Assembly (NCBI RefSeq): GCF_020171625.1 | Contig: NZ_JAIUZY010000006.1 | Coordinates: forward strand, 124,001 to 188,000 | Source: Salipiger bermudensis | GTDB taxonomy: Bacteria; Pseudomonadota; Alphaproteobacteria; Rhodobacterales; Rhodobacteraceae | Direction of reading: 5' to 3' | Length of the DNA stretch: 64,000 nt | Shown: one piece after another, positions 1-64,000 of the stretch | How the letters are laid out: each line of letters starts with the position of its first letter | Numbering within the stretch: position 1 is the stretch's first letter | Position numbers and translations under genes: made by a program | Notes under the pieces: model-generated | What the model saw: the letters and a program-made list of their open reading frames with translations, nothing else | Databases searched by the model: none | What the model was told of the DNA's origin: nothing

Positions 1-249
1 AAAATTCCGTCGCTTTGAGAATGGCATATCCGCGCAAGGGAGTGTCATACTTTTTCACGTATGGGAGTGCGGGGATCGGGAGGGGCAGGGGCCGCTTCGC
101 CCACCTCAGACCGCGCGGATATGGCGGTTCGGTGATCGCCCGGGACCACCAGCGAGGCGGGAAGCCCGGCGCCAAAAGCAGCGGCGCCCGCACCCGTATT
201 CTAGACCCGGTCCCGCCGCCCCGGACTACCAGAACGGCGGGCTCGGTGC
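1..249. other. Left edge, no gene seen
   Basis: Non-coding stretch downstream of the minus-strand dehydrogenase. The one open frame across it has no recognisable protein character. A weak G+C-rich inverted repeat sits around 165-190 but lacks a clear T-run, so no terminator is called. Confidence 0.5.
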
Positions 250-1287
250 TCACTCGGGCATGACGATCTGCAGCTTCACGTCCGTTTCCCGGGCCTCGAC
301 GGCGCGGTCGAAGGCCGCGATGCTGTCGGCGAAAGGAATGCTGTCCGAGATCAGCGGCGTGAGATCCACCTTGCCCGACGCCATGAGCGCAATGGCGCGG
401 TCGTAGACGTTGGCATAGCGGAACACGGTCTCGAGCCGCAGTTCCTTGGCCTGCAGGCCGACGATGTCCACCGGGACCGGATCGACCGGCATCCCGACCA
501 GCACGATGGTGCCGCCGGGCCGTGCCAGCTGGGGCATCCCCAGAACCGCAGGCGCCGCGCCCGAGCATTCGAAGACCACGTCCGCGCCCCATCCGCCGGT
601 GCGTTTGGCCACCGCCTCGGCGACTGGCGTCTCGCGGATGTTGACGACCTCGATGCCGTCGTACCCGGCGATGATGTCGAGCTTCTGCTGCGCCAGATCC
701 GCGACGATCACCTTGGCGCATCCACCGGCAAGCGCCGCGAGCGCCACCATCATGCCGATCGGTCCGGCCCCCGTGACCACGGCGACATCGCCCGGCTGAA
801 TGCGGGCGCGCAGGGCGGCCTGCATCCCGATGGCGAAGGGCTCGACCATCGCGCCCTCGGCAAAGCTCACGTTGTCCGGCAGCTTGTAGGTGAAGGCGGC
901 GGGATGGATGACCTCGGGCGTGAGGCAGCCATGCACCGGCGGTGTCGCCCAGAAGCGCACCGCCGGGTCGACGTTGTAGATGCCCAGCTTGCTGGCGCGG
1001 CTGTCGGGGTCGGGAATGCCGGGCTCCATGCAGACCCGGTCGCCGGGCTTGAGGTCGGTCACCTCGGCGCCGCACTCGATCACGATCCCCGACGCTTCGT
1101 GGCCGAGAACCATCGGCTCGTTCACGACGAAATGGCCGATCTTCCCGTGGGTGTAGTAATGCACGTCCGACCCGCAGATGCCGACCGTGTGCGTCTTGAT
1201 CCGCACGTCGCGAGGCCTCAGCTCCCCGGGAATGTCGAACTCGCGCAGGGCAAGCTTGCCTTTCTCTTCCAGAACCAGCGCCTTCAT
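250..1287 (-). CDS. Zinc-dependent polyol dehydrogenase (sorbitol/xylitol type)
   Basis: Medium-chain alcohol dehydrogenase of 345 residues, the usual length for L-iditol/xylitol dehydrogenases, expected to oxidise a sugar alcohol to a ketose with NAD+. Seen: the catalytic-zinc signature [10 protein letters not shown] near residue 40, GHEASGIV with the second zinc ligand pair near 64-70, and the Rossmann glycine motif [10 protein letters not shown] near 170. The [10 protein letters not shown] form and the [10 protein letters not shown] opening are typical of the sorbitol/xylitol dehydrogenase branch. The start is placed at the ATG of MKAL because GGAGG lies 7-8 bases before it; an ATG five codons upstream would put that ribosome site inside the gene. 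The structural-zinc cysteine cluster seems absent, as in sorbitol dehydrogenases. It stands alone here, and no polyol importer adjoins it inside the window, so the substrate is not fixed. Confidence 0.85.
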
Positions 1288-1840
1288 CTCATGCTCCTCC
1301 ATCGAATGACCGTTGGTCAGGCCTCCTCGGCCCGGTCACTGTGCTGTCCCTGCGCCACGCAGAAGTAAATCAAAACCTATGAGCCGGGGCCGTTTCGGCA
1401 CCGCGGCGGAAAATTCGTATCGGCCTCATGGCGAGAACCGCCCGAACGCCACGATGCTCCGAGGCCAAAGCTGGATGTCGCGACGTGCTCTGCATCCGAT
1501 TCGCGCGCCCCCATGGAGAGAGTGCCCGCGCTCTCCGTCCGTTCCAGTCGTGAAGCACCAACCGATCTTCCCGGCGCCCACCGAACGACAAGAGTAGGCC
1601 GCCTGTCGGCCTCAATCCGGACGTTCCGCTTCGCCCCAGAGCGGGCCAAGAAGACCAGCGCCGACCGCCACACCGCGGCACATCGCCTATCGTCTCAAGC
1701 GAGGCGTGAGGTCGTGCTGATATGTGGCGCTCTGCTCCCCACGTTTATGGTCAGGATCATAAGATGCGCATCCGGCGATGCCGCGCGCGTCAGAGCTTCG
1801 ACAGCGCTTTCCCGGACGAATTTCGAGAGGCCGTTGGAGG
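1288..1840. other. 553-bp gap, no gene seen
   Basis: Between the polyol dehydrogenase and the Omp85 remnant. Several short open frames cross it on both strands but they are arginine/serine-rich shadows with no family motif or ribosome site. It probably holds the dehydrogenase promoter at its left end; I see no convincing operator. Confidence 0.4.
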
Positions 1841-2700
1841 TTAGAATCTCTGTCCAAGCGTCAGATAGAGCTGATGGTCACCTTGGTCATTCATCGCCCA
1901 GTCTGCAGCGTAGTCGAGTTTGAATTGGCGAGACAGGCGGAAGCGCAGCCCTAGACCTGCCGCAGCGCCACCGCGGTCCGACGAAAGGTCTGAAAAGCTG
2001 TCACCCCCAGCCCCTCCGCCAACAAAGGCGACATAGCCCCAGCGAGGGCTGAGCCGTCCACGATATTCAACCTGCGCAGCCTCGGAGTGACTTGAGAGAT
2101 TTTCCAGGGACGCGAAGCCGCGCAATGAATCCGAATGGCCAACGCCGCACTGATCGAAGAACGGCGCATCGTCTCCGACCGCGCAGGCCGACGCGTTGGC
2201 CGCCAGAACGCCGTCCTCGCCGACAGCTCGATATCCGGAGAGAGAGGCGCTGGTCTTGATGTAGTCTCGATCTCCGATGTCGATATGACGATCAAAGAGA
2301 GAGTCCACCTCCGCGGCATGTGTCAAAGATGCGGAGGCCGCAATGCCGCCACTTGGGTAGAAGGTATCATCGCGGGTATCAAATTTCAGATCGAACGTCA
2401 GGCGTCGCAGCTCGACATTGAGATCGGGGCGTAGAGCCTCGGGAAGTCTCGAGAGGAATTCGGAGTCGATGCTTATGTCGGTGTCGAGATACCCCAAGGT
2501 GAAGGCAACCGAGAGGCTATCGGTAAATCCATATCCGAGCTGAACACCGCCAGCGGCTCCGGTCTCGTAGAGAGGGAAGTCGACCGTACCCAGCAGCGGC
2601 AATTCGAGCGGCAGATCGTATCGGAGCTCGGCTTCCCCGTAGAGCGCACCGAGGGTCCATCGCCCCTCGCCGAAGTTCACGCTGCCACCGAGTGCGTAGC
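1841..2700 (-). pseudogene. 5'-truncated Omp85/D15 surface-antigen beta-barrel
   Basis: C-terminal barrel of an outer-membrane Omp85 (BamA/TamA superfamily) protein, about 285 residues. Seen: alternating beta-strand sequence with terminal Phe (LTLGQRF-stop), the strand motif FDTRDDTFYPSGG, and SLRGF, the RGF signature of the L6 loop in this superfamily. No signal peptide or POTRA domain precedes it. Reading upstream in frame, beta-barrel character ends at about 2700 and the frame becomes an antisense shadow of the TRAP gene on the other strand. So the 5' half of the gene is missing and no start is available. The coding part still has no stop or frameshift, which suggests the truncation is fairly recent. 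It faces the DctM remnant across a common breakpoint. Confidence 0.75.
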
Positions 2701-3469
2701 CAGTGCTGCCGGCATCATCCCGGGGCTTTTGATGGCGGGCTCCATGCTTGCGGTGAGCATCTTTCTGGCATGGAAGAATGGCTTCCCGCAGCACGAGCCC
2801 ACGGCAATTCTTGCCGCGATCATGGCCTTCCTGGTTTCCTTGCCGGCGCTGCTGGTCCCTGTCGTTATCCTCGGTGGCATCCTGTCGGGATTGACCACGG
2901 TCACTGAGGCATCGGCTTTCGCCGCGGTCTACACTCTGCTGGTCGGCATACTGCTGTATCGCCGGCTCACCTGGGCAAAGATCTGGGACGCTCTGGTCGT
3001 CACGATCCGGTTCTCCGGCGTGGTCTTCTTTCTGTTCGCAGCCTCTTCGGTGCTGTCCTGGTTCGTGGTGCGCTCCGGCCTTGCGCGTGACGCTGCCGAC
3101 ATCATCTCCGGGGTCTCCGATAGCCGGACCATTCAGCTGCTCCTCGTGATCGCCTTTCTGATCCTGCTGGGGACCGTGATGGACGTTCTTCCGGCGTTGG
3201 TTGTCGTCGGGCCGATCCTGCACCCCACCATGGTCGGACTGGGGTTCGACAGCCTGCATTTCGCGATCATAATGATCGTCACGCTGAACGTGTCTAACAT
3301 CACTCCGCCGGTCGGCATGACGCTGCTGACCGCTGCAAAGATCGCCGAAGTGCCGACCGAGCGCGTCATCGTTGCCGCGGTGCCGTTCTTCATCGCGGTG
3401 ATCGTCTCGATCCTTCTGCTGGCTTTCATCCCGTCACTGTCGCTTTGGGTGCCCACTCTGCTCGACTGA
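2701..3469 (+). pseudogene. 5'-truncated TRAP transporter large permease (DctM family)
   Basis: The last ~255 residues of a DctM-type permease; intact family members have about 425. Homology begins near 2702 with AAGIIPGLLMAG, a motif that normally lies in the middle of DctM, and runs through TTVTEASAF, the membrane segments and NITPPVGMTLL to the natural C-terminus WVPTLLD. A TTG/ATG pair at 2729-2734 could be used for translation but has no proper upstream protein, so the transporter cannot be functional as encoded here. No dctQ or dctP partner is adjacent, whereas the two other TRAP systems in this window are complete. The loss ends exactly where the Omp85 fragment on the other strand also ends, so one event probably created both. 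Confidence 0.8.
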
Positions 3470-4232
3470 CCCGAACGTACGGCTGAATATGGGCATCGCG
3501 TGCCATGGCGCTCGTAGCGATGCCTGGGCGCTTGCGTAGCCCGGGGCGACGACCAGTGGGCGATGGAGAACGGCGGACACCATTGGCGTTTAGCGCCGCC
3601 GGCCGCAGAAACGTCAGCTAATAGCGAGTGCAAGCCTAACGGATAATTACATAATCCGTATTCTGCGTATTTGGGGGGGGTGAGCGCGGCACGTGGCTTT
3701 GCCGCACAAGTCTTATGGCGGATTCATCTTGTGAACTCGGTATCGGTATCTGGCCCGCATTCGCAAGCCGACACCCCAGACCTAAAAGACCAGATCCCGG
3801 CCAGCCTGTAACGACGCGCTGACGCGCCGTGGCTCGCTGACGATCGAGTGCGATCCCGGGTTGAGCCCGGAGGTGCCCGACGTAGCGTCATCGCTGGCAC
3901 CCGGCGGCATGAATCTGATCTGCGGGACCTACGCGTTGCGGGTCGCCCACAGGGGCGCCGACCGGGGGATCTGCTTTGACCGTGGAGAGGACGGCGAAGA
4001 CGGCGCGCCGGAAGAACGTGTCACCCCGCCGAAGACCAATCGCAGCGCGCGTGTCCTGTCGCAGGCCACCGGCCACTGGCAGCCAGAGGGCGCCGATTGC
4101 GTTTCCCCCGCCGGGCGGATGGCCGCGCGCAGCCGGTCGGTTTGGTCTTGTCGAGATCCGGTCCGCCCCTTGATGCGACGGCCCGCCCCCGACCGAGCTT
4201 CCCGCCGCCAGGTCCGGGCGCGGCGTGCAACG
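3470..4232. other. Non-coding stretch after the DctM remnant
   Basis: About 760 bp without a supportable gene, apart from the short possible transposase relic at 3783-3869. A run of eight G lies near 3671. Open frames here are out of character with neighbouring genes and carry no ribosome site or motif. It looks like decayed DNA between the rearranged region and the end of the pdxA operon. Confidence 0.4.
3783..3869 (+). mobile_element. Possible IS5-family transposase relic
   Basis: In one frame (3810-3860) the sequence reads NDALTRRGSLTI followed by two changed residues and DPG. I recall N-D-A-L-x-R-R-G-S-L-T-I/V-W-F-D-P as the N-terminal signature of IS5-group (IS427-like) transposases. 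Only about 17 codons match; an in-frame stop precedes them and nothing recognisable follows. It lies next to the broken gene pair at 1841-3469, which fits a past insertion. It is too short for certainty and could be coincidence. Confidence 0.35.
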
Positions 4233-4271
4233 AAAAGGGCCTCCTCGCCGGGGAGTGCGGCGAGGAGGCCC
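4233..4271 (-). terminator. Rho-independent terminator of the pdxA operon
   Basis: Perfect 13-bp stem (GGGCCTCCTCGCC at 4237-4249 pairing with 4259-4271) around a 9-base loop, followed on the minus strand by TTTT (4236-4233). It lies 26 bases after the stop codon of the PdxA-like gene, where the six-gene minus-strand operon should end. Confidence 0.85.
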
Positions 4272-4297
4272 TGTTGCGGCCCGCGCGGTTCCCCTGT

Positions 4298-5287
4298 TCA
4301 GGCCGCGACGGCCCGCTTCGCGGTCGCCAGCTTGCCGGCGTAATCCAGCGCTGCCAGCATGTTGACGTGGTTGGCCTTGCCCGTGCCCGCGATGTCGAAG
4401 GCCGTGCCGTGATCGACCGAACAGCGGTCGATCGGCAGGCCCAGAGACACGTTCACCGCGGTGTCGAACGCGATGAGCTTGATCGGAATGTGGCCCTGAT
4501 CATGATACTGCGCGATCACAAGGTCGAACGCGCCGGTATTGGCGCGGTGATAGACCGTGTCGGCCGAGATCGGCCCGGTCACATCGATGCCCTCGGCCTT
4601 GGCCATCTCGACACCCGGCGTGATCTGCAGATCGTCCTCGCGGCCGAAAAGCCCGCCCTCGCCGCAATGCGGGTTGATCCCCGCAACCGCGATGCGCGGA
4701 CGCTCGATCCCCATGCGGCGCAGGTGGGTGTGGCCGGTGCGGATGGTCTCGAGCACGCGCTCGGGGGTGGCGCGGTCGATGGCGTCCTTCAGCGACACGT
4801 GGGTCGAGACGTGAAGCACGTTGAGCGTGGGCGAGGCCAGCAGCATCCACGACGACTTGCAGCCCGTGAGATGCGCAAGCATCCCGGTGTGGCCGTCATA
4901 GTGATGCCCGGCGGCATTCAGGGCTGCCTTGTTGATCGGTGCGGTGACGATGCACGAGGCCGCGCCGGAACTGGTCAGCTCGACGGCCTTCTTGATGTAG
5001 CGGAAGCAGGCCTCGCCGCAGGCATCTGACAACACACCGAAGTCTCCCGGCAGTCCCTCGGTCGGTACGTCGATGATCTGCAGCGCGGCGGCGTCGCCCG
5101 CGCCCTGCTCCCGCAGCGCGAGGTCGAGCCCGCAGGCCGTCACGGCGCGCGCCATGGTGTCGGCATCGCCGATCACCGCGTAGCGGGCGCGCTCTTTGGG
5201 CGACAGCGAGGCCATCGCCTTGACGGTGACTTCGGCGCCAACGCCGGACGGGTCGCCCATGGTGATGACGATGGGTTGCTCTGACAT
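4298..5287 (-). CDS. pdxA: PdxA2-like 4-phospho-acid-sugar dehydrogenase
   Basis: 329 residues, full length for the PdxA family, which oxidises the 3-hydroxyl of a 4-phosphorylated four-carbon acid and decarboxylates it. Seen: N-terminal [12 protein letters not shown], the histidine stretches [13 protein letters not shown] and [24 protein letters not shown], and [11 protein letters not shown]. The last motif is the form I associate with PdxA2 proteins, which act on D-threonate/D-erythronate 4-phosphate, rather than with the vitamin B6 enzyme (YHDQGLxxLK). It is the last gene of the tctB-C-A operon, and a DUF1537 sugar-acid kinase lies in the divergent unit. In known pathways this kinase/PdxA2 pair yields DHAP and CO2 from a C4 acid. 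Ribosome site GGAGAG precedes the ATG. The role in acid-sugar catabolism is inferred from context; a B6 role is less likely. Confidence 0.8.
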
Positions 5288-5318
5288 CTTTGTCTCTCCG
5301 GATTTGCGTGCCGCGCCC

Positions 5319-6296
5319 TCAGCGGGCGGCGAGCGCGTCTGCGTTCAACATGCGCGGCGGGGTCTCGCCCGCCAGCACCGCGTCGAGGCTTTCGATCACC
5401 ATCAGCCCGACATTCTCGAGCGCTTCGCGTGTGTCGGCCCCGGAATGCGGGGTGAAGACGGCATTGGGATGCGAAAACACCGGGTGCGAGGTGTCGGGCG
5501 GCTCGGAGACATAGGCGTCGATGGCGACACCGCCGAGCTGACCGCTTTCCAGAGCTTTTGCCACCGCGTCGAGATCGACGACCTCGCCGCGCGCGAGGTT
5601 GATCAGCTTTGCGCCGTGCTTGATCTGTGCGAGGGTCGCCTCGTTGATCAGCGCAGCGTTGTCCGCCCCGCCGAAGACATGAAGCGAGAGGTAGTCGGAT
5701 TGCGCCAGCAACGCCTCGAGCGGCAGAAACCGCACGCCATGCTCGGCGGCGAAGGCCTCATCGAGATACTTGTCGGTGGCGACCACCTGCATGCCCAGAC
5801 CGCGCGCCAGCTTGGCCAGCCGCTTGCCGATATTGCCAAGCCCCACGATGCCGAGCGTCTTGCCGCCCAACTGTGTGCCGATGCGGCGATCCCAGCCGCC
5901 GGCGGTCACCGATGCGTGGCCCTGCGGGATCCAGCGCGCCATGGAAAACATCAGCCCCACCGCGAGTTCGGCAACCGCGTCGGCATTGGCCGCGGGGGTG
6001 TTGCAGACCGGCAACCCGGCGCCGGTGCAGGCGGGGATATCGATATTGTCGACCCCGACGCCATGCTTGACCACCGCGCGCAGCCTGCCGCCTTGCGCCA
6101 GCGTCTCGGGTGTCACCGGCACAAGGCCAACCACCAGCGCGTCGGCGCGAGCGATATGCTCCGAAAGGCCGCCATCGGGTTTGCCAGGATCGGCGCAGGT
6201 GATGAACTCCCAGCCGCGCTCGGCGATCAGGTCAGGCACCCGGCCATGCTTTCCGAAGCCCGGCGAGGTGCTGACGATGACGGGTTTGCCAGCCAT
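5319..6296 (-). CDS. D-2-hydroxyacid dehydrogenase (phosphoglycerate dehydrogenase-like)
   Basis: 325-residue NAD(H)-dependent dehydrogenase that should interconvert a 2-hydroxyacid and a 2-oxoacid. Seen: substrate-loop motif [12 protein letters not shown], the Rossmann motif [18 protein letters not shown] near residue 150, and the catalytic triad Arg in [10 protein letters not shown], Glu in DAYVSEPP and His in [12 protein letters not shown]. It lacks the C-terminal ACT/regulatory domain of biosynthetic SerA, so a catabolic role is likelier. Start chosen at the ATG that overlaps the stop of the DapA-family gene by one base (TGATG), showing translational coupling. An upstream start would run deep into that gene. 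In this operon it could reduce or oxidise a 2-oxo intermediate released by the aldolase. Confidence 0.85.
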
Positions 6297-7183
6297 CAGA
6301 GCAGCTCGTATGTCTTGAGGATCGCCTCGATCTGCTTGTCCTGCTCGGGATCGGGCAGCAGCGCCGGCTGGCGCGAGGCGCCGACCGACGGATCCATCAC
6401 CCAAAGCGCCCGCTTCACCAGCGCCGGCGGGTATCCGAGCTTGTAGAGATCGGTGCGGAAGCTGCCATAGGTCTTCTGCGCCTTCGCGGCGCCCGCCTCG
6501 TCACCGGCATTGAAGCACGACACGATCTTGGCGAGCACCTCGGGCATGACGTTGCCAAGCCCGGAGATCGCGCCCTTGGCGCCGTTCTGGAAGGCCCAGT
6601 GCACGAGGTGGTCGGGGCCGGAATAGACGTCGAAGCCCTCTTCCTCGCGGCCCACCGCCATGTACTGCTCGAGGGTGTCCTGCGCGCCGCCCGAGTCCTT
6701 GATGCCAGCGATGTTCGGGTGCTTCGCCAGCACCCGCGCGGTCTCGGGCTCGATATGGTTCTGGGTGCGGGCGGGAATGTCATAGAGATAGACCGGCGTC
6801 GACACGGCGTCGGCGACTGTGGTGAAGTGGCGCACCAGCCCGTCCTGCGTGCAGGCGATGAAGAAAGGCGTGATCACCGCGATGCCATCCACGCCGATCC
6901 GGTCGAATTCCTTGGCCAGCGCCACGGTTTCGAAGGTGGCGGGCATGCCGGCGTTGACGATGACCTTGGCGCGGCCATCGACCTCGGCGACGACCTCCTC
7001 GGTCAGCCTCACCTTCTCATCAAAGGTCAGCGCCGAGAAATCGCCATTGGTGCCGGCGCACATGATGTTGTTGCCAGCGGCCACCTGGCGGCGCACCTGC
7101 GCGCGTGTGGCCTCGTAGTTGATCGTCTCGTCGTCGTTGAAACAGGTGACGAGGGCGACAAAGGCCTCTTTCTGCGAACTCAT
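6296..7183 (-). CDS. DapA-family class I aldolase/dehydratase
   Basis: 295 residues, a TIM-barrel of the dihydrodipicolinate synthase/N-acetylneuraminate lyase superfamily, which forms a Schiff base with a 2-oxoacid. Seen: CAGTNGDFSALTFDEK at the position of the usual GTTGE motif, the catalytic Tyr in YLYDIPART, the Schiff-base Lys in IAGIKDSGG, and a conserved SGPDHLV segment. GTNGDF instead of GTTGEF argues against true DapA. Such paralogues split or dehydrate sugar-acid-derived 2-oxoacids (KDG aldolase, KDG dehydratase, hydroxy-oxoglutarate aldolases). Within a TTT-importer operon next to a 2-hydroxyacid dehydrogenase and a PdxA2-like enzyme, a catabolic cleavage step is likely. Ribosome site AAGGAG precedes the ATG. 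Confidence 0.85.
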   Translation of the reverse strand: MSSQKEAFVALVTCFNDDETINYEATRAQVRRQVAAGNNIMCAGTNGDFSALTFDEKVRLTEEVVAEVDGRAKVIVNAGMPATFETVALAKEFDRIGVDGIAVITPFFIACTQDGLVRHFTTVADAVSTPVYLYDIPARTQNHIEPETARVLAKHPNIAGIKDSGGAQDTLEQYMAVGREEEGFDVYSGPDHLVHWAFQNGAKGAISGLGNVMPEVLAKIVSCFNAGDEAGAAKAQKTYGSFRTDLYKLGYPPALVKRALWVMDPSVGASRQPALLPDPEQDKQIEAILKTYELL

Positions 7184-7198
7184 GCGAGGGCTCCTTGG

Positions 7199-8683
7199 TC
7201 AGATGTTTTGCGCGGCGCGCCGGCGCTGGATCGCGCGGGAGAGGAAAGGCCAGCCGGCGGAAAGCACGGTCAGGGCGAGGAACAGCAGCGTGATCGGCGT
7301 CGAGATGAAGGCGAGCACGTTGTCGTCGTTCTGCAGCAGACCGCGGCGAAGGTTGGATTCGAGCAACGGGCCGAGGATCAGCGCGATGCAAAGCGCCGCT
7401 TGGCTGAAGCCGAACTTGTTCATGCCCCACCCCAGTACGCCAAAGCCCACCATGGTGTAGAGATCGACCGGGTTCAGGTTGATCGAGAAAGCGCCGATGA
7501 AGCAGAAGACCACGATCGACATGGCCAGAAGGCGCCGCGGGATCATCAGGATGCGGCTGAACAGCGGGATCAGGGCCATGCCGAAGATGAACATGAAGAT
7601 CGTCGCGATGAAGGTGCCGCCGAACATGCCCACGACCACGTCGGGGTTGGTCTGGAACAGCATCGGTCCCGGCGCGAGGCCCTGGATCAGCAGACCGCCC
7701 ATCAGCACCGCGGTCACCACGTCACCGGGGATGCCGAGCGCCAGAAGCGGGATCAGGGCCGAAGCGCAGACCGCGTTGTTGGCGGATTCCGTGGCGGCGA
7801 TGCCGGGCGCGTAGCCGGTGCCGAATTTCTCCGGCGTCTTCGACGCACGGCGCGTCTCGTTGTAGGAGATCCACGAGGCCGTGCCCGAGCCGGTGCCCGG
7901 AATGATGCCGATCAGCGTGCCGATGAGCGAGCCGCGGATCAGCGCACCGCGGCTCTCCTTCATGTCTGCGCGGCTTGGCCAACGGCCCGAGACGGTCTTG
8001 ATCGGCTCCTCGTCGGCGGCGATGCGCTCCATCTGGGTGAAGACCTCCGAGAGCGCGAAGAGGCCGATGAGGGCGGGGGTGAAGGCGAAGCCCGAGGCAA
8101 AGCCCTGTATCCCGAACGTATAGCGCATTACCCCCGAGATCGGGTCGGCGCCGACGGTGGAGATCAGGATGCCCAGCAGTCCCGAGATCGCGCCCTTGAG
8201 CAGATCACCCGAGAGCGAGGCGATGATGGTCAGGCCGAAGAGCGCCAGCGCGAAATATTCCGGTGCGCCGAATTCGAGCGCGATCCCGGCAAGCTGCGGC
8301 GCCAGCGTGGCCAGCACGATGGCGGCGATCAGGCCGCCGATGGTCGATGCGATGGTCGCCATGCCGAGCGCCTTGCCGGCCTCGCCACGCTGCGCCATCG
8401 GGTAGCCGTCGAGCACCGTCGCCGCCGAGGCTGGGGTGCCCGGCGTGCGCAGCAGGATCGACGAGACGCAGCCGCCATAGATGCCGCCGATATAGATGCC
8501 GATCAGCATGTTCAGACCCATCACCGGGGTCATGCCGAAGGTCAGCGGGATCAGCAGCGCCACGCCCATGGTCGCGGTCAGGCCCGGCAACGCGCCGATG
8601 ACGAGCCCGCCCAGCGTGCCGGCGGCGATGGTCAGCAGCACCTGCAGATCGAGAAGCGGGGTAAGAAAGGCGATGGAATCCAT
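7199..8683 (-). CDS. tctA: TctA large permease of a tripartite tricarboxylate transporter
   Basis: 494 residues with about 10-12 membrane segments, the usual TctA length. Seen: N-terminal GTLGGLVIGALPGLTATMGVALLIPLTFGM, here split by the conserved glycine/proline pattern of the family; the GGIYGGCVSSILLRTPGTPAS loop; ATESANNAVCASALIPLLALGIPGD; and LAPGPMLF. It forms the sodium-symport channel of the inner membrane together with TctB (9792-10247), fed by TctC (8795-9751). The order tctB-tctC-tctA and the downstream catabolic enzymes indicate import of a sugar acid or small carboxylate. The family name does not prove that citrate is the substrate. Confidence 0.9.
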   Translation of the reverse strand: MDSIAFLTPLLDLQVLLTIAAGTLGGLVIGALPGLTATMGVALLIPLTFGMTPVMGLNMLIGIYIGGIYGGCVSSILLRTPGTPASAATVLDGYPMAQRGEAGKALGMATIASTIGGLIAAIVLATLAPQLAGIALEFGAPEYFALALFGLTIIASLSGDLLKGAISGLLGILISTVGADPISGVMRYTFGIQGFASGFAFTPALIGLFALSEVFTQMERIAADEEPIKTVSGRWPSRADMKESRGALIRGSLIGTLIGIIPGTGSGTASWISYNETRRASKTPEKFGTGYAPGIAATESANNAVCASALIPLLALGIPGDVVTAVLMGGLLIQGLAPGPMLFQTNPDVVVGMFGGTFIATIFMFIFGMALIPLFSRILMIPRRLLAMSIVVFCFIGAFSINLNPVDLYTMVGFGVLGWGMNKFGFSQAALCIALILGPLLESNLRRGLLQNDDNVLAFISTPITLLFLALTVLSAGWPFLSRAIQRRRAAQNI

Positions 8684-8794
8684 GACGGTCCTGAAGCTCT
8701 GTCCTGCGGCCGCGCGCGGCGGGCCATCCGTGTGTCAGAGCAGGGCGCCGTCGCGCCATGCCCCGGTGTGAGGCGCCCTAGGGCGCGCATGGGA

Positions 8795-9751
8795 TCAGTT
8801 GTTCATGCCCAGCATGTCGAGCTTTTTGAGCACAGACTTGGTGGTCTCCATGTCCTTGCGGGCACGGGCCTCGAACTCTTCGCCATTCTCGTATGTGACG
8901 AACTCGCCCATGTCGGTCAGTGTCTTGACGAACTCCTCGTCGGTGGCGACCTTTTCGACCGCGTCACGCAGCCAGGCCACCGTCGCCTCGTCCATGCCCT
9001 TGGGGCCGATCAGGCCTTTCCACGACGACCAGGTGAAATCGACACCCTTCTCGACCGCGGTGGGGGTATCGGGGAACAGGTCGATGCGCTCGTCTTCCAT
9101 GACGAAGAGCGGGGTCATCTGGCCGGCCTCGGAGGCGGCCTTTGCCTCGGCGGGCGATGCCACCATGGCGTCGATATGGCCGCCGATGCAGGCGGTGCGG
9201 GCCTCGGACGAGCCGTTGAACGGCACCGACTCGATGGAGATGCCGGCGGCGTCGGCAAAGGCTTCGGCCGAGATCTGGTTGGCCCCGCCGGCGCCCGAGT
9301 TGCCGACCTGCGGCGCATCGGACTTGGCGTATTCGATGAAGGCATCATAGTCCGCGAAAGGCGCGTCGGCACAGGCCACCATGACCTGCAGAGAGCGGGC
9401 GTAGAGACCGATGAACTCGACATCGTCGAGCTGGTAATCGGTGCCGCCGATCAGCGGTTTGATGACCAGCGGGCCCTGCGCGCCGGCGCCCAGAGTGTAG
9501 CCGTCGGGGCGGGCGTTGATCGCCGCCGAGGAACCGATGCCGCCGCCGCCGCCGGGCTGGTTGCGCACCACCATCTGGGCGTCGAAGGCGCGCTCAAAAG
9601 CGTCGGCCACGACCCGCATCGAAAGGTCGGTGGAGCCGCCGGCCGAATATGGCACGACCACCTGGATCGGGCGCTGCGGGTAGTCCGCCGCCAGCGCGCC
9701 AGTGGCTGCGATTGCCGCGGTTGCGGCGCCGAGAAGTGCTGTCTTGAACAT
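8795..9751 (-). CDS. tctC: TctC periplasmic solute-binding protein
   Basis: 318 residues with a cleavable signal peptide (about 21 residues ending AATGALAAD). Mature protein opens with YPQRPIQVVVPYSAGGSTDLSMR, an arrangement typical of the TctC/Bug family, followed by the loop NQPGGGGGIGSSA and the motif LGAGAQGPLVIKPL. These proteins bind carboxylates through two ordered waters in a venus-flytrap cleft. Ribosome site GGGAGG precedes the ATG. It is second in the operon, between tctB and tctA, so it should deliver to that permease. Confidence 0.9.
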   Translation of the reverse strand: MFKTALLGAATAAIAATGALAADYPQRPIQVVVPYSAGGSTDLSMRVVADAFERAFDAQMVVRNQPGGGGGIGSSAAINARPDGYTLGAGAQGPLVIKPLIGGTDYQLDDVEFIGLYARSLQVMVACADAPFADYDAFIEYAKSDAPQVGNSGAGGANQISAEAFADAAGISIESVPFNGSSEARTACIGGHIDAMVASPAEAKAASEAGQMTPLFVMEDERIDLFPDTPTAVEKGVDFTWSSWKGLIGPKGMDEATVAWLRDAVEKVATDEEFVKTLTDMGEFVTYENGEEFEARARKDMETTKSVLKKLDMLGMNN

Positions 9752-9791
9752 GAAGTGTCCTCCCTTCAGATTGGTTAAACAGAACGTGAGA

Positions 9792-10247
9792 TCAGGGCAG
9801 CCACACCGAGAGCAGCTCGGTGAAGCCGAAATAGATCGCGAGGGTCATGCCGACCGGGAACAAGACCACCAGCAGCCAGTTGCGCTCGCCCAGAAGCAGC
9901 AGGCCTAGGATGAAGGCCACGATGGTCGAGGGCAGGTAGCCCACCGGCATGAAGGCCGCGGCATAGCCGATCATCACCAGCGTGAAGGCGGCCATCGACA
10001 GCAGCACCGTCTTGCCCGGCAGCGTGATTTCGGTCTTCGGGTCGGCCTCGGCGCGCAGGGCGCGGATGATCAGAAGCACCGCCAGCAGCGCAATCAGCGC
10101 GGTGACGAGCCACGGGACAAAGCTCGGCCCGGCGACGCCCGGGTTGAAGCCCTGCTTGATATAGGTCGCGCGCCAGCCGGCAAAGCCGCACAGCGCCAGC
10201 AATCCGCCACCGATCCAAAGATCCGCCCTTGCTTCCCGAACGATCAT
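9792..10247 (-). CDS. tctB: TctB small permease subunit
   Basis: 151 residues with four predicted membrane segments, full length for the DUF1468/TctB family. Seen: LWIGGGLLALCGFAGWRA at the N-terminus, the GVAGPSFVPWLVTALIALLAVLL segment (first part GPSFVPWLV is the usual family motif) and a C-terminal pair of helices ending LLSVWLP. Start at 10247 because AGGAGG lies 7 bases upstream; longer frames run into the operator region. First gene of the operon, hence next to the divergent promoter region. Confidence 0.85.
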   Translation of the reverse strand: MIVREARADLWIGGGLLALCGFAGWRATYIKQGFNPGVAGPSFVPWLVTALIALLAVLLIIRALRAEADPKTEITLPGKTVLLSMAAFTLVMIGYAAAFMPVGYLPSTIVAFILGLLLLGERNWLLVVLFPVGMTLAIYFGFTELLSVWLP

Positions 10248-10319
10248 CGCAGGTCCTCCTCGCGCCGGGGAAGGCAGACACGCCGCCTCCCGAGTCTTGT
10301 CGGCCAAGATGACGACAAC

Positions 10320-10334
10320 TTGACAACCTGTCAA
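10320..10334. promoter_or_regulatory. Palindromic operator, likely for the GntR regulator (site 1)
   Basis: TTGACA-ACC-TGTCAA is a perfect 6-bp inverted repeat with a 3-base spacer. It lies 73 bases upstream of tctB in the divergent intergenic region. A close copy sits at 10518-10532 and a related half-site lies just before gntR. The spacing and size fit FadR-subfamily GntR sites. Binding is inferred. Confidence 0.6.
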
Positions 10335-10517
10335 TTGGCGAATCCATTTTCTTTGAGTTGCCGATATATCGGGCGTTGGTATGCAGGTCGCCCTCTGAGA
10401 GAGGGGGCCCACTTGCAGGTTTAAAGCGCTGATTTTGCTATACCTATAAGAGCACAGTACAAAATTGCTTACCGTCTGTCCGCGCATGTTGAGGCAGAAA
10501 GCAGTGTGACTTACCAT

Positions 10518-10532
10518 TTGACAACTTGTAAA
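10518..10532. promoter_or_regulatory. Operator, likely for the GntR regulator (site 2)
   Basis: TTGACA-ACT-TGTAAA, differing from site 1 at two positions and keeping the same spacing. It lies about 100 bases before the Fe-alcohol dehydrogenase gene, so one site serves each divergent promoter. The 385-bp region 10248-10632 contains nothing else I can support. Confidence 0.55.
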
Positions 10533-10632
10533 TTTTGCATCAGTCCTGACGCTGAATTCGCGGTGCATGCCCCGGCTGCGCCGACCCAGACCAGCGGCGG
10601 GGCGCGGTTTTTGCCCCGAGGAGGATTTCGCG

Positions 10633-11751
10633 ATGCACAACCTGACGACCCCCATCGAATTGCGCCGTCCGGCGCTTGTTCACTACGGCTGCGGCACGCT
10701 CGCGAAGCTCGCCGAGTGGGTCGCAGCCGAGGGCTACAGCACGCCCTTCGTGGTCGCCGACCCGATCAACGCCGCCCGCCTCGAGGCGCTCGGCCTCGGC
10801 GCCGTCTCCTGTTTCGGCGCGGTCGTGCCCGAGCCCGGCACCGACAACCTGAACCGGGCGGTCGCGGCAGCAGGCAATGCCGATCTGGTGATCGGTTTCG
10901 GCGGTGGCTCGGCGATGGACCTTGCCAAGCTCGTCGCGGTGATGATGGGACAGGACAAGCCGCTGTCCGAAATCAGCGGCCCCAACCGCGCCCCTGCTCG
11001 CAAGGTCGGGTTGGTGCAGATCCCGACCACGGCGGGCACCGGGTCAGAGGTCGGCACCCGCGCGCTGGTGACCGATCCGGAAACCAACAGCAAGATCGCC
11101 ACGGAAAGTCCCCACATGCTCGCCGATCTGGCGATCATCGACCCCGATCTCACCATGACCGTGCCGCCGCATGTCACCGCCGCCACCGGTGTCGATGCCA
11201 TGGCCCATTGCGCCGAGGCCTTCACCTCCAAGCGCGCGCATCCGCTGATCGACGCCTACGCGCTGCAGGGGATCGAACTGGTGGGAAAATACCTCAAGCG
11301 CGCTGTCGATGATGGCGATGATGCCGAGGCGCGCGCGGGCCTCTCGCTGGCGGCGTTCTACGGCGGCGTCTGCCTCGGCCCGGTGAACACCACCGCAGGC
11401 CACGCCCTGAGCTACCCGCTCGGCACCCGCTACAAGCTCCCGCATGGCATCGCCAACGCTTTGATCTTCCCTCATGTTCTGGCCGCCAACGCCGAGGTGC
11501 GCCCCGAGAAGACGGCCCGCATCGCCAGCGCGCTCGGATTCGACAGCGGCAGCGAGGATGCGGTCCGCGCCGGTGCCACTGCCTTCTGTGAAGCGCTCAG
11601 CCTCGACATGCGGCTGCGCGCGCACGGTGTGACCGAAGACAGCCTGCGCGCAATGGCCGAGGAGGCCCACGGCATCCGCCGGCTGTTGGACTGGAACCCG
11701 CGCGATCTCTCGGTGGACGAGATCGAGGCGATCTACCGCCGCGCGTTCTGA
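10633..11751 (+). CDS. Iron-containing alcohol dehydrogenase (group III)
   Basis: 372 residues. Seen: NAD-binding motif GFGGGSAMDLAKLVAV near residue 93, PTTAGTGSEVGTRALVTD near 133, the metal-ligand helix TGVDAMAHCAEAF near 195, and GHALSYPLGTRYKLPHG with ligand histidines near 255-270, then NALIFPHVL. These match maleylacetate reductase, 4-hydroxybutyrate dehydrogenase and lactaldehyde/1,2-diol dehydrogenase relatives. Start at MHNLTTPIE because GAGGAGG lies 7 bases before it; an upstream ATG at 10567 has no ribosome site. It is co-transcribed with the DUF1537 kinase (5-base gap). A likely task is oxidation of an alcohol acid, or reduction of an aldehyde made by the aldolase. The exact substrate is unknown. 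Confidence 0.85.
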   Translation: MHNLTTPIELRRPALVHYGCGTLAKLAEWVAAEGYSTPFVVADPINAARLEALGLGAVSCFGAVVPEPGTDNLNRAVAAAGNADLVIGFGGGSAMDLAKLVAVMMGQDKPLSEISGPNRAPARKVGLVQIPTTAGTGSEVGTRALVTDPETNSKIATESPHMLADLAIIDPDLTMTVPPHVTAATGVDAMAHCAEAFTSKRAHPLIDAYALQGIELVGKYLKRAVDDGDDAEARAGLSLAAFYGGVCLGPVNTTAGHALSYPLGTRYKLPHGIANALIFPHVLAANAEVRPEKTARIASALGFDSGSEDAVRAGATAFCEALSLDMRLRAHGVTEDSLRAMAEEAHGIRRLLDWNPRDLSVDEIEAIYRRAF

Positions 11752-11756
11752 GCGCC

Positions 11757-12779
11757 ATGCCGCCGCGCGTTCATATCGTTGCCGATGACCTGACCGGAGC
11801 GCTCGACAGCGCGGCGACATTCGCTCAGCGGGGTGCCCGGGTGCGGGTGGCCTGCACGCCTGCGGATTTCGCGACGGCGTTGGCCTCCGGGGCCGATGTG
11901 ATCGCGGTGGCGACGGGCACACGTGACGGCAGCGAGGCGGACGCGGTCGCGAAAGCGCGCATCGTGGCGCAAGCGCTGGAGGGGCGCGACGGGCTGCTCT
12001 TCAAGAAGATCGACAGCCGGCTCAAGGGCCATATCGCCGCCGAGCTCGACGCGCTGGTCCCGGCCGGCGCCTCGCTTCTGGTCAACCCGTCCATTCCGGC
12101 GCTTGGACGCTTTTGCAGCGATGGCGCGGTCACCGGCGCCGGCGTCGAGGCGCGCATTGACGTGGCCGAGCGGATCGGCCGCGCGGTGACTGTGCCGGAC
12201 ACGCCCGACCAGGCGTCGATCGATGCGCAGTTGCCTGAAAAACTGGAAGAAACGACCTTTGTCGGTGCGGCGGGCCTGGCCGAGGCGCTCGCTCGCCGGC
12301 TCTGGCCGGCGCCGCAGATGCGCGCCCTGCCCCGCCCCGGGCTGCCGGCGCTGCTCGCCATCGGCTCGCGCGATCCGGTGACCTCGGCGCAGATCGACGC
12401 GCTTGGCGATGTGCCGCTGGCCGAGGCGCCGAACGGCGCCTGCCCGATTCTGCCCGACGTGCCTCTGCTGCTCCTGCGCATGACGCAAGGCGCCAAGGCC
12501 ATCGATGGCGCACAGGCGGGGGCGGCCTTTGCCGAAACCGTCGCCCGCGCCCATGCCCAACTGCGTCCGGCTACGCTCTTTGCCTGTGGTGGAGAAAGTG
12601 CCGCGGCATTGCTGGCGCGGCTGCAGATCAGCGAGCTCGACGTCCTGGGAGAGATCCTCCCCGGCGTGCCGGTGGCGCGCTGCGCCAATGGCTCGCCGAT
12701 GCTGCTGATCACCAAATCCGGCGGGTTCGGTCCGCCGGACACTCTTGTCAAACTTGTAAAATTCCTCGTCAATGGCTAA
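11757..12779 (+). CDS. DUF1537 four-carbon acid-sugar kinase, short form
   Basis: Kinase of the DUF1537 family (DtnK/OtnK/DenK), which phosphorylates threonate- or erythronate-type acids at C4. Seen: N-terminal substrate domain VHIVADDLTGALDSA, the conserved KKIDSRLKGH near residue 85, NPSIPALGR near 108, and in the C-terminal nucleotide domain CGGESAAALL near 280 and TKSGGFG near 322. At 340 residues it is clearly shorter than the ~400-430 typical of the family; the shortening falls after the NPSIPALGR segment, between the two domains. The key motifs remain, so I read it as an active compact variant rather than a pseudogene. It follows the Fe-alcohol dehydrogenase by 5 bases and precedes gntR. 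Together with the PdxA2-like enzyme it points to a C4 sugar acid. Confidence 0.85.
   Translation: MPPRVHIVADDLTGALDSAATFAQRGARVRVACTPADFATALASGADVIAVATGTRDGSEADAVAKARIVAQALEGRDGLLFKKIDSRLKGHIAAELDALVPAGASLLVNPSIPALGRFCSDGAVTGAGVEARIDVAERIGRAVTVPDTPDQASIDAQLPEKLEETTFVGAAGLAEALARRLWPAPQMRALPRPGLPALLAIGSRDPVTSAQIDALGDVPLAEAPNGACPILPDVPLLLLRMTQGAKAIDGAQAGAAFAETVARAHAQLRPATLFACGGESAAALLARLQISELDVLGEILPGVPVARCANGSPMLLITKSGGFGPPDTLVKLVKFLVNG
12745..12760. promoter_or_regulatory. Related operator half-site before gntR
   Basis: TTGTCAAACTTGTAAA shares ACTTGTAAA with operator site 2 at 10518-10532. It lies inside the last codons of the kinase gene, about 50 bases before the GntR start, where autoregulation would act. 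Only one arm matches well. Confidence 0.35.
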
Positions 12780-12812
12780 GCCCAGAGGGTGACAGGGAGC
12801 CAACCCCCAAAG

Positions 12813-13544
12813 ATGCCGACCGGGAAGACGAAATCCAGAATGCCGCTGGCCGACAAGGTCTATCATTCGCTGCATACGCGCATCGCGAATGGCGACTACC
12901 CCGCCAATGTGAAACTGCCCGCCGAGGTCCAACTCGCCGAGGAGTTTGGCGTATCGCGCCCGGTGCTGCGCTCGGCGCTGGAGCGGCTGCGCGAGGACGG
13001 GCTGGTGGTGTCGCGCCAAGGCGCCGGCAGCTTCGTGCGCGCCACCCAGCCACAGGTGCCGCTTGGCTTTGCCAAGGTCGAGACGCTGGCCGACATACAG
13101 CGCTGCTACGAGTTCCGCATCAACCTCGAGACCGAGGCCGCCGCCCTTGCTGCCGAGCGGCGCAACGATACCGCGCTTGGCGAGATCGAGCAGGCGCTCG
13201 ACCTGCTGCGCGCCGCCACCGGCACGCTGCAGCACCGCGAAGACGCGGATTTCATGTTCCACAGCGCCGTCTCGCAGGCCTCGAACAACCAGTATTTCGA
13301 GGCCACGTTCCGGGCGCTGCGGGACCACGTGAACGTGGGTATGAAGCTGCATGGCGAGTCGCTGATGAATGACGGTCGCAAGGGCCTCGAAGAGGTTCTG
13401 GCCGAGCACACGGCGATCTTCGAGGCGATCCGCGCGCGCGCCCCGGACGAGGCCCGCCGCGAAATGCGCAACCACCTGCAGCACTCGCGCGACCGCCTGT
13501 TCGGCGGCAGCGTGCTCGATCTCAGGATGCCCGAGGCTGGCTGA
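12813..13544 (+). CDS. GntR/FadR-type transcriptional regulator
   Basis: 243 residues. Seen: N-terminal winged helix with LPAEVQLAEEFGVSRPVLRSALERLREDGL and the wing VVSRQGAGSFV, quoted here in parts; then an FCD ligand domain with the acidic/histidine metal residues spread over FEF-like YEFRINLETEAA, ADFMFHSAVSQAS and EEVLAEHTAIFEAI. FCD regulators usually bind small carboxylates and repress the nearby catabolic operon. The start is uncertain: ATG 12813, GTG 12789 and ATG 12840 are possible; 12813 has AGGGAG at a rather long distance. The divergent region at 10248-10632 holds two matching palindromes that are probably its targets. Confidence 0.85.
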   Translation: MPTGKTKSRMPLADKVYHSLHTRIANGDYPANVKLPAEVQLAEEFGVSRPVLRSALERLREDGLVVSRQGAGSFVRATQPQVPLGFAKVETLADIQRCYEFRINLETEAAALAAERRNDTALGEIEQALDLLRAATGTLQHREDADFMFHSAVSQASNNQYFEATFRALRDHVNVGMKLHGESLMNDGRKGLEEVLAEHTAIFEAIRARAPDEARREMRNHLQHSRDRLFGGSVLDLRMPEAG

Positions 13545-13605
13545 GAGTGGCGGCCAAGCGGATCATCTGCCTTGGTCGCCCTCGATCTACGGAGACCCTG
13601 TCAAT

Positions 13606-14088
13606 ATGACGCCTGTTCGCGCACTAAGCCTCCTTGTCGCACTCAGTGCGGTCAATCTGGCCCTGATGATCCCGGGTGGATTTGTCGAAACCCGAACGTT
13701 TCCGGGGTATAGCGTCGCGGTCCTTGCGGCCTTCAACATCTTCCTCACCTGCCTCGGCATCGGAAGTCTGGTGCTGAGCTATCGCATGCTTCGCACCGGC
13801 CATGCGGGGCTGTCCCCGGTCGTCGCAGGCGTTGCTTATGTCGCGGTCTATGCCCTCGATCTTGCCCATATCTTCCCGATCGCGAAGGAGCCTATGTCAA
13901 CGACGTTGGCCGCGATGGAGTGGGTCGGGACCATACTCGGTCTGGCGGTGATTGGTATTGGCGTGTGGCTGGCGCTTTCGAATGATGAAGCGGCCGTGAG
14001 CGGACCGATCCCTTCGCGCGCCCTCTTGCTCACACTGGGCAGCGCTGGCGTGTTGATCGTTGTCTTCGCGACCCTGTCGGCGATGTAA
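13606..14088 (+). CDS. Small integral membrane protein, unknown function
   Basis: 160 residues with about five hydrophobic segments (near residues 5-25, 35-57, 67-88, 102-122 and 138-158). I do not recognise the family. The first segment could be a signal anchor. A short motif HIFPIAKEPMSTTLAAMEWVG joins segments three and four and may be the functional loop. A GGAGA ribosome site lies 11 bases before the ATG. It stands alone between gntR and the OmpA-like gene, each with its own spacing, so it may be transcribed separately. Some DoxX-like or SPW-repeat-like small membrane proteins look similar, but I cannot support either. Confidence 0.6.
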   Translation: MTPVRALSLLVALSAVNLALMIPGGFVETRTFPGYSVAVLAAFNIFLTCLGIGSLVLSYRMLRTGHAGLSPVVAGVAYVAVYALDLAHIFPIAKEPMSTTLAAMEWVGTILGLAVIGIGVWLALSNDEAAVSGPIPSRALLLTLGSAGVLIVVFATLSAM

Positions 14089-14546
14089 CCTCTGGATCGC
14101 AGACGCGCTGTCGCGTCAGTTCGCCGCCGAAATAGTCGCCGGGCCGGAATCCAGTTCGTCGATATTTCGCGAAGTCAGCGAAGGTCTCCAAGGACCCCTT
14201 AGTAACTCATGCTGCGCATGATTTGCCGCGTGGATGCAGCTGGCGCTTCAAGCGTTTCATGTGATCTGGGGCGCACCAATGTCTTTGGTCCGGATTTCGG
14301 AACAGGGCCTTTGGGAGCGATTTATGTGTTGCGAAGGACCGTTTCGCTAAGGCTTAATCACTTGAGGGCCTGCGGCGAAGTCGACAGCTCGGATCTGGCT
14401 TGGAGTGCCACTGTCCCCGGACGTCGTCTCTTTCCGGACCCGCAGCGGGTGTCGCTTGTTTGATGCGTGACGTCGCGATGCTGACGGTCTGCGTGATCGA
14501 GCGATCTAAGCCGCAGTCACGTCGCGAAAATGAAAGGATACCGAAG
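14089..14546. other. 458-bp gap, no gene seen
   Basis: Between the small membrane protein and the OmpA-domain gene. Open frames at 14209-14463 and upstream of 14547 lack family features. It presumably carries the promoter of the OmpA-domain gene; no palindrome stands out. Confidence 0.4.
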
Positions 14547-15482
14547 ATGTCGTTCCGGACCTACTTTGCTATCGCTTTTTTTGCTATCGGTCTCGCGCTC
14601 CCGGTCGCCGCTCAGGAACCTGTTGTCGTCCAGCCCTTCGCGGGGTCGGAATTGGCCCGACCCCAATACGCCGTCGACTTTGATGTTTTGGGATACTTCA
14701 CGGCCCTCGACGGCGACGTGGCTGAGACTGCCGAAATCGAGGGTCAGCTTCGGTCCGGCCTCTATTCCTGGCCCGAGGGCAAAGCTCCTATCGAGATCGA
14801 GCGCAGCTTCGAAACCGCGCTCGACGCGGCCGGCTTCGATATCCTCGTCGATACCGGCCTGCCGGAGTTTTCCGATGAGCAGAGCGCCATCAAGGCCCTG
14901 CAGGACACCAACCGGATCGGTCAGCGCGGCTTCAGCATCGCCGGGCAACAAGTGACCGTGTTTCCGGGGCATTACATCTCGGCCAAGCGGACAGAGGCGG
15001 GGCAGACGACCGTATTCACACTGACCATCAGCAGCAACCGACGCATCTACATGACCGAGGAAATCACGACCGCCGGCATGGAGGAAGGCACGGTAGATGT
15101 CAGCGCTAAGGCCCTGACCGCTGAAATCGAGGAAGCGGGAAAGGCGATCCTCTACGGCGTGCAGTTCGACACCGGCAGCGCGGTGATCCGGCCCTCATCG
15201 GCCGCTTCGCTCGAGGCCATCGCCGAGGTGCTTACGCAGCGCAATGGTCGCTTTTATGTCGTCGGCCACACGGATGACACCGGGGGATTCGATCTTAACA
15301 TGACCCTCTCGGCCAACCGCGCGGCAGCCATCGTTTCGGCCCTGGTCCAGGACTATGGAATAGGCACGGGACGTCTTCAGGCCGGTGGCGTCGGCCCCCT
15401 CGCCCCGCTCGCCTCAAACGAAAACGAAGCGGGGCGCCAGTTGAACCGTCGGGTGGAGCTGGTGGAGATGTTGGCGGAGTAG
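14547..15482 (+). CDS. OmpA-domain envelope protein
   Basis: 311 residues. A signal peptide (MSFRTYFAIAFFAIGLALPVAAQ, split after FFAIG in hydrophobic core) is followed by a ~175-residue region of unknown fold and a C-terminal OmpA peptidoglycan-binding domain from about residue 205. Seen in that domain: ILYGVQFDTGSAVIRP, VVGHTDDTGGFDLNMTLSANRAAAIVSAL (key residues HTD, N and S-x-x-RA) and NRRVELVE. The HTDDxG…N..LS..RA pattern binds diaminopimelate. It is likely a periplasmic or lipoprotein-less wall-tethered protein. An ATG-containing frame extends to 14400 but the real start has the signal peptide and a GAAAGGA ribosome site. The N-terminal part resembles DUF4892-like modules only vaguely. 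Confidence 0.8.
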   Translation: MSFRTYFAIAFFAIGLALPVAAQEPVVVQPFAGSELARPQYAVDFDVLGYFTALDGDVAETAEIEGQLRSGLYSWPEGKAPIEIERSFETALDAAGFDILVDTGLPEFSDEQSAIKALQDTNRIGQRGFSIAGQQVTVFPGHYISAKRTEAGQTTVFTLTISSNRRIYMTEEITTAGMEEGTVDVSAKALTAEIEEAGKAILYGVQFDTGSAVIRPSSAASLEAIAEVLTQRNGRFYVVGHTDDTGGFDLNMTLSANRAAAIVSALVQDYGIGTGRLQAGGVGPLAPLASNENEAGRQLNRRVELVEMLAE

Positions 15483-15603
15483 CGGCCGCTGTCTCCTTTC
15501 CAATGCTCGACTGTACCGTCTGGACGTTTCGCAATACCCCTCACGAGCCCTGGCCGACTGAAGCGATCCCGCGACGGCGGCTTGCGTGAGCCCCAGCGCG
15601 AGG

Positions 15604-16083
15604 TCAGGCGCGGAGGTTCTCGATGACGACGCCGAGCATCTCGATCAGACGGGCGCGGTCCGTTTCGGACAGCCCCTCGGTCATCCGCGCCTCGTGCGCG
15701 GCGGCCTCGCGACTCAGCTCCTCGACAACCTGCCCCCCCTTCTCCGTCAGCCAGACCCCCTTGGCGCGGCGGTCCTCGGGGATCGGGCCGCGCTCGAGGA
15801 TGCCGTCCTTTTCCAGCCGGTCCAGAATGGTGACGAGGCTGGACTTCTGCAGGCCGACCGCCTCGGCCAGTTTGTTCTGGGGCTGCCCTGGGTTCGCCGA
15901 GACGAGGCTCAGAAGCCCAAGATACCGCGGCGCAACGCCCTGATCCAGATGGGTTTCCTCGAAGTTCCGGTAGGCGAGGATCTGGGCGAGGCGCAGCCGA
16001 TAGCCGAGGGAGCGATCCAGCGGACCCGATCGCAGGGGGCTGTCCTTTGCCTCGGCGGCCTCCGATGCAGAGCTATCGTGCAT
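15604..16083 (-). CDS. MarR-family regulator of the adjacent acyl-CoA ligase operon
   Basis: 159 residues with a winged helix: NKLAEAVGLQKSSLVTILDRLEKDG (recognition helix centred on QKSSLVTILDRL) and the wing RGPIPEDRRAKGVWLTEKG, the classic DRR wing motif. Start at the ATG with AGGAG 8 bases upstream; a GTG three codons earlier is possible. It is divergent from the ligase operon, and a strong inverted repeat lies between them. MarR proteins in this position (FerR, CouR, HcaR are known cases next to acyl-CoA ligase genes) are released by the acyl-CoA product of the ligase. Such control is an inference here. Confidence 0.9.
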   Translation of the reverse strand: MHDSSASEAAEAKDSPLRSGPLDRSLGYRLRLAQILAYRNFEETHLDQGVAPRYLGLLSLVSANPGQPQNKLAEAVGLQKSSLVTILDRLEKDGILERGPIPEDRRAKGVWLTEKGGQVVEELSREAAAHEARMTEGLSETDRARLIEMLGVVIENLRA

Positions 16084-16122
16084 TCTCCCCACTCCTTTTG
16101 TTGACAGGCTTCGTCCTGCCTA

Positions 16123-16159
16123 TATAGTTCGACATCGAACGATACTGCTTCGAACTATA
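16123..16159. promoter_or_regulatory. MarR-type operator cluster
   Basis: TATAGTTCG at 16123-16131 is repeated inverted as CGAACTATA at 16151-16159. Within it GTTCG-ACAT-CGAAC (16127-16140) forms a second perfect palindrome. So three half-sites with the core TTCGA are packed into 37 bases between marR and the ligase gene. This is the obvious repressor target for both divergent genes. Confidence 0.75.
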
Positions 16160-16224
16160 CGAAGCGGATCCTACTTTGCCCGGTCGGAGGGGGCCGGGCA
16201 AGCAGGGACTGGGAGGAGGACGCG

Positions 16225-17949
16225 ATGTCAGATCGCGACGTTGCGTGGTGGCCCGCCATCGCCGGAGAGCCGTTGCTGGACACCACCCTTGGTGACTTTC
16301 TCGACGCGCAGGCCGCGCGCTTCGGGGACCGTCCCGCCGCGGTGGTGGTCGACACGGGTACGGGCACCGACATACACTGGAGCTATGCGCAGCTGGCCGC
16401 GTCCAGCGCCCGGCTGGCGCGGGGCCTCATGGGCTGGGGCGTGCGCCGCGGCGATCATGTGGCCGTGATGAGCCCCAACCGGGCGGAGTGGATTCAGCTC
16501 GAATACGCGCTGGCGCAGATCGGCGCCGTGCTGGTCACGGTCAACCCGGCGCTGCAGGAGCGCGAGCTGGCCTACCTGCTGTCACAGGGGCGGGTGACCC
16601 ACCTGATCTACGCCGACGCCTTCCGCACCCAGGACATCGCGGGGCTCGTGACGACCCTGCTGGACGGGGCCGGGCCCTCCGGCCAGGGGCATCTCGTCAG
16701 CACGCACTTTCCTGATTTGCGCGGTCTTTGCGCCCTCGACCCCGACCGGCGCGGGCTTCGCGCCCGCGACCGTACGGCGGCCATCGCCCTGCCCTTCGAC
16801 GCGCTCGAGGGGCTGGCGGACGAGGTCTCCGAAGTGGACTACAGAAGCCGTCGCGCAGCGTTGCGCCCGGACGACATTCTGCAGATCCAGTACACCAGCG
16901 GCACCACCGGCAAGCCCAAGGGGGCGACGCTCACGCATCGCTCGACGCTGAACAACGCGCGGCTCATGGCCGCGCGCGCCGGCTTCCGCGCTGAGGATGT
17001 TCTGCTGAGCGCGATGCCGCTGTTTCATACCGCGGGCTGCGTCTGCAACGTGATGGGGATGCTTGCGAGCGGTGGCTGCGTGGTGCTGCTCGACGGCTTC
17101 GAGCCGGGCGCGATGCTCGCGCAGTGGGAGCGCCACGGCGCGACGGTGATCAACGGCGTGCCGACGATGTATAGCCGCATGTTGGACCATCCGGAGTTCG
17201 CGCACCGCCGCACCGACAGCCTGCGTCTCGCCTTCATGGGCGGCACCGGCATTCCGCCGAGCCTGATGCAGCGGGTCTGCGAGGCGACCGGGGCCGAGCC
17301 GATGATCATCATGGGCATGACCGAATGCAGCCCGATCATCACGCAGACCGACCCCAGCGACCCGATCGCGCAACGCTATGCGACGGCGGGCACGCCGCTG
17401 CCGCACACCGAGATCCGCATCATCGACCCCGAGACCGGCGCCTCGGCCCGGTGGGGCGAGAAGGGCGAGCTCTGCATTCGCGGCTACCTGCTGACGGCGG
17501 GGTATTTCGACATGCCCGAAAAGACCGCCGAGACCATCGACGCCGAGGGCTGGCTGCACAGCGGCGATCTGGCCGTGCTGCAGCGCTCGGGGCACCTGCA
17601 GATCGTCGGCCGGCTGAAGGACATGATCATCCGCGGAGGCGAGAATGTCTTCCCCGTGGAGATCGAGGAGTTCCTGCTGGAGCATCCGGAGATCAGCCAG
17701 GCGCAGGTCGTGGGCGTGCCGGATCCCGACCTTGGCGAGGAGATCTTCGCCTTCGTGCTGCCCGCGCGCGACGCCGCGATCACCTGCGAGGACATCCAGA
17801 CCCTCTGCCGGGCCAAGCTGGCCCGCCACAAACTGCCGAAATACGTGCATGTGCTTGACGCCTTCCCGATGACCCCGAACGGGAAGATTCAGAAATACAC
17901 CCTGCGCGACATGGCGCGCGACCTGATCAAGGAGGACGCCCGGACATGA
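16225..17949 (+). CDS. AMP-forming acyl-CoA ligase
   Basis: 574-residue member of the acyl/aryl-CoA synthetase (ANL) family, which activates a carboxylic acid with ATP and CoA. Seen: P-loop-like YTSGTTGKPKGATLTH at residue 223, the A5 motif MGMTECSPI near 360, LHSGDLAVL near 450, the hinge GRLKDMIIRGGENVFP near 465 and the C-terminal catalytic Lys in PNGKIQKYTLRDM near 555. Length and motifs fit medium/long-chain or aromatic acid ligases. A GGGAGGAGG ribosome site precedes the ATG. First gene of a six-gene operon with hydratase, SDR and TRAP importer, under a MarR operator. Its last four bases overlap the next gene (ATGA). Confidence 0.9.
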   Translation: MSDRDVAWWPAIAGEPLLDTTLGDFLDAQAARFGDRPAAVVVDTGTGTDIHWSYAQLAASSARLARGLMGWGVRRGDHVAVMSPNRAEWIQLEYALAQIGAVLVTVNPALQERELAYLLSQGRVTHLIYADAFRTQDIAGLVTTLLDGAGPSGQGHLVSTHFPDLRGLCALDPDRRGLRARDRTAAIALPFDALEGLADEVSEVDYRSRRAALRPDDILQIQYTSGTTGKPKGATLTHRSTLNNARLMAARAGFRAEDVLLSAMPLFHTAGCVCNVMGMLASGGCVVLLDGFEPGAMLAQWERHGATVINGVPTMYSRMLDHPEFAHRRTDSLRLAFMGGTGIPPSLMQRVCEATGAEPMIIMGMTECSPIITQTDPSDPIAQRYATAGTPLPHTEIRIIDPETGASARWGEKGELCIRGYLLTAGYFDMPEKTAETIDAEGWLHSGDLAVLQRSGHLQIVGRLKDMIIRGGENVFPVEIEEFLLEHPEISQAQVVGVPDPDLGEEIFAFVLPARDAAITCEDIQTLCRAKLARHKLPKYVHVLDAFPMTPNGKIQKYTLRDMARDLIKEDART

Positions 17950-18761
17950 GTGCAGACATGCCCCTGCTGTTTAAAAAGACCGACGGGATAGCGGTGCTGA
18001 CGTTCAACCGGCCGCAGGCCCGGAACGCGATCAGCCCCGAGCTCGCCTGCCGTCTGGCCGATGCCTTCGCCGAGATCGCCGAGGACGCCTCGGTCCGAGT
18101 GGTGATCCTCACCGGGGCAGGCGACAAGGCGTTCTGCAGCGGCGGCGATCTCGCGCTGACCCTGCCGCTGATGACCGGCGCGCGCCAGCCCGAGACCCCG
18201 TGGGATCACCGCCTGCTGAATGAGCCGGAGGTCATGGACCGCTCGGCGCTGCGCGGGTTCGAGCTCAACAAGCCGGTGATCGCGGCGATCAACGGCCCCT
18301 GCATGGCGGGGGGGGTGGAGACGGTGCTGGCCACCGATATCCGCATCGCCGCCGAGCAGGCGACCTTCGCGCTGCCGGAAGTGCGGCGCGGGCTCATTCC
18401 CTTTGCCGGCTCGCTGGTGCGCCTGCCCCGGCAGATCCCGCAGTGCCTTGCGATGGAGATGTTGCTGACCGGCGAGGCGATCTCGGCGGAGCAGGCCCTC
18501 GCTGCCGGGATGATCAACCGCATCGTGCCGCAGGAAGAGCTGATGGAAGCCGCCTGGGAACTGGCCCGGCGCATCGCCGCCAACGGCCCCGTGGCGGTGC
18601 AGGAGGTGAAGCGCACCGTGCTCGCGGCAAGCGGCGTGACGCTCGAGGAGGGCTACCGGATGGAAGACGCGGCCAAGGCGCGGGTCATGGCCTCGGAGGA
18701 CGCGCGGGAGGGACCGCGCGCCTTCATGGAAAAGCGGCCCGCCGTGTTCCGGGGGGTCTGA
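17946..18761 (+). CDS. Enoyl-CoA hydratase/isomerase family protein
   Basis: 271-residue crotonase-fold enzyme. Seen: FNRPQARNAISPEL near residue 20, the oxyanion-hole segment GDKAFCSGGDLA near 60, and GPCMAGGVETVLATDIRIA near 115 with PEVRRGLIPFAG after it. The position of Glu in GGVET and in PEVRRG matches the two catalytic acids of hydratases reasonably, though the first is shifted. Translationally coupled to the ligase by an ATGA overlap and followed after 2 bases by the SDR. Expected to hydrate the enoyl-CoA made from the ligase product, or to cleave it as in feruloyl-CoA hydratase/lyase. No vanillin-type aldehyde dehydrogenase follows, so plain hydration is preferred. Confidence 0.85.
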   Translation: MSADMPLLFKKTDGIAVLTFNRPQARNAISPELACRLADAFAEIAEDASVRVVILTGAGDKAFCSGGDLALTLPLMTGARQPETPWDHRLLNEPEVMDRSALRGFELNKPVIAAINGPCMAGGVETVLATDIRIAAEQATFALPEVRRGLIPFAGSLVRLPRQIPQCLAMEMLLTGEAISAEQALAAGMINRIVPQEELMEAAWELARRIAANGPVAVQEVKRTVLAASGVTLEEGYRMEDAAKARVMASEDAREGPRAFMEKRPAVFRGV

Positions 18762-18763
18762 GC

Positions 18764-19666
18764 ATGTCGATCAGCCTTTCCGGACAGGTCTTCGTGGTCA
18801 CCGGCGCCGGTCGGGGCATCGGCCGCGCGATCGCCATGGCCCTCGTCGCCGCCGGTGCCGCGGTGGTGGTCAACGATGTCGATGCCGACACCGCAGAGGC
18901 CGTGGTCGCCGAGATCCAAGCCGCCGGTGGCACAGCCGCCAGCGCCGTCGCCGCCATCGGCGATACCGACGCCGCCGAGCTGTGCCTCGCCACGGCGCTC
19001 GACCGCTTCGGGCGCATCGACGGGCTGGTGGCCAATGCCGGCGTGCTGCGCGACGCCATCCTGTGGAAGGTGACGGACGAGGATTTCGACCTCGTGCTGC
19101 GCACCCATCTGCGCGGCGCGGTGACCTGCGGTCGGGCCGTGGCGCGCCATTTCCGCGAGCGCGGCGCCGGCGGGGCGATCATCCTCGTCTCCTCGCTCGC
19201 CGGGCAGCGCGGCAATGTCGGCCAGACCGCCTACGCCGCCGCCAAGGCCGGCGTCGCGGCGCTGGCCCGCACGTGGTCGATGGAGCTGTCGCGCGCCGGG
19301 GTCAGCGTCAACGCCATCGTGCCAACCGCGCTGACCCGCATGGTGGCGACGATCCCCGGCCTCGGAGAGGCGGTCGAGGCCGCCGAGCGCGGCGAGCCGA
19401 TCCCGCACCGTTTGCGCCACGAGCTCGGGCTCGGCACTGCCGAGGATGTCGCGCCGCTTGCGGTGTTCCTTGCCTCCGAGCAGGGCCGGACGATCACCGG
19501 CCAGTGCATCGGCATCGGCGGCGACCGGCTGTCGCTGTGGAGCCACCCGCAGGAGATCGCCCTCTGCCACAGGGACGGCGGCTGGAGCGCCGAGACCATC
19601 GCAGGGGCCTGGGACACAGAGCTCGCCCCGCACCGCCAATCGGTCGGGATCGCGCAGAAGACCTGA
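18764..19666 (+). CDS. SDR-family 3-hydroxyacyl-CoA dehydrogenase-like oxidoreductase
   Basis: 300-residue short-chain dehydrogenase. Seen: cofactor motif VTGAGRGIGRAIAMAL near residue 12, NDVDAD after the second strand (NAD preference), LVANAGVLRD near 90, catalytic Ser in ILVSSLAGQRG and YAAAKAG near 158-162. The LRD after NAG and the C-terminal ~50-residue tail after GIGGDRLSLWSHP resemble the 3-hydroxyacyl-CoA dehydrogenase part of type 2 multifunctional enzymes. It starts 2 bases after the hydratase stop, so the two consecutive beta-oxidation steps are co-expressed. Confidence 0.85.
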   Translation: MSISLSGQVFVVTGAGRGIGRAIAMALVAAGAAVVVNDVDADTAEAVVAEIQAAGGTAASAVAAIGDTDAAELCLATALDRFGRIDGLVANAGVLRDAILWKVTDEDFDLVLRTHLRGAVTCGRAVARHFRERGAGGAIILVSSLAGQRGNVGQTAYAAAKAGVAALARTWSMELSRAGVSVNAIVPTALTRMVATIPGLGEAVEAAERGEPIPHRLRHELGLGTAEDVAPLAVFLASEQGRTITGQCIGIGGDRLSLWSHPQEIALCHRDGGWSAETIAGAWDTELAPHRQSVGIAQKT

Positions 19667-19709
19667 TCCGGCCCTTGGCCGCACGAGAGTTTCAATGGGA
19701 GGAGAAACC

Positions 19710-20732
19710 ATGACCCCGAAGACCACCGCCACGTTCGTCGCCTGCACCGCGCTCGTCGCGCTCGCGGGCGGCGCGCAAGCCGACACCGCCCTGCGTCTGG
19801 CCCACTGGCTGCCGCCCAGCCATTCGCTGCAGACCACCGGCTTCGAGCCCTGGACGCAATCGATCTCGGAGGCCTCGGGCGGCAAGATCAGCTTCTCGAT
19901 TTTCCCGGCCCAGCAGCTCGGCTCGGCGACGGATCACTACGACCTCGCCCGCGACGGCATCGCTGACATCAGCTATGTCGCGCCGAGCTACCAGCCCGGT
20001 CGCTTCCCGATCATCTCGCTCGCCGAGCACCCGTTCATGGTGACCAATAGCATCGAGGGCTCTGCCGCCTTCAATGACTGGTACATGCAATACGCCGCGC
20101 AGGAGATGCCCGACGTGCACATCTGCATGGCCTTCATGCAGGACCCCGGCACGCTGCACACGGTCGAGCCGATGACCCTTCCGAGCGACCTGCAGGGCAA
20201 GAGCCTGCGCCCCGCCAACGCGGTCATGGGCTCGATGATCTCGCTGCTCGGCGGCGCCAGCGTTCAGGTTCCGGCGCCCGAGGCGCGCGAGGTCATCGCC
20301 CGCGGCGCCGCCGAAGGCATCACCTTCCCCTGGGACAGCGTCTACCTCTTCGGGATCGACAAGGAGACCAAGTTCCACGTCGATTTCCCGCTCTATACCA
20401 CCGTCTTCGTGATGGCGATGAACAAGGGCAGCTACGAGGCGATGCCCGAGGACGAGCGCGCGGTGATCGATGCGCATTGCACCTCGGAATGGGCGCAGAA
20501 AATCGGCTCTGGCTGGTCAGAGCAGGAGCAGTCCGGCCGGGTCAAGGCGATGGAGGACACCGCGCACACGGTCCACACGCCCACCGAGGAGGAACTCGCG
20601 GCGTGGCGCGAGGCCACCGCGCCGCTGATGGACGCCTGGCGCGAGGAGGTCTCGGCCAAGGGTCACGACGCCGCCGCCATCGAGGCCAGCTTCCGAGACC
20701 ACCTGAGCTCGGCCGACGCCCTGTTCGAATGA
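19710..20732 (+). CDS. TRAP transporter solute-binding protein (DctP family)
   Basis: 340 residues with a signal peptide cleaved after GGAQA. Mature protein starts DTALRLAHWLPPSHS, and shows the DctP pattern FSIFPAQQLGSATDHYDLARDG, then DLQGKSLRPANAVM and ITFPWDSVYLFG. The usual carboxylate-binding Arg is expected in the GKSLRPAN segment. Ribosome site GGGAGGAG. It delivers the substrate to the DctQM permease encoded next. The HWLPPSH opening occurs in binding proteins for aromatic or larger carboxylates, but I would not assign a ligand. Confidence 0.9.
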   Translation: MTPKTTATFVACTALVALAGGAQADTALRLAHWLPPSHSLQTTGFEPWTQSISEASGGKISFSIFPAQQLGSATDHYDLARDGIADISYVAPSYQPGRFPIISLAEHPFMVTNSIEGSAAFNDWYMQYAAQEMPDVHICMAFMQDPGTLHTVEPMTLPSDLQGKSLRPANAVMGSMISLLGGASVQVPAPEAREVIARGAAEGITFPWDSVYLFGIDKETKFHVDFPLYTTVFVMAMNKGSYEAMPEDERAVIDAHCTSEWAQKIGSGWSEQEQSGRVKAMEDTAHTVHTPTEEELAAWREATAPLMDAWREEVSAKGHDAAAIEASFRDHLSSADALFE

Positions 20733-20793
20733 CCTGCCCCCGCTCCGCGCGCAGAGCGCGGGGCGGCCCCCTCCCCTGCCCGGAGTTACGCCC

Positions 20794-21312
20794 ATGCCCG
20801 CCACGAGCGCCCTGATGCGCCGCACGGCCGCGGCGGTCGAGACGGTTGCCGCGCTCTGTCTCGCCGCGGTGACGATCATCGTCTTCGTCTCGGCCCTCGG
20901 CAGATACCTGTTCGCGACCCCGATCCCGGACGCCTTCGACCTCTCGCGCCTGCTGCTCGGCCTCGCGGTGGCCTGGGGCTATGCCGTGCTCGGCTTCCGC
21001 GGCGGCCATATCTGCGTCGACCTGCTGGTCGAGGCGCTGCCCGCGCGCCCGCGCCGGCTGGTCGAGGCGTTCGCGCAGGCGATGCTGCTGCTCTTCACGG
21101 CGCTGCTGGCGTGGAAGGTCTTCGGGCGTGTCGCCAGTGCCTTTGCCTCGCAGGAGGCGACCTTCGATCTGCGGCTGCCGACCTGGCCGCTGCTCGGGGC
21201 GATCTGGCTCGGGCTTGCGGTGGCGGTGCTGACCACCTTCGCCGGGCTGGTCCGGCTGCTGGCCGGGCAGAACCTGCACGATCTCGATCCCGAGGAGCAT
21301 GGCTATGAGTGA
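20794..21312 (+). CDS. TRAP transporter small permease (DctQ family)
   Basis: 172 residues with four membrane segments. Seen: VSALGRYLFATPIPDAFDLSRLLLG (Arg-Tyr after the first helix, then the amphipathic E/D-x-x-R segment) and GFRGGHICVDLLVEALP, matching the family RxGGHIxVDLL motif. It pairs with DctM, whose start lies inside its last codons (8-base overlap). Confidence 0.9.
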   Translation: MPATSALMRRTAAAVETVAALCLAAVTIIVFVSALGRYLFATPIPDAFDLSRLLLGLAVAWGYAVLGFRGGHICVDLLVEALPARPRRLVEAFAQAMLLLFTALLAWKVFGRVASAFASQEATFDLRLPTWPLLGAIWLGLAVAVLTTFAGLVRLLAGQNLHDLDPEEHGYE

Positions 21313-22600
21313 AGCCGATTTCGTCGCCGTCGCCGGCTTCGTGGCGCTGTTCGGGCTGATGGCCCTGCGCGTTCCGGTGGGCATCGCCATGGGGCTCGTC
21401 GGAGTGGGCGGATTCGCCCAGATCGCCGGCTGGGGCCCGGCCCTGAACCAGCTGGCGATCTCGCCGCTGCGCACGATCACCGATTACAACACCTCGCTGA
21501 TCCCGATGTTCATCCTGATGGGGGTGTTCGCCACCCGCTCGGGGATCTCGGGCGAGCTCTTCGGCGCGGCCCGGGCCTGGGTCGGCCACCTGAGGGGCGG
21601 GCTCGGCCTTGCCACCATCTCTGCCTGCTCCGGGTTCGCGGCGATCTCGGGCTCTTCGGTTGCGACCGCGGCCACGATGAGCCGCGTCGCCCTGCCCGAG
21701 ATGCGCCGCGCCGGTTACCGCGACGAGCTGGCGACCGGGGTCATCGCCTCGGGCGGGACGCTCGGCATCCTGATCCCGCCCTCGGTGGTTCTGGCGATCT
21801 ACGGCTACATCACGCAGCAGGACATCGGCACGCTGTTCATCGCCGGCGTGGTGCCGGGCCTTCTCGCGGTGGCGATGTATCTCGGGGTGGTGTGGCTGAT
21901 CGCCGGCAAGCAGGCCACGCGTGGCGCGCGCATGGATCTGCGCGCCCGCCTCGTCGCGCTGCGCGGCATCTGGGCCGTGGTGCTGCTGTTCGTCGCGGTG
22001 GTCGGCGGCATCTACGCCGGGGTCGTGACCCCGACCGAGGCCGCGGCGGCGGGCGCTTTCCTCACCGGGCTCATCGGGGTGCTGCGCGGCAAGCTCGGGC
22101 TGCGCGAGCTGCGCACCTGTCTGGTCGAGGCGCTGCGCACCGCCGTGTCGATCTACACCATCCTGATCGGCGCGATTCTGTTCAGCTATTTCCTCGCGAT
22201 CACACAGACGCCGCAGAAGATCACCGCCTGGCTCACCGGGCTCGATCTCGGCGCCTATCCGACGCTCGCGCTGATCCTGCTGTTCTTCCTCTTCATGGGC
22301 TGCATCCTCGATGCCATGGCGATGATCATCCTGCTGGTGCCGATCGTCTACCCGGTCGTCATGTCGCTCGGCTTCGATCCGATCTGGTTCGGCATCATCA
22401 TCGTCATGACGGTCGAGCTTGGCATGATCACCCCGCCCATCGGCATGAATGTCTACGTGATCAACGCGGTGATCCGCGACACTAAGCTCATCACGATCTT
22501 TCGTGGCGTGATGCCCTTCGTCGCCGTCGATCTCCTGCGGCTGGTGCTGCTCGCCGCGATCCCGGCGATCACGCTGTGGCTGCCGCAGACCATGAACTGA
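21305..22600 (+). CDS. TRAP transporter large permease (DctM family)
   Basis: 431 residues with about 12 membrane segments. Seen: FGLMALRVPVGIAMGLVG, IPMFILMGVFATRSG, CSGFAAISGSSVATAATMSRVALPEMRRAGY in pieces, IASGGTLGILIPPSVVLAIYG, TPTEAAAAGAF and ELGMITPPIGMNVYVINAV. Two ATGs occur at 21299 and 21305; the second has GAGGAG at the right distance. Last gene of the MarR-controlled operon. A 7-bp G+C hairpin (22620-22636) follows within 40 bases but has no T-run. Confidence 0.9.
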   Translation: MSEADFVAVAGFVALFGLMALRVPVGIAMGLVGVGGFAQIAGWGPALNQLAISPLRTITDYNTSLIPMFILMGVFATRSGISGELFGAARAWVGHLRGGLGLATISACSGFAAISGSSVATAATMSRVALPEMRRAGYRDELATGVIASGGTLGILIPPSVVLAIYGYITQQDIGTLFIAGVVPGLLAVAMYLGVVWLIAGKQATRGARMDLRARLVALRGIWAVVLLFVAVVGGIYAGVVTPTEAAAAGAFLTGLIGVLRGKLGLRELRTCLVEALRTAVSIYTILIGAILFSYFLAITQTPQKITAWLTGLDLGAYPTLALILLFFLFMGCILDAMAMIILLVPIVYPVVMSLGFDPIWFGIIIVMTVELGMITPPIGMNVYVINAVIRDTKLITIFRGVMPFVAVDLLRLVLLAAIPAITLWLPQTMN

Positions 22601-22796
22601 CCCGCCGGAGACGGGAGCGGGCGGCGATGCGCCGCCTGCCCCCGGCCTGCGCCGCTATGACATGCGCCGGATATGTTTCCCGCGCCGAACCGGGCGGTGC
22701 GAGGGCTGGCGTGTCTGCGCGGGTCCGTGGAGAGAATAGCGCTCTAAAGCGTGGGTTGACTGCCGCGACACGCTTGAGTGTCTGGCACCTGTTGGC

Positions 22797-23462
22797 TCAG
22801 GTCACGCCCCTGATCTGCAACTCGGCGACCTCGTGCGCCATCGCCTCTTGGGTCTCGGGGCGTTCATCCGGGCGCGGGCGGTACCAGATCGCCATCCAGT
22901 TGACGGCCCCGAGAATGCCCTTCACCGCAAGAGAGACATCGGCGGTCTCGCGCACGCTTCCGTCGGCCTGCCCTTCACGGAAGACCTGCACGAAAAGCTG
23001 TTCGAACTGGTGCCGGACATCCATCAACTCGTTGAGAATGACCCGCTGCTCGGGGGTGGTGGCGCTTAGCCTGTGCAGGTGCACGCCCTGCACGACGACA
23101 GCCTCGTAGGCGACATTCTGCATCATGGTCAGGGCGTGGGCCTCGACCATCCGCTGAAGCTTTTCGCGGCCCGTGCCGCCTGCGTCGATCGCGGCGGTCA
23201 CGGCATCCATCAGGCGCGTCATGCCCTCGCGATGAACCTCGAAGAAGAGGTCCGTCTTTGACCGGAAGTAGTGGTAGATCCGACCCTTCGTCGCGCCGAG
23301 ACGGCGGGCCACATCGTCGATGCTGGTGCCTTGGAAACCCATCTCGGTGAAGCAAAGCGCTGCGCAATCAAGGATTTCGACGACGCTTTCGACAAGGTTG
23401 CCCGACTCTTCGTGGCCGCGGATCCTTGATGCCCACTCGCGATGAATGCCTTCGTTCGCCAC
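22797..23462 (-). CDS. TetR-family regulator of the acyl-CoA regulon
   Basis: 221 residues. Seen: helix-turn-helix FQGTSIDDVARRLGATKGRIYHYFRSKTDLFFEV (recognition part TKGRIYHYF) near residues 44-77, the TetR hallmark; the C-terminal part resembles the ligand domain of PaaR/FadR-like TetR proteins (VKGILGAVNWMAIWYRP). GTG start with GGAGGG upstream. It is divergent from the MaoC-SDR-thioesterase-thiolase operon, and a perfect ACATACT-N4-AGTATGT palindrome lies between. The same palindrome recurs at 32806. Acyl-CoA is the usual inducer in this subgroup. Confidence 0.9.
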   Translation of the reverse strand: MANEGIHREWASRIRGHEESGNLVESVVEILDCAALCFTEMGFQGTSIDDVARRLGATKGRIYHYFRSKTDLFFEVHREGMTRLMDAVTAAIDAGGTGREKLQRMVEAHALTMMQNVAYEAVVVQGVHLHRLSATTPEQRVILNELMDVRHQFEQLFVQVFREGQADGSVRETADVSLAVKGILGAVNWMAIWYRPRPDERPETQEAMAHEVAELQIRGVT

Positions 23463-23574
23463 CCGGTGCCCTCCGGTGAGTTCTTGGTTTTTATGTCATC
23501 CAAGCCATAAAACGGATCGCGAAATCAAACAACAATCTTCGCATCTCGGATCAGGCCTGGACAGTGTGCGGATA

Positions 23575-23592
23575 ACATACTACGCAGTATGT
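23575..23592. promoter_or_regulatory. TetR-type operator, copy 1
   Basis: ACATACT-ACGC-AGTATGT, a perfect 7-bp inverted repeat with 4-base spacer, 39 bases before the MaoC start and 113 before tetR. A copy identical in both arms lies at 32806-32823. Confidence 0.8.
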
Positions 23593-23630
23593 CGTAGGTG
23601 TAAAGCCATGACTTCTCAAGGACACTCCCA

Positions 23631-24059
23631 ATGCATGATGCGGCCGCTTCGTTCGCTTCCGACTGGATCACGGTCGACCAGGGCATGGTCGACCGGTTCG
23701 CCGACACCATCGACGATCACCAGTTCATCCATGTCGACCCGGACCGCGCGAAGGCCGAAAGCGCCTATGGCGGCACCATCGTGCACGGGTTCTTCGTGCT
23801 CTCGCTTCTGACCGCCTTCACGCGCACTGCCCTGCCCCCCACGGGAGCCGGCGCCGTCGAGGTGAACTGCGGCTTCGACAAGGTGCGGTTCCTCGCGCCG
23901 GTGCCGGTCGGGTCCCGCCTGCGGGGCCGCTTCAGCGTGGCGGGTGAAACGGCGAAAGCCGGGGGCGTCCTGCGCAGCTACGCGGTCAGCGTCGAGATCG
24001 AGGGCGCGGATCGCCCGGCGCTTGCCGCGGACTGGCTGGTGCTGGTGGTCGACGGCTGA
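23631..24059 (+). CDS. MaoC-like hot-dog enoyl-CoA hydratase
   Basis: 142 residues, a single hot-dog domain. Seen: MVDRFADTIDDHQFIHVDPDRA and GGTIVHGFFVLSLL, which together contain the R-hydratase signature (D…H in DDHQFIHVD and the IVHG motif). The family hydrates trans-2-enoyl-CoA to (R)-3-hydroxyacyl-CoA. AAGGA ribosome site. It opens the TetR-controlled operon and precedes an MFE-2-type SDR that would oxidise the (R)-hydroxyacyl-CoA, so the pair makes stereochemical sense. Confidence 0.85.
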   Translation: MHDAAASFASDWITVDQGMVDRFADTIDDHQFIHVDPDRAKAESAYGGTIVHGFFVLSLLTAFTRTALPPTGAGAVEVNCGFDKVRFLAPVPVGSRLRGRFSVAGETAKAGGVLRSYAVSVEIEGADRPALAADWLVLVVDG

Positions 24060-24128
24060 GGCTGAAGGCGGCCGGACGCGGCCACAACTGGACATTCTCA
24101 AACGACAAACGGCTCGGAGGACATCGAC

Positions 24129-25046
24129 ATGCCGGTTTCATTCAAGGATCAAGTCGCGATCGTCACGGGTGCGGGCGGCGGTCTGGGCCGCTCTCACGCC
24201 CTGATGCTGGCGCGTCACGGTGCGGCGGTCGTGGTGAACGATTTCGGCGGCGGCCGGGACGGGAGCGGCGGCACCACCGAGGCCAGCGAGGCCGTGGTGC
24301 GCGAGATCACCGCCGAGGGCGGCCGGGCCATCGCCAATGCCGGCAACGTCACCTCCGAGGCCGACATGGCCGAGATGGTGGAGCAGACGCTGTCGGCGTT
24401 CGGGCGCATCGACGTGCTGATTAACAACGCCGGCATCCTGCGCGACAAGAGCTTCGCGAGGATGGAGATCGACGATTTCCGCCGCGTCGTCGATGTGCAC
24501 CTGCTGGGCACGGCGATTGCCACCAAGGCAGTCTGGGCCCAGATGCGCGAACAGGGCTATGGCCGCATCCTCGTCACCTCCTCGACCTCCGGCAGCTATG
24601 GCAACTTCGGCCAGGCGAATTACGGCGCCGCCAAGATGGGGGTGCTCGGGCTGATGAACGTGCTGCATTTCGAGGGCGCGAAATACGGCATCCACCTGAA
24701 CGCCATCCTTCCGACCGCGGCGACCCGGATGACCGGCGACATGATGGACCCGGCGATGCTCGACCTTCTGGCGCCGGAGCTCGTCTCGCCGGCGGCGGTC
24801 TGGCTCGTCAGCCGCGACGCGCCCTCGCGCACCGCCTTGCTGGCCGGGGCGGGCACCGTGGCCCGCCTGGCGCTGGTCGAAAGCCAGGGCGTATGCTTTG
24901 CCGGCACCGAGTTCACCCCCAGCACAGTCGGCGACCGCTTCGACGAGATCGCCAGTCTCGATGGCCAGATCGAGGTGATGGCAGGGCTCGACCATGTCGA
25001 CCGGATCATCGCCAACGCCCGCGCGGCGCTGGCCGCGGAGGGCTGA
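24129..25046 (+). CDS. MFE-2-type SDR, (R)-3-hydroxyacyl-CoA dehydrogenase-like
   Basis: 305 residues. Seen: VTGAGGGLGRSHALMLARHG near residue 12, the long insertion VVNDFGGGRDGSGG near 38 (a mark of peroxisomal-type multifunctional enzyme 2 dehydrogenases), LINNAGILRDKSFARM near 95, SSTSGSYGNFGQANYGAAKMG with catalytic Ser/Tyr/Lys, and NAILPTAATRMT. The C-terminal tail lacks the hydratase and SCP2 domains of MFE-2, which here are replaced by the separate MaoC gene upstream. GGAGG ribosome site. Probably oxidises the hydroxyacyl-CoA with NAD+. Confidence 0.9.
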   Translation: MPVSFKDQVAIVTGAGGGLGRSHALMLARHGAAVVVNDFGGGRDGSGGTTEASEAVVREITAEGGRAIANAGNVTSEADMAEMVEQTLSAFGRIDVLINNAGILRDKSFARMEIDDFRRVVDVHLLGTAIATKAVWAQMREQGYGRILVTSSTSGSYGNFGQANYGAAKMGVLGLMNVLHFEGAKYGIHLNAILPTAATRMTGDMMDPAMLDLLAPELVSPAAVWLVSRDAPSRTALLAGAGTVARLALVESQGVCFAGTEFTPSTVGDRFDEIASLDGQIEVMAGLDHVDRIIANARAALAAEG

Positions 25047-25050
25047 GCGC

Positions 25051-25539
25051 ATGTCCGAGCGTCTCGAGCCGCTGCCGCAGGACGCCTATGGCTGGCATTA
25101 CGCCACCGCGCCGCAATGGGCCGATTCCGATCTCTACGGCCACGTCAACAACGTGGCCTACCTGCGCTATTTCGATACCGCCATGAACATGGCCCTGCTC
25201 AACTACGACGCGCTCGACCTCTCGGCTTCGGGCGCCGGGCCGATCGGGCTCGTGGTGCGCAACGGGGCCCAGTTCTTTCGCGAGATCACCTTTCCCGCAA
25301 GTCTCAGCGTCGGGGTGCGGATCGAGGCCGTCGGACGCACCAGCCTGACCTGGGGCTTCGGTCTCTTCGATCTCGCGGCGGGGGCCTGTGCCGCGCGGGG
25401 GCAGTTCGTTCATGTCTATGTCGACCGCGCCACCCGCCGCCCGGTGCCGCTCACCCCGGCGCTGCGGGCCTGTGCCGACGCGCTGTTCCGCGATCCTGCG
25501 ACCGACCCCGCCACCGACAAAGAGGAGGCCCCGAAATGA
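25051..25539 (+). CDS. Hot-dog acyl-CoA thioesterase (4HBT family)
   Basis: 162 residues. Seen: [23 protein letters not shown], the 4HBT/YbgC-type active-site stretch with catalytic Asp and GHVNN, then a beta-sheet pattern ending [18 protein letters not shown]. It starts 4 bases after the SDR stop and its stop overlaps the thiolase start (ATGA). It may release CoA from a dead-end or final acyl-CoA. The C-terminal tail is rich in DPAT repeats and unstructured. Confidence 0.85.
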
Positions 25540-26738
25540 GGGAAGCCGTCATCGTCTCGACCGCCCGCACTCCGATCGGAAAGGCCTATCGCGGCGCGTT
25601 TAACGCCACCACCGCGCCCCGGCTCATCGGCCATGCCATCGCGCACGCCGTCAGCCGCGCCGGGGTCGAGCCGGGTGAGATCGAGGATGTCGTCGTCGGG
25701 GCCGCCCTACAGCAGGGCACCACGCATATGAATATCGCGCGCACTGGTCTGCTGCGCGCGGGTCTGCCGGTGTCGGTGCCCGGCCAAAGCGTCGACCGGC
25801 AATGCGCCTCAGGACTGATGGCCATCGCCATCGCCGCCAAGCAGATCGTGGCGGACGGCATGACGGTGACCATCGGCGGCGGGGTCGAGCAGATCTCGCT
25901 GGTGCAGACCCCCGAGATGAACACCCGCCACTGGCAGGACCCGTGGCTGTCCGAGCATCTGCCCGCGACCTACATGTCGATGGTCGAAACCGCCGAGATC
26001 GTCGCGCGCGGTCATGGCGTCCGCCGCGAAGATCAGGATGCCTACGCCCTGCGCTCGCAGCAGTGCACCGCCGCGGCACAGGAGGCGGGCCGGTTCGATG
26101 ACGAGATCGTGCCGATCACCACGCTCATGCAGGTCACGGACCGGCAGAGCGGCGCCACCTCGATGCAGGAGGTGACGCTGAGCCGGGACGAGGGCAATCG
26201 TCCGGGAACCACGCTGGAGGGGCTCGCGGGACTGTCGCCGGTGTTCAGGGACGGCCAGCAGATCGCTGAGGGCGCGTATGTCACCGCGGGCAATGCTTCG
26301 CAGCTCTCCGACGGCGCCTCTGCCGCGGTGCTGATGGAGCGGGCCGAGGCCGAGCGTCGCGGGCTCGCCCCGCTGGGCCTCTATCGGGGCATCGCCGTCG
26401 CGGGCGTGTCGCCGGACGAGATGGGCATGGGCCCGGTGCCGGCGGTGCGCAAGCTGCTGGCAACGCACGGGCTGCGCGTCGAGGATATCGGCCTGTGGGA
26501 GCTGAACGAGGCCTTTGCCGCGCAGGTCCTGCCCTCGCGCGATCAGCTGGGCATTCCCGACGAGCTGCTCAACGTCAATGGCGGCGCGATCTCGATCGGG
26601 CATCCCTACGGCATGTCAGGCGCGCGGATGGTCGGGCACGCGCTGATCGAAGGCAAGCGGCGCGGCGCGCGCTATGTCGTCGTCACCATGTGCGTCGGCG
26701 GGGGCATGGGCGCGGCCGGGCTGTTCGAAGTGCTCTGA
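25536..26738 (+). CDS. Acetyl-CoA acyltransferase (thiolase)
   Basis: 400 residues, full-length degradative thiolase. Seen: [15 protein letters not shown] at the N-terminus, the nucleophile in [14 protein letters not shown] (Cys 90), [15 protein letters not shown] near 255, NEAFAAQV near 325, [17 protein letters not shown] with catalytic His near 355, and the second Cys in [13 protein letters not shown] near 386. It removes acetyl-CoA (or propionyl-CoA) from a 3-ketoacyl-CoA, completing the steps provided by the MaoC and SDR genes. ATGA overlap with the thioesterase gene. A strong terminator follows. Confidence 0.95.
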
Positions 26739-26763
26739 CAGCCCATCCCGCCCACGAATCCAG

Positions 26764-26792
26764 ACGGCCGCCGGGTCCCCCGGCGGCCGTTT
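26764..26792 (+). terminator. Terminator after the thiolase operon
   Basis: Perfect 12-bp stem ACGGCCGCCGGG (26764-26775) pairing with 26779-26790, 3-base loop, then TTTG (26790-26793). It lies between two convergent genes and may serve both directions, though the T-run is on the plus strand. Confidence 0.8.
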
Positions 26793-26869
26793 GCTCTTGG
26801 AGGCCTTGGGCAGGGAAAAACCCGCCCGTGTCGCCACGCGCGGGTCTATTGGCCTCGCTATCGAGGGCC

Positions 26870-27346
26870 TCAGCCGAGGCCGGTGCGCCGCTCGAGCCAG
26901 GCCGGGCGTTCGGCCTGCTGGAATTGGTCTGACAGGCGGGCCAGCCTCTCGGCGGTGGCGGGTGGAAACGGGGCGGCATGGGGCGTGCCCGTGTCGCGCG
27001 CCACATGCAGCAACACCTGTTCACACCACGCCAGCAGGGTGCGGTCCCCGGAGCGCATCTCCTGGTAGAGGTGCATCCGCTTGGCGTCTGCGTCCAGCAC
27101 CCGCGTCTCGACCACAAGCGCGTCGCCTTCGTGGCATTCGCGCTGGTAGCCGATCCGCATTTCCAGCGTGTAGAGCGTCGCCCGTGCCGCGGTACGGTAG
27201 GCTTCGTCGAGGCCGATGTCTTCCATCACCGCGGTCACGCTGCGCGAGAAGGCGATGCCATAGGCGAAGTCCCCCATGTGGCCGTTGTAGTCGACCCAGT
27301 CGGACAGCACCCGGAACCGGCTGGGGGGGAGGTCGGGGGCGCTCAT
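26870..27346 (-). CDS. Thioesterase of the 4HBT family
   Basis: 158 residues, hot-dog fold. Seen: SDWVDYNGHMGDFAYGIAFSR near residue 15 (active-site Asp and NGHM), LEMRIGYQRECHEGDALVVETRVLD in parts, and ACEQ-like AWCEQVLLHV. The WVDYNGHM form is the one found in betainyl-/carnitinyl-CoA thioesterases and related proteins next to CaiC-like ligases. That agrees with the CaiC-like ligase at 32913. Start at the ATG overlapping the stop of the permease gene (ATGA). Last gene of the minus-strand ABC operon. Confidence 0.8.
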   Translation of the reverse strand: MSAPDLPPSRFRVLSDWVDYNGHMGDFAYGIAFSRSVTAVMEDIGLDEAYRTAARATLYTLEMRIGYQRECHEGDALVVETRVLDADAKRMHLYQEMRSGDRTLLAWCEQVLLHVARDTGTPHAAPFPPATAERLARLSDQFQQAERPAWLERRTGLG

Positions 27347-28317
27347 TTGCGCCTCCATGCGGGAAGCCGGTGACGCAGTTCCCCCACGATGCCACGGCGG
27401 AACAGCAGCACGCAGGCGATGAAGGTCGCGCCGAGAACCGTGGTCACCGGGAAGCCGGAGGTGGCGAGGTGGTTCTGCAGCGTGACGACGAGGCCCGCGC
27501 CGACGATCGGCCCGGCAATGCTGCCGATGCCGCCCAGCAGGGTCATCAGGATGACCTCACCGGACATGTGCCAGTTGACGTCCGTCAGGGTGGCGAACTG
27601 GAACAGCAGCGCCTTGAGGCTGCCGGCAAGACCGGCGAAGCCCGCCGACATCACGAAAGCCCCCAGCTTGTAGCGCTGCACCGAGTAGCCGAGCGAAATC
27701 GCGCGCTGCTCGTTCTCGCGGACCGCCTGCAGGATCATCCCGAAGGGCGAATGTACGATGCGCCAGATCGCGAAGAGGCTGGCCACGAACACCGCGGCGA
27801 AGACGTAATAGAGCGTCATGCTGTCGGCGAGGTCGAGGAGCCCGAACAGTTTGCCACGGGAAAAGCCCTGGATGCCGTCCTCGCCATGGGTGAACGGCGC
27901 CTGCAGGCAGAAGAAGTAGAACATCTGCGACAGGGCCAGCGTCACCATGGCGAAGTAGATGCCCTGACGGCGCACCGCGAGCAGCCCGATCACCAGCCCC
28001 AGACCCAGCGCCGCCCCGACACCGGCGAGGATGGCGAACTCGGGGTTGATCTCCCAGACCTTGAGGGCGTGGGCCGTGACATAGGCCGCCCCTCCAAAGA
28101 AGGCGGCGTGGCCGAAGGACAGCAGCCCTCCGTAGCCAAGCAGCAGGTTGAAGGCCGACGCGAAGAGCGCGAAGCACATCAGCTTCATCAGGAGCACCGG
28201 ATAGATCCAGAGCGGAAGCAGCAGCAGCGCGCCGATCAGCGCCAGGACGAGGACCCGCTGGGCCGGGTGCGGTCGACGGGACTCCGCGACCGACTCGTAA
28301 TCTTCGGCGACGATCAT
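27343..28317 (-). CDS. livM: ABC importer permease, LivM type
   Basis: 324 residues with about nine to ten membrane segments. Seen: FALFASAFNLLLGYGGLLSFGHAAFFGGAAY in pieces (NLLxGYxGLLSFGHAAFFG is the LivM signature), and the EAA-like loop GRKF-equivalent VRENEQRAISLGYSVQRYKL. C-terminal GGIGSIAGPIVGAGL is also typical. It pairs with LivH (1-base gap) in the membrane. The operon also has both ATPases and a binding protein, so the importer is complete. Confidence 0.9.
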   Translation of the reverse strand: MIVAEDYESVAESRRPHPAQRVLVLALIGALLLLPLWIYPVLLMKLMCFALFASAFNLLLGYGGLLSFGHAAFFGGAAYVTAHALKVWEINPEFAILAGVGAALGLGLVIGLLAVRRQGIYFAMVTLALSQMFYFFCLQAPFTHGEDGIQGFSRGKLFGLLDLADSMTLYYVFAAVFVASLFAIWRIVHSPFGMILQAVRENEQRAISLGYSVQRYKLGAFVMSAGFAGLAGSLKALLFQFATLTDVNWHMSGEVILMTLLGGIGSIAGPIVGAGLVVTLQNHLATSGFPVTTVLGATFIACVLLFRRGIVGELRHRLPAWRRK

Positions 28318-28318
28318 G

Positions 28319-29206
28319 TCAGTATTCCTTTCCGAACAGACCCGCCGGGCGCAGCATCAGCACCACGGCCATGATGATGAAGATCGCGATGTTCGCGGCC
28401 TCGGGGTAAAATACCTTGGTCAGCCCCTCGACGATGCCGAGAAGATAGCCGGTCGCGATGGCGCCGAGGATCGAGCCCATGCCGCCGACCACGACCACCG
28501 CGAAGATGATGATGATGAGGTTCGACCCCATCGTCGGGCTGACCTGAAAGACCGGCGCGGCCAGAACCCCGGCGATGCCCGCAAGGGCGCAGCCGAAGGC
28601 GTAGGTCAGCGTGAGCAGCAGGGGCACGTTGACGCCGAAGGCCTGCACCAGCGTGGCATCCTCGGTCGCCGCACGCAGATAGGCGCCGATCTTGGTCTTC
28701 TCGATCAGCGCCCATGTGCCGAGGCAGAGCACGAGCGACGCGATCACCACCCAGCCGCGATAGATCGGCACGGTCACGAAATCGGTCCTCACAACGCCCT
28801 TCATCGCGTCGGGCGCCGAGAACGGTTTGCCCGAGGCGCCGTAGACATGCTGGAACAGCCCCTCCAGAAGCAGGGCAAGCCCGAAGGTGAAAAGCAGCCC
28901 GTACAGGTGGTCGAGATCGTAGAGGCGCCGCAGCATGGTGCGTTCGACGACCGCGCCCACGAGGCCGACAATCAGCGGAGCCAGCAGCAGCGCGCCCCAG
29001 AACCCGATGCCCAGATACTGCCCCAGCATCCAGGCGGTGAAGGCGCCCAGCATGTAAAAGGCCCCGTGGGCAAAGTTCACCACGCGCAGCAGGCCGAAGA
29101 TCACCGCGAGGCCCAGCGACAGCAGCGCGTAGAACGAGCCGTTGATCAGGCCGATGAGCAGCTGCCCGGTGAGGACAGGTAGCGGCATCCCGAGTATCAT
29201 TGTCAT
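28319..29206 (-). CDS. livH: ABC importer permease, LivH type
   Basis: 295 residues with about eight membrane segments. Seen: LINGSFYALLSLGLAVIFGLLRVVNFAHGAFYMLGAF in pieces (the GLxxIFGxxxxxNFAHG motif of LivH), LRAATEDATLVQAFGVN at the EAA loop, and GMGSILGAIATGYLLGI. It lies 1 base after livF ends and 1 base before livM. Confidence 0.9.
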   Translation of the reverse strand: MTMILGMPLPVLTGQLLIGLINGSFYALLSLGLAVIFGLLRVVNFAHGAFYMLGAFTAWMLGQYLGIGFWGALLLAPLIVGLVGAVVERTMLRRLYDLDHLYGLLFTFGLALLLEGLFQHVYGASGKPFSAPDAMKGVVRTDFVTVPIYRGWVVIASLVLCLGTWALIEKTKIGAYLRAATEDATLVQAFGVNVPLLLTLTYAFGCALAGIAGVLAAPVFQVSPTMGSNLIIIIFAVVVVGGMGSILGAIATGYLLGIVEGLTKVFYPEAANIAIFIIMAVVLMLRPAGLFGKEY

Positions 29207-29207
29207 A

Positions 29208-29951
29208 TCAAACCCCCAGCGCCGTGTTCAGCGCCTCTCGCTTTTCGGGCAGCTCGGCCACGGCAAAGCTGTCGATCATCACGCCATGATCCATGACGTA
29301 GAAGTGGTCGGCGTTCCTTGCCGCGAACCGGAAATTCTGTTCGACCAGCAATACGCTCAGCCCGTGGGCCTTCAGCGCGGCCAGCATCTCGCCGATGCGG
29401 TTCACGATCACCGGGGCCAGCCCTTCGGTCGGCTCGTCGAGAAGGATCATGCTGACGCCGGTGCGCAGGATGCGGGCGATGGCCAGCATCTGCTGCTCGC
29501 CGCCGGAGAGCTTGGTGCCCGGGCTGTGCCGGCGCTCGAGCAGGTTCGGAAACAGCGTGTAGATCTCCTCGAGCGACATCTCCATGCCGCTGTTGGCCAC
29601 CTTCGGCGGCAGCAGCAGGTTCTCCTCGACGGTGAGCGAGGCGAAGATGCCACGCTCCTCGGGAACGAACCCCATACCGGCGTGGGCGACCCGGTGCGGC
29701 GCCAGCCGCAGGATCGATCGCTGGTCAAAGTCGATCTCGCCACGGCGTTTGCGCAGGATGCCCATCAGGCTGCGCAGGGTGGTGGTCTTGCCGACCCCGT
29801 TGCGGCCGAGAAGTGTGACCGTCTCGCCCGGGTAGACATCGAGGTCGACCCCGTAGAGCGCCTGGCTTTCGCCGTACCAGGCTTCGAGCCCCCGGACCTT
29901 CAGCAGCGCCGGGCCGCGCGCCTCGCGCGGTGTCGCGGATCCGTCAGTCAT
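29208..29951 (-). CDS. livF: ABC importer ATPase, LivF type
   Basis: 247 residues. Seen: Walker A GRNGVGKTTTLRSLMG near residue 45, Q-loop region FVPEERGIFASLTVEENL, ABC signature LSGGEQQMLAIARIL near 140, Walker B MILLDEPTEGLAP and H-like VEQN. The PEERGIFxSLTVxENL stretch is LivF-specific. The start is inside the 3' end of livG (8-base overlap). Confidence 0.95.
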   Translation of the reverse strand: MTDGSATPREARGPALLKVRGLEAWYGESQALYGVDLDVYPGETVTLLGRNGVGKTTTLRSLMGILRKRRGEIDFDQRSILRLAPHRVAHAGMGFVPEERGIFASLTVEENLLLPPKVANSGMEMSLEEIYTLFPNLLERRHSPGTKLSGGEQQMLAIARILRTGVSMILLDEPTEGLAPVIVNRIGEMLAALKAHGLSVLLVEQNFRFAARNADHFYVMDHGVMIDSFAVAELPEKREALNTALGV

Positions 29952-30738
29952 CGTCCTCGGCTCCCATATAGGCTTCGCGCACGCGGGGATCGGCGCTGAC
30001 CTCGGCATAGCTGCCATGGGTCAGGATCTCGCCGCGCTGAAGCACTGTGATGTCGTGACCGATATCGGCCACGACCTTGATGTTGTGTTCCACCATCAGC
30101 ACCGCGCAGTCGCGGGCGACATCTGCGATCAGGCCCGCCATGGTCTCGACGTCCTCCTGCCCCATGCCCGCCAGCGGCTCGTCCAGCAGCAGCACCTTGG
30201 GATCGAGGGCCAGCGTCGTGGCGATCTCGAGCGCGCGCTTGCGCCCGTAGGACAGGTCCGCGGCGCGCCGGGCGGCCATGTCGGCAAGCCCGACGCGTCC
30301 CAGCAGCTCCATCGCGCGGGGGCGCAGCCGGGACAGGCTGCCGAGCGGACGCCAGAACTGCACCGCCAGCCCGTTGGGCCGCTGCAGCGCCACGCAGACG
30401 TTGTCGACCAGCGACATGTCTCCGAAGGTCGCCGAGATCTGGAATGAGCGCGCCACCCCGAGCCGGGCGACATGGGCCGGGTCCATGCGGGTGATTTCGG
30501 TCTCGCCGAACATGATCTTGCCCGCGGTCGGCTGCAGGAACTTGGTCAACAGGTTGAACACCGTGCTCTTGCCCGCGCCGTTCGGCCCGATCAGGGCGTG
30601 GATCCGGCCGTGATGAATGTCGATGTCGACGTCGTTCACCGCCTGGAAGTTTCCGAAGCTCTTGCTGAGACCCCGTGCCGACAATGCGGCACGGGACTCC
30701 GCCGGCGCGTACTGCGCCGGAACGGTAGCCATCGTCAT
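29944..30738 (-). CDS. livG: ABC importer ATPase, LivG type
   Basis: 264 residues. Seen: Walker A GPNGAGKSTVFNLLTKFL near residue 50, Q-loop LGVARSFQISATFGDMSLVDNV, the signature DLSYGRKRALEIATTLALDPKVL (LSYG replaces LSGG, usual for LivG), Walker B VLLLDEPLAGMG and MVEHNIKVV with the switch His. The start at 30738 has a GGGTGAG ribosome site and lies 11 bases after the binding-protein stop. Confidence 0.95.
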   Translation of the reverse strand: MTMATVPAQYAPAESRAALSARGLSKSFGNFQAVNDVDIDIHHGRIHALIGPNGAGKSTVFNLLTKFLQPTAGKIMFGETEITRMDPAHVARLGVARSFQISATFGDMSLVDNVCVALQRPNGLAVQFWRPLGSLSRLRPRAMELLGRVGLADMAARRAADLSYGRKRALEIATTLALDPKVLLLDEPLAGMGQEDVETMAGLIADVARDCAVLMVEHNIKVVADIGHDITVLQRGEILTHGSYAEVSADPRVREAYMGAEDDD

Positions 30739-30749
30739 GAACTCACCCT

Positions 30750-31955
30750 TCAGTCGTCGAGGAGCGGACAGGCGCTCTGCTCGATCGGACGGAAGGCCTC
30801 GTCGCCCGGGATGGTGCGCAGAACCTTGTAGTAGTCCCACGGGCCCTGCGACTCTTCGGGGGTCTTGACCTGCACGAGGTACATGTCGTGCACCACGCGG
30901 CCATCCTTGCGCAGATAGGCGTTGCGGTTGAAGAAGTCGTCGATATCCATGCCGCGCATGGTCTCCATGACCTGCGAGCCGCTGGTCGCCTGGCCCGAGG
31001 CCTCGGCTGCCTTGAGATAGTTCAGCACCGCCGAGTAGACGCCGGCATGCACCATGGTCGGCATCTTGCCGTCCATGCGCTCGGCAAAGCGTTGCGACCA
31101 GGCGCGGGTGTCCTCGTCCATGTCCCAGTAGAAGGCGGTGGTCAGCGTCAGGTTCTGCGCGATCTCGAGGCCGACGCCATGCACGTCGGTGAGGAACAGC
31201 AGCATCCCGGCGATGTCCTGACCGGCGGCGGTGATGCCGAACTCTTCGGCCTGCTTCAGCGCCGTCATCGTGTCGCCCGACGAATTCGCCAGCGCGATCA
31301 CATCCGCGCCCGAGGCCTGAGCCTGCAGCAGGTAGGACGAGAAGTCCGAGGTTTCGCGCGGGTGGGTGACCTTGCCGACGACCGTGCCACCGGCGGCTTC
31401 CACCGCGGCGGTCGTGTCCGCCTCGAGCGCATGGCCGAAGGTGTAATCGACGGTCAGGAAGAACCAGTTCTTGTCGCCTTCCAGCGTCATCGCCCGGCCG
31501 GTGCCGTTCGCCAGCGCGTAGGTGTCCCACGTCCACTGCGCCGTCGAGGGCGAGCAGGACGCGCCGGTCAGCTCGGAGGAGCCGCCGGTCGAGATCAGCA
31601 GCGCGGTATCGCTCTGCCGGGTGATCTCCTGCACGGCAAGCGCGACCGACGAGGTCGGCAGGTCGATGATGGCGACGACGTTTTCCTCGTCGATCCAGCG
31701 GCGGGCGAGCGTCGAGCCGACATCCGGCTTGTTCTGGTGATCGCCGACGATCACCTCCACCTCTTCGCCAAGAAGCGTGCCGCCGAAATCCTCGACCGCC
31801 ATGCGCGCGGCGACTTCCGAGCCCTTGCCCGACAGGTCGAAGTTCATGCCCGACATATCGGTGAGAACACCGAGCCGATAGGGCTCGGCCTGCGCCCCCG
31901 CCGCAAGCCCGATCGAGAATAGACACGCCAGAGCGGCCCTGTTCAGTTTCGTCAT
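30750..31955 (-). CDS. ABC importer periplasmic binding protein (Peripla_BP_6)
   Basis: 401 residues with a signal peptide ending AAGAQAE. Seen: YRLGVLTDMSGMNFDLSGKGS at the mature N-terminus (the LTDxSG opening common in these proteins), AVEDFGG, VGDHQNKPDVGSTLARRW, and KNWFFLTVDYTFGHALEADT near 155, the standard hinge segment. This subgroup is often annotated as branched-chain amino acid binding, but homologues next to acyl-CoA enzymes bind aromatic or other carboxylates. GGGAGGAG ribosome site. First transport gene of the operon that starts with the hydratase at 32775. Confidence 0.9.
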   Translation of the reverse strand: MTKLNRAALACLFSIGLAAGAQAEPYRLGVLTDMSGMNFDLSGKGSEVAARMAVEDFGGTLLGEEVEVIVGDHQNKPDVGSTLARRWIDEENVVAIIDLPTSSVALAVQEITRQSDTALLISTGGSSELTGASCSPSTAQWTWDTYALANGTGRAMTLEGDKNWFFLTVDYTFGHALEADTTAAVEAAGGTVVGKVTHPRETSDFSSYLLQAQASGADVIALANSSGDTMTALKQAEEFGITAAGQDIAGMLLFLTDVHGVGLEIAQNLTLTTAFYWDMDEDTRAWSQRFAERMDGKMPTMVHAGVYSAVLNYLKAAEASGQATSGSQVMETMRGMDIDDFFNRNAYLRKDGRVVHDMYLVQVKTPEESQGPWDYYKVLRTIPGDEAFRPIEQSACPLLDD

Positions 31956-32028
31956 TGGTTTACTCCTCCCGTTTCGCACCGAAAGCGGTGCATGTTTGGC
32001 CGGCCGCCCCCTTGCCCCGGCCCTTGCT

Positions 32029-32775
32029 TCAGCCCGTGCGCCCGCCTTCGGCAAGCAGCCGGGCCAGAAGAAACTGGTCCCCCTCGGCGCCCTCGGCCCA
32101 GTTGCGCCGGGCGTGGGCGTCGATGGCGGATTTGGTCATGCGCAGCGACATCGCCGGGCTTTCGGCGATCGAGGCGGCCCAGCTTTGCGCGGCGTCGAAA
32201 GCGGTGCCCGCCGGGACCTTTCGGTCGGCCAACCCCAGCGCCAGCGCCTCGTCGGCGTCGATGGTCTCGTCACAGCACAGGATCCGTTTGGCCCGTCCGG
32301 CGCCGACCCGTTCGGTCAGCAGCGGCAGACCGCCCCAGCCCAGCGTCATGCCGAGACGGACCTCGGGAAAGCGCAGGTAGCCCTCTTCCGAGATGACGCG
32401 GAAATCGGCACAGAGCGCGAGGATGGCCCCGCCGCCAATCGCCGGCCCCTCAAGCGCGGCAATGACGATCTGCGGCAGGCGCCGCCACGCATTGCTCATC
32501 CGCGCGCCCGCATTCATCGACAGGTGACGGGCGACATCCCCGCCCTCGGGATTCCACAGCCGTTCGTCCTTCAGATCGACGCCGGCGGCGAAGATGCCTG
32601 GCGTGCCCGTGATCACGACGACAGACACATCGGGGTTGCGCGACAGCTCGATCGCGGTGGCCTCCAGACGGTCGATCAGCGCGTAATCCAGCGCATTGGC
32701 CTTGCCGCCACGGTCGAATCGTACCGCCGCGATGGCGCCCTGAATCTCGACTTCCACACCTGTCATTTCGGTCAT
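32029..32775 (-). CDS. Enoyl-CoA hydratase/isomerase family protein (CaiD-like)
   Basis: 248 residues, crotonase fold. Seen: FDRGGKANALDYALIDRLEA near residue 18, IFAAGVDLKDE near 62 (oxyanion hole), and ALEGPAIGGGAILALCADFRV near 100, then FPEVRLGMTLGWGG. The usual first catalytic Glu after GGG (GGGxE) is replaced (GGGAILAL), while Glu of FPEVRLG remains. Loss of the first acid is known in dehydratase/isomerase-type or decarboxylase-type crotonases, so a reaction other than plain hydration is possible. The start downstream of the 32806 operator is favoured; AAGGG precedes it. Leads the minus-strand operon. Confidence 0.85.
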   Translation of the reverse strand: MTEMTGVEVEIQGAIAAVRFDRGGKANALDYALIDRLEATAIELSRNPDVSVVVITGTPGIFAAGVDLKDERLWNPEGGDVARHLSMNAGARMSNAWRRLPQIVIAALEGPAIGGGAILALCADFRVISEEGYLRFPEVRLGMTLGWGGLPLLTERVGAGRAKRILCCDETIDADEALALGLADRKVPAGTAFDAAQSWAASIAESPAMSLRMTKSAIDAHARRNWAEGAEGDQFLLARLLAEGGRTG

Positions 32776-32805
32776 TTTCCCTTGTCGTCGTCCCGCTATC
32801 GTGAG

Positions 32806-32823
32806 ACATACTACCAAGTATGT
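32806..32823. promoter_or_regulatory. TetR-type operator, copy 2
   Basis: ACATACT-ACCA-AGTATGT. Both 7-bp arms are identical to the site at 23575-23592; only spacer base three and four differ. It lies 31 bases before the hydratase/ABC operon start and 90 bases before the CaiC-like ligase, so it can govern both divergent units. Confidence 0.8.
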
Positions 32824-32912
32824 TGCATGTCGAGTCGCGCCGATGCAATATGAAAATTGCGAGCGTGACGACCGGCGCGCCCGGAGATTGACCTTTTCTT
32901 GAGGAGGAAGAG

Positions 32913-34541
32913 ATGGCCCAGACGTCCACGGATACGGCCCCCGAAAGCACCATGGGCGCCGATCCCGCGCTCGATCGGAACAGGTCTGTCCTGCGCTATA
33001 TCCTTGACGGATACGCCGAGACCCAACCCGACGCGCCGTTCGTCCAGTTCTGGCCCGGGCCGCTGTGGAGCTATGGCGAGTTGCACCGTCGCGTGCGGCT
33101 GCGGGCGAGCGCGCTGGCGCGGGCCGGCGTCCGGCGCGGCGACCATGTGCTCTGCCTGATGGGCAACAGCCCCGACCTTCTGTGCACGTGGTTCGCGATC
33201 AACTACCTCGGCGCCGCCTATGTCCCGATCAACACCGGGGCGCGCGGGCAGATGCTCGAACATATTTTGGCGGATGCGGATGCCGCCGTGCTCGTTGCAC
33301 AGGCCGAGCTGGTCGAGCGTCTGGCCGGGCTGAACGCCGGCGCGGTCACCAGCGTTCTGGTGGTCGAGGGCGAGGCCGCCGCCATCGACGGCTATGACAT
33401 CGCGCCGCTGGTCGATCCGGAGGAAGAGAACCCCGAGGCGCTGGACCTGTCCCAGCCGATCGAGCCGTGGGACCTTCATGCGATCATGTACACCTCGGGC
33501 ACCACGGGAAACGCCAAGGGGGTGATGAGCACCTATGCCCAGCACTATACCATTGGCCCGGACGCTTTCGAGGTCGCCGAGGACGACCGCTGCATGATCT
33601 GCGGTCCGATCTTTCACTGTGGCTCGACGCTTTACGTGAATGCCATGCTGGCGCGCGGCCTGTCGATCGGGATGATGCGCGAGTTCAAGACCGACACCTT
33701 CTGGCAGGCGGTGCGCGAGACCGGCTCGACCTATTGCCTCCTGCTCGGAGTGATGGCCGCCTTCCTGCTGAAGGCCCCTGCCCGCCCGGATGACCGAGAC
33801 CACCCGTTGCGGCGCGCCTTCATCACGCCGTTCGGCGAAGACGGCCCGCTGTTCGCGCAGCGCTTCGGCGTGGAGGCCTGGACGATCTACAACATGACCG
33901 AGATTGCCAGCCCGATGCACGCGGGCCCCGGCATTACCACCAAGGGCATCGCCGGCAAACCGCGTCCATGGTGCGAGCTGCGGATCGTCGACGAAAACGA
34001 TATCCCCCTGGGCGCCGGTGAAACCGGCGAGCTGATCATCCGCTCGCATCGGCCCTGGGCGCTGATGTCGGGCTATTACAACAACCCCGCCGCCACGGTG
34101 GAGGCGATGCGCAACGGATGGTTCCACACCGGCGACAGCTTTCGCCGCGACGCGGATGGCACCTATTACTTCGTCGACCGGCTGAAAGACGTGATCCGGC
34201 GGCGCGGCGAGAACATCTCGTCCTTCGCGCTGGAAAGCGAGGTGCTGAACCTCCCCGAGATTCGCGAATGCGCCGCTGTGGCGGTCCCGTCCGAGTTCTC
34301 GGAGGACGATGTCCTGATTGTCGTGGCCCCCGCCGAGGGGCAGAGGATCGACCCGGTTTCGGTCAGCGAACGCCTGTCGGCGACGCTTCCGCGCTTCATG
34401 GTGCCGCGCTACCTTCGGGTGCTGGACGACCTGCCAAAGACGGCCTCGGGCAAGGTGCAGAAGCACCTGCTGCGCAAGGCGGGTGTGACCGCAGACACCT
34501 GGGATCGCGAGGCGGACAAGCGCGCCCGTGCGCGCGCCTGA
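32913..34541 (+). CDS. CaiC-like AMP-forming acyl-CoA ligase
   Basis: 542 residues, ANL family. Seen: IMYTSGTTGNAKGVMSTYAQ at residue 191, the A5 motif YNMTEIASPM near 328, WFHTGDSFRRDADG near 405, the hinge DRLKDVIRRRGENISSFALE near 420 and the C-terminal Lys in KTASGKVQKHLLRKAG near 515. RRRGENIS(S)xxxE in place of RGGENIxPxEIE is the mark of the crotonobetaine/carnitine-CoA ligase group. GAGGAGG ribosome site. It should activate the acid brought in by the adjacent ABC importer; the substrate need not be carnitine. Confidence 0.9.
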   Translation: MAQTSTDTAPESTMGADPALDRNRSVLRYILDGYAETQPDAPFVQFWPGPLWSYGELHRRVRLRASALARAGVRRGDHVLCLMGNSPDLLCTWFAINYLGAAYVPINTGARGQMLEHILADADAAVLVAQAELVERLAGLNAGAVTSVLVVEGEAAAIDGYDIAPLVDPEEENPEALDLSQPIEPWDLHAIMYTSGTTGNAKGVMSTYAQHYTIGPDAFEVAEDDRCMICGPIFHCGSTLYVNAMLARGLSIGMMREFKTDTFWQAVRETGSTYCLLLGVMAAFLLKAPARPDDRDHPLRRAFITPFGEDGPLFAQRFGVEAWTIYNMTEIASPMHAGPGITTKGIAGKPRPWCELRIVDENDIPLGAGETGELIIRSHRPWALMSGYYNNPAATVEAMRNGWFHTGDSFRRDADGTYYFVDRLKDVIRRRGENISSFALESEVLNLPEIRECAAVAVPSEFSEDDVLIVVAPAEGQRIDPVSVSERLSATLPRFMVPRYLRVLDDLPKTASGKVQKHLLRKAGVTADTWDREADKRARARA

Positions 34542-34786
34542 GGCGGCCCCCCCTTCCCCGCCGCCTGCCGCGGACCGGGCGCCAGCGCCCCCTGATCGGG
34601 ATTTCACATGTCCCCCCGGAGGCCCCTGAATGACCCTACGCCGCTCCGGGATGCCGGCGTGAGAGACGGCGCCGTTCGGCGGGGTCGGACCAGCGGACCT
34701 CGGGCGTGGCAGCGCACGTCCCGGCCTCAGACCTTTTGCAGCGCGGCCTGATCGCCCTGCGCAATCTCAAGACAAGGACTTCCCCT

Positions 34787-35953
34787 ATGACGGATGGCAT
34801 TGCACCTTTCTCCTTCGACAGCCCCGGTTCGATCTGCGTCGATTGGGGCGGCGCGCGGCGGATCGGCGAGCTCCTTTCGGGCTGGTTCGCCGAGCGCACC
34901 CTGCTGATCGTGACGGACCGCTTCCTGCACGAGAGCGGCGCTCTCGATCCCGCTCTGGCCTCGCTGGCGGCGAATGGTTTCTCGGTCACCGTCTTCGACG
35001 AGGTGGTGGCGGATCCGCCGGAAGCGGTGCTTATGGCCTGCGTCGAACAGGGCAAGGCCGCCGGCGCGGACCTCGTGATGGGGCTTGGCGGCGGGTCGTC
35101 CATGGATATCGCAAAGCTGGCGGCGGTGCTGCTGGTCAGTGCGCAAGAGCTGTCCGATCTCTACGGCATCGGCAAGATCCGTGGGGAGCGCATGCCGCTG
35201 GTGCAGGTGCCCACCACCGCGGGCACCGGATCGGAGATGACCAACATCACCATCCTGACCACCGGCGAGACCACAAAGATGGGCATCGTCGGGCACCAGC
35301 TCTATGCGGATCGGGTGCTGCTCGATGCCGAACTGACCGTCGGCCTGCCCGGTGTGCAAACCGCCGCGACCGGGATCGACGCCATGGTCCATGCCATCGA
35401 GGCCTTCACCAGCCGTCACCGCAAGAACCCGCTGTCGGACGTCTTCGCGCGCGAAGCCATGCGCCTGATGGCGCCGAACCTCGTGACCGCCTGCACCGAG
35501 CCGGACAACCGTGCCGCGCGTGAGGCCATGCTTCTCGGGGCGGCGCTCTCGGGGCAGGCCTTTGCCAACAGCCCCGTGGCCGCGGTCCATGCGCTGGCCT
35601 ATCCGCTTGGGGGCCACTACCACCTGCCGCACGGCCTGACCAATGCGCTGATGCTGGGGCCCGTACTGCGCTACAACATGCGCGCCGCGGCCCCGCTCTA
35701 TGCAGAGCTTGCCGACGTGGTGCTTGGCGCGTCCGAGGAGGGCGTGCAGGCGCGCGCGGCCGGCTTCGTCGCGTTCATGGAGGACCTGATGGACCGCTCG
35801 GGGGCGCCCCGTCGCCTGCGCGACTGCGAGGTGTCCGAAGACAGCCTGCCCACGCTCGCCCGGGACGCCATGCTGCAGACCCGCCTGCTGGTCAACAACC
35901 CGGTCGAGGTCACCGAAGCGGATGCTCTGGCCCTGTACAGAGAAGCCTTCTAG
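34787..35953 (+). CDS. Iron-containing alcohol dehydrogenase
   Basis: 388 residues. Seen: GLGGGSSMDIAKLAAVLL near residue 100, VPTTAGTGSEMTNITIL near 140, TGIDAMVHAIEAFTS near 200 and ALAYPLGGHYHLPHGLTNALML near 265 with the metal histidines. The sequence differs clearly from the other Fe-alcohol dehydrogenase at 10633, so it is not a recent duplicate. It follows the CaiC-like ligase after 245 bases on the same strand and may belong to the TetR module, perhaps oxidising an alcohol precursor or product. The start is at MTDGIAPF; a GTG at 34706 without a ribosome site is less likely. Confidence 0.85.
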   Translation: MTDGIAPFSFDSPGSICVDWGGARRIGELLSGWFAERTLLIVTDRFLHESGALDPALASLAANGFSVTVFDEVVADPPEAVLMACVEQGKAAGADLVMGLGGGSSMDIAKLAAVLLVSAQELSDLYGIGKIRGERMPLVQVPTTAGTGSEMTNITILTTGETTKMGIVGHQLYADRVLLDAELTVGLPGVQTAATGIDAMVHAIEAFTSRHRKNPLSDVFAREAMRLMAPNLVTACTEPDNRAAREAMLLGAALSGQAFANSPVAAVHALAYPLGGHYHLPHGLTNALMLGPVLRYNMRAAAPLYAELADVVLGASEEGVQARAAGFVAFMEDLMDRSGAPRRLRDCEVSEDSLPTLARDAMLQTRLLVNNPVEVTEADALALYREAF

Positions 35954-36621
35954 GCGCCGGAGCGGGGAGCTTCCGGGCAGACGACCGGGCCGGACGTTCA
36001 GGTCGGAAAAGCACGGGTGCGGGGCGGTGAGGGGCTTGGCGAGAGACCTTCGGCCAGCCGTCTCGGGCACCCGGCCCCTGCACCACCGCACACCGATATG
36101 CGGTCACGTTCGTTCCGCTCGGCTCACGCCGTCATCGCCACAGAGCTCTGATAGAACCGCCCGTCGCAAGGCGATGATCTCGGTCCGCGGGAAGGGGGTT
36201 CTCTCCACAATCCCGATCTGGCCGGTGACCTGCGGAAGTCCAAAAAGCAGGTGGAAACTGCCGACGTCCTCGAGAGTTCCCAGCGCCACGTGCTGGACAA
36301 CCGATAGGTCCAGGCCCCGCCGCACCCCCGTGACGATCAAGCCGACGGAGCTGTTCAGAACACGACGAGCCTCATCCTCGTGGCCCAGACCGTGGCCGTG
36401 GTTGTCGGCCCGACGCTGAAGAAGCGCCTGAGCAAGATTCGCAGGTCAAAGTGATCGCCGGCCCGTATCTCAGGGCAAGCGCGACGTGACATGCTCCGGC
36501 GCAGGAGGAGGCTCCTGCGCCGGGGCACTCTGTTTTGAGCTGAGAGGATCCTTTGACGGATCGGGTCAGGGCCCCGGCATGAGGAGGTTGACCACGCGTC
36601 GTGGCGGTGGCCTCGCCTAGC
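35954..36621. other. 668-bp gap
   Basis: Between the Fe-alcohol dehydrogenase and the SDR of the IclR module. Apart from the doubtful remnant at 36104-36400 I see no gene. It also lies at the border of two modules with different regulators. Confidence 0.4.
36104..36400 (-). pseudogene. Possible remnant of a regulator C-terminus (LysR-like?)
   Basis: A ~95-codon open frame without a proper start reads like real protein: VTGVRRGLDLSVVQHVALG, then FHLLFGLPQVTGQIGIVERTPFPR and LRRAVLSEL. The layout resembles the last part of a LysR substrate domain (G-x-x-L-S-V-x..ALG, then IGIV-x-R, then a terminal helix). It has no N-terminal HTH, and no intact gene surrounds it. The evidence is weak; it may also be a chance frame. 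The remaining part of the 35954-36621 gap shows nothing else. Confidence 0.25.
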
Positions 36622-37353
36622 TCACAGCAGCCCGCCATCGGCGCGTATGGTGCGCCCGGTGATCCAGCCGGCCTCGGCAGAGACGAGGAAGGCCACCAGC
36701 CCCGAGATGTCGTCGGGCTGGCCGATCCGGCGGAGTGGGGTGGCAGCCTCGATGTCGGCGCGGCGGGTGCCGAGCGTCTCGGCGGTCATCTCGGTCTCGA
36801 TCAGGCCGGGCGCCACGGCGTTGATGGTGATCCCGCGCGTGCCGAGCTCCTGACTGAGCGCCAGCACCATCGCGGAGACCGCGGCCTTCGAGGCGGCATA
36901 GACCGCCGTGCCGGGCATCGGCGTCTCGGCGAGGCGGGACCCGAAGTGCACGATGCGGCCACCTTGCGTCATTGCAGGCACGGCGGCGCGGGTCAGGCAC
37001 AGGGCGCCGCGCACGTTGGTGCCGAAGACCGCCTCGTAATGATCCGGGTCCGCGTCTTCCAGCGCGCGATAGGGGCCGAGCCCCGCCGCGTTGACCAGTA
37101 TGTCGAGGCGGCCGGCGATCCGGGCACAGTCCCCGACCAGGCGCTCGCAGTCCGAAGGCACCGAGATATCGGCGGCCATCGCCTGGGCCCCCTGCCCCAG
37201 CGTGGCCGCCAGCGCCTCGGCCTCCTCCAGCCTGCTGCGGCAGACGACGAAGACGCGCGCACCCTCGGCGGCGAGCCGGCGGGCAACCGCCGCGCCGATC
37301 CCGCGCGAGCCTCCGGTGACGATCGCGACCTTTCCGGTGAGATCCGTGCTCAT
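36622..37353 (-). CDS. SDR-family oxidoreductase
   Basis: 243 residues. Seen: VTGGSRGIGAAVARRL near residue 12, CRSR after strand two (NADP preference), ILVNAAGLGPYRAL near 88, SRLAETPMPGTAVYAASKAAV with catalytic Ser/Tyr/Lys near 138-155, NAVAPGLIETEM and a C-terminal ITGRTIRADGG. The FabG/3-ketoacyl reductase type. AAGGAGG ribosome site. Last gene of the BKACE operon on the minus strand, separated by 55 bases from the flavoprotein gene. Substrate unknown. Confidence 0.85.
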   Translation of the reverse strand: MSTDLTGKVAIVTGGSRGIGAAVARRLAAEGARVFVVCRSRLEEAEALAATLGQGAQAMAADISVPSDCERLVGDCARIAGRLDILVNAAGLGPYRALEDADPDHYEAVFGTNVRGALCLTRAAVPAMTQGGRIVHFGSRLAETPMPGTAVYAASKAAVSAMVLALSQELGTRGITINAVAPGLIETEMTAETLGTRRADIEAATPLRRIGQPDDISGLVAFLVSAEAGWITGRTIRADGGLL

Positions 37354-37408
37354 GTCAGCCTCCTTCGTGCCGCTCTGCGATGGGGTCGGGGTCGCCGGGA
37401 GACCTGAT

Positions 37409-38134
37409 CTAGAGCGGCCTTTTCCACGCGGCGTCGGGGCTCGCGGCAAGCGCGGTGCGCCAGTCGTCGCTGCGCTCGACCGGCAATGCCGCCATCTCCA
37501 CCGCCGCCTTGGCAAAGGCGGCAAGATGGGCGCGGCGGGCCGCGTCGTCCGAGCGTGGGACGCCGTGGGCGACGTAATCCGGCGCCACCTCGTAGCCCAT
37601 GTATTCCAGCGCCAGCCGCCGGACGGGCATCAGGATCGGCGCGATCGGGCCATAGACCCCGTCTTGGGAAAACCGCTCTTCGGTGCCCCCGGTGGTCACG
37701 CCGATCATCGCGCGCCGCCCCCTGAACACGCCGGTGTCGAACCGGCGCCCATCCACATAGGCGAAGCCGTAGGCCAGCACCCGGTCGATCCAGCCCTTGA
37801 GGATGGCGGGCGGCCCGCCCCACCAGAGGGGAAACTGCAGGATCAGGTTGTCGGCCTCGGCGACGCGGGCCTGTTCGCGCGCGATGTCCTCTGCGAACGC
37901 GCCCGTGCGCGCCGCCTCCGCCTGTTCGGCCTGCACCTGAAACCGGTCTGCATCGGCGACACTGCTCATGTCGTGCCGGCCGATATCGGCCCGGAACCCC
38001 TCGCCGCAGAGATCGGAGACCCGGACCGAGTGCCCCTCTGCCACGAGGGCCTGCGCCGCCGCCTCCGCCATCGCATGGTTGAACGATTGCGGCTCCGGAT
38101 GCGCGACAACGATCAGGACGGATTTGCCGGTCAC
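37409..38134 (-). CDS. Flavodoxin-fold NAD(P)H dehydrogenase (quinone)-like
   Basis: 241 residues. Seen: SVLIVVAHPEPQSFNHAMAEAA at the N-terminus, the FMN/FAD phosphate motif of NQO1/MdaB/YwrO-type flavoproteins; LQFPLWWGGPPAILKGWIDRVLA near 100; and TTGGTEERFSQDG near 150. The family uses NAD(P)H to reduce quinones or other acceptors by two electrons. The GTG start is 2 bases after the BKACE stop, so the genes are coupled; I see no better ATG. Its role in the pathway is unclear; it may be a true reductase for an unsaturated or quinoid intermediate. Confidence 0.8.
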   Translation of the reverse strand: MTGKSVLIVVAHPEPQSFNHAMAEAAAQALVAEGHSVRVSDLCGEGFRADIGRHDMSSVADADRFQVQAEQAEAARTGAFAEDIAREQARVAEADNLILQFPLWWGGPPAILKGWIDRVLAYGFAYVDGRRFDTGVFRGRRAMIGVTTGGTEERFSQDGVYGPIAPILMPVRRLALEYMGYEVAPDYVAHGVPRSDDAARRAHLAAFAKAAVEMAALPVERSDDWRTALAASPDAAWKRPL

Positions 38135-38136
38135 GA

Positions 38137-39063
38137 TCAGAAGTCCACTTTGTCGCCGCCCTTGAGCGCGAGGATTTCCCGCGCCTCGTCGGGGGTCGCG
38201 ACCTCGAAGCCCATGTGCTCGACCATCTCGCGCGCCAGCGTCACCTGCTCGGCGTTGCTCAGCGCAAGCTGCCCGCGCTTGGCGTAGAGCGAGTCCTCGA
38301 GCCCCACGCGCAGATGCCCGCCCAGCAGCAGCGAATGCATGGCCATCGGCATCTGATGCCGCCCGGCGCCCAGCACCGACCAGCGATAATCCTCGCCAAA
38401 CAGCCGGTCCGCCGTCCGGCGCATGTGCTGCACGTCTTCGGGGTGCGCGCCGATTCCGCCGAGGATGCCGAACACGGATTGCACGAAGAACGGCGGCTTC
38501 ACGAGGCCCCGCCGCACGAAATGCTGCAGCGTGTAGAGATGGCCGATATCGTAGCACTCGATCTCGAACCGGGTGTCGTTGCCGGCACAGGTCGTCAGGA
38601 TTCCCTCGATATCGGCGAAGGTGTTGCGGAACACGCGGCTGCGCGAGCCCTCGATATAGGGCTCTTCCCAGTCGTGCTGGAACTCGGTCATCTTGTCGAG
38701 GATCGGGAAGAAGCCGAAATTCATCGACCCCATGTTGAGCGAGGCGATCTCGGGCTTGAACACCGCCGCGGGGCGCAGGCGCTCCTCGACGGTCATGCTC
38801 GGTGCGCCGCCGGTGGTGATGTTCACCACCACGTCCGAGCGCTGCTTGATCACCTTGAGGAAGGGCTCGTAGGCCTCGGGCGACTGATCCGGCGCACCGG
38901 TCTCGGGATCGCGGGCGTGCAGGTGCACGATCGAGGCCCCCGCCTCGCGCGCCCCGAGCGCCGCCTCGGCGATCTCGGAGGCGGTGACCGGCAGGTGCGG
39001 CGACATCGACGGCGTGTGGATCGACCCGGTTACGGCGCAGGTGATGATGATCTTGCGTGACAT
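38137..39063 (-). CDS. Beta-keto acid cleavage enzyme (BKACE, DUF849)
   Basis: 308 residues, full length for the family, whose prototype is 3-keto-5-aminohexanoate cleavage enzyme (Kce). BKACEs condense a 3-keto acid with acetyl-CoA and split it into acetoacetate and a new acyl-CoA. Seen: IIITCAVTGSIHTPSMSPHLPVT, the zinc-ligand pair in SIVHLHARDPETG near residue 46, NITTGGAPSMTVEERL near 82, and ECYDIGHLYTLQ near 172. The Kce active-site pattern HLHARDP is intact. Substrate class depends on pocket residues and cannot be read here. Encoded in one operon with a TRAP importer, cupin and HpaI aldolase. A GAGG ribosome site precedes the ATG. Confidence 0.9.
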   Translation of the reverse strand: MSRKIIITCAVTGSIHTPSMSPHLPVTASEIAEAALGAREAGASIVHLHARDPETGAPDQSPEAYEPFLKVIKQRSDVVVNITTGGAPSMTVEERLRPAAVFKPEIASLNMGSMNFGFFPILDKMTEFQHDWEEPYIEGSRSRVFRNTFADIEGILTTCAGNDTRFEIECYDIGHLYTLQHFVRRGLVKPPFFVQSVFGILGGIGAHPEDVQHMRRTADRLFGEDYRWSVLGAGRHQMPMAMHSLLLGGHLRVGLEDSLYAKRGQLALSNAEQVTLAREMVEHMGFEVATPDEAREILALKGGDKVDF

Positions 39064-39071
39064 GAGAAGCC

Positions 39072-40343
39072 TCAGAACAGGGTGTTGGGGAGGGCGAGCG
39101 ACAGGGCCGGGACCAGCGCGATCAGCGCGAGCACGGCGATGCAGATCCCGACCAGCGGCAACGCCTCGCGGATCACCCGCGTCACGGGTTCTCCGGAAAT
39201 CGCCGATGCGATGAACAGCAGGATCCCGACCGGGGGCGTCGCCATGCCGATGACCACGTTCAGAACCACCACGGTGCCGAACTGAACCGGGTCCATGTCG
39301 ATCATTGCCTGGAACTTCAGCAGGATGGGCATGGTCAGGATCAGGATCGAGATCGGCTCGAGGAACATCCCCAGCACCAGCAGAAGCAGGTTGAGCAGCA
39401 GCAGGATCAGCCAGGGGTCCTCGGTGATCGACAGAACCAGCTCGGCGATATGCTGGGGCACCTGCTCGAGGGTGAAGACGAAGGACACCACCGAGGCCAT
39501 CGAGGTGATGAACAGGATCGAGGCCGACACCAGCGTGGTGGCGATCATCGCGTTCCACACCCGGCGCAGGGTCAGGTCACGGTAGATGAAGCCGATGACC
39601 AGCGCGTAGGCGACGGCAACGGCGGCGGCTTCGGTCGGGGTGAAGATGCCGGCCTTGATCCCAACGAGGATGATCGCCGGGAGCAGCAGCGCGGGCAGCG
39701 TGCGCACCGTGGCCTTCCAGCGCTCCTTGCCGTTGACCCGTTCGGTCATCGGAAATCCGTCCCGCTTGGCCCGCCAGGTCGCATAGGCCAGAAGGCCGCC
39801 GGCGATGGCGATGCCGGGCGCGATCCCGGCGAGGAACAGCTGTCCGATCGAGGTCCCCGACAGCACGCCGTAGATGATCATGGTGATCGACGGCGGAATG
39901 ATCGGCCCCATCACCGACGACACCGCGATGAGCGCTGCGGCATAGGCCGCGGGCATACCCTGCTTCGACATGGTGGGAATGAGGATCGAGCCGAGCGCCG
40001 AGGCCTCGGCCGTGGCGCTGCCGGAGATGCCGGCGAAAAAGCCCGAGGACAGGATCGAGACCGACGACATGCCGCCGCGGCGGTGGCCCACCATGGCGCG
40101 GGCGAAATGCACGATCCGGTCGGTCACCCCGCCGACGTTCATCAGCGCGCCCGCGAGCAGGAACAGCGGGATCGTCAGCAGGACGAACTGGTCGATGCCC
40201 GCCATCATCCTTTGCGGCAGCATCAGCACCATCATGCCGTTGCCCGAGAGGTAGAGATACGCCGTTCCCGCCATGCCGAGGGTCAGAGCGATCGGGATGC
40301 CGGAGGCCAGCAGCCCGGCGAAGATCAGAAAGAACGCCCCCAT
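39072..40343 (-). CDS. TRAP transporter large permease (DctM family)
   Basis: 423 residues with about 12 membrane segments. Seen: FAGLLASGIPIALTLGMAG, LTIPLFLLAGALMN, SSGFFAGISGSATAEASALGSILIPTM in pieces, MGPIIPPSITMIIYG, TPTEAAAVAVAYAL and NVVIGMATPPVGILLF. Start overlaps the DctQ stop by one base (TGATG). With the DctQ and DctP genes just upstream it forms a complete importer, unlike the broken copy at 2701-3469. Confidence 0.9.
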   Translation of the reverse strand: MGAFFLIFAGLLASGIPIALTLGMAGTAYLYLSGNGMMVLMLPQRMMAGIDQFVLLTIPLFLLAGALMNVGGVTDRIVHFARAMVGHRRGGMSSVSILSSGFFAGISGSATAEASALGSILIPTMSKQGMPAAYAAALIAVSSVMGPIIPPSITMIIYGVLSGTSIGQLFLAGIAPGIAIAGGLLAYATWRAKRDGFPMTERVNGKERWKATVRTLPALLLPAIILVGIKAGIFTPTEAAAVAVAYALVIGFIYRDLTLRRVWNAMIATTLVSASILFITSMASVVSFVFTLEQVPQHIAELVLSITEDPWLILLLLNLLLLVLGMFLEPISILILTMPILLKFQAMIDMDPVQFGTVVVLNVVIGMATPPVGILLFIASAISGEPVTRVIREALPLVGICIAVLALIALVPALSLALPNTLF

Positions 40344-40930
40344 CAGCCCTGCCTCCCTCCGGTTGAAGAGACCTCTTTGGTATCGTCGAGGCCGTCCTGT
40401 TTCGCGGCGGCGGTCATGTCGCCGTAGCCCGAGACGACATCGGCGATCACATGCAGGATCATGAGCGCCGATCCCACGGCGACGGAGTAATAGACATACT
40501 TGATGGAGATCCCCAGAGAGTGGCCCGTCAGCGAGCCCCAGATAAAGTCGAGCGCCGGTATGGTCTGGCTGGAGAAGCGCGACGCATAGTCGGCGCCGTA
40601 GTAGGTGACCACGGCGAGGAAGGCGACGATCGGCACCGCGCAAACCGCCTTGAGCACCCATCTTCCGCGCTCGGACAGCGCCGCCGGCAGGAAATCGAGC
40701 GACACGAATTCGCCGCGCGAATAGGCCAGCCCGAGCACCAGAAAGGTCTGCCACAGGAGCAGGTAGCGGCACAGCTCCTCTGCCCAGATGAGCGAGCCGC
40801 CCATCACGTAGCGCGCCCAGACCTGGGCAATCATGACGACGACGATGATGGCCATCGACAGTCCCGCGAGGCTTCGCAGGACGGCGACATAGGCTCTGAC
40901 GCCGGCGCTAATGGCTGGGGGCAGTCGCAT
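40343..40930 (-). CDS. TRAP transporter small permease (DctQ family)
   Basis: 195 residues with four membrane segments. Seen: AQVWARYVMGGSLIWAEELCRYLLLWQTFL in pieces (W-A-x-E-L-x-R-Y-L family motif) and YSRGEFVSLDFLPAALS. The C-terminal tail is polar. AAGGAAGG ribosome site. Lies between dctP (gap 62) and dctM (overlap 1). Confidence 0.9.
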   Translation of the reverse strand: MRLPPAISAGVRAYVAVLRSLAGLSMAIIVVVMIAQVWARYVMGGSLIWAEELCRYLLLWQTFLVLGLAYSRGEFVSLDFLPAALSERGRWVLKAVCAVPIVAFLAVVTYYGADYASRFSSQTIPALDFIWGSLTGHSLGISIKYVYYSVAVGSALMILHVIADVVSGYGDMTAAAKQDGLDDTKEVSSTGGRQG

Positions 40931-40992
40931 GGGTCGACCTTCCTTGTTGCGGACACGGCCCCCACCATTTTGGCTGGCGGAGGCCGCGGAGC

Positions 40993-41991
40993 TTACGCCG
41001 TCGCGCGCGCGGCTTCGACGAATTCGGCGATGAGGGGGTCTTTCTTGGCCCACTCATCGGTCAGCGGGGCGACCGATGCTTGCATTTCGGCGAGGTTGTC
41101 GAGCTCGAGGATCTCGACGCCCTTGGCCTTCAGCTCATCGCGCCCGGTGAGGTCCTGCTCCTTGGCATAGGCCAGCGTGGCCTTGACCGCGGCCTTGCCG
41201 GCCTCGCGCATGGCGGTCTTCTCTTCGTCGCTGAGCGTGTTCCAGAACCCGGTGGAGACCACGTTGGTGGCGTGCCACGGATAATGCCCGGTCAGCGTGA
41301 AGTTCTTGCCGACCTCCCAGAGGTTCTCGCCCAGCATGGAGGACACGTTGATCTCGACCGCGTCGATGACGCCGGTTTCGAGCGCGCCGTAGATCTCGCC
41401 GTAAGGCAGGCCGACCGGGGCGGCGCCAAGCGTCTCCCAGATCGCCTTGTGCAGCGGAACCGGGACGATGCGGGTCTTGAGGCCGCTCATGTCCGAGATC
41501 GTCTTGACCTGCGACTTGACCGACAGGAAGTGCCGCTGGCCGATGTCGGCGGTGCTGAGGCCGACGATGCCGGCCTGTTCGAGATCGTCCTGCAGCTTCA
41601 GACCGATCGGGCTGAGCGCCAGCTTCTCGAAGTGATCGTAGTCGCGCACGAGGAACGGCAGCTGCCACGCGTCGAAGGCCGGGCGCCCGGTGACCAGCGG
41701 GATCAGGACGCCAGAGACCATGGCCATCTCGACCGTCCCGGCGACGGCGGATTCAAGGCACTGCTTGTCGTCGCCAAGCTGACGGTTCGGAAAGATCTGC
41801 ACGTTGAACGCGCCGGGCATCTGCTCTTCGAGCGCCTCCGCGAAGCTGGTGGCAAGCTTGTGCCCGGGATGGATCTCGTTCGAGGAATGGGCAAGCCGGA
41901 TCATCTTGCCGGCGGCGCGGGCGATGCTCGGCGCGGCGAGGGTGGCCCCCATGGCGGCGCCGGACTGCAGCAGAAGTCTTCTGGTGATCAT
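40993..41991 (-). CDS. TRAP transporter solute-binding protein (DctP family)
   Basis: 332 residues. N-terminus TRRLLLQSGAAMGATLAAP is a twin-arginine-like export signal. Seen in the mature part: IRLAHSSNEIHPGHKLATSFAE, the DctP motif FPNRQLGDDKQCLESAVAGTVEMAM in pieces, SDMSGLKTRIVPVPLHKAIWETLGA with the likely carboxylate Arg, and PYGEIYGALETGVIDAVE, which is strongly typical. GGAGGAGACCC ribosome site. It supplies the permease of this operon. Confidence 0.9.
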   Translation of the reverse strand: MITRRLLLQSGAAMGATLAAPSIARAAGKMIRLAHSSNEIHPGHKLATSFAEALEEQMPGAFNVQIFPNRQLGDDKQCLESAVAGTVEMAMVSGVLIPLVTGRPAFDAWQLPFLVRDYDHFEKLALSPIGLKLQDDLEQAGIVGLSTADIGQRHFLSVKSQVKTISDMSGLKTRIVPVPLHKAIWETLGAAPVGLPYGEIYGALETGVIDAVEINVSSMLGENLWEVGKNFTLTGHYPWHATNVVSTGFWNTLSDEEKTAMREAGKAAVKATLAYAKEQDLTGRDELKAKGVEILELDNLAEMQASVAPLTDEWAKKDPLIAEFVEAARATA

Positions 41992-42080
41992 GTGGGTCTC
42001 CTCCCCCGTGATGGACCGGCTCTCACCGGTCCCAAGTTTTTGCGATCGAAATCGCGTCCTTCGTCATCGTGGCCTGCGGG

Positions 42081-42980
42081 TCATTCCGGCATCGGGTAAT
42101 CCGCGGCATTCAGCACCCAGCCCGGCTTTTCCGAGAAATCGGTGCGGGGCGGGCAGAAGATGTCGACGAGCTGGTTGTGGCCCTCCCCCGAGGCGCGCGT
42201 GGTGTGCACGACGGGCGGCGGGATCACGAGCGCCGAGGGCGCTCCCATCGACACCTTCCGGTCGTCGCGCCAATCGGCCATGTCCGTGGTCCAGGTCCAG
42301 CGCAGGTGGTGATCGAACTGCCCCTCCAGCGCCAGGGAACACTGCTCGAAGTCGTCGTGGTGATGCGGCGACATCTTGGTGGCATCGCGCGGCCCCTCGA
42401 AGGGATCGAGCACGTTGACCATCATCGTGGTGCAGCGGAAGATGCGCCCGAAACGGCCGGTCTCCGGCTCAACGTCGAGGCTGTAGTGCCGCACCTTCCA
42501 GCCCCCAACGGGATCCGGCCACGCCTCGAAGGGCGGGATGTGGCTGCGCGGCGTGTCATAACCCCGCGCGTTCGAGCAGGCCTCTGCCAGATCGGTGGAT
42601 CGGACGGTAAAGAGCCGTGTCAGGCGTCCGCCCTCGGGCAGAGTGATCTTGCTGTCACCGGCGGGCACGAAGGCGATCGACCAGCCCGGCACCTCGGTGG
42701 TGGTGCCGTTCCATTCGATGACCGCGCCGTTCTCGGGCAGCAGCACCGCGTATTCATCCGGCTGATCGGTGCGGGCAAATGTGCTGCCTTGCGCCGCCTC
42801 GGTCCAGGCGAGCACGAAGTTGTGGCCGCGCAGCATCCAGGTCTTGCCGGCCTCGTCACTGACCTGAGGGGCGTCGCGGTAGAAGTATGCCTCCTGCGGC
42901 TCGGCAACCAGGCCGGTTTTCGGCGCGGCGGGCGCGCTCTGCGGGGCCAGTGCGGCGCGGGGGTCCGACTTGTCGTACAT
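42081..42980 (-). CDS. Cupin-type protein, catabolic module
   Basis: 299 residues; appears to hold two cupin-like halves. In the second, MSPHHHDDFEQCSLALEGQFDHHLRW contains a metal-ligand H-H-H…E set, followed by PPPVVHTTRASGEGHNQ with a further His. The first half shows VLLPENGAVIEWNGTTTEVPGWSIAFVPAG but no obvious ligand cluster. I do not recognise a named family. Such bicupins act as isomerases, epimerases or dioxygenases in sugar-acid and aromatic pathways. It lies 3 bases after the HpaI aldolase gene, so it is co-translated. Confidence 0.65.
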   Translation of the reverse strand: MYDKSDPRAALAPQSAPAAPKTGLVAEPQEAYFYRDAPQVSDEAGKTWMLRGHNFVLAWTEAAQGSTFARTDQPDEYAVLLPENGAVIEWNGTTTEVPGWSIAFVPAGDSKITLPEGGRLTRLFTVRSTDLAEACSNARGYDTPRSHIPPFEAWPDPVGGWKVRHYSLDVEPETGRFGRIFRCTTMMVNVLDPFEGPRDATKMSPHHHDDFEQCSLALEGQFDHHLRWTWTTDMADWRDDRKVSMGAPSALVIPPPVVHTTRASGEGHNQLVDIFCPPRTDFSEKPGWVLNAADYPMPE

Positions 42981-42983
42981 GGT

Positions 42984-43772
42984 TCAATCCTTGCTTGCTT
43001 GCGCGACTGCATCCGACATCGTCGCATGAGCCTGTGTTGCCGCGGCCTTGAGGAACCCCTGATCCGAAGACAGGATGAAGACGCTCGCCCCGGCCTTTGC
43101 CAGCGCCGCCGCGTCCTCGCCCGAGCCCGGCAGAACGGCGACGGTGCGCCCGGCCTTTTTCGCCGCGGCCTGAACCGTCTGCGTGGCGTGGCGCACCCGC
43201 GCCGCCGGGTCCGGGTCGTCGGCGAAGGCGGCGCCAAGATCGCCGCGCCCGATGAACACCCCGTCGAGCCCTTCGACCGCGAGGATCTCGTCGATATTGT
43301 CGATGGCCTCGGGGTCCTCGATCATGGCGATGAGGGTCACGCGCTGATCCTCGGAGCGCATGTGCTCGGTCTGGCCGGCGCGCCCGAAGGCCCCGGCCCG
43401 CGTGGTCGGGGCAAAGCCGCGCTTGCCGCCGCGATACCGCCCCGCCGCAACGATCTTCCGCGCCGTGTCGGCGTCGGTCACATGCGGCACGAGGACGCCG
43501 TCGGCGCCGCAGTCCAGAACCGAGAGGATGGTGGCCGGGTCGGGGCTTTGCACCCGCACGACCGCGCCGATGCCCCAGGCGCGGCAGGCCAGAACGATGT
43601 GGTCGGTCGTCTCGCGATTGAAAGGAGAATGCTCTTCGTCGACCACGACGAAATCGTAGCCGATGCTTCCCAGAATTTCGGCCGGCATCGTCGCGGGGAC
43701 CTTCAGGAAGGTCCCGTACATCACCTCGCCATCGAGAAATCTGGCGCGAAAGCCGCGGTTGTCGGACGTCAC
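42984..43772 (-). CDS. HpcH/HpaI-family class II aldolase
   Basis: 262 residues. Seen: FVVVDEEHSPFNRETTDH near residue 40 (the catalytic His in EH and acidic ligands), VVRVQSPDPATILSVLDCGADGVLVPHV in pieces near 70, with the Arg that binds the 2-oxoacid, and AMIEDPEAIDNIDEILAVEGLDGVFIGRGDL near 148 with the metal-binding Glu and Asp. The family cleaves 4-hydroxy-2-oxoacids, for instance to pyruvate and an aldehyde. GTG start with GGGAGG 7 bases upstream. First gene of the operon under the IclR operator at 43787-43807. Confidence 0.85.
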   Translation of the reverse strand: MTSDNRGFRARFLDGEVMYGTFLKVPATMPAEILGSIGYDFVVVDEEHSPFNRETTDHIVLACRAWGIGAVVRVQSPDPATILSVLDCGADGVLVPHVTDADTARKIVAAGRYRGGKRGFAPTTRAGAFGRAGQTEHMRSEDQRVTLIAMIEDPEAIDNIDEILAVEGLDGVFIGRGDLGAAFADDPDPAARVRHATQTVQAAAKKAGRTVAVLPGSGEDAAALAKAGASVFILSSDQGFLKAAATQAHATMSDAVAQASKD

Positions 43773-43786
43773 TGTATTCCTCCCTT

Positions 43787-43807
43787 GCGTTCTACCTAAC
43801 AGAACGC
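43787..43807. promoter_or_regulatory. IclR-type operator, copy 1
   Basis: GCGTTCT-ACCTAAC-AGAACGC, a perfect 7-bp inverted repeat with a 7-base spacer in the 53-bp divergent region between the HpaI aldolase and iclR. A second copy with the same GTTCT-N7-(A/G)GAAC layout is at 45707-45723. Confidence 0.75.
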
Positions 43808-43825
43808 TATCCTTATAAACGAAAC

Positions 43826-44683
43826 ATGAGTGAGGTCAGGCTTAAAGTCAACCCCCTCACCCGGCCGCGAAGGATGACTGTTTTGCCAAAGATCGCCTCA
43901 GAGAAAACCGAAGGAATCCAGAGTGTTGTTCTAGCCCTTTCGATCCTCGAGGCCCTGAGCGACGCGCGGGGTCACCTTGGCGTGACCGCCCTCGCCGAGT
44001 CACTGGGCACCACCAAGAGCCGCATTCACCGGCACCTGCAAACCCTTGTTCAGCAAGGTTATATCGTGCAGTCCCCCCTGACCGAGCGCTATCGGCTCGG
44101 CTCGAAACTCATCAAGCTCGGCAATGCCGCGATCAGCTCCTCGGACATCGCCAGCATCGCAAGCCAGCCCATGCGCGCCCTCAGGGATCGCTGCGATCAG
44201 GCGGTGATCCTCGGACAGGTCGAAGAGGGCGGCATCCGCATCGTCACGACCTTCAGCGGCAATGCCGCGGTCGAGGTCGGCGTCCGGCCGGGCTCGGCCC
44301 TCGAGTTCTCGACCTCGGCGCAGGGCAAGATGGCCATGGCCTTCATGTCCGAGGCGCATCGCGACCGCATCCTCGAGCGCCCGCTTCCCGAAGCCACCCC
44401 CTATTCCGTGACCGACCCCGACACGCTCAGGCAGCATCTTGCGGAGATCCGGGAGCGCGGGTGGGCCGATGCCCCGAACGAAACCGCCGTCGGTCTCAAC
44501 GCCCTCGCCTTCCCGGTGCTCGGTGCCTCCGGTGAGCTTGCAGGCACTCTGGCGATCGTCGGCCTGACCCAGTTCATCCAGACCCCGCCGGACCCGGACC
44601 AGATCCGCGCGGTGGGCGCCACGGCGCAGGAGATCTCGACCGCGCTTGGCTATCAGGGGCCGCTGCCGGGCAACTGGCACTAG
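43826..44683 (+). CDS. IclR-family transcriptional regulator
   Basis: 285 residues. Seen: HTH SVVLALSILEALSDARGHLGVTALAESLGTTKSRIHRHLQTLV in parts near residues 33-75, then the wing YRLGSKLIKLG; ligand domain with TTFSGNAAVEVGVRPGSALEFSTSAQGKMAMAF and ALAFPVLGASGELAGTLAIVG. Divergent from the HpaI/cupin/TRAP/BKACE operon. Two starts are possible (43826 or ATG 43874); the shorter has no room for a ribosome site, so the longer is kept. Similar regulators respond to aromatic or keto acids. Confidence 0.9.
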   Translation: MSEVRLKVNPLTRPRRMTVLPKIASEKTEGIQSVVLALSILEALSDARGHLGVTALAESLGTTKSRIHRHLQTLVQQGYIVQSPLTERYRLGSKLIKLGNAAISSSDIASIASQPMRALRDRCDQAVILGQVEEGGIRIVTTFSGNAAVEVGVRPGSALEFSTSAQGKMAMAFMSEAHRDRILERPLPEATPYSVTDPDTLRQHLAEIRERGWADAPNETAVGLNALAFPVLGASGELAGTLAIVGLTQFIQTPPDPDQIRAVGATAQEISTALGYQGPLPGNWH

Positions 44684-44732
44684 GCGCGCCCAGTCCGCGC
44701 CGCCCGGCAGCGTGTTCCGCGCCCTGACCGTC

Positions 44733-45653
44733 TCAGCCGGTCAGGCCGATCACCTCGGCGGCGTTGGTGGCCACCATCTTGTGGATCTGCTCGTCCGAGT
44801 AGCCCTGTTCGATGCAGATGGCGACGCCGCCCCGCATCCCCTCGAGCGGCAGCATGTTGCCAAGCTGGCCCATGTCCGAACACAGGATGGTGCGCTCCGG
44901 ACCGACATGGTCGATGAATTCGCGCAGCTCTTCGTTGGTCCGGTTGCGGAATTTCGAGCCTTCGACGAAATAGGCCAGCGAGTGCTCGAGATAGGCGCCC
45001 ATGTCCGCGATGGCTTTCATGTCCTCGACCGTCGCGCCGACGATGTCCTCGGGATGGGTGAAGATCAGCCGCTCGATGCCGCGCTTGCGCGCCTCCTCGA
45101 AGACGATGCGGGTTTCCGAGGCATGGATATGCCCGCTCGCGAGCGCCATGCCCGTGGCTGCCACGACATCCAGCACATCAAGGACCTCAGGCCGCAGCTT
45201 GCCGTCCTCGAACAGCGGAATGGCCTGCGCGGGCCGGATCTTCGCGGTCGAGGCCGGATGCACGGTGCCCGTCGCGTTGGCCCACTGCAGGTGGTTCTCG
45301 GCTGCAAGGGTCGGCAACCAGACGATCCGCCCGTCCGTGGCGGCGCAGTGTTCGACCGCAAAGGCGTTGAAGCCGCCGACCACGTTGTTGAGCACGATGC
45401 TCGAGAAGATCTGCGTCGTCAGGTCGGGATGGTGCGCGCGGATCAGCGCCGCGGTCATGGTCCCGGCATAGTCGTGATCCTTGGTCACGACCGCCGCAAA
45501 CCCGGCCTCCGACAGCCCCTTGACCAGATCCAGATGATCGATCGCCCGCTGAGCGATGGACGGACCGCTGTGCACATGCGGGTCCACGGCGCCGGTCAGG
45601 ATCTCGCTGATCCGGTCGGCCTGCTCGCGTTTGATCGTTTCGATGTCGGTCAT
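44733..45653 (-). CDS. DUF6282-type amidohydrolase-like metalloenzyme
   Basis: 306 residues. Seen: VDPHVHSGPS near residue 24 (H-x-H metal motif), AVVTKDHDY near 55 (candidate bridging Lys), ASGHIHASETRIVFEEA near 168 with further ligand His, IFTHPEDI near 195 and CSDMGQLGN near 260 (Asp). The order H-x-H, K, H, H, D is that of metal-dependent amidohydrolases, and I recall GAVDxHVHSGPS as the DUF6282 opening. Substrate unknown. GGAGG ribosome site. An operator like that near iclR lies 54 bases upstream, so it is probably part of the IclR regulon. Opposed to iclR with a 49-bp gap. Confidence 0.75.
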   Translation of the reverse strand: MTDIETIKREQADRISEILTGAVDPHVHSGPSIAQRAIDHLDLVKGLSEAGFAAVVTKDHDYAGTMTAALIRAHHPDLTTQIFSSIVLNNVVGGFNAFAVEHCAATDGRIVWLPTLAAENHLQWANATGTVHPASTAKIRPAQAIPLFEDGKLRPEVLDVLDVVAATGMALASGHIHASETRIVFEEARKRGIERLIFTHPEDIVGATVEDMKAIADMGAYLEHSLAYFVEGSKFRNRTNEELREFIDHVGPERTILCSDMGQLGNMLPLEGMRGGVAICIEQGYSDEQIHKMVATNAAEVIGLTG

Positions 45654-45706
45654 GGGTGTCCTCCAGTTTGGTCCGTGGCAGCAGTAGTTTCGCACAGCGC
45701 ACCCGA

Positions 45707-45723
45707 GTTCTGCTAAACGGAAC
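45707..45723. promoter_or_regulatory. IclR-type operator, copy 2
   Basis: GTTCT-GCTAAAC-GGAAC, matching the core of the 43787-43807 palindrome in arms, spacer length and spacer TAAC/AAAC end. Placed 54 bases before the DUF6282-type gene. Confidence 0.6.
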
Positions 45724-46142
45724 ATGCCCACGATTATTTTTAGCCCGGCGCATTGTCAAGCCTCGCCTTCCGCGCGGTGTGGCGCGCCCCGCCCCTACGC
45801 GCGTGTCCCTCCCCGCGCCTGCGAGGGATATGTCGAACCGAAGGCCGGTCCGAACGGCACCCGGACCGACGCTGCGCCTCTGGGCGGGCTTACGGCCGGC
45901 ACCTGTTCATCCACATGACCGGGATGGCGATGCCGCCTGGCAGCGCACCCGCGAGGTCGGCGCGCATGTTTCGCTTTCCGTGCCGATCGAGATGCAGATG
46001 CGCCACGGGATGCCGCCGATCCGGAAGGCGCCCGACCTCGGCATCACACGCGCCACGGTCAGTGAGTATTTGCAGCGCCTGACATAACGCGGGGCCCCAT
46101 CGCGCGGGCGTTCTCCACCGCTAAGACCGCCGCACCCGCAGT
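45724..46142. other. Intergenic stretch, possible HTH relic at its end
   Basis: No intact gene. At the end, about 46017-46087, a plus-strand frame reads PDLGITRATVSEYLQRL before a stop; this resembles a recognition helix such as in IS21 IstA (LGISRSTVSEYLRR). There is no domain around it. The stretch separates the IclR module from the LysR/TTT module. Confidence 0.35.
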
Positions 46143-47054
46143 TCAGCTCACCACGCCCGCGCGCTTGAGGCGGTCGATCTCGGAGGAGACCGCCTTCGCG
46201 AAGGCCAGCCCCACCGCGCTCAGCGGGCGGTCGCGCGGCACGAACTGTGCGATGTCCCAGGTGATCGCCGGGAGCAGTTGGTGCGACGTGACCTTGGCGG
46301 GGTCGAGCAGCTGGCTGGCCACCGGATCGACGATCGCCACGCCGACGCCGCGCTCGACCAGACGCACCACGCCGTGCAGCGTGCGCAGCTCGGCCGCGAT
46401 GGTGCGGTCGACGTTGATCGTCTCCATCATGTGATCGACGCGCTGGCGCAACGGGCTGCCCTCGGCGAGGTCGATGAACCACTCCTTGCGCAGACGCGGC
46501 AGCGGGATTTCCTCCACGTCGCCAAGGGGGTGCCCCTTGGGCAGGATGCAGCGCGCGGCGCAATGCGCCAGCGCGCGGGCATCTCCGCCGAACGCCTCGG
46601 CGTTGAGGGTGATCCCGAAGGCCAGATCGCAGCGCTGCTCGGAGATCATGCGCAGGAGCTCGGCCATGCCCACATCTACGATCTGCACGGTGGCCTGCGG
46701 ATGGCTCTCGCGGAAGCGCTGCAGCGCGTCGAGCAGGAAGGTGTCGCAGAAGATCGGCTGGGCGGCGATCACGAGGTGGCCGACCTGCCCGTTGGAGATC
46801 GCCACCGCCTCCTGTTCAAGGCTGCGCAGCCCGGCGAGATGATGCACCACCGACTGGTGGAATCGGAACGCCTCGGGTGTCGGTGCAAGGCGATTTCGTT
46901 TGCGCAGAAACAACTCGAAGCCGGTCTTCTCCTCCAGCGACGACAGCAGCCGGCTGACCATCGGCTGGCTGGTCTCAAGATCTTCGGCGGCCATTTTGAC
47001 CCCGCCGAGCCGCATATAGGCGTCAAAAGCCTCCAGTTCCCGTGTCTTGAACAT
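46143..47054 (-). CDS. LysR-family transcriptional regulator
   Basis: 303 residues. Seen: N-terminal HTH LEAFDAYMRLGGVKMAAEDLETSQPMVSRLLSSLEEKTGFELFLRK in parts (recognition helix SQPMVSRLLSSLE), and substrate domain with LVIAAQPIFCDTFLLDALQRF near 95 and ERGVGVAIVDPVASQ near 240. GGVKMAAEDLETSQPMVSR is typical of CysB-distant regulators next to TTT or amidase genes. Divergent from tctC at 47176 with a 121-bp region full of symmetry. It probably activates that TTT operon. Confidence 0.9.
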   Translation of the reverse strand: MFKTRELEAFDAYMRLGGVKMAAEDLETSQPMVSRLLSSLEEKTGFELFLRKRNRLAPTPEAFRFHQSVVHHLAGLRSLEQEAVAISNGQVGHLVIAAQPIFCDTFLLDALQRFRESHPQATVQIVDVGMAELLRMISEQRCDLAFGITLNAEAFGGDARALAHCAARCILPKGHPLGDVEEIPLPRLRKEWFIDLAEGSPLRQRVDHMMETINVDRTIAAELRTLHGVVRLVERGVGVAIVDPVASQLLDPAKVTSHQLLPAITWDIAQFVPRDRPLSAVGLAFAKAVSSEIDRLKRAGVVS

Positions 47055-47066
47055 CCCGCCCTCCCT

Positions 47067-47119
47067 CAGTATGCATTTTATGCAAACAGAACTGTTCTAT
47101 TGTCAATCTTCGCATACTG
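47067..47119. promoter_or_regulatory. LysR/tctC intergenic symmetry elements
   Basis: CAGTATGC at 47067-47074 recurs inverted as GCATACTG at 47112-47119. Between them AGAAC-T-GTTCT (47088-47098) is a perfect small palindrome, next to TATGCAAA. Widely spaced dyads are normal for LysR recognition and activation sites. The binding protein is inferred. Confidence 0.5.
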
Positions 47120-47175
47120 TGAATGCTGCGGCGCATCCAACAGGCCGGCCCAGCCGGCACAGATGTGAGGTAAAC

Positions 47176-48147
47176 ATGAAAAAGCTACTCGGAACGATCG
47201 CCCTCGCCGTGATCGCAGCAACCGGGCCCGCCGCGGCCCAGGACTATCCCGATCAGGCGGTGACCCTCGTGGTGCCCTACGGCCCCGGCGGCGCCTCGGA
47301 CCTCGCCGGACGTGCACTGGCAGAAACCGCGCAGCCCTTCCTCGGCCAGCCGGTCACCGTGATGAACAAGCCCGGCGCCGGCGGCATGAACGGCGCCCGC
47401 TCGGTCTCCGAGGCCGACGCTGACGGCTACACCCTGCTGCTCGCGCGCGTCGGCATGGCGCTGTCGCCCGCCGTGACCCCGGGCAACGCCGTGCCGTGGG
47501 ATGCCTACACCTTCCTCGGCGCGCTCGAAGCCACGCCGATGATCCTCGCGGTGCGGGCCGATGCGCCCTATGACAGCGCCGAAGAGCTGGTGACCGCGAT
47601 CAAGGACAGCAACGGCCGCATGACCTATGCCGCCTCGGGCGCCACCGCGATCGACGGCTTCACCACGCAGGCGCTGCTGGCCGACAACGATCTCGACCCG
47701 CTCACCGCCGCGACACTGGTGCCCTACAAGGGCGGCGGCGCGCTGGCCACCGCGCTGCTCGGCGGCCACGTCGACTTCGTCGCCATGGCGGCGGCCTCGC
47801 TGATGCCGCATATCGAAAGCGGCGACCTCAAGGCGCTGATGGTCTTCGCGCCCAAGCGCATGGACAGCCTGCCCGACGTCGCCACCGCGGCCGAGCTCGG
47901 CTACGAGAAGGCCGGCCAGATCGCCGGCTGGAGCGCGCTCTACGGTCCCAAGGACCTGCCCGAAGAGGTGACCGCCAAGTGGCAGGACGTGCTGGCCGAG
48001 GTCGCCACCGACGAGAAGTGGCTCGACCTCGCGGCGCGCCGCGGCTCGATCTCGACCATCGGCGACGTCGACATGAGCGACTACGCCCAGAGCCAGTACG
48101 AGCTGTTCCACGGCATGGCCGAGGAGTTCGGCTACCTGTCGAACTGA
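47176..48147 (+). CDS. tctC: TctC-type periplasmic solute-binding protein
   Basis: 323 residues with signal peptide ending GPAAAQ. Seen: YPDQAVTLVVPYGPGGASDLAGRA at the mature N-terminus, NKPGAGGMNGARSVSEADADGYTLLL in pieces, YAASGATAIDGFT and PYKGGGALATALLGGHVDF. Typical TctC/Bug pattern. GTGAGG ribosome site. It differs from the TctC at 8795 in both motifs and operon order, so it is not a recent duplicate. First gene of the LysR-controlled TTT operon. Confidence 0.9.
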   Translation: MKKLLGTIALAVIAATGPAAAQDYPDQAVTLVVPYGPGGASDLAGRALAETAQPFLGQPVTVMNKPGAGGMNGARSVSEADADGYTLLLARVGMALSPAVTPGNAVPWDAYTFLGALEATPMILAVRADAPYDSAEELVTAIKDSNGRMTYAASGATAIDGFTTQALLADNDLDPLTAATLVPYKGGGALATALLGGHVDFVAMAAASLMPHIESGDLKALMVFAPKRMDSLPDVATAAELGYEKAGQIAGWSALYGPKDLPEEVTAKWQDVLAEVATDEKWLDLAARRGSISTIGDVDMSDYAQSQYELFHGMAEEFGYLSN

Positions 48148-48282
48148 GCTCGGCGGGCCGCCCCTAGGCCCGGCTGACCTGACGACCGACCGGCGCGGCC
48201 CCCATGAGACGGGGCCGCGTCCCCGTCCCGCCCCGCGTCAGAGACCTGCCGCGCCGGGGCCCCTTCCTTCCCGGAGTGTCGT

Positions 48283-48777
48283 ATGCCCAAGCCCGTTCTG
48301 CGGGGGCTGATCATTGTCGCCTTCTTCGCGCTGACCGCCTTCGCCCTCGTTCCCGCCTTCGTGCCGCGCCCCGCCTTCATTCCCGGCTTCGCCCCGCCGC
48401 CGGACATGTGGCCGCGGACCGTCTCGCTCGTGGGGATCGCGCTCGGCGCGCTGGCGCTGCTCTTCGCCGTCTTCCGTCCGCACCCCGACGAGGCCCCGAT
48501 CGAGACCGACGGCAGCAGCCCCGCCCGCATGGCCGGGCGCTTCGCCGGGCTGATGCTGGCCTTCGTGCTGTTCCTCGTGGCCATTCCGCTGCTCGGATTC
48601 CTTGTCTCGACGATGATGCTCACGCTTTGCATCGTGCTGATGACCGGCGAGCGCGGCCACCGCATCTGGATCGCCCTGCTCGCCTTCGGCGCGCCGATCC
48701 TGCTGCAGCTCTTCTTCCATTCCGCGCTCGGCACGCAGTTCCCGAAGGGCGTGCTGACGAAGCCCTTCGGCTTCTGA
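48283..48777 (+). CDS. tctB: TctB small permease subunit
   Basis: 164 residues with four membrane segments. Seen: LIIVAFFALTAFALVPAFVP, the PPPDMWPRTVSLVGIALG segment (D-x-x-P family motif), FVLFLVAIPLLGFLVSTM and IALLAFGAPILLQLFFHSALG. CGGAG ribosome site. It precedes tctA by 12 bases. Confidence 0.85.
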   Translation: MPKPVLRGLIIVAFFALTAFALVPAFVPRPAFIPGFAPPPDMWPRTVSLVGIALGALALLFAVFRPHPDEAPIETDGSSPARMAGRFAGLMLAFVLFLVAIPLLGFLVSTMMLTLCIVLMTGERGHRIWIALLAFGAPILLQLFFHSALGTQFPKGVLTKPFGF

Positions 48778-48789
48778 TCGGAGATTCCC

Positions 48790-50280
48790 ATGCTCAATGA
48801 AATCCTCTCCGCCCTCGTGGCCGTGGCGACCCTGCAGAACCTGCTGATCATGATCGCGGGCATCTGGGGCGGTGTCATCGTCGGCGCCATCCCCGGCATG
48901 ACCGGCACCATGGCCGTCACACTCGCGCTGCCCTTCACCTTCTACATGGACCCGGTGCCCTCGATCCTGCTGCTGGTCGCGCTCTACAAGGGTTCGACCT
49001 ATGGTGGTTCGGTCTCGGCCATCCTGATCAAGACGCCGGGCACCGCCTCGGCCGCCTGCACCGCGCTCGACGGCTACCCGCTGGCGCAGCAGGGCAAGGC
49101 CGGCAAGGCGCTCAACATGGCGCTCTATTCCTCGGTCACCGGCGACTTCATCTCCAACCTGTCGCTGATCTTCTTCGCCGCGCCGCTCGCCGTTCTGGCG
49201 CTGCGCATCGGCCCGCCCGAGTTCTTCATGCTGATGCTGTTCGCGCTGACCACCGTGGCCGGCGTCTCGGGCAGCTCGCTGCTGATGGGGCTGGTCTCGG
49301 CGGCGCTGGGTCTGCTGCTGGCGACCGTGGGCGAGGACATGTACGGCTCGTTCCGCTTCGCCTTCACCCCCGACATGCAGGCCGGCCTGTCGATCGCGCC
49401 GGTGCTCATCGGCCTCTTCGCCCTGCCCGAGCTGATCAAGCTGGTGGTGATGCGCGCCAGCAAGCAGGAAGAGGCGGCCACGCTGGGGGCGCAGCACGTG
49501 ACCCGCGCGGAGTTCATGGGCTCGCTCAAGACCATCCTTAAGGGCTCGGTGATCGGCTCGGTTCTGGGCGCCATTCCCGGCATCGGCCCGTCCTCGGCGG
49601 CGTTCTTCTCCTATGGCGAGGCGCAGCGCAGCTCCAAGAACGGCGGCAATTTCGGCAAGGGCGAGCTCGAGGGCATCGCCGCGTCGGAATCGGCCAACAA
49701 CGGCGCCTGCGGCGCCACGATGATCCCGCTGCTGGCTCTTGGCGTGCCCGGCGACGTGATCACCGGGGTCATGCTGGGCGCCTTCATGATCCAGGGTCTC
49801 ACCCCCGGGCCGCTGCTGTTCCAGACCAACATCCACGAGGTCTACATGCTGCTGATCGGGATGCTGGTCTCGTCGGTGCTGCTGTTCTTCGCCGGCAAGG
49901 CGACGATGCGGATGTTCGCCAAGGTCTCGCACATCCCGCCGACCCTGCTGACGCCGCTGGTGCTGCTGCTGTGCATCTTCGGCATCTACTCGATCGCCTC
50001 GAGCCCGTTCGACGTGGCGGTGCTGCTGGTGATGGGCGTGGTGGGCTTCGGGATGTTCCTGCTCAATATCCCGGCGGCACCCTTCCTCATCGCCTTCATT
50101 CTCGGCCCGATGCTGGAAGAGAACCTGCGCCGTGCGCTGGCGATTTCGCGCGGCGAGCCGTCCGTGCTGCTGTCCTCGCCGATCACATGGGTGTTTGCCG
50201 CGCTCATCGTGTTCGTCCTGATCCTCACGGTGCGCCGCGAAATCCTCAAATCCAAGACAGAAAGACGAGTTGCCCAATGA
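48790..50280 (+). CDS. tctA: TctA large permease of the second TTT system
   Basis: 496 residues. Seen: IIVGAIPGMTGTMAVTLALP near residue 33, YKGSTYGGSVSAILIKTPGTASA near 70, GAIPGIGPSSAAFFSYGEAQRSS in pieces, AASESANNGACGATMIPLLALGVPGD near 300 and LTPGPLLF. All conserved TctA glycine/proline loops are present. Its stop overlaps the M20 deacylase start (ATGA), coupling import to processing. Confidence 0.95.
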   Translation: MLNEILSALVAVATLQNLLIMIAGIWGGVIVGAIPGMTGTMAVTLALPFTFYMDPVPSILLLVALYKGSTYGGSVSAILIKTPGTASAACTALDGYPLAQQGKAGKALNMALYSSVTGDFISNLSLIFFAAPLAVLALRIGPPEFFMLMLFALTTVAGVSGSSLLMGLVSAALGLLLATVGEDMYGSFRFAFTPDMQAGLSIAPVLIGLFALPELIKLVVMRASKQEEAATLGAQHVTRAEFMGSLKTILKGSVIGSVLGAIPGIGPSSAAFFSYGEAQRSSKNGGNFGKGELEGIAASESANNGACGATMIPLLALGVPGDVITGVMLGAFMIQGLTPGPLLFQTNIHEVYMLLIGMLVSSVLLFFAGKATMRMFAKVSHIPPTLLTPLVLLLCIFGIYSIASSPFDVAVLLVMGVVGFGMFLLNIPAAPFLIAFILGPMLEENLRRALAISRGEPSVLLSSPITWVFAALIVFVLILTVRREILKSKTERRVAQ

Positions 50281-51494
50281 CCCTGCAGAGCGAGACCCAG
50301 CCCGCCGCCCAAGACCGGCAGGCCAGCGCCGCGCAGCACCTTGCGGAGCTGATCGCCTTTGACACGGTGTCGCGCAACGGCAACCGCGCGCTGATCGATC
50401 ACATGGCGGCCTATCTCGAAGGGCTGGGCGCGCGCATCACCATCCTGCCCGACGAGACCGGCGCCAAGGCCAATCTCGTTGCCGCCTTCGGCCCCGAGGG
50501 GGTCGCGGGCGTGGTCTGGTCGGGCCACACTGACGTGGTCCCGGCGGACGAGCCGGAATGGCAGAGCGATCCCTTCACCGCCGAGATCCGCGACCGCAAG
50601 CTCTACGGACGCGGCGCCTGCGACATGAAGGGCTTTGCCGCCTGCGCCATGGCCGTCGCGCCGCAGCTGGCTGCCGCGCAGCTCTCGCGCCCGGTGTATT
50701 TCTGCTTCTCCTATGACGAGGAAGTCGGCTGCCTTGGCGCGCCGGCGATCGCGCGGCATCTGGCGGCGCTGCCGGTGCCGCCCGAGTTCGCGATCATCGG
50801 CGAGCCGTCGATGATGGAACTGGTGACCGGCCAGAAGGGCAAGATCGCCATGCGCGCGCAGGTCACCGGCACGTCGGGGCACTCGTCCTTCGCGCCCGAG
50901 CATGTCAACGCCGTCGAATACGCCGCCCGCGCCATCGCTTTGATCTCGGAGCGCGGCCGGCGCTACGAGGCCGAAGGTCCGTTCGACCACGATTTCACCG
51001 TGCCGCACGCGACCATGCTGGCCACGATGATCGAGGGCGGGGTCGCGACCAACGTAACCCCCGAGAGCTGCAGCTTCACCTTCGAGCTGCGCTCGATCGC
51101 CGGCATGGACCCCGAGGCCGACATGGCCGAGCTGCTGGCACGGATCGAGTCCGAGGTCGGCGCCGAGATGGCCGCCAAGACCGCCGGGACCGGCATCGCC
51201 TTCGAGCGGATCTTTTCCTACCCGCCGATGGGCGAGGCACGCAACACGCCGGGCTTTGCCCGCTACGCCCGGCGCATGCCCGAGGCGTGGGGTGGCAAGG
51301 TCTCCTACGGCTCCGAGGGCGGCATCTTCGAGCTGACCGGCGGCATCCCGTCGGTGATCGTCGGGCCGGGCTCGATCGAGCAGGCGCACAAGCCGAACGA
51401 GTTCGTGGCGCTCGACCAGCTCGACGCCTGCGTCGCGTTCCTCGAGGGCTTCGTGGAAGAGCTGAGCGCGTCTCCGACCGAGGCGCGTGGCTGA
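50277..51494 (+). CDS. M20 metallopeptidase, ArgE/acetylornithine deacetylase type
   Basis: 405 residues. Seen: WSGHTDVVPADEPEWQSDPF near residue 80 with metal His and Asp, YGRGACDMKGFAACAM near 105 with bridging Asp, SYDEEVGCLGA near 140 with catalytic Glu pair, GEPSMMELVTGQKGK near 175 and TSGHSSFAPEHVNA. Matches acetylornithine deacetylase more than dipeptidase. It follows tctA with an ATGA overlap and is far from arginine genes, so it probably removes an acyl group from an N-acyl amino acid imported by this TTT system. The true arg gene function cannot be excluded. Confidence 0.85.
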   Translation: MTLQSETQPAAQDRQASAAQHLAELIAFDTVSRNGNRALIDHMAAYLEGLGARITILPDETGAKANLVAAFGPEGVAGVVWSGHTDVVPADEPEWQSDPFTAEIRDRKLYGRGACDMKGFAACAMAVAPQLAAAQLSRPVYFCFSYDEEVGCLGAPAIARHLAALPVPPEFAIIGEPSMMELVTGQKGKIAMRAQVTGTSGHSSFAPEHVNAVEYAARAIALISERGRRYEAEGPFDHDFTVPHATMLATMIEGGVATNVTPESCSFTFELRSIAGMDPEADMAELLARIESEVGAEMAAKTAGTGIAFERIFSYPPMGEARNTPGFARYARRMPEAWGGKVSYGSEGGIFELTGGIPSVIVGPGSIEQAHKPNEFVALDQLDACVAFLEGFVEELSASPTEARG

Positions 51495-51660
51495 TCATTG
51501 ACGTGCGGCCGGGGCGGGGAAATCCTCGCTCCGGCGTCTTCCCGTTGCCGCGCGCTGCGGAAAACGCTGGGCGGACGCGTCGGCCGGGCCTCTGCCCTCA
51601 CGCACCGGGAGGAGTGGCGGCAAACCGGCGCAACTTGCCATCTTTGGCATATCTCCCCAA

Positions 51661-51680
51661 ATACAACAAACCTGTTGTAT
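51661..51680. promoter_or_regulatory. hipBA operator
   Basis: ATACAACA-AACC-TGTTGTAT is a perfect 8-bp inverted repeat 64 bases before hipB. TGGCATATCT also occurs twice flanking it (about 51646 and 51700). A TATACT -10-like box lies at 51687-51692. Autorepression by HipB at such sites is established for the family. Confidence 0.7.
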
Positions 51681-51743
51681 ATTGCTTATACTACATGAAT
51701 GGCATATCTTGGGATTTCCACACGGATGGCGTAAAGGTGTTCC

Positions 51744-52010
51744 ATGCAGGCGATCCCGTTCCGCGACGCGTCCTCGCTCGGCCACGCGATCCGCCGCCTC
51801 CGCAAGGAGAGAGGCTGGTCTCAGGCCGATCTCGCGCGTCTTGCGGGCACCGACGCGCGCCAGATCTCGCGCATTGAAACCGCCGCGCACGAGCCGAAGC
51901 TGAGCCTTCTGCTCGCGGTCATCGCCGCGCTCGACCTCGACCTCGCGCTCCTGCCCCGGCAAGGCGGCTCGCCCGGAACCGCCCGCCCCCGGCCCGAAGA
52001 CATCTTCTGA
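51744..52010 (+). CDS. hipB: HipB-type antitoxin
   Basis: 88 residues, XRE-type HTH. Seen: LGHAIRRLRKERGWSQADLARLAGTDARQISRIE in parts (SQADLARLAGTDARQISRIE is the recognition region), then PKLSLLLAVIAALDLDLALLPR, the dimer strand. Overlaps hipA by one base (TGATG). It should neutralise HipA and repress the operon. Confidence 0.9.
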   Translation: MQAIPFRDASSLGHAIRRLRKERGWSQADLARLAGTDARQISRIETAAHEPKLSLLLAVIAALDLDLALLPRQGGSPGTARPRPEDIF

Positions 52011-53329
52011 TGGGCCGCAAGCCTCTTGCCCGCACACTCGACGTTCATGTCAACGGACGGCTGGCCGGATACTACCGCTACCGTCCCTCCGCCGGCGCGA
52101 GTTTCCAGTACGCCGAAGACTGGCTCGGCTGGGCCTACGCCTTTCCGATCTCGCGCCGCCTGCCGCTCGGCCCCGATCTCCGCGCCGGCGATGAGGTGGA
52201 CGCGGTGTTCGAGAACCTGCTGCCCGACGGGCCGGAGCTGCGAAAGAAGATCGCCGAGCGCACCGAGGCGCGCAGCGACCGCCCGCATGACCTTCTGGCC
52301 GCGATTGGCCAGGATTGCGTCGGCGCGATGCAGTTCCTGCCGCATGGCGCGTCCCCCTCCGACCCGTTTCGCATCGACGGCACGCCGCAATCCGACGCCG
52401 AGATCGCCGACACGCTCAGGTCGCTGAGCACCACCCCGCTGGGCATCGCGCCCGACGCGCCGTTTCGGATCTCGCTCGCCGGCGCGCAGGAGAAGACCGC
52501 CTATCTGCGCAAGGACGGCCTCTGGCTGCGCCCGATCGGCGCGACCCCGACGACGCATATCTTCAAGCGCCCCATGGGCCTTGTGGGCGGCGGTCTGGAC
52601 CTGAGTGGCAGCGTCAAGAACGAGTATTTCTGCCTGTTGCTTGCCCGCGAGATGGGGCTGCCGGCGACCCGCGCCGAGATCCACCGCTTCGAGGACCAGA
52701 CCGCGCTGGTGGTCGAGCGCTTCGACCGGCGACCAAGACGGGCCGGCGGTCTCGTGCGGGTGCCGCAGGAGGACTTTCTGCAGGCGATGGGCCGGTTCTC
52801 GGCCGAGAAGTACCAGCAGCACGGCGGGCCTTCGATGGCGGAGTGCTTCACGCTGCTGCAGCAGTCCGACACCCCGATCGACGATCAGACCGCGTTCCTC
52901 AAGGCGCAGATCTTCAACTGGATGATCGCGGCGATCGACGGCCACGCCAAGAACTACTCGATCTTTCTCGAGGGCGACGGCTTTCGCATGACGCCGCTCT
53001 ACGACATCATGAGCGCGGCGCCCAAGCGCCTGAGCGCGGGGTTCCGGCACAAGGACCTGCAACTGGCCATGTCGGTCGGCAGGCGCGGCCACTATCGCCT
53101 CGACAAGATCCTGCCGCGGCATTTCGACGAGACCGCACATCGCGCCGGCGTGCCGCTCGAGGCGCGCCATCGTGCCGTGCACGAGATCCTGAGCGCCGCG
53201 CCCGGGGCGCTCCAGCGTGCCCTCGACCGCCTGCCCGACAGCGTGCCTGAGGACACCGCGCAGCAGATCGTCGACCATGCGGCGGACAGGCTCAAGCTCC
53301 TCGAGGCCTTCTCAGCGACACTGGACTGA
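52010..53329 (+). CDS. hipA: HipA-type serine/threonine kinase toxin
   Basis: 439 residues, the usual HipA length; HipA phosphorylates glutamyl-tRNA synthetase in E. coli and causes dormancy. Seen: N-terminal subdomain LDVHVNGRLAGYYRY, FENLLPDGPELRKKIA near 75 (N-lobe family motif), FRISLAGAQEKTAYLR near 150, matching the E. coli segment that carries the autophosphorylated Ser, catalytic AAIDGHAKNYSIF near 310 and metal-binding YDIMSA near 335. All catalytic residues are present, so it is likely active. Which protein is its target is not visible here. Confidence 0.92.
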   Translation: MGRKPLARTLDVHVNGRLAGYYRYRPSAGASFQYAEDWLGWAYAFPISRRLPLGPDLRAGDEVDAVFENLLPDGPELRKKIAERTEARSDRPHDLLAAIGQDCVGAMQFLPHGASPSDPFRIDGTPQSDAEIADTLRSLSTTPLGIAPDAPFRISLAGAQEKTAYLRKDGLWLRPIGATPTTHIFKRPMGLVGGGLDLSGSVKNEYFCLLLAREMGLPATRAEIHRFEDQTALVVERFDRRPRRAGGLVRVPQEDFLQAMGRFSAEKYQQHGGPSMAECFTLLQQSDTPIDDQTAFLKAQIFNWMIAAIDGHAKNYSIFLEGDGFRMTPLYDIMSAAPKRLSAGFRHKDLQLAMSVGRRGHYRLDKILPRHFDETAHRAGVPLEARHRAVHEILSAAPGALQRALDRLPDSVPEDTAQQIVDHAADRLKLLEAFSATLD

Positions 53330-53337
53330 GACGAGAG

Positions 53338-53365
53338 CGGGGCGACGCATGCAGGCGGCGCCCCG
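53338..53365. terminator. Weak hairpin between hipA and phoX
   Basis: CGGGGCG (53338-53344) pairs with CGCCCCG (53359-53365) around a 14-base loop, 8 bases after the hipA stop. It lies between two convergent genes. Only a short T/C tail follows, so termination is tentative. Confidence 0.35.
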
Positions 53366-53389
53366 TCCCTGTCAAGGAACCGTCAGACC

Positions 53390-55267
53390 TCAGCCGACGG
53401 TCTCGCCGTCCTCGCGCCAGACCGCGATGACCGAGGAACGCGGCTTGCCTTCGCCGTCCGGCCACGCGCCGCCCGGATGCTGGATGCCCACGAACGCCAC
53501 CTTGCGGTCGGCGGACCAGCACAGGCCCGTCACCTCGGCGCCGTTCGGCGCGGTCAGGAAGCGCGCGATGTCGCCGGTCTCGGTATTGCCGACCAGCATC
53601 TGGTTGTTGCCCATGCCCGCGAAGTCGCCCTCGTTGCTGTCGTCGCCATCGGTCTGGATCCACAGCATCCCGTTGCTGTCGAAGGCCATGCCGTCGGGCG
53701 AGTTGAACATGTTGCCCGCGGTGACGTTCTCGGAGCCGGCATAGGCATCGTCGTGCACCTCGGGGTTGCCCGCCATGACGTAGAGATCCCAGGTGAAGTC
53801 GATGGCGCCGTGATCGCCGTTCTCCGGCGTCCAGCGCACGATCTGGCCATAGTTGTTGGCCTCGCGCGGGTTGGGGCCGCCCACCGGGGTCTCGTCGCCG
53901 CCTTCATTGGGCTTGAGGCCGCGGTTCTTGTTGTTGGTCAGCGCGCAGTAGGTCTCGGCCTTGAGCGGGTTGCAGGCGATCCATTCGGGGCGGTCCATGG
54001 TGGTGGCCCCGACCTTCGAGCCTGCCATGCGCGAGAACACGAGAATCTCCTCCATCGACATGCCGGTGGCGTCCGGCGTCAGTGCCAGCCATTCGCCGGT
54101 CTGGTCGGGGTTGAACTTGGCCACGTAGAGAGTGCCGTCCGACAGCAGGCCATCGCCGGGCTCACCGTCCGACCAAGTGCCGTTGGAGACGAACTTGTAG
54201 ATGAACTCGCCCCGCTCGTCGTCGCCCATATAGACCACCACGCGGCCATCCTCGGCCTGCACCATCTCGGCATTCTCGTGCTTGAAGCGGCCGAGCGCGG
54301 TGTGCTTCACGGGGGTGCTCTCCGGGTCCGAGGGATCGATCTCGGTGATCCAGCCGTGACGGTGCGGCTCGTTCGGCTCCTGCGAGAGGTCGTAGCGGGG
54401 GTCGTACTTCTCGTAGGCGTAGCGACCCTCGGCGCCGATGCCATATCGGCTGTAGCCCTCGCCCTCGGGCATCTCGCCGGTGGTGCCGAAGTAGCCGTTG
54501 AAGTTCTCTTCGCAGGTCAGGTAGGTGCCCCAGAGGGTCTTGCCCGAGCCGCAGTTGTTCATCGTGCCCTTGGGGTTCATGCCTTCGGGATCGGCGTTGG
54601 TCTTGACCAGATCGGACCCGGCGGCGGGGCCGTCCATGGTCATCTGGGTCTCGTGGGTGATGCGGCGGTTGAACGGACTGTCGAGCACGACCTCGTAGCC
54701 GCTGCCGTTATCTGCGATCTCCATGACCGTCACGCCCTGCATGTTCTTCAGCAGCATGACCTCGTCGGCATTGGCCGGCACGCCTTCGGAGCTGGCGGGG
54801 AGGTTGATCTTGGGGTTCACGTATTCCGAGTTGACCGCGACCAGCTCCTTGCCGTCGACCAAGAACAGCTCCATGCCGTCGGTATTCTCGCCAAAGACCT
54901 TGTCGGACATCTCGACCGGCACGCCGGTCTCGGGCGAATAGGCGCCCTCGGCCTCCGAGAACAGCGCCTGCCCCCATTTCACCAGCGGTTTCCACTGGTA
55001 GCCCTGCGGCACGTGGATCTCGAAATCGGTGGAAATGTCGATCGGCTCGAACGGGAAGGCGGCGGCCTGCGCGCGGGCCGAGGTGGCGCCCAGCATCCCG
55101 GACCCCATGGCGAGCGCGCCGGAGCCGAACGCGAGGACGCCGCCGAGAAAGCCGCGACGCGAGATCGCCTGTTCGACCACGGCGTCAAAGTCGTTGCTGT
55201 CCGGACGCGGATCGCGAAGCTCGTCGAAATCGTCCCACGAAAGATCGGTTGTTTTTTTGATGTCCAC
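53390..55267 (-). CDS. phoX: PhoX-family alkaline phosphatase, Tat-exported
   Basis: 625 residues, full length for PhoX, a Ca/Fe phosphatase that frees phosphate from organic esters in the periplasm. Seen: twin-arginine signal SRRGFLGGVLAFGSG near residue 36, then MNNCGSGKTLWGTYLTCEENFNGYFG in pieces near 225 (C and E residues of the metal core), PHRHGWITEIDP near 280, GRFKHENAEMV near 305 and MDRPEWIACNPL near 400, all family hallmarks. GTG start with AGGGAG upstream; no ATG fits before the signal. A possible Pho box lies about 80 bases upstream. Confidence 0.93.
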   Translation of the reverse strand: MDIKKTTDLSWDDFDELRDPRPDSNDFDAVVEQAISRRGFLGGVLAFGSGALAMGSGMLGATSARAQAAAFPFEPIDISTDFEIHVPQGYQWKPLVKWGQALFSEAEGAYSPETGVPVEMSDKVFGENTDGMELFLVDGKELVAVNSEYVNPKINLPASSEGVPANADEVMLLKNMQGVTVMEIADNGSGYEVVLDSPFNRRITHETQMTMDGPAAGSDLVKTNADPEGMNPKGTMNNCGSGKTLWGTYLTCEENFNGYFGTTGEMPEGEGYSRYGIGAEGRYAYEKYDPRYDLSQEPNEPHRHGWITEIDPSDPESTPVKHTALGRFKHENAEMVQAEDGRVVVYMGDDERGEFIYKFVSNGTWSDGEPGDGLLSDGTLYVAKFNPDQTGEWLALTPDATGMSMEEILVFSRMAGSKVGATTMDRPEWIACNPLKAETYCALTNNKNRGLKPNEGGDETPVGGPNPREANNYGQIVRWTPENGDHGAIDFTWDLYVMAGNPEVHDDAYAGSENVTAGNMFNSPDGMAFDSNGMLWIQTDGDDSNEGDFAGMGNNQMLVGNTETGDIARFLTAPNGAEVTGLCWSADRKVAFVGIQHPGGAWPDGEGKPRSSVIAVWREDGETVG

Positions 55268-55347
55268 TGGGGTGGCTCCCTGGCTGGAAAAACGGGCGGC
55301 CTCACCGCGAGTCGGCGGCCGGATCGGGGCGATGTAACACCCCGACC

Positions 55348-55365
55348 TTGAAGCTCGTGTGACAG
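55348..55365 (-). promoter_or_regulatory. Possible Pho box upstream of phoX
   Basis: Minus strand reads CTGTCAC-ACGA-GCTTCAA: the first heptamer fits the PhoB half-site CTGTCAT at six of seven, the second only loosely. The 7-4-7 layout is right and the site is 81-98 bases before the phoX start. Moderately weak evidence. Confidence 0.35.
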
Positions 55366-55521
55366 CGCGGCGGATGGGATTGATGTCGCGCGTTGGGTGC
55401 CTTCATAGTGGCCGCTTCAGCCCGCGCGGTCCCAGTGGGATGCGCCCGGAGTGCCGCCCTTTCGGGCGAAGTGCGTTCGGTGTCATAGCCTTACGCCCGA
55501 CGTCCCAGCCGGGCGCAGGCC

Positions 55522-56250
55522 TCAGCGGCGCAGCAGGTAGGTATCCATGATCCAGCCATGCCGGGCGCGCGCTTCGGCCCGGCGCGCCTTGATGCGCGGC
55601 CCGGCCTCGGACAGCGGCCCGTGATCGAGCAGTTGCTCGGGCATCCCGAGAAACGCGCCCCACCAGATCCGCAGCCCCTCGGGCGGCAGCGTCTCGAAGC
55701 TGCACGCCCCGTCGAGCATCACCACCACGCTCTCGGCGCCCTCGGGCCAGCCACCGTCGCGCAGCCTGCGGCCGGTGGTCACCGTCACCGCGCCGTTGAT
55801 CGTGTTGAACGGGATCGCGTGGGCGGCGGTCAGGGCCTGAAGCGCGGTGATCCCCGGCACCACCCGCAGCCTTACCGGCCCCGGCAGGCGTTCGGCGATG
55901 CGCAGGGTGGAATCGTAAAGCCCCGGATCGCCCCACACCAAGAGCGCCACCGGCCCCGCGGGCGCCCCTTCGAGCGCCGCCTGCCAACGCCCGGCGATGG
56001 CATCGTGCCAGCGTTCGACCCGCTCGGCATAGGGCAGCGCCTCGTCGCGCACCGGCATCTCGAAGGGGATCACCTCGGCGGCGCTGCCGCTCTCGGAAAG
56101 CATTGCCAGCCGCAGATGCGCGAGATCGTCCTTGCCCGGCCCCTTGCGCGGCAGCAGCACGCAGGCCGCCTCGCGCAGTGCCTGCCGACCCTCGAGCGTA
56201 AGATGCGCGGGGTTGCCGGTGCCGATGCCGATCAGCCAGAGCTCAGTCAT
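55522..56250 (-). CDS. cobF: CobF, precorrin-6A synthase (deacetylating)
   Basis: 242 residues. Methylates C1 of the corrin ring and extrudes acetate, a step of the aerobic B12 route only. Seen: GIGTGNPAHLTLEGRQAL (the methyltransferase glycine motif), LLPRKGPGKDDLAHLR near 42, VWGDPGLYDSTLRIAERL near 115 and VVPGITALQALTAAHAIP near 140. The start at MTELW overlaps cobA by 8 bases. Last gene of the cob operon. Confidence 0.92.
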   Translation of the reverse strand: MTELWLIGIGTGNPAHLTLEGRQALREAACVLLPRKGPGKDDLAHLRLAMLSESGSAAEVIPFEMPVRDEALPYAERVERWHDAIAGRWQAALEGAPAGPVALLVWGDPGLYDSTLRIAERLPGPVRLRVVPGITALQALTAAHAIPFNTINGAVTVTTGRRLRDGGWPEGAESVVVMLDGACSFETLPPEGLRIWWGAFLGMPEQLLDHGPLSEAGPRIKARRAEARARHGWIMDTYLLRR

Positions 56251-56980
56251 CGAAGCCCACCCCGATCTCGGCCAGCGGGCCATAGAGGATCAGCGCCGGC
56301 GCGTCGGCAAAGCCCGCCCGAAGGCGCTCGGCCAGCGCCGCCATCGTGGTGCGGTGAAGCTGCTGCTCGGGGGTCGAGACCGCCTCGGCCAGAAGCGCCG
56401 GGGTCTCGGGCGGCAGGCCGCGCGCGAACAGCCTCTCGGCGAGCTTGGGAAAGGTGCGCTTGCCCATGAACACCACCGTCGAGGCGCTGGCATCGGCAAG
56501 CGCTGCGAGGTCGATGTCCTCGGGCAGCGCGCCGCTGGCGCCGTGGCCGGTGACGAACTGCACCCGCCGCGCGGTCAGCCGTCGGGTCAGAGGGATGCCG
56601 CAGGCCGCCGCCGCCGCCACCGCCGAGGGCACGCCGGGGATGATCTCGTAGCCGATGCCGGCCTCGCGCAGCGCCAGAAGCTCCTCTTCGAGCCGGCCGA
56701 ACAGCCCGCTGTCGCCGGATTTGAGCCGCACCACGCGCTGTCCGGTGTGGGCATACTCGACCAGCAGCCGGCTGACATGGTGCTGCCGGGGCGAGGCCCG
56801 CCCGGCCCGCTTGCCGACCCCGACGAGATCCGCCTTCGGGTTGGCATGGGCGAGGATTGGCCCGGCGGAGAGGTCGTCGAACAGCACCGCCTCGGCGCGG
56901 CCCAGCCGGTCCACGGCCTTGAGGGTCAGCAGCTCCGGATCGCCCGGACCGGACCCAACGAAACTGACGAATCCGCTCAT
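56243..56980 (-). CDS. cobA: CobA, uroporphyrinogen-III C-methyltransferase
   Basis: 245 residues. Makes precorrin-2 from uroporphyrinogen III with two SAM. Seen: VGSGPGDPELLTLKAVDRL at the N-terminus, DLSAGPILAHA near 36, KRAGRASPRQHHVSRLL near 57, VVRLKSGDSGLFGRLEEEL near 80 with the family GDPxxxGR motif altered to GDSGLFGR, and VPSAVAAAAACGIPLTRR near 115. Single-domain SUMT without the CysG N-terminal part. ATGA overlap with cobB. Confidence 0.93.
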   Translation of the reverse strand: MSGFVSFVGSGPGDPELLTLKAVDRLGRAEAVLFDDLSAGPILAHANPKADLVGVGKRAGRASPRQHHVSRLLVEYAHTGQRVVRLKSGDSGLFGRLEEELLALREAGIGYEIIPGVPSAVAAAAACGIPLTRRLTARRVQFVTGHGASGALPEDIDLAALADASASTVVFMGKRTFPKLAERLFARGLPPETPALLAEAVSTPEQQLHRTTMAALAERLRAGFADAPALILYGPLAEIGVGFDD

Positions 56981-58287
56981 GTCGCGTGCGCCTCCTGCGA
57001 GATCAGGTGAAAGAAGGTGCCACTGACAGGACCGCGATGCGAGCCGGTTTCCGGCACCGGACCGCCATCAGCATCCGCGACCTCGGCCAGCGGCAGATCG
57101 GGCTGCTCGAGGATGGTCGAGTAGTGGAACTCGTGCCCGCGCAGGGCGGTGCCCGCCGCGAGGCCCGGCATCGGCGCTTGCAGCACCGCGCGGCGATAAC
57201 CCAAGTGGAACTTGCGCCTCTCGTAGCTTGTCACCAGCCCCAGCAGGCCCGCCATCTCGTGGCGGGTGCCGTCCTTGTCGATCAGCCCCTGCCCCAGCAC
57301 CATGTAACCGCCGCATTCGCCATGCACCGGGCGGGTCACGGCATGGGCGCGCAGCCCGGCGCGGAACCGCGACGCGGCGGCCAGACGTCCGGCGTGCAAC
57401 TCCGGGTAGCCGCCGGGCAGCCAGACCAGATCGGAGTCCGCATCCGGGGCCTCGTCGGCCAGCGGTGAGAACGGCAGGATCTCGGCCCCCGCCGCGCGCC
57501 AGCCCTCGAGCAGGTGCGGATAGGTGAAGGAAAACGCCGCATCCTGCGCCAGCGCGATGCGCTGCGCGGGCGGCGCGGGCAGCGGCCCGGCCTCGCGCGG
57601 CGGATGGCCGGAGGCGGCGGCCCGGATCGCCGCAAGATCCACATGCTCGCGCAGGAAGGCGGCGTAGCCCGCGATCGCGGTCTCTAGATCGGGGTGCTCG
57701 ACCGCCTGAATGAGGCCCAGATGGCGCTCGGGCAGGGTCAGGTCGCCCCGCCGCGGCAGCACGCCCAGCACCGGCAGGACGGCCCGCTCCATGCCCGCCC
57801 GAGTCAGCCGCTCATGCCGGGGCGAGGCCACGCGGTTGAGGATGACCCCGGCGAAGGGCAGATCGGGCATGTAGCTGCGAAATCCCAGCGCGGTGGCGGC
57901 GGCGCTCTGCGCCTGCCCGCCCACGTCGAGCACCAGCACCACCGGCCAGCCCATGCGCCGCGCGGTCTCGGCGCTGGTGCCAAAGCCGCTGAGGCCGCGA
58001 GTTGCCACCCCGTCGTAGAGGCCCATCGAGCCCTCGGCGACGCAAATATCGGCACCCGCCGCCTGCCCGGCGATGGCCGAGAGCAACTCCTCGCCCATGG
58101 CCCAGCTGTCGAGGTTGAACGAGGGGCGACCGCAGGCGGCGCGGTGGAAGGCCGGGTCGATATAGTCCGGTCCCGACTTGAACGCCTGCACGGCGAGCCC
58201 GTCCTCGGTGAGCGCGCGCAAGAGCCCCAGCATCACCGTGGTCTTGCCGGTGCCCGAGGACGGCGCGGAGATGATTACCCCGCGCAT
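56977..58287 (-). CDS. cobB: CobB, (hydrogeno)byrinic acid a,c-diamide synthase
   Basis: 436 residues. ATP- and glutamine-dependent amidation of the a and c side chains. Seen: P-loop ISAPSSGTGKTTVMLGLL at the N-terminus, GPDYIDPAFHRAACGRPSFNLD near 45 in pieces, GSMGLYDGV near 88, and the glutamine amidotransferase triad Cys in VHGECGGYMVLGQGL near 320. Start overlaps the cobM stop by one base; an upstream ATG is inside cobM. Confidence 0.93.
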   Translation of the reverse strand: MRGVIISAPSSGTGKTTVMLGLLRALTEDGLAVQAFKSGPDYIDPAFHRAACGRPSFNLDSWAMGEELLSAIAGQAAGADICVAEGSMGLYDGVATRGLSGFGTSAETARRMGWPVVLVLDVGGQAQSAAATALGFRSYMPDLPFAGVILNRVASPRHERLTRAGMERAVLPVLGVLPRRGDLTLPERHLGLIQAVEHPDLETAIAGYAAFLREHVDLAAIRAAASGHPPREAGPLPAPPAQRIALAQDAAFSFTYPHLLEGWRAAGAEILPFSPLADEAPDADSDLVWLPGGYPELHAGRLAAASRFRAGLRAHAVTRPVHGECGGYMVLGQGLIDKDGTRHEMAGLLGLVTSYERRKFHLGYRRAVLQAPMPGLAAGTALRGHEFHYSTILEQPDLPLAEVADADGGPVPETGSHRGPVSGTFFHLISQEAHAT

Positions 58288-59075
58288 CAGTCTTCGCTCC
58301 AGCCCGACCACGGGCTGTCGGCGCTTTGCGGGCGGTAGCGCCGGTCGTAGTCGGGGGCGTAGAGGCAGCTTTCGTCGAAGCCCTCGCCCGCCAGTGCCGG
58401 CCCCACGAGGATCAGCGCCGTGCGGGTGATCTGCGGCTCCATCCGCGCCTCGATATCGGCAAGCGTGCCGCGCAGGATGCGCTCGTCGGGCCAGCTCGCC
58501 CGGAAGACCACCGCCACAGGACAGTCGGCGCCATAGACCGGCGCAAGCTCGGCCACCACGGTCGCGAGGTTCTGCACCGACAGGTGCAGCGCCAGCGTCG
58601 CGCCGGTGGCGGCGAAATTGGCCAGCGTCTCGCCCTCCGGCATCGAGCTGGCCCGCCCCGGTGTCCGGGTCAGGACGACCGACTGCGCCAGTCCCGGCAG
58701 CGTCAGTTCCGCCCCGAGCGCCGCGGCGGCGGCGGCAAAGGCCGGCACGCCGGGTGTGATCGAGACCGGGATGCCCTCGGCCCGCAGCCGCCGCAGCTGC
58801 TCGCCCATCGCCGACCAGACCGAGAGGTCTCCGGAATGCAGCCGCGCCACGTCATGGCCTGCGGCGTGCGCGGTTCGGATCTCGGCGATGATCGCGTCGA
58901 GGTCGAGCGCCGCGGTATTGACGATGTGCGCCCCTTCCGGGCAATGCGCGAGCACCGCCTCGGGCACCAGCGAGCCGGCATAGAGGCAGACCGGGCAGGC
59001 CGCGATCAGGTCGCGCCCGCGCAGGGTCAGCAGGTCGGGGGCGCCGGGGCCGGCGCCGATGAAGTGAACCGTCAT
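58287..59075 (-). CDS. cobM: CobM, precorrin-4 C11-methyltransferase
   Basis: 262 residues. Seen: [37 protein letters not shown] near 33 (a CobM-specific block), [20 protein letters not shown] near 78, [16 protein letters not shown] near 105 and [19 protein letters not shown] near 130. Methylates C11 with SAM. AGGAG ribosome site; its ATG lies in the cobE stop (ATGA). The C-terminus carries an extra [17 protein letters not shown] tail. Confidence 0.93.
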
Positions 59076-59431
59076 TCGGGGTCTCCTGTCGCGATGGCGC
59101 ATGTGGCCATCCTGTCGGGTGAGATCTGGCGCGGTGCACGCAGGCGCGCGCCGGGGCCCACCGCCGCGAGCGCCGCCGCCTCCGCAAGGCTGCCGGTGCC
59201 GCGCGCCGCGAGGGAGGCGGCGGAATGTGTGGCCGTCGGTTGGTCGAGCGCGGCGGCGGGCAGCGCGTGAACCGGCAGGTTCAGCGCCCGGGCGAGCGCG
59301 CGAAAGGCGGGGTGCGCGGCCTTGTCCTCGGCGGTGGCCAGCGCGTCGGGCGCCGCTCCGGTCAGCGCCAGCGCGTCGGCAAGGCTCTGCGCGCTGGCCC
59401 CTGCCCGGAATCCGAACCCCGCGACGATCAC
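59072..59431 (-). CDS. cobE: CobE, cobalamin biosynthesis protein
   Basis: About 119 residues, single domain, homologous to the C-terminal part of CbiG. Seen: [21 protein letters not shown] at the N-terminus, [16 protein letters not shown] near 35, [12 protein letters not shown] and the C-terminal [17 protein letters not shown]. Its exact role in the aerobic route is uncertain. GTG at 59431 overlaps the cobL stop (GTGA) and has GGAG at 9 bases; a GTG five codons earlier is possible. Confidence 0.85.
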
Positions 59432-60621
59432 AGCGTGACGCTCCACTGCACCACGGGCCGCGACGCGGTCCAGCCACGAAGGCGCCCGAGCGGCGCCGCA
59501 CGCGCCAGCTCGATGCGCAGCAGGTCTCCACCGCGCCGGCCCTGCGCCGCAAGCAGCAGCGCCTCGGTCTCGAGTGTCACCGCGTTGGCAACGAGGCGGG
59601 TGCCCGGCGCGAGCCGCGCCTCCAGCCAGTCGAGCAGCGCCCCATCGAGCCCGCCGCCGACGAACACCACATCCGGTGCCTCTAGCCCGTCGAGCGCCTG
59701 CGGGGCCGCCCCGGTGACGACCTTCAGCCGGTCGACGCCGAGCCGTTCGGCATTGCTGCGGATGCGGTCCGCCCGATCGGCGCGCGGCTCGATGGTGGTG
59801 GCGCTGAGCGAGGGATGCGTCAGGAGCCACTCGATGCCGATGCTGCCCGAGCCGCCGCCGATGTCCCAGAGATGCTCGCCCGGCCTCGGCGCCAGCGCCG
59901 ACAGCGTCAGCGCCCGCACCGGGCGCTTGGTCATTTGGCCGTCGCTCTCGAACCACTCATCGCTGCGCCCCGAGGCGAGCGGCAGCGTCGCCCCCGGCCC
60001 AGCCACCTCGAGCGCGACACAGAGCGGATGCGCGAAATCGCCGGTCAGTGCATCGGCCCGTCCGCTCGTGACCCGCTCGCGCGGGCCTCCGAGCGCTTCC
60101 ATCACCGTCACCCGCGAGGCGCCGAACCCCGCCTCGCACAAGACGCCCGCAAGCGCGGCCACCGCGTCCCCGTCGCGCAGCGTCAGCACCATTCGCGCTC
60201 CGGGGGCCAGATGCGGGCGCAGCCGGCTCAGCGGGGCCGCGTGCAGCCCGAGGCAGAGCACGCTTTCAAGCCCCCAGCCCATCCGGCTCGCCGCCAGCGA
60301 AAAGCACGACGGTCCGGGCAGCGCGCGCCACTCACCGGGATCGAAATGCCGCGCCAGCACCGTCCCGGCGCCGCACCAGAACGGATCGCCCGAGGCCAGC
60401 ACCACCACCCGCCGCCCGCGCAAGGCCAGAAGCTGCGCAATGCCGTCGGCGAAGGGCACGGGCCAGGCGATGCGTTCCGCCTGCCCCTCCGGCAGCAGCG
60501 CGAGGTGGCGTGGCGGACCCATCACGACCTCCGCAGCCTCGAGCGCGGCAAGGCTTGCAGGCGGCAGCCCTTCCGCGCCATCTTCGCCCAACCCGACGAT
60601 CGTCAGCCACGGATCCCCCAT
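59428..60621 (-). CDS. cobL: CobL, precorrin-6Y methyltransferase (decarboxylating)
   Basis: 397 residues, fused CbiE-CbiT. The N-half methylates C5, the C-half methylates C15 and decarboxylates. Seen: [21 protein letters not shown] at the N-terminus, [19 protein letters not shown] near 75, [15 protein letters not shown] near 115; in the C-half [20 protein letters not shown] near 245 (SAM motif I) and [17 protein letters not shown] near 325. Start at ATG 60621 has GGTGAGG upstream; ATG 60639 is possible. Either way the start codon region overlaps that of cobK on the other strand. Confidence 0.92.
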
Positions 60622-60637
60622 GATGGCCTCACCAGAC

Positions 60638-61387
60638 ATGCCGCGCCCCCTTCTGCTTGGCGGCACCACCGAGGCCTCGGCCCTCGCGACGCTGCTGGCC
60701 GGAGCCGGAATCCCGGCACGGCTGTCGCTCGCAGGGCGCACCAAGGCGCCCGCCGCGCAGCCGCTGCCGACCCGCATCGGCGGCTTCGGCGGGGCGGAGG
60801 GGCTGGCGCGCTACCTGCACGAGGAACGCATCACCCACGTGATCGACGCGACGCACCCGTTCGCCGCGCAGATGAGCCGCAACGCCGCGCAGGCCTGCGC
60901 CGCGCTGAACCTGCCGCTCCTCGCGCTCAGCCGGGCGCCGTGGCAGCTGCAGGCCGGGGATCGCTGGCAGCACGTGCCCGACATCGCCGGCGCGGTGGAC
61001 GCGCTCGACCGGCCCGAGGCGCGGGTTTTTCTCGCCGTGGGCCGGATGCACCTCGAGGCCTTCGCCGCGCAGCCGCAGCATCACTACCTGCTCCGCCTCG
61101 TCGATGCGCCAGACGCGGTGCCGCTGCCGCGCAGCGAATGCGTGGTCGCGCGCGGCCCCTTCACGCTGGAGGGCGATCTGGCGCTGATGCGCGCACATGG
61201 CACCGAGCTCGTGGTCGCCAAGAATGCCGGCGGCTCCGGCGCGGTGGCCAAGATCGCCGCCGCGCGCACGCTTGGCCTGCCGGTGCTGATGATCGACCGG
61301 CCCACCCTGCCCGACCGGGCCGAGACCCACGATCCGCAGGCGGTGATGCGCTGGCTCGGTCATGCCGACCTCGGGGTGAAGACGTAA
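60638..61387 (+). CDS. cobK: CobK, precorrin-6A reductase
   Basis: 249 residues, NADPH-dependent. Seen: PLLLGGTTEASALATLL at the N-terminus, FGGAEGLARYLHEERITHVIDATHPFAAQMSRNA in pieces near 55-85 (THVIDATHPFA is the CobK signature), FLAVGRMHLEAF near 130 and LVVAKNAGGSGAVAKIAAA near 195. The only cob gene on the plus strand here. Starts at 60620, 60623 or 60638 are possible; the last gives the usual short N-terminus. Its 3' end overlaps the 3' end of cobJ by 28 bases. Confidence 0.9.
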   Translation: MPRPLLLGGTTEASALATLLAGAGIPARLSLAGRTKAPAAQPLPTRIGGFGGAEGLARYLHEERITHVIDATHPFAAQMSRNAAQACAALNLPLLALSRAPWQLQAGDRWQHVPDIAGAVDALDRPEARVFLAVGRMHLEAFAAQPQHHYLLRLVDAPDAVPLPRSECVVARGPFTLEGDLALMRAHGTELVVAKNAGGSGAVAKIAAARTLGLPVLMIDRPTLPDRAETHDPQAVMRWLGHADLGVKT

Positions 61388-62106
61388 GGCGCGCCCGTCC
61401 GCGCGATCACCCGGGTCTGCGATGAGCCCACCAGCACCACCGTGCGCATGTCGGCCATCTCGGGGCGGCACTCGGGCAGCGGCACCACGCGCAGCGACTC
61501 CTCGGGGGTCGACACGGCACGGGCGAAGATAACCGGGCGAGCGTCCTTGCAGGCCTCCCGGAGCAGGTCGAGCGCGCGGACAAAGCCCTCGGGGCGTGCC
61601 TTGGAGCGCGGATTGTAGAGCGCCATCGCGAAATCCGCCTCGACCGCCAGCCGCAGCCGTTTCTCGATCAGCGCCCACGGCTTGAGATTGTCGCTGAGAT
61701 TGATGGCGCAGAAATCATGCCCGAGCGGTGCCCCCGCCCGCGCCGCCGCCGCCAGCATGGCGGTGATCCCGGGCAGCACCTCGATGCGCAGATCCCGCCA
61801 GGCGCGCGGCCCGGCCTCCACCGCCTCGAACAGCGCCGAGGCCATGGCGAAGACGCCGGGATCGCCCGACGAGACCACCACCACGCGCCGCCCCTGCTCC
61901 GCCAGCTCGAGCGCATGGCGCGCCCGGTCAAGCTCGACCCGGTTGTCGGAGGCGTGCTTGACCAGTCCGGGCCGGTCGGCCACGCGGGCGACGTAAGGGA
62001 TGTAGCCGATCACGTCGGTGGCCTCGGCCAGCGCCGCGCGCACCTCGGGCGTCACCAGCGCCTCGGCGCCGGGTCCGAGCCCGGCCACCACCACGCGCCC
62101 GGTCAT
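61360..62106 (-). CDS. cobJ: CobJ, precorrin-3B C17-methyltransferase
   Basis: 248 residues. Contracts the ring and methylates C17. Seen: VVAGLGPGAEALVTPEVRAAL, IGYIPYVARVADRPGL near 33, SDNRVELDRARHALELAEQG near 52, VVSSGDPGVFAMASAL near 78 and DFAMALYNPRSKARP near 150. The family CbiG fusion is absent. ATGA overlap with cobI; convergent overlap with cobK. Confidence 0.93.
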   Translation of the reverse strand: MTGRVVVAGLGPGAEALVTPEVRAALAEATDVIGYIPYVARVADRPGLVKHASDNRVELDRARHALELAEQGRRVVVVSSGDPGVFAMASALFEAVEAGPRAWRDLRIEVLPGITAMLAAAARAGAPLGHDFCAINLSDNLKPWALIEKRLRLAVEADFAMALYNPRSKARPEGFVRALDLLREACKDARPVIFARAVSTPEESLRVVPLPECRPEMADMRTVVLVGSSQTRVIARTGAPYVFTPRSA

Positions 62107-62843
62107 GGCCGCCGCCCCTGTCCGTGCACCACGATGATGGAGAAATAGGGCGTCACCCGGCCCTCGGCCTCGGCGAGGCGTTGCACGCTCTGCCCCGGCA
62201 TCGAGGCGAACTCCACCAGCCACGCGGCGTCGAACCGCCCGGCGCGGCGCAGGGCGCGGCGCACCTTGTCGAGATTGCGCCCGATCTTCATCACCACCAG
62301 CGCGTCGCTCTCGGCCATGCGCGCCGCCAGCATGTCCTCGGGCAGCGTGCCCATGAGCACGCTCAGCATGTCGTCGCCCCAGGTGATCGGGGCACCGGTC
62401 GCGGTCCAGGCCGCCGACATGCCGGTGATCGCCGGCACCACCTCGAGCGGCACCCGGTCGGCCAGCCGCATGTAGAGATGCATGAACGAGCCATAGAAGA
62501 ACGGGTCGCCCTCGCAGAGCACCACCACGTCCTCGCCCGCCTCGGCCAGCGCCGCGAGCCGCTCGGTGCAGGCCTCGTAGAACTCCGCCAGAAGCCGGTT
62601 GTACTCGGGGTCGGTGAACGGGATCTCGGTGGTCACCGGGTATTCCATCGGCAGCTCCTGCGCGCCGTCCGGAAGCAGCCCCTCGACGATGCCGCGCGCC
62701 TGCCCCTTGCGCCCGGCCTTGCGGAAGAAGGCGACGTGGCGCGCGCCGCGCAGCAGGCGGTCGGCGCGCACGGTCATCAGATCCGGATCGCCCGGGCCGA
62801 GGCCGAGGCCGTAGACCGTTCCGGGAGAGACGGCGCCGCTCAT
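62103..62843 (-). CDS. cobI: CobI, precorrin-2 C20-methyltransferase
   Basis: 246 residues. Seen: YGLGLGPGDPDLMTVRADRLL, VAFFRKAGRKGQARGI near 38, VLCEGDPFFYGSFMHLYMRL near 108, VPAITGMSAAWTATGAPI near 135 and MKIGRNLDKVRRALRRAG near 185. Methylates C20 with SAM. Starts inside the cobH stop (ATGA). Confidence 0.93.
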   Translation of the reverse strand: MSGAVSPGTVYGLGLGPGDPDLMTVRADRLLRGARHVAFFRKAGRKGQARGIVEGLLPDGAQELPMEYPVTTEIPFTDPEYNRLLAEFYEACTERLAALAEAGEDVVVLCEGDPFFYGSFMHLYMRLADRVPLEVVPAITGMSAAWTATGAPITWGDDMLSVLMGTLPEDMLAARMAESDALVVMKIGRNLDKVRRALRRAGRFDAAWLVEFASMPGQSVQRLAEAEGRVTPYFSIIVVHGQGRRP

Positions 62844-63469
62844 TCGGCGCGGCTCGCGATGGCGTTGACCGCGGCCACCGTGATGGCGCTGCCGCCGAGC
62901 CGGCCCTCGACCACGCAGCAGGGCGTTGGCTGGTCGGCCCAGAGCGCCGCCTTGCTCTCGGCCGCGCCCACGAACCCCACCGGGCAGCCGATGATCGCCG
63001 CGGGGCGCGGGCAGCCGGGGTCCTGCAGCATGTTGAGCAGGTGGAAGAGCGCCGTCGGCGCGTTGCCGATCGCCACGAGAGCGCCCTCGAGATGCGGCCG
63101 CCACAACTCCAGCGCGGCGGCGGAGCGGGTGTTGCCCATTGCCTTGGCGAGCGCGGGCACTTCGGGGTCGTGCAGGGTGCAGATCACCCGGTTGTCCGCC
63201 GGCAGGCGTGCGCGGGTGATGCCCTCCGAGACCATGCGCGCGTCGCACAGGATCGGCGCCCCGGCCCCGAGCGCGGCCCGCGCGCGCTCGGTGAAGCCTT
63301 CCGAGAGACGCACATGCGCCTCGAGCCCGACCATGCCGGCGGCATGGATCATGCGCACCACGACGGGCTCATCCTCGGGGGCGAACCGCTCGAGCGCGGC
63401 TTCGGCGCGGATGGTGGCGAAGCTCTCGGCATAGATCGCCGCGCCGTCGGTCTGGTAGGTGTAGGTCAT
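62840..63469 (-). CDS. cobH: CobH, precorrin-8X methylmutase
   Basis: 209 residues. Moves the C11 methyl to C12 giving hydrogenobyrinic acid. Seen: FATIRAEAALERFAPEDEPVVVRMIHAAGM in pieces near 18-45 with the catalytic His in IHAAGM, CDARMVSEGITRARLP near 75, GNAPTALFHLL near 137 and VGFVGAAESKAAL near 165. Only 3 bases separate it from cobG upstream. Confidence 0.95.
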   Translation of the reverse strand: MTYTYQTDGAAIYAESFATIRAEAALERFAPEDEPVVVRMIHAAGMVGLEAHVRLSEGFTERARAALGAGAPILCDARMVSEGITRARLPADNRVICTLHDPEVPALAKAMGNTRSAAALELWRPHLEGALVAIGNAPTALFHLLNMLQDPGCPRPAAIIGCPVGFVGAAESKAALWADQPTPCCVVEGRLGGSAITVAAVNAIASRAE

Positions 63470-63472
63470 CGG

Positions 63473-64000
63473 CTAGATGGCTCCGGTCACAAGGTCTTCG
63501 GGGCTGAGCCCGGTTTGGCTGGGCGGATCCCCGGCGCCCCCGTTCTCGACGAGGTCGAACCGGCCGTCGCGTCCGACGAGGGTGCGGGCGGCGGGGCGCG
63601 CGCGGGCGCAGCCCTTGGCGCAGCCAGAGACGTGCAGCCCGCTCGGCCCCGCGGCGTTGGTGGCCAGTTGCACGGCCAGCTTTCGGGCCAATGGCCGCGT
63701 CTCGACACTGGCCGAGGCGCAGAACGGCGCGCCGGGGCAGGCATCGACGCCGAGCAGGGGATCGCCGGGCGTGGTGATGAAGGGGCCGGCAGGCAAATCG
63801 GTGACGTCTTCGAGCAGCAGCATTCGCCACGGCGTAACGCGGATCGCCGCGGCATCGCTGTCTTCCAGCAGGCGCGCCAGCTCGGCGGCATCAAACTGCC
63901 CGAAGGCGGCGCCGATCACCATGCCCGCGGCGTGCGGCCCCGGCTCCGGGAGCGGCCCGGCAGGCCTTGGCGCTTCCGTCTGCCAGCCCTCGGGCAAGGC
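63473..64000 (-). CDS. cobG: CobG, precorrin-3B synthase (partial, runs off the right edge)
   Basis: The last 175 residues; the 5' end lies beyond the window. CobG is a monooxygenase with siroheme-type Fe-S chemistry that hydroxylates C20; it defines the aerobic route. Seen: DACPGAPFCASASVETRPLA near the middle and HVSGCAKGCARARPA, whose cysteines fit the 4Fe-4S cluster of the nitrite/sulfite-reductase-like fold. Stop TAG lies 3 bases before cobH. Confidence 0.88.
   Translation of the reverse strand, partial: ALPEGWQTEAPRPAGPLPEPGPHAAGMVIGAAFGQFDAAELARLLEDSDAAAIRVTPWRMLLLEDVTDLPAGPFITTPGDPLLGVDACPGAPFCASASVETRPLARKLAVQLATNAAGPSGLHVSGCAKGCARARPAARTLVGRDGRFDLVENGGAGDPPSQTGLSPEDLVTGAI

Follow-up and report, generated by a model that had tools for sequence, protein, structure and literature searches.

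A predicted DarR-type TetR regulon with two operators in an acid-catabolic gene island of Salipiger bermudensis and its relatives

The window analysed here is a stretch of 64,000 nucleotides of Salipiger bermudensis, in which fourteen genes form an island. It begins on the minus strand with tetR (22797..23462), encoding a DarR-like regulator of 221 residues with the Pfam domains TetR_N and TetR_C_24. On the plus strand follow a MaoC-type enoyl-CoA hydratase of 142 residues (23631..24059, PF01575), an MFE-2-like (3R)-hydroxyacyl-CoA dehydrogenase of the SDR type with 305 residues (24129..25046), a 4HBT_2 hot-dog thioesterase recognised by Pfam scan, TE1 (25051..25539), and an acetyl-CoA C-acyltransferase or thiolase (25536..26738; TIGR01930, 405.5 bits against a cut-off of 240.55), whose start overlaps the end of TE1 by ATGA. 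A strong hairpin (26745..26800, RNA fold −35.2 kcal/mol), likely a terminator, separates the thiolase gene from the convergent gene of a second 4HBT_2 thioesterase, TE2 (26870..27346, minus strand), which Pfam, NCBIfam and solved-structure searches place as distantly like betainyl-CoA thioesterases. The same strand carries the LivM-like and LivH-like permeases (27343..28317 and 28319..29206), the LivF-like and LivG-like ATPases (29208..29951 and 29944..30738), a LivK-type periplasmic binding protein (30750..31955, Peripla_BP_6) and ech (32029..32775), a crotonase-fold protein that keeps the second catalytic Glu only and in this is isomerase-like. On the plus strand lie a PRK06155-like, AMP-binding acyl-CoA ligase (32913..34541; NF004808, 475.4 bits, below the cut-off of 722) and an iron-containing alcohol dehydrogenase recognised by Pfam, Fe-ADH (34787..35953). 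Family scans covered 10 of the 14 proteins, and the four Liv permease and ATPase genes were named from annotated orthologues (branched-chain amino acid ABC transporter permease in the case of LivM); together they bear out the gene content given in a preliminary description of this DNA.

Two exact palindromes, located by pattern search and row comparison, are the predicted operators. Site 1, ACATACT-ACGC-AGTATGT (ACATACTACGCAGTATGT, 23575..23592), lies 38 bp upstream of maoC and 112 bp upstream of tetR; site 2, ACATACT-ACCA-AGTATGT (ACATACTACCAAGTATGT, 32806..32823), lies 30 bp upstream of ech and 89 bp upstream of the ligase gene. The preliminary description had reported identical palindromes about 9.2 kb apart, and this holds, with 9,231 bp from start to start. 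No other match to ACATACT-N4-AGTATGT was found in the window with up to three mismatches, or in the 4.74 Mb genome with up to two; the pattern read backwards, as a control, gave one forward and one reverse match in the genome. In 100 dinucleotide shuffles of the window the mean was 0.11 matches versus 2 observed, and none of them reached at least two. A weak consensus −10 of a putative tetR promoter overlaps site 1, the promoter calls being weak in general (3 found versus 1.1 expected).

Among relatives, the palindrome footprint is invariant while its flanks vary. Site 1 has at most one mismatch in 30 of 33 rows (exact in 23) and site 2 in all 38 (exact in 33), counts that take in own-genome rows (L001 for site 1; L002, L005 and L107 for site 2), sister-genome rows (L003 besides L012 for site 1; L004 and L108 for site 2) and two strains of Haematobacter massiliensis. 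Three records have two mismatches at site 1, with shuffle p values of 0.07 (Sulfitobacter L078, the closest plasmid relative), 0.04 (L021) and 0.017 (L081). The first two spacer positions are invariably AC in 29 distinct rows of site 1 and 24 of site 2, in a table limited to rows with long enough flanks and leaving out L030, which has AA there. At site 2 the conserved stretch spans about 23 bp, GACATACTAC-N2-AGTATGTTGCA.

Among solved chains, the four that match the regulator best are named DarR (E 1.7e-36 to 1.2e-35), the fifth is named fatty acid metabolism regulator protein (1.5e-35), and the sixth falls to 1.5e-24. The DarR operator (PMC10636190) is ATACT-N4-AGTAT, a pattern that site 1, next to tetR, and site 2 both match exactly. 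The spacer AC makes a second TAC, which may correspond to the third TxC half-site in the two-dimer binding of DarR. In the recognition helix, Thr, Lys, Gly and Tyr correspond to Thr43, Lys44, Gly45 and Tyr48 of DarR, whereas His stands at its Tyr49; the TKG is kept in all 24 aligned TetR sequences, distant cousins (L006, L030, L036, L037, L039) included. Binding of the window TetR to both operators is strongly predicted from sequence. The DarR cyclic-nucleotide signature, W-x6-Q-x7-L, reads W-x6-E-x7-M in the window; the Gln occurs in 5 of the 24 aligned sequences, and Glu or Asp in 19. Diadenylate cyclase (PF02457) was found neither in this genome nor in those of 14 relatives, against 11 positives in 14 control genomes, and c-di-AMP is therefore unlikely as the signal.

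A search of 20 hand-chosen genomes of relatives found the motif in 16, each time in exactly two places, the tetR/maoC gap and the ech/ligase gap; it was absent from those of L030, L036, L037 and L038. All 30 loci fetched around the 32 motif places lie at ech/ligase or tetR/maoC. A Paracoccus MAG (L039), with just TetR, two thioesterases and the ligase, has two one-mismatch sites. The earlier claim of one control over two operons gains from the restriction to two sites, from their recurrence in 16 of 16 motif-bearing genomes and from a DarR-type TetR beside an operator that matches the published one of DarR; we are highly confident in predicting a single regulon across both operons. Two separate regulons, sharing the palindrome by descent or chance and answering to different inducers, would agree with the two divergent promoters and with lineages that keep one part without another. 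Against this, only one DarR-like TetR was found in the genome, with no close paralogue (other proteins are at best 25–29% identical to it), each motif-bearing genome has exactly the two sites, and both parts occur together on plasmids, so that we regard such a split as very improbable.

The gene set was counted in 33 records, namely those with the site between ech and ligase (28 of 66 loci plus 5 plasmid records, several incomplete), which leaves out 38 ligase relatives (L034–L040, L044 and L048–L077). TetR and Ech are present in all 33, MaoC, SDR, TE1, LivK and ligase in 32 each, thiolase in 28, Fe-ADH in 25, TE2 in 24 and a succinate semialdehyde dehydrogenase (SSADH) in 5; L047 was scored without ligase only because its matches fell under the length or identity threshold. 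At the thresholds used, LivMHFG was not found in the sequence examined of Haematobacter, Xanthobacter and Aquabacter, nor thiolase in that of Haematobacter and Aquabacter. Since these parts were not found there, and L039 has only a few, the island is not an indivisible set. In Haematobacter, a cyclohexanecarboxylate cluster adjoins it. Similar clusters are present in members of Rhodobacterales and Hyphomicrobiales and in Azospirillum, some of them on plasmids, and this wide distribution makes it probable that the substrate is an acid common in the environment.

Motif alignments (without L012, L079, own and sister copies, and matches below 85% coverage or 44% identity) show the Asp and His of the MaoC D-x4-H in 30 of 30 sequences and the thiolase RQCASG in 27 of 27. 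In the crotonase, whose Glu columns are assigned from general crotonase motifs, the position of the first catalytic Glu is taken by Ile (28), Val (1) or Leu (1) in the 30 sequences aligned, window included, and the second Glu is kept in all of them; the two-Glu pattern of hydratases is not found, in accordance with what had been said of this protein. It is probably an isomerase, to judge from that one residue and by comparison with other families. The description of the ligase as CaiC-like stands as a family resemblance but not as an identity with crotonobetaine/carnitine-CoA ligase, since it scores 231.2 bits with the CaiC model NF005947, whose curated cut-off is 651. Feruloyl-CoA synthetase is among its best solved relatives (4.9e-52), with gramicidin synthase and FadD5 nearly equal. 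Among NCBIfam models, TE2 comes closest to that for the thioesterase portion of carnitine 3-dehydrogenase (8e-29, about 100 bits), with which stand-alone thioesterases of its family score mostly 82–117 bits, and one 171, among the matches listed; its best solved relative is 2hlj, presumably P. putida PP_0301. For 3i09, a relative of LivK, no paper on the ligand was found.

We propose that the DarR-class TetR, on two near-identical operators, would repress the tetR/maoC and ech-liv/ligase promoters jointly. The Liv ABC system would import one carboxylic acid, which the ligase would join to CoA. None of the island genes was recognised as encoding an acyl-CoA dehydrogenase, and the substrate is therefore probably already unsaturated or 3-hydroxylated. 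The single-Glu crotonase would probably move a double bond from Δ3 to Δ2, MaoC would hydrate, the MFE-2-like SDR would then oxidise the (3R)-hydroxy group, and the thiolase would cleave off acetyl-CoA, after which a thioesterase would release a short acid. In most lineages this is probably an omega-hydroxy acid, which Fe-ADH would convert to a semialdehyde; an SSADH, encoded either within the cluster or at another place in the genome, would then form a dicarboxylate, for instance succinate. The inducer may well be a CoA thioester of the pathway. The sequence directly shows the two sites and how they are conserved, as well as the genes with their enzyme families and motifs; TetR binding, the order of reactions, the inducer and the hydroxy-acid exit we infer. 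Acid activation and beta-oxidation by the island appear likely. The idea of uptake, activation, hydration, oxidation and thiolysis as one route is favoured by co-conservation and intact catalytic motifs, and is tempered by its inferred nature and by the lineages that do without parts of it. The explanation as a whole, with two-operator repression, acid import, one beta-oxidation and a hydroxy-acid exit, we think rather probable.

Fe-ADH had been included in the joint set, and its presence in 25 of the 33 clusters assigns it to the island. Its place varies by genome: it comes after tetR or after the ligase, and in Azospirillum it closes the maoC operon, which mostly puts it behind one of the two sites; in Martelella AD-3, as an exception, it points the opposite way. 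It was not found in 8 of the 33 records, two of which miss the tetR side; one of the eight is the sister species L012, searched over about 10 kb on either side. The gap of 245 bp from the ligase to Fe-ADH in the window makes their co-transcription unsure. The five clusters with SSADH are those of Sulfitobacter, Sagittula, two Martelella and Aquamicrobium, and in each Fe-ADH adjoins it or is one gene away; the four copies scanned (all but that of Sagittula) reach 702.9, 696, 709.2 and 728.3 bits, above the TIGR01780 cut-off of 646.35. Aminobacter L017 has a different ALDH behind the ligase (best NF002852, 366 of 648 bits). The pairing in five clusters suggests a short hydroxy acid as the form in which carbon is passed on, via succinic semialdehyde, an exit that we consider a reasonable, if tentative, possibility.

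Other substrates deserve consideration. In phenylpropanoid beta-oxidation, cinnamate-type acids would be imported, joined to CoA, hydrated, oxidised and thiolysed to aroyl-CoA, followed by thioesterase release, and the alcohol would enter by way of Fe-ADH and an ALDH. Such a route does not need an acyl-CoA dehydrogenase and accounts for the thioesterases; Liv-type systems are known to take up aromatic acids, and the feruloyl-CoA synthetase match would fit, but gramicidin synthase and FadD5 match the ligase nearly as well. As the four scanned copies of the cluster ALDH all exceed the SSADH cut-off and are not of aryl-aldehyde type, and the plasmid flanks examined carry no annotated gene for aromatic ring cleavage (in an incomplete gene table), we find this route unlikely. 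A carnitine route was dropped as first choice: crotonobetaine or D-carnitine would yield betainyl-CoA and acetyl-CoA, and TE2 would free glycine betaine. The best NCBIfam match of TE2, its solved relative 2hlj and the resemblance of the ligase to CaiC-type models speak for it, but TE2, at about 100 bits, is no closer than the stand-alone thioesterases among the matches listed, and the ligase is under both cut-offs (475 of 722 and 231 of 651 bits). Uptake of betaines is not usually known from importers of the Liv type. As the genome also encodes a separate carnitine 3-dehydrogenase at another position of the contig (615.7 bits, cut-off 592), this substrate seems distinctly improbable.

Just as improbable, in our opinion, is a C6 omega-amino acid (e.g., 6-aminohexanoate or a beta-lysine derivative) shortened to 4-aminobutyrate for GABA transaminase and SSADH. 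It would explain the row behind tetR in Martelella L149, consisting of Fe-ADH, GABA transaminase (779.1 bits, cut-off 724) and SSADH, and the resemblance of ligase and TE2 to ammonium-acid enzymes. That transaminase was found in one genome only, where a local gabTD could be coincidence, Aquamicrobium has another class III type (HemL-like, 327 of 527 bits), and the alcohol dehydrogenase is the more widely kept partner. Among distant cousins, the FMO of L030 was rejected as trimethylamine monooxygenase (133.6 of 675 bits), and a solved-structure search with that of L036 pointed to no particular function. The idea that Baeyer-Villiger-like enzymes open a ring was set aside as well: the flavin monooxygenase-like genes adjoin ligases about 46–50% identical, and two of the three loci have another Fe-ADH type (about 27–31% identity), which makes them too distant. 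The aromatic Roseobacter system of PMC12442348 has a different gene set, as far as its accessible part describes it.

We judge this to be a TetR-controlled acid-catabolic island, a kind already known; what holds of the suggestion of an undescribed system is the particular gene set and substrate, since each module is of known type. A search of the open-licence literature found no description of this island. The phd-type phenylpropanoid beta-oxidation clusters of actinobacteria share with it ligase, hydratase, dehydrogenase and thiolase, but are not known to have its Liv importer, MFE-2/MaoC pair, two thioesterases and Fe-ADH, or the SSADH that some genomes of the island add. The SDR resembles the (3R)-hydroxyacyl-CoA dehydrogenase of peroxisomal MFE-2 (2et6, E 1.2e-120), although SDR and MaoC are here separate, bacterial proteins. 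In blcAB-type 4-hydroxybutyrate oxidation, Fe-ADH is likewise coupled to SSADH, as in the five clusters; here they accompany a CoA ligase, an importer and the enzymes of beta-oxidation, and the window Fe-ADH is under the cut-off for 4-hydroxybutyrate dehydrogenase (NF058672, 199.5 of 500 bits).

Unlike those of DarR, the predicted targets here form a catabolic island. Speculatively, a DarR branch without the c-di-AMP signal may have kept the DarR operator while sensing a CoA thioester, and may control a horizontally moving route in which an omega-oxygenated or omega-amino acid passes one beta-oxidation turn and thioester hydrolysis and drains via succinic semialdehyde. The island offers a clean two-site regulon with a predicted operator derived from a solved regulator, and its ligase and binding protein are direct handles on the identity of the substrate. 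A further question that it poses is which signal DarR-type repressors respond to in hosts that seem to make no c-di-AMP.

The palindrome ACATACT-N4-AGTATGT occurs without mismatch at two places of the window, as the preliminary description had claimed for both operons: at 23575–23592, between tetR and maoC (site 1), and at 32806–32823, between the crotonase gene and the ligase gene (site 2). Even with up to three mismatches, a pattern search of the window gave only these two matches (0.11 expected), and none of 100 shuffles contained two. No further place was found in the whole genome at up to two mismatches, where the control pattern (the palindrome read backwards) gave one forward and one reverse match. 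The −10 element of a promoter-like match for tetR overlaps site 1, such matches being only slightly above chance in the window (3 vs 1.1 expected), and a strong hairpin (−35.2 kcal/mol) lies between the convergent genes of the thiolase and the thioesterase TE2. We think that, at the level of sequence, the predicted two-site regulon is well supported and unusually clean. A separate divergent unit adjoins it at 15604–22600, with a putative MarR-like gene on the minus strand, what appear to be acyl-CoA ligase, crotonase, SDR and TRAP transporter genes on the plus strand, and, in the interval separating the two, a palindrome-like TATAGTTCGACATCGAACGATA stretch. A carnitine 3-dehydrogenase that scores above its family cut-off is encoded on this contig beyond the window (C6:13932–15347).

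The sites are conserved among relatives. In gene-defined intergenic stretches, the core ATACT-N4-AGTAT shows no more than one mismatch in 30 of 33 rows for site 1 and 38 of 38 for site 2, counts that include repeats of the own and sister genomes. Among the distinct rows tabulated (29 and 24, respectively), hardly any variation is seen in the arms or in the first two bases of the spacer, and most flanking columns show a conservation of about 0.3 to 0.8; L030, a distant cousin outside the tabulation, has AA in place of AC in the spacer. Records of the Ochrobactrum type have the maoC operon in inverted orientation beside the ligase operon, its site having moved along. The motif was found in 16 of 20 chosen genomes, at exactly two places in each, and the control pattern gave 6 matches spread over 4 of the 20; the 30 loci retrieved for the 32 motif places each contain ech/ligase or tetR/maoC. 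Across 20 genomes of the genus, the sites occur in 2, one of them the own genome.

The ligase as query retrieved 66 loci. Gene content was counted over the 33 records keeping a site between crotonase and ligase, several of them short, so that the counts are lower bounds: TetR and crotonase are present in all 33 records, MaoC, SDR, thioesterase TE1, the binding protein LivK and ligase in at least 32 each, thiolase in at least 28, Fe-ADH in at least 25, TE2 in at least 24, LivG in at least 22, LivF and LivH in at least 21 each, LivM in at least 20, and succinate-semialdehyde dehydrogenase (SSADH) in at least 5. In the family, 7 of 295 genomes, the own one included, encode a relative of the ligase with an E-value of 1e-120 or lower, at 69% identity in one of the other six and 46–47% in the rest. 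Related clusters lie on plasmids of Sulfitobacter (ligase 91.9% identical), Martelella, Ochrobactrum, Haematobacter and Azospirillum (59%), and therefore the island probably travels.

The gene sets of some lineages count against one fixed route. At the thresholds used and in the DNA examined, LivMHFG is absent from the Haematobacter, Xanthobacter and Aquabacter clusters, and thiolase also from those of Haematobacter and Aquabacter; a Paracoccus MAG keeps only TetR, thioesterases and ligase of the cluster genes, and site 1 has two mismatches in three records (L021, L081 and L078, the closest plasmid relative, from Sulfitobacter). LivK is kept in three Haematobacter loci (L080, L026, L032) and one of Xanthobacter (L158) where LivMHFG was not found in the cluster at these thresholds, and therefore its permease partner may be encoded at another place. 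Both operators are retained in Haematobacter, with one mismatch, despite no thiolase being found. In Aquabacter (L148, 3403–5978), the two cluster halves flank a sulfatase and a sulfatase-modifying factor.

Pfam and NCBIfam matches place the window proteins at family level only. The thiolase passes TIGR01930 (405.5 bits, cut-off 240.55), and the other nine of the ten proteins scanned reach no curated NCBIfam cut-off among the best 25 matches listed for each. In comparison with solved structures the SDR is MFE-2-like, for which reason the hydroxyacyl step is probably (3R), and this fits the MaoC hydratase. The crotonase, previously described as lacking its first Glu, indeed has Ile there and retains the second Glu; Ile occupies the first catalytic position in 28 of 30 aligned sequences and Glu the second in all 30. 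Delta3-Delta2 isomerases have a similar pattern, and hydroxycinnamoyl-CoA hydratase-lyases likewise miss the first Glu. None of the 14 genes encodes an acyl-CoA dehydrogenase. The presence of two thioesterases suggests that the cell uses the product of thiolysis as a free acid.

Genome comparison supports the earlier inclusion of the Fe-ADH in the set. Its gene lies behind the ligase in many genomes and beside tetR in others, and in Azospirillum it closes the maoC operon; 8 of the 33 records, including that of the sister species, gave no Fe-ADH. An SSADH gene occurs together with it in five clusters, those of Sulfitobacter, Sagittula, two Martelella and Aquamicrobium; all four cluster copies scanned exceed the SSADH cut-off, and the Sulfitobacter enzyme aligns identically with that of E. 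coli at residues that we take to be carboxylate-binding. At this spot a GABA transaminase (779.1 bits, cut-off 724) is also encoded in one Martelella and a HemL-like aminotransferase in Aquamicrobium; in Aminobacter (L017), another type of ALDH lies behind the ligase. SSADH is not present in the window, but SSADH-like genes (61, 59 and 49% identity) occur at other places in the own genome. We therefore propose, with somewhat less than even confidence, that carbon exits as a short hydroxy acid via succinic semialdehyde, a reading that predicts a C6-type omega-oxygenated acid as substrate. A second iron-type alcohol dehydrogenase (10567–11751) is 36–38% identical to the cluster types.

Among solved structures, DarR chains are the best relatives of the window TetR (E 1.7e-36), and its remaining TetR matches within the own genome show 25–29% identity. 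According to PMC10636190, DarR of Mycobacterium and Rhodococcus recognizes ATACT(N)4AGTAT as two interacting dimers, its TxC half-sites being read by Lys44 and Gly45. All 24 aligned TetR sequences share Thr, Lys, Gly and Tyr with DarR, whereas Tyr49 of DarR is His here. Next to the left arm, the invariant AC creates a second TAC in the operator, which in a DarR-type reading would be a third TxC half-site. In contrast, the nucleotide signature is mostly not kept (19 of 24 sequences have Glu or Asp where DarR has Gln), and diadenylate cyclase (PF02457) had no match in the own genome or 14 relatives (control genomes, 11 of 14 positive); therefore, the effector probably differs from that of DarR. 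Catabolic TetR proteins usually respond to a CoA thioester. Four distant cousins (L006, L036, L037, L030) have a TetR of similar kind (45–47% identical), together with a Liv operon that is preceded by a similar palindrome; MaoC, MFE-2-like SDR and thiolase were not found near them in the DNA examined, and L030 and L036 also have an epimerase-type SDR and a flavin monooxygenase. In Sagittula marina (L159, 1665–7004), a second TetR (44% identical) and a Liv-type importer follow directly behind the first tetR.

No description of this cluster was found in the open-licence library searched. The proposal of an undescribed system stands in part: catabolic islands under TetR control that include a Liv importer are an ordinary kind of system, and what is new is this member, together with a DarR-class regulator in hosts apparently without c-di-AMP.
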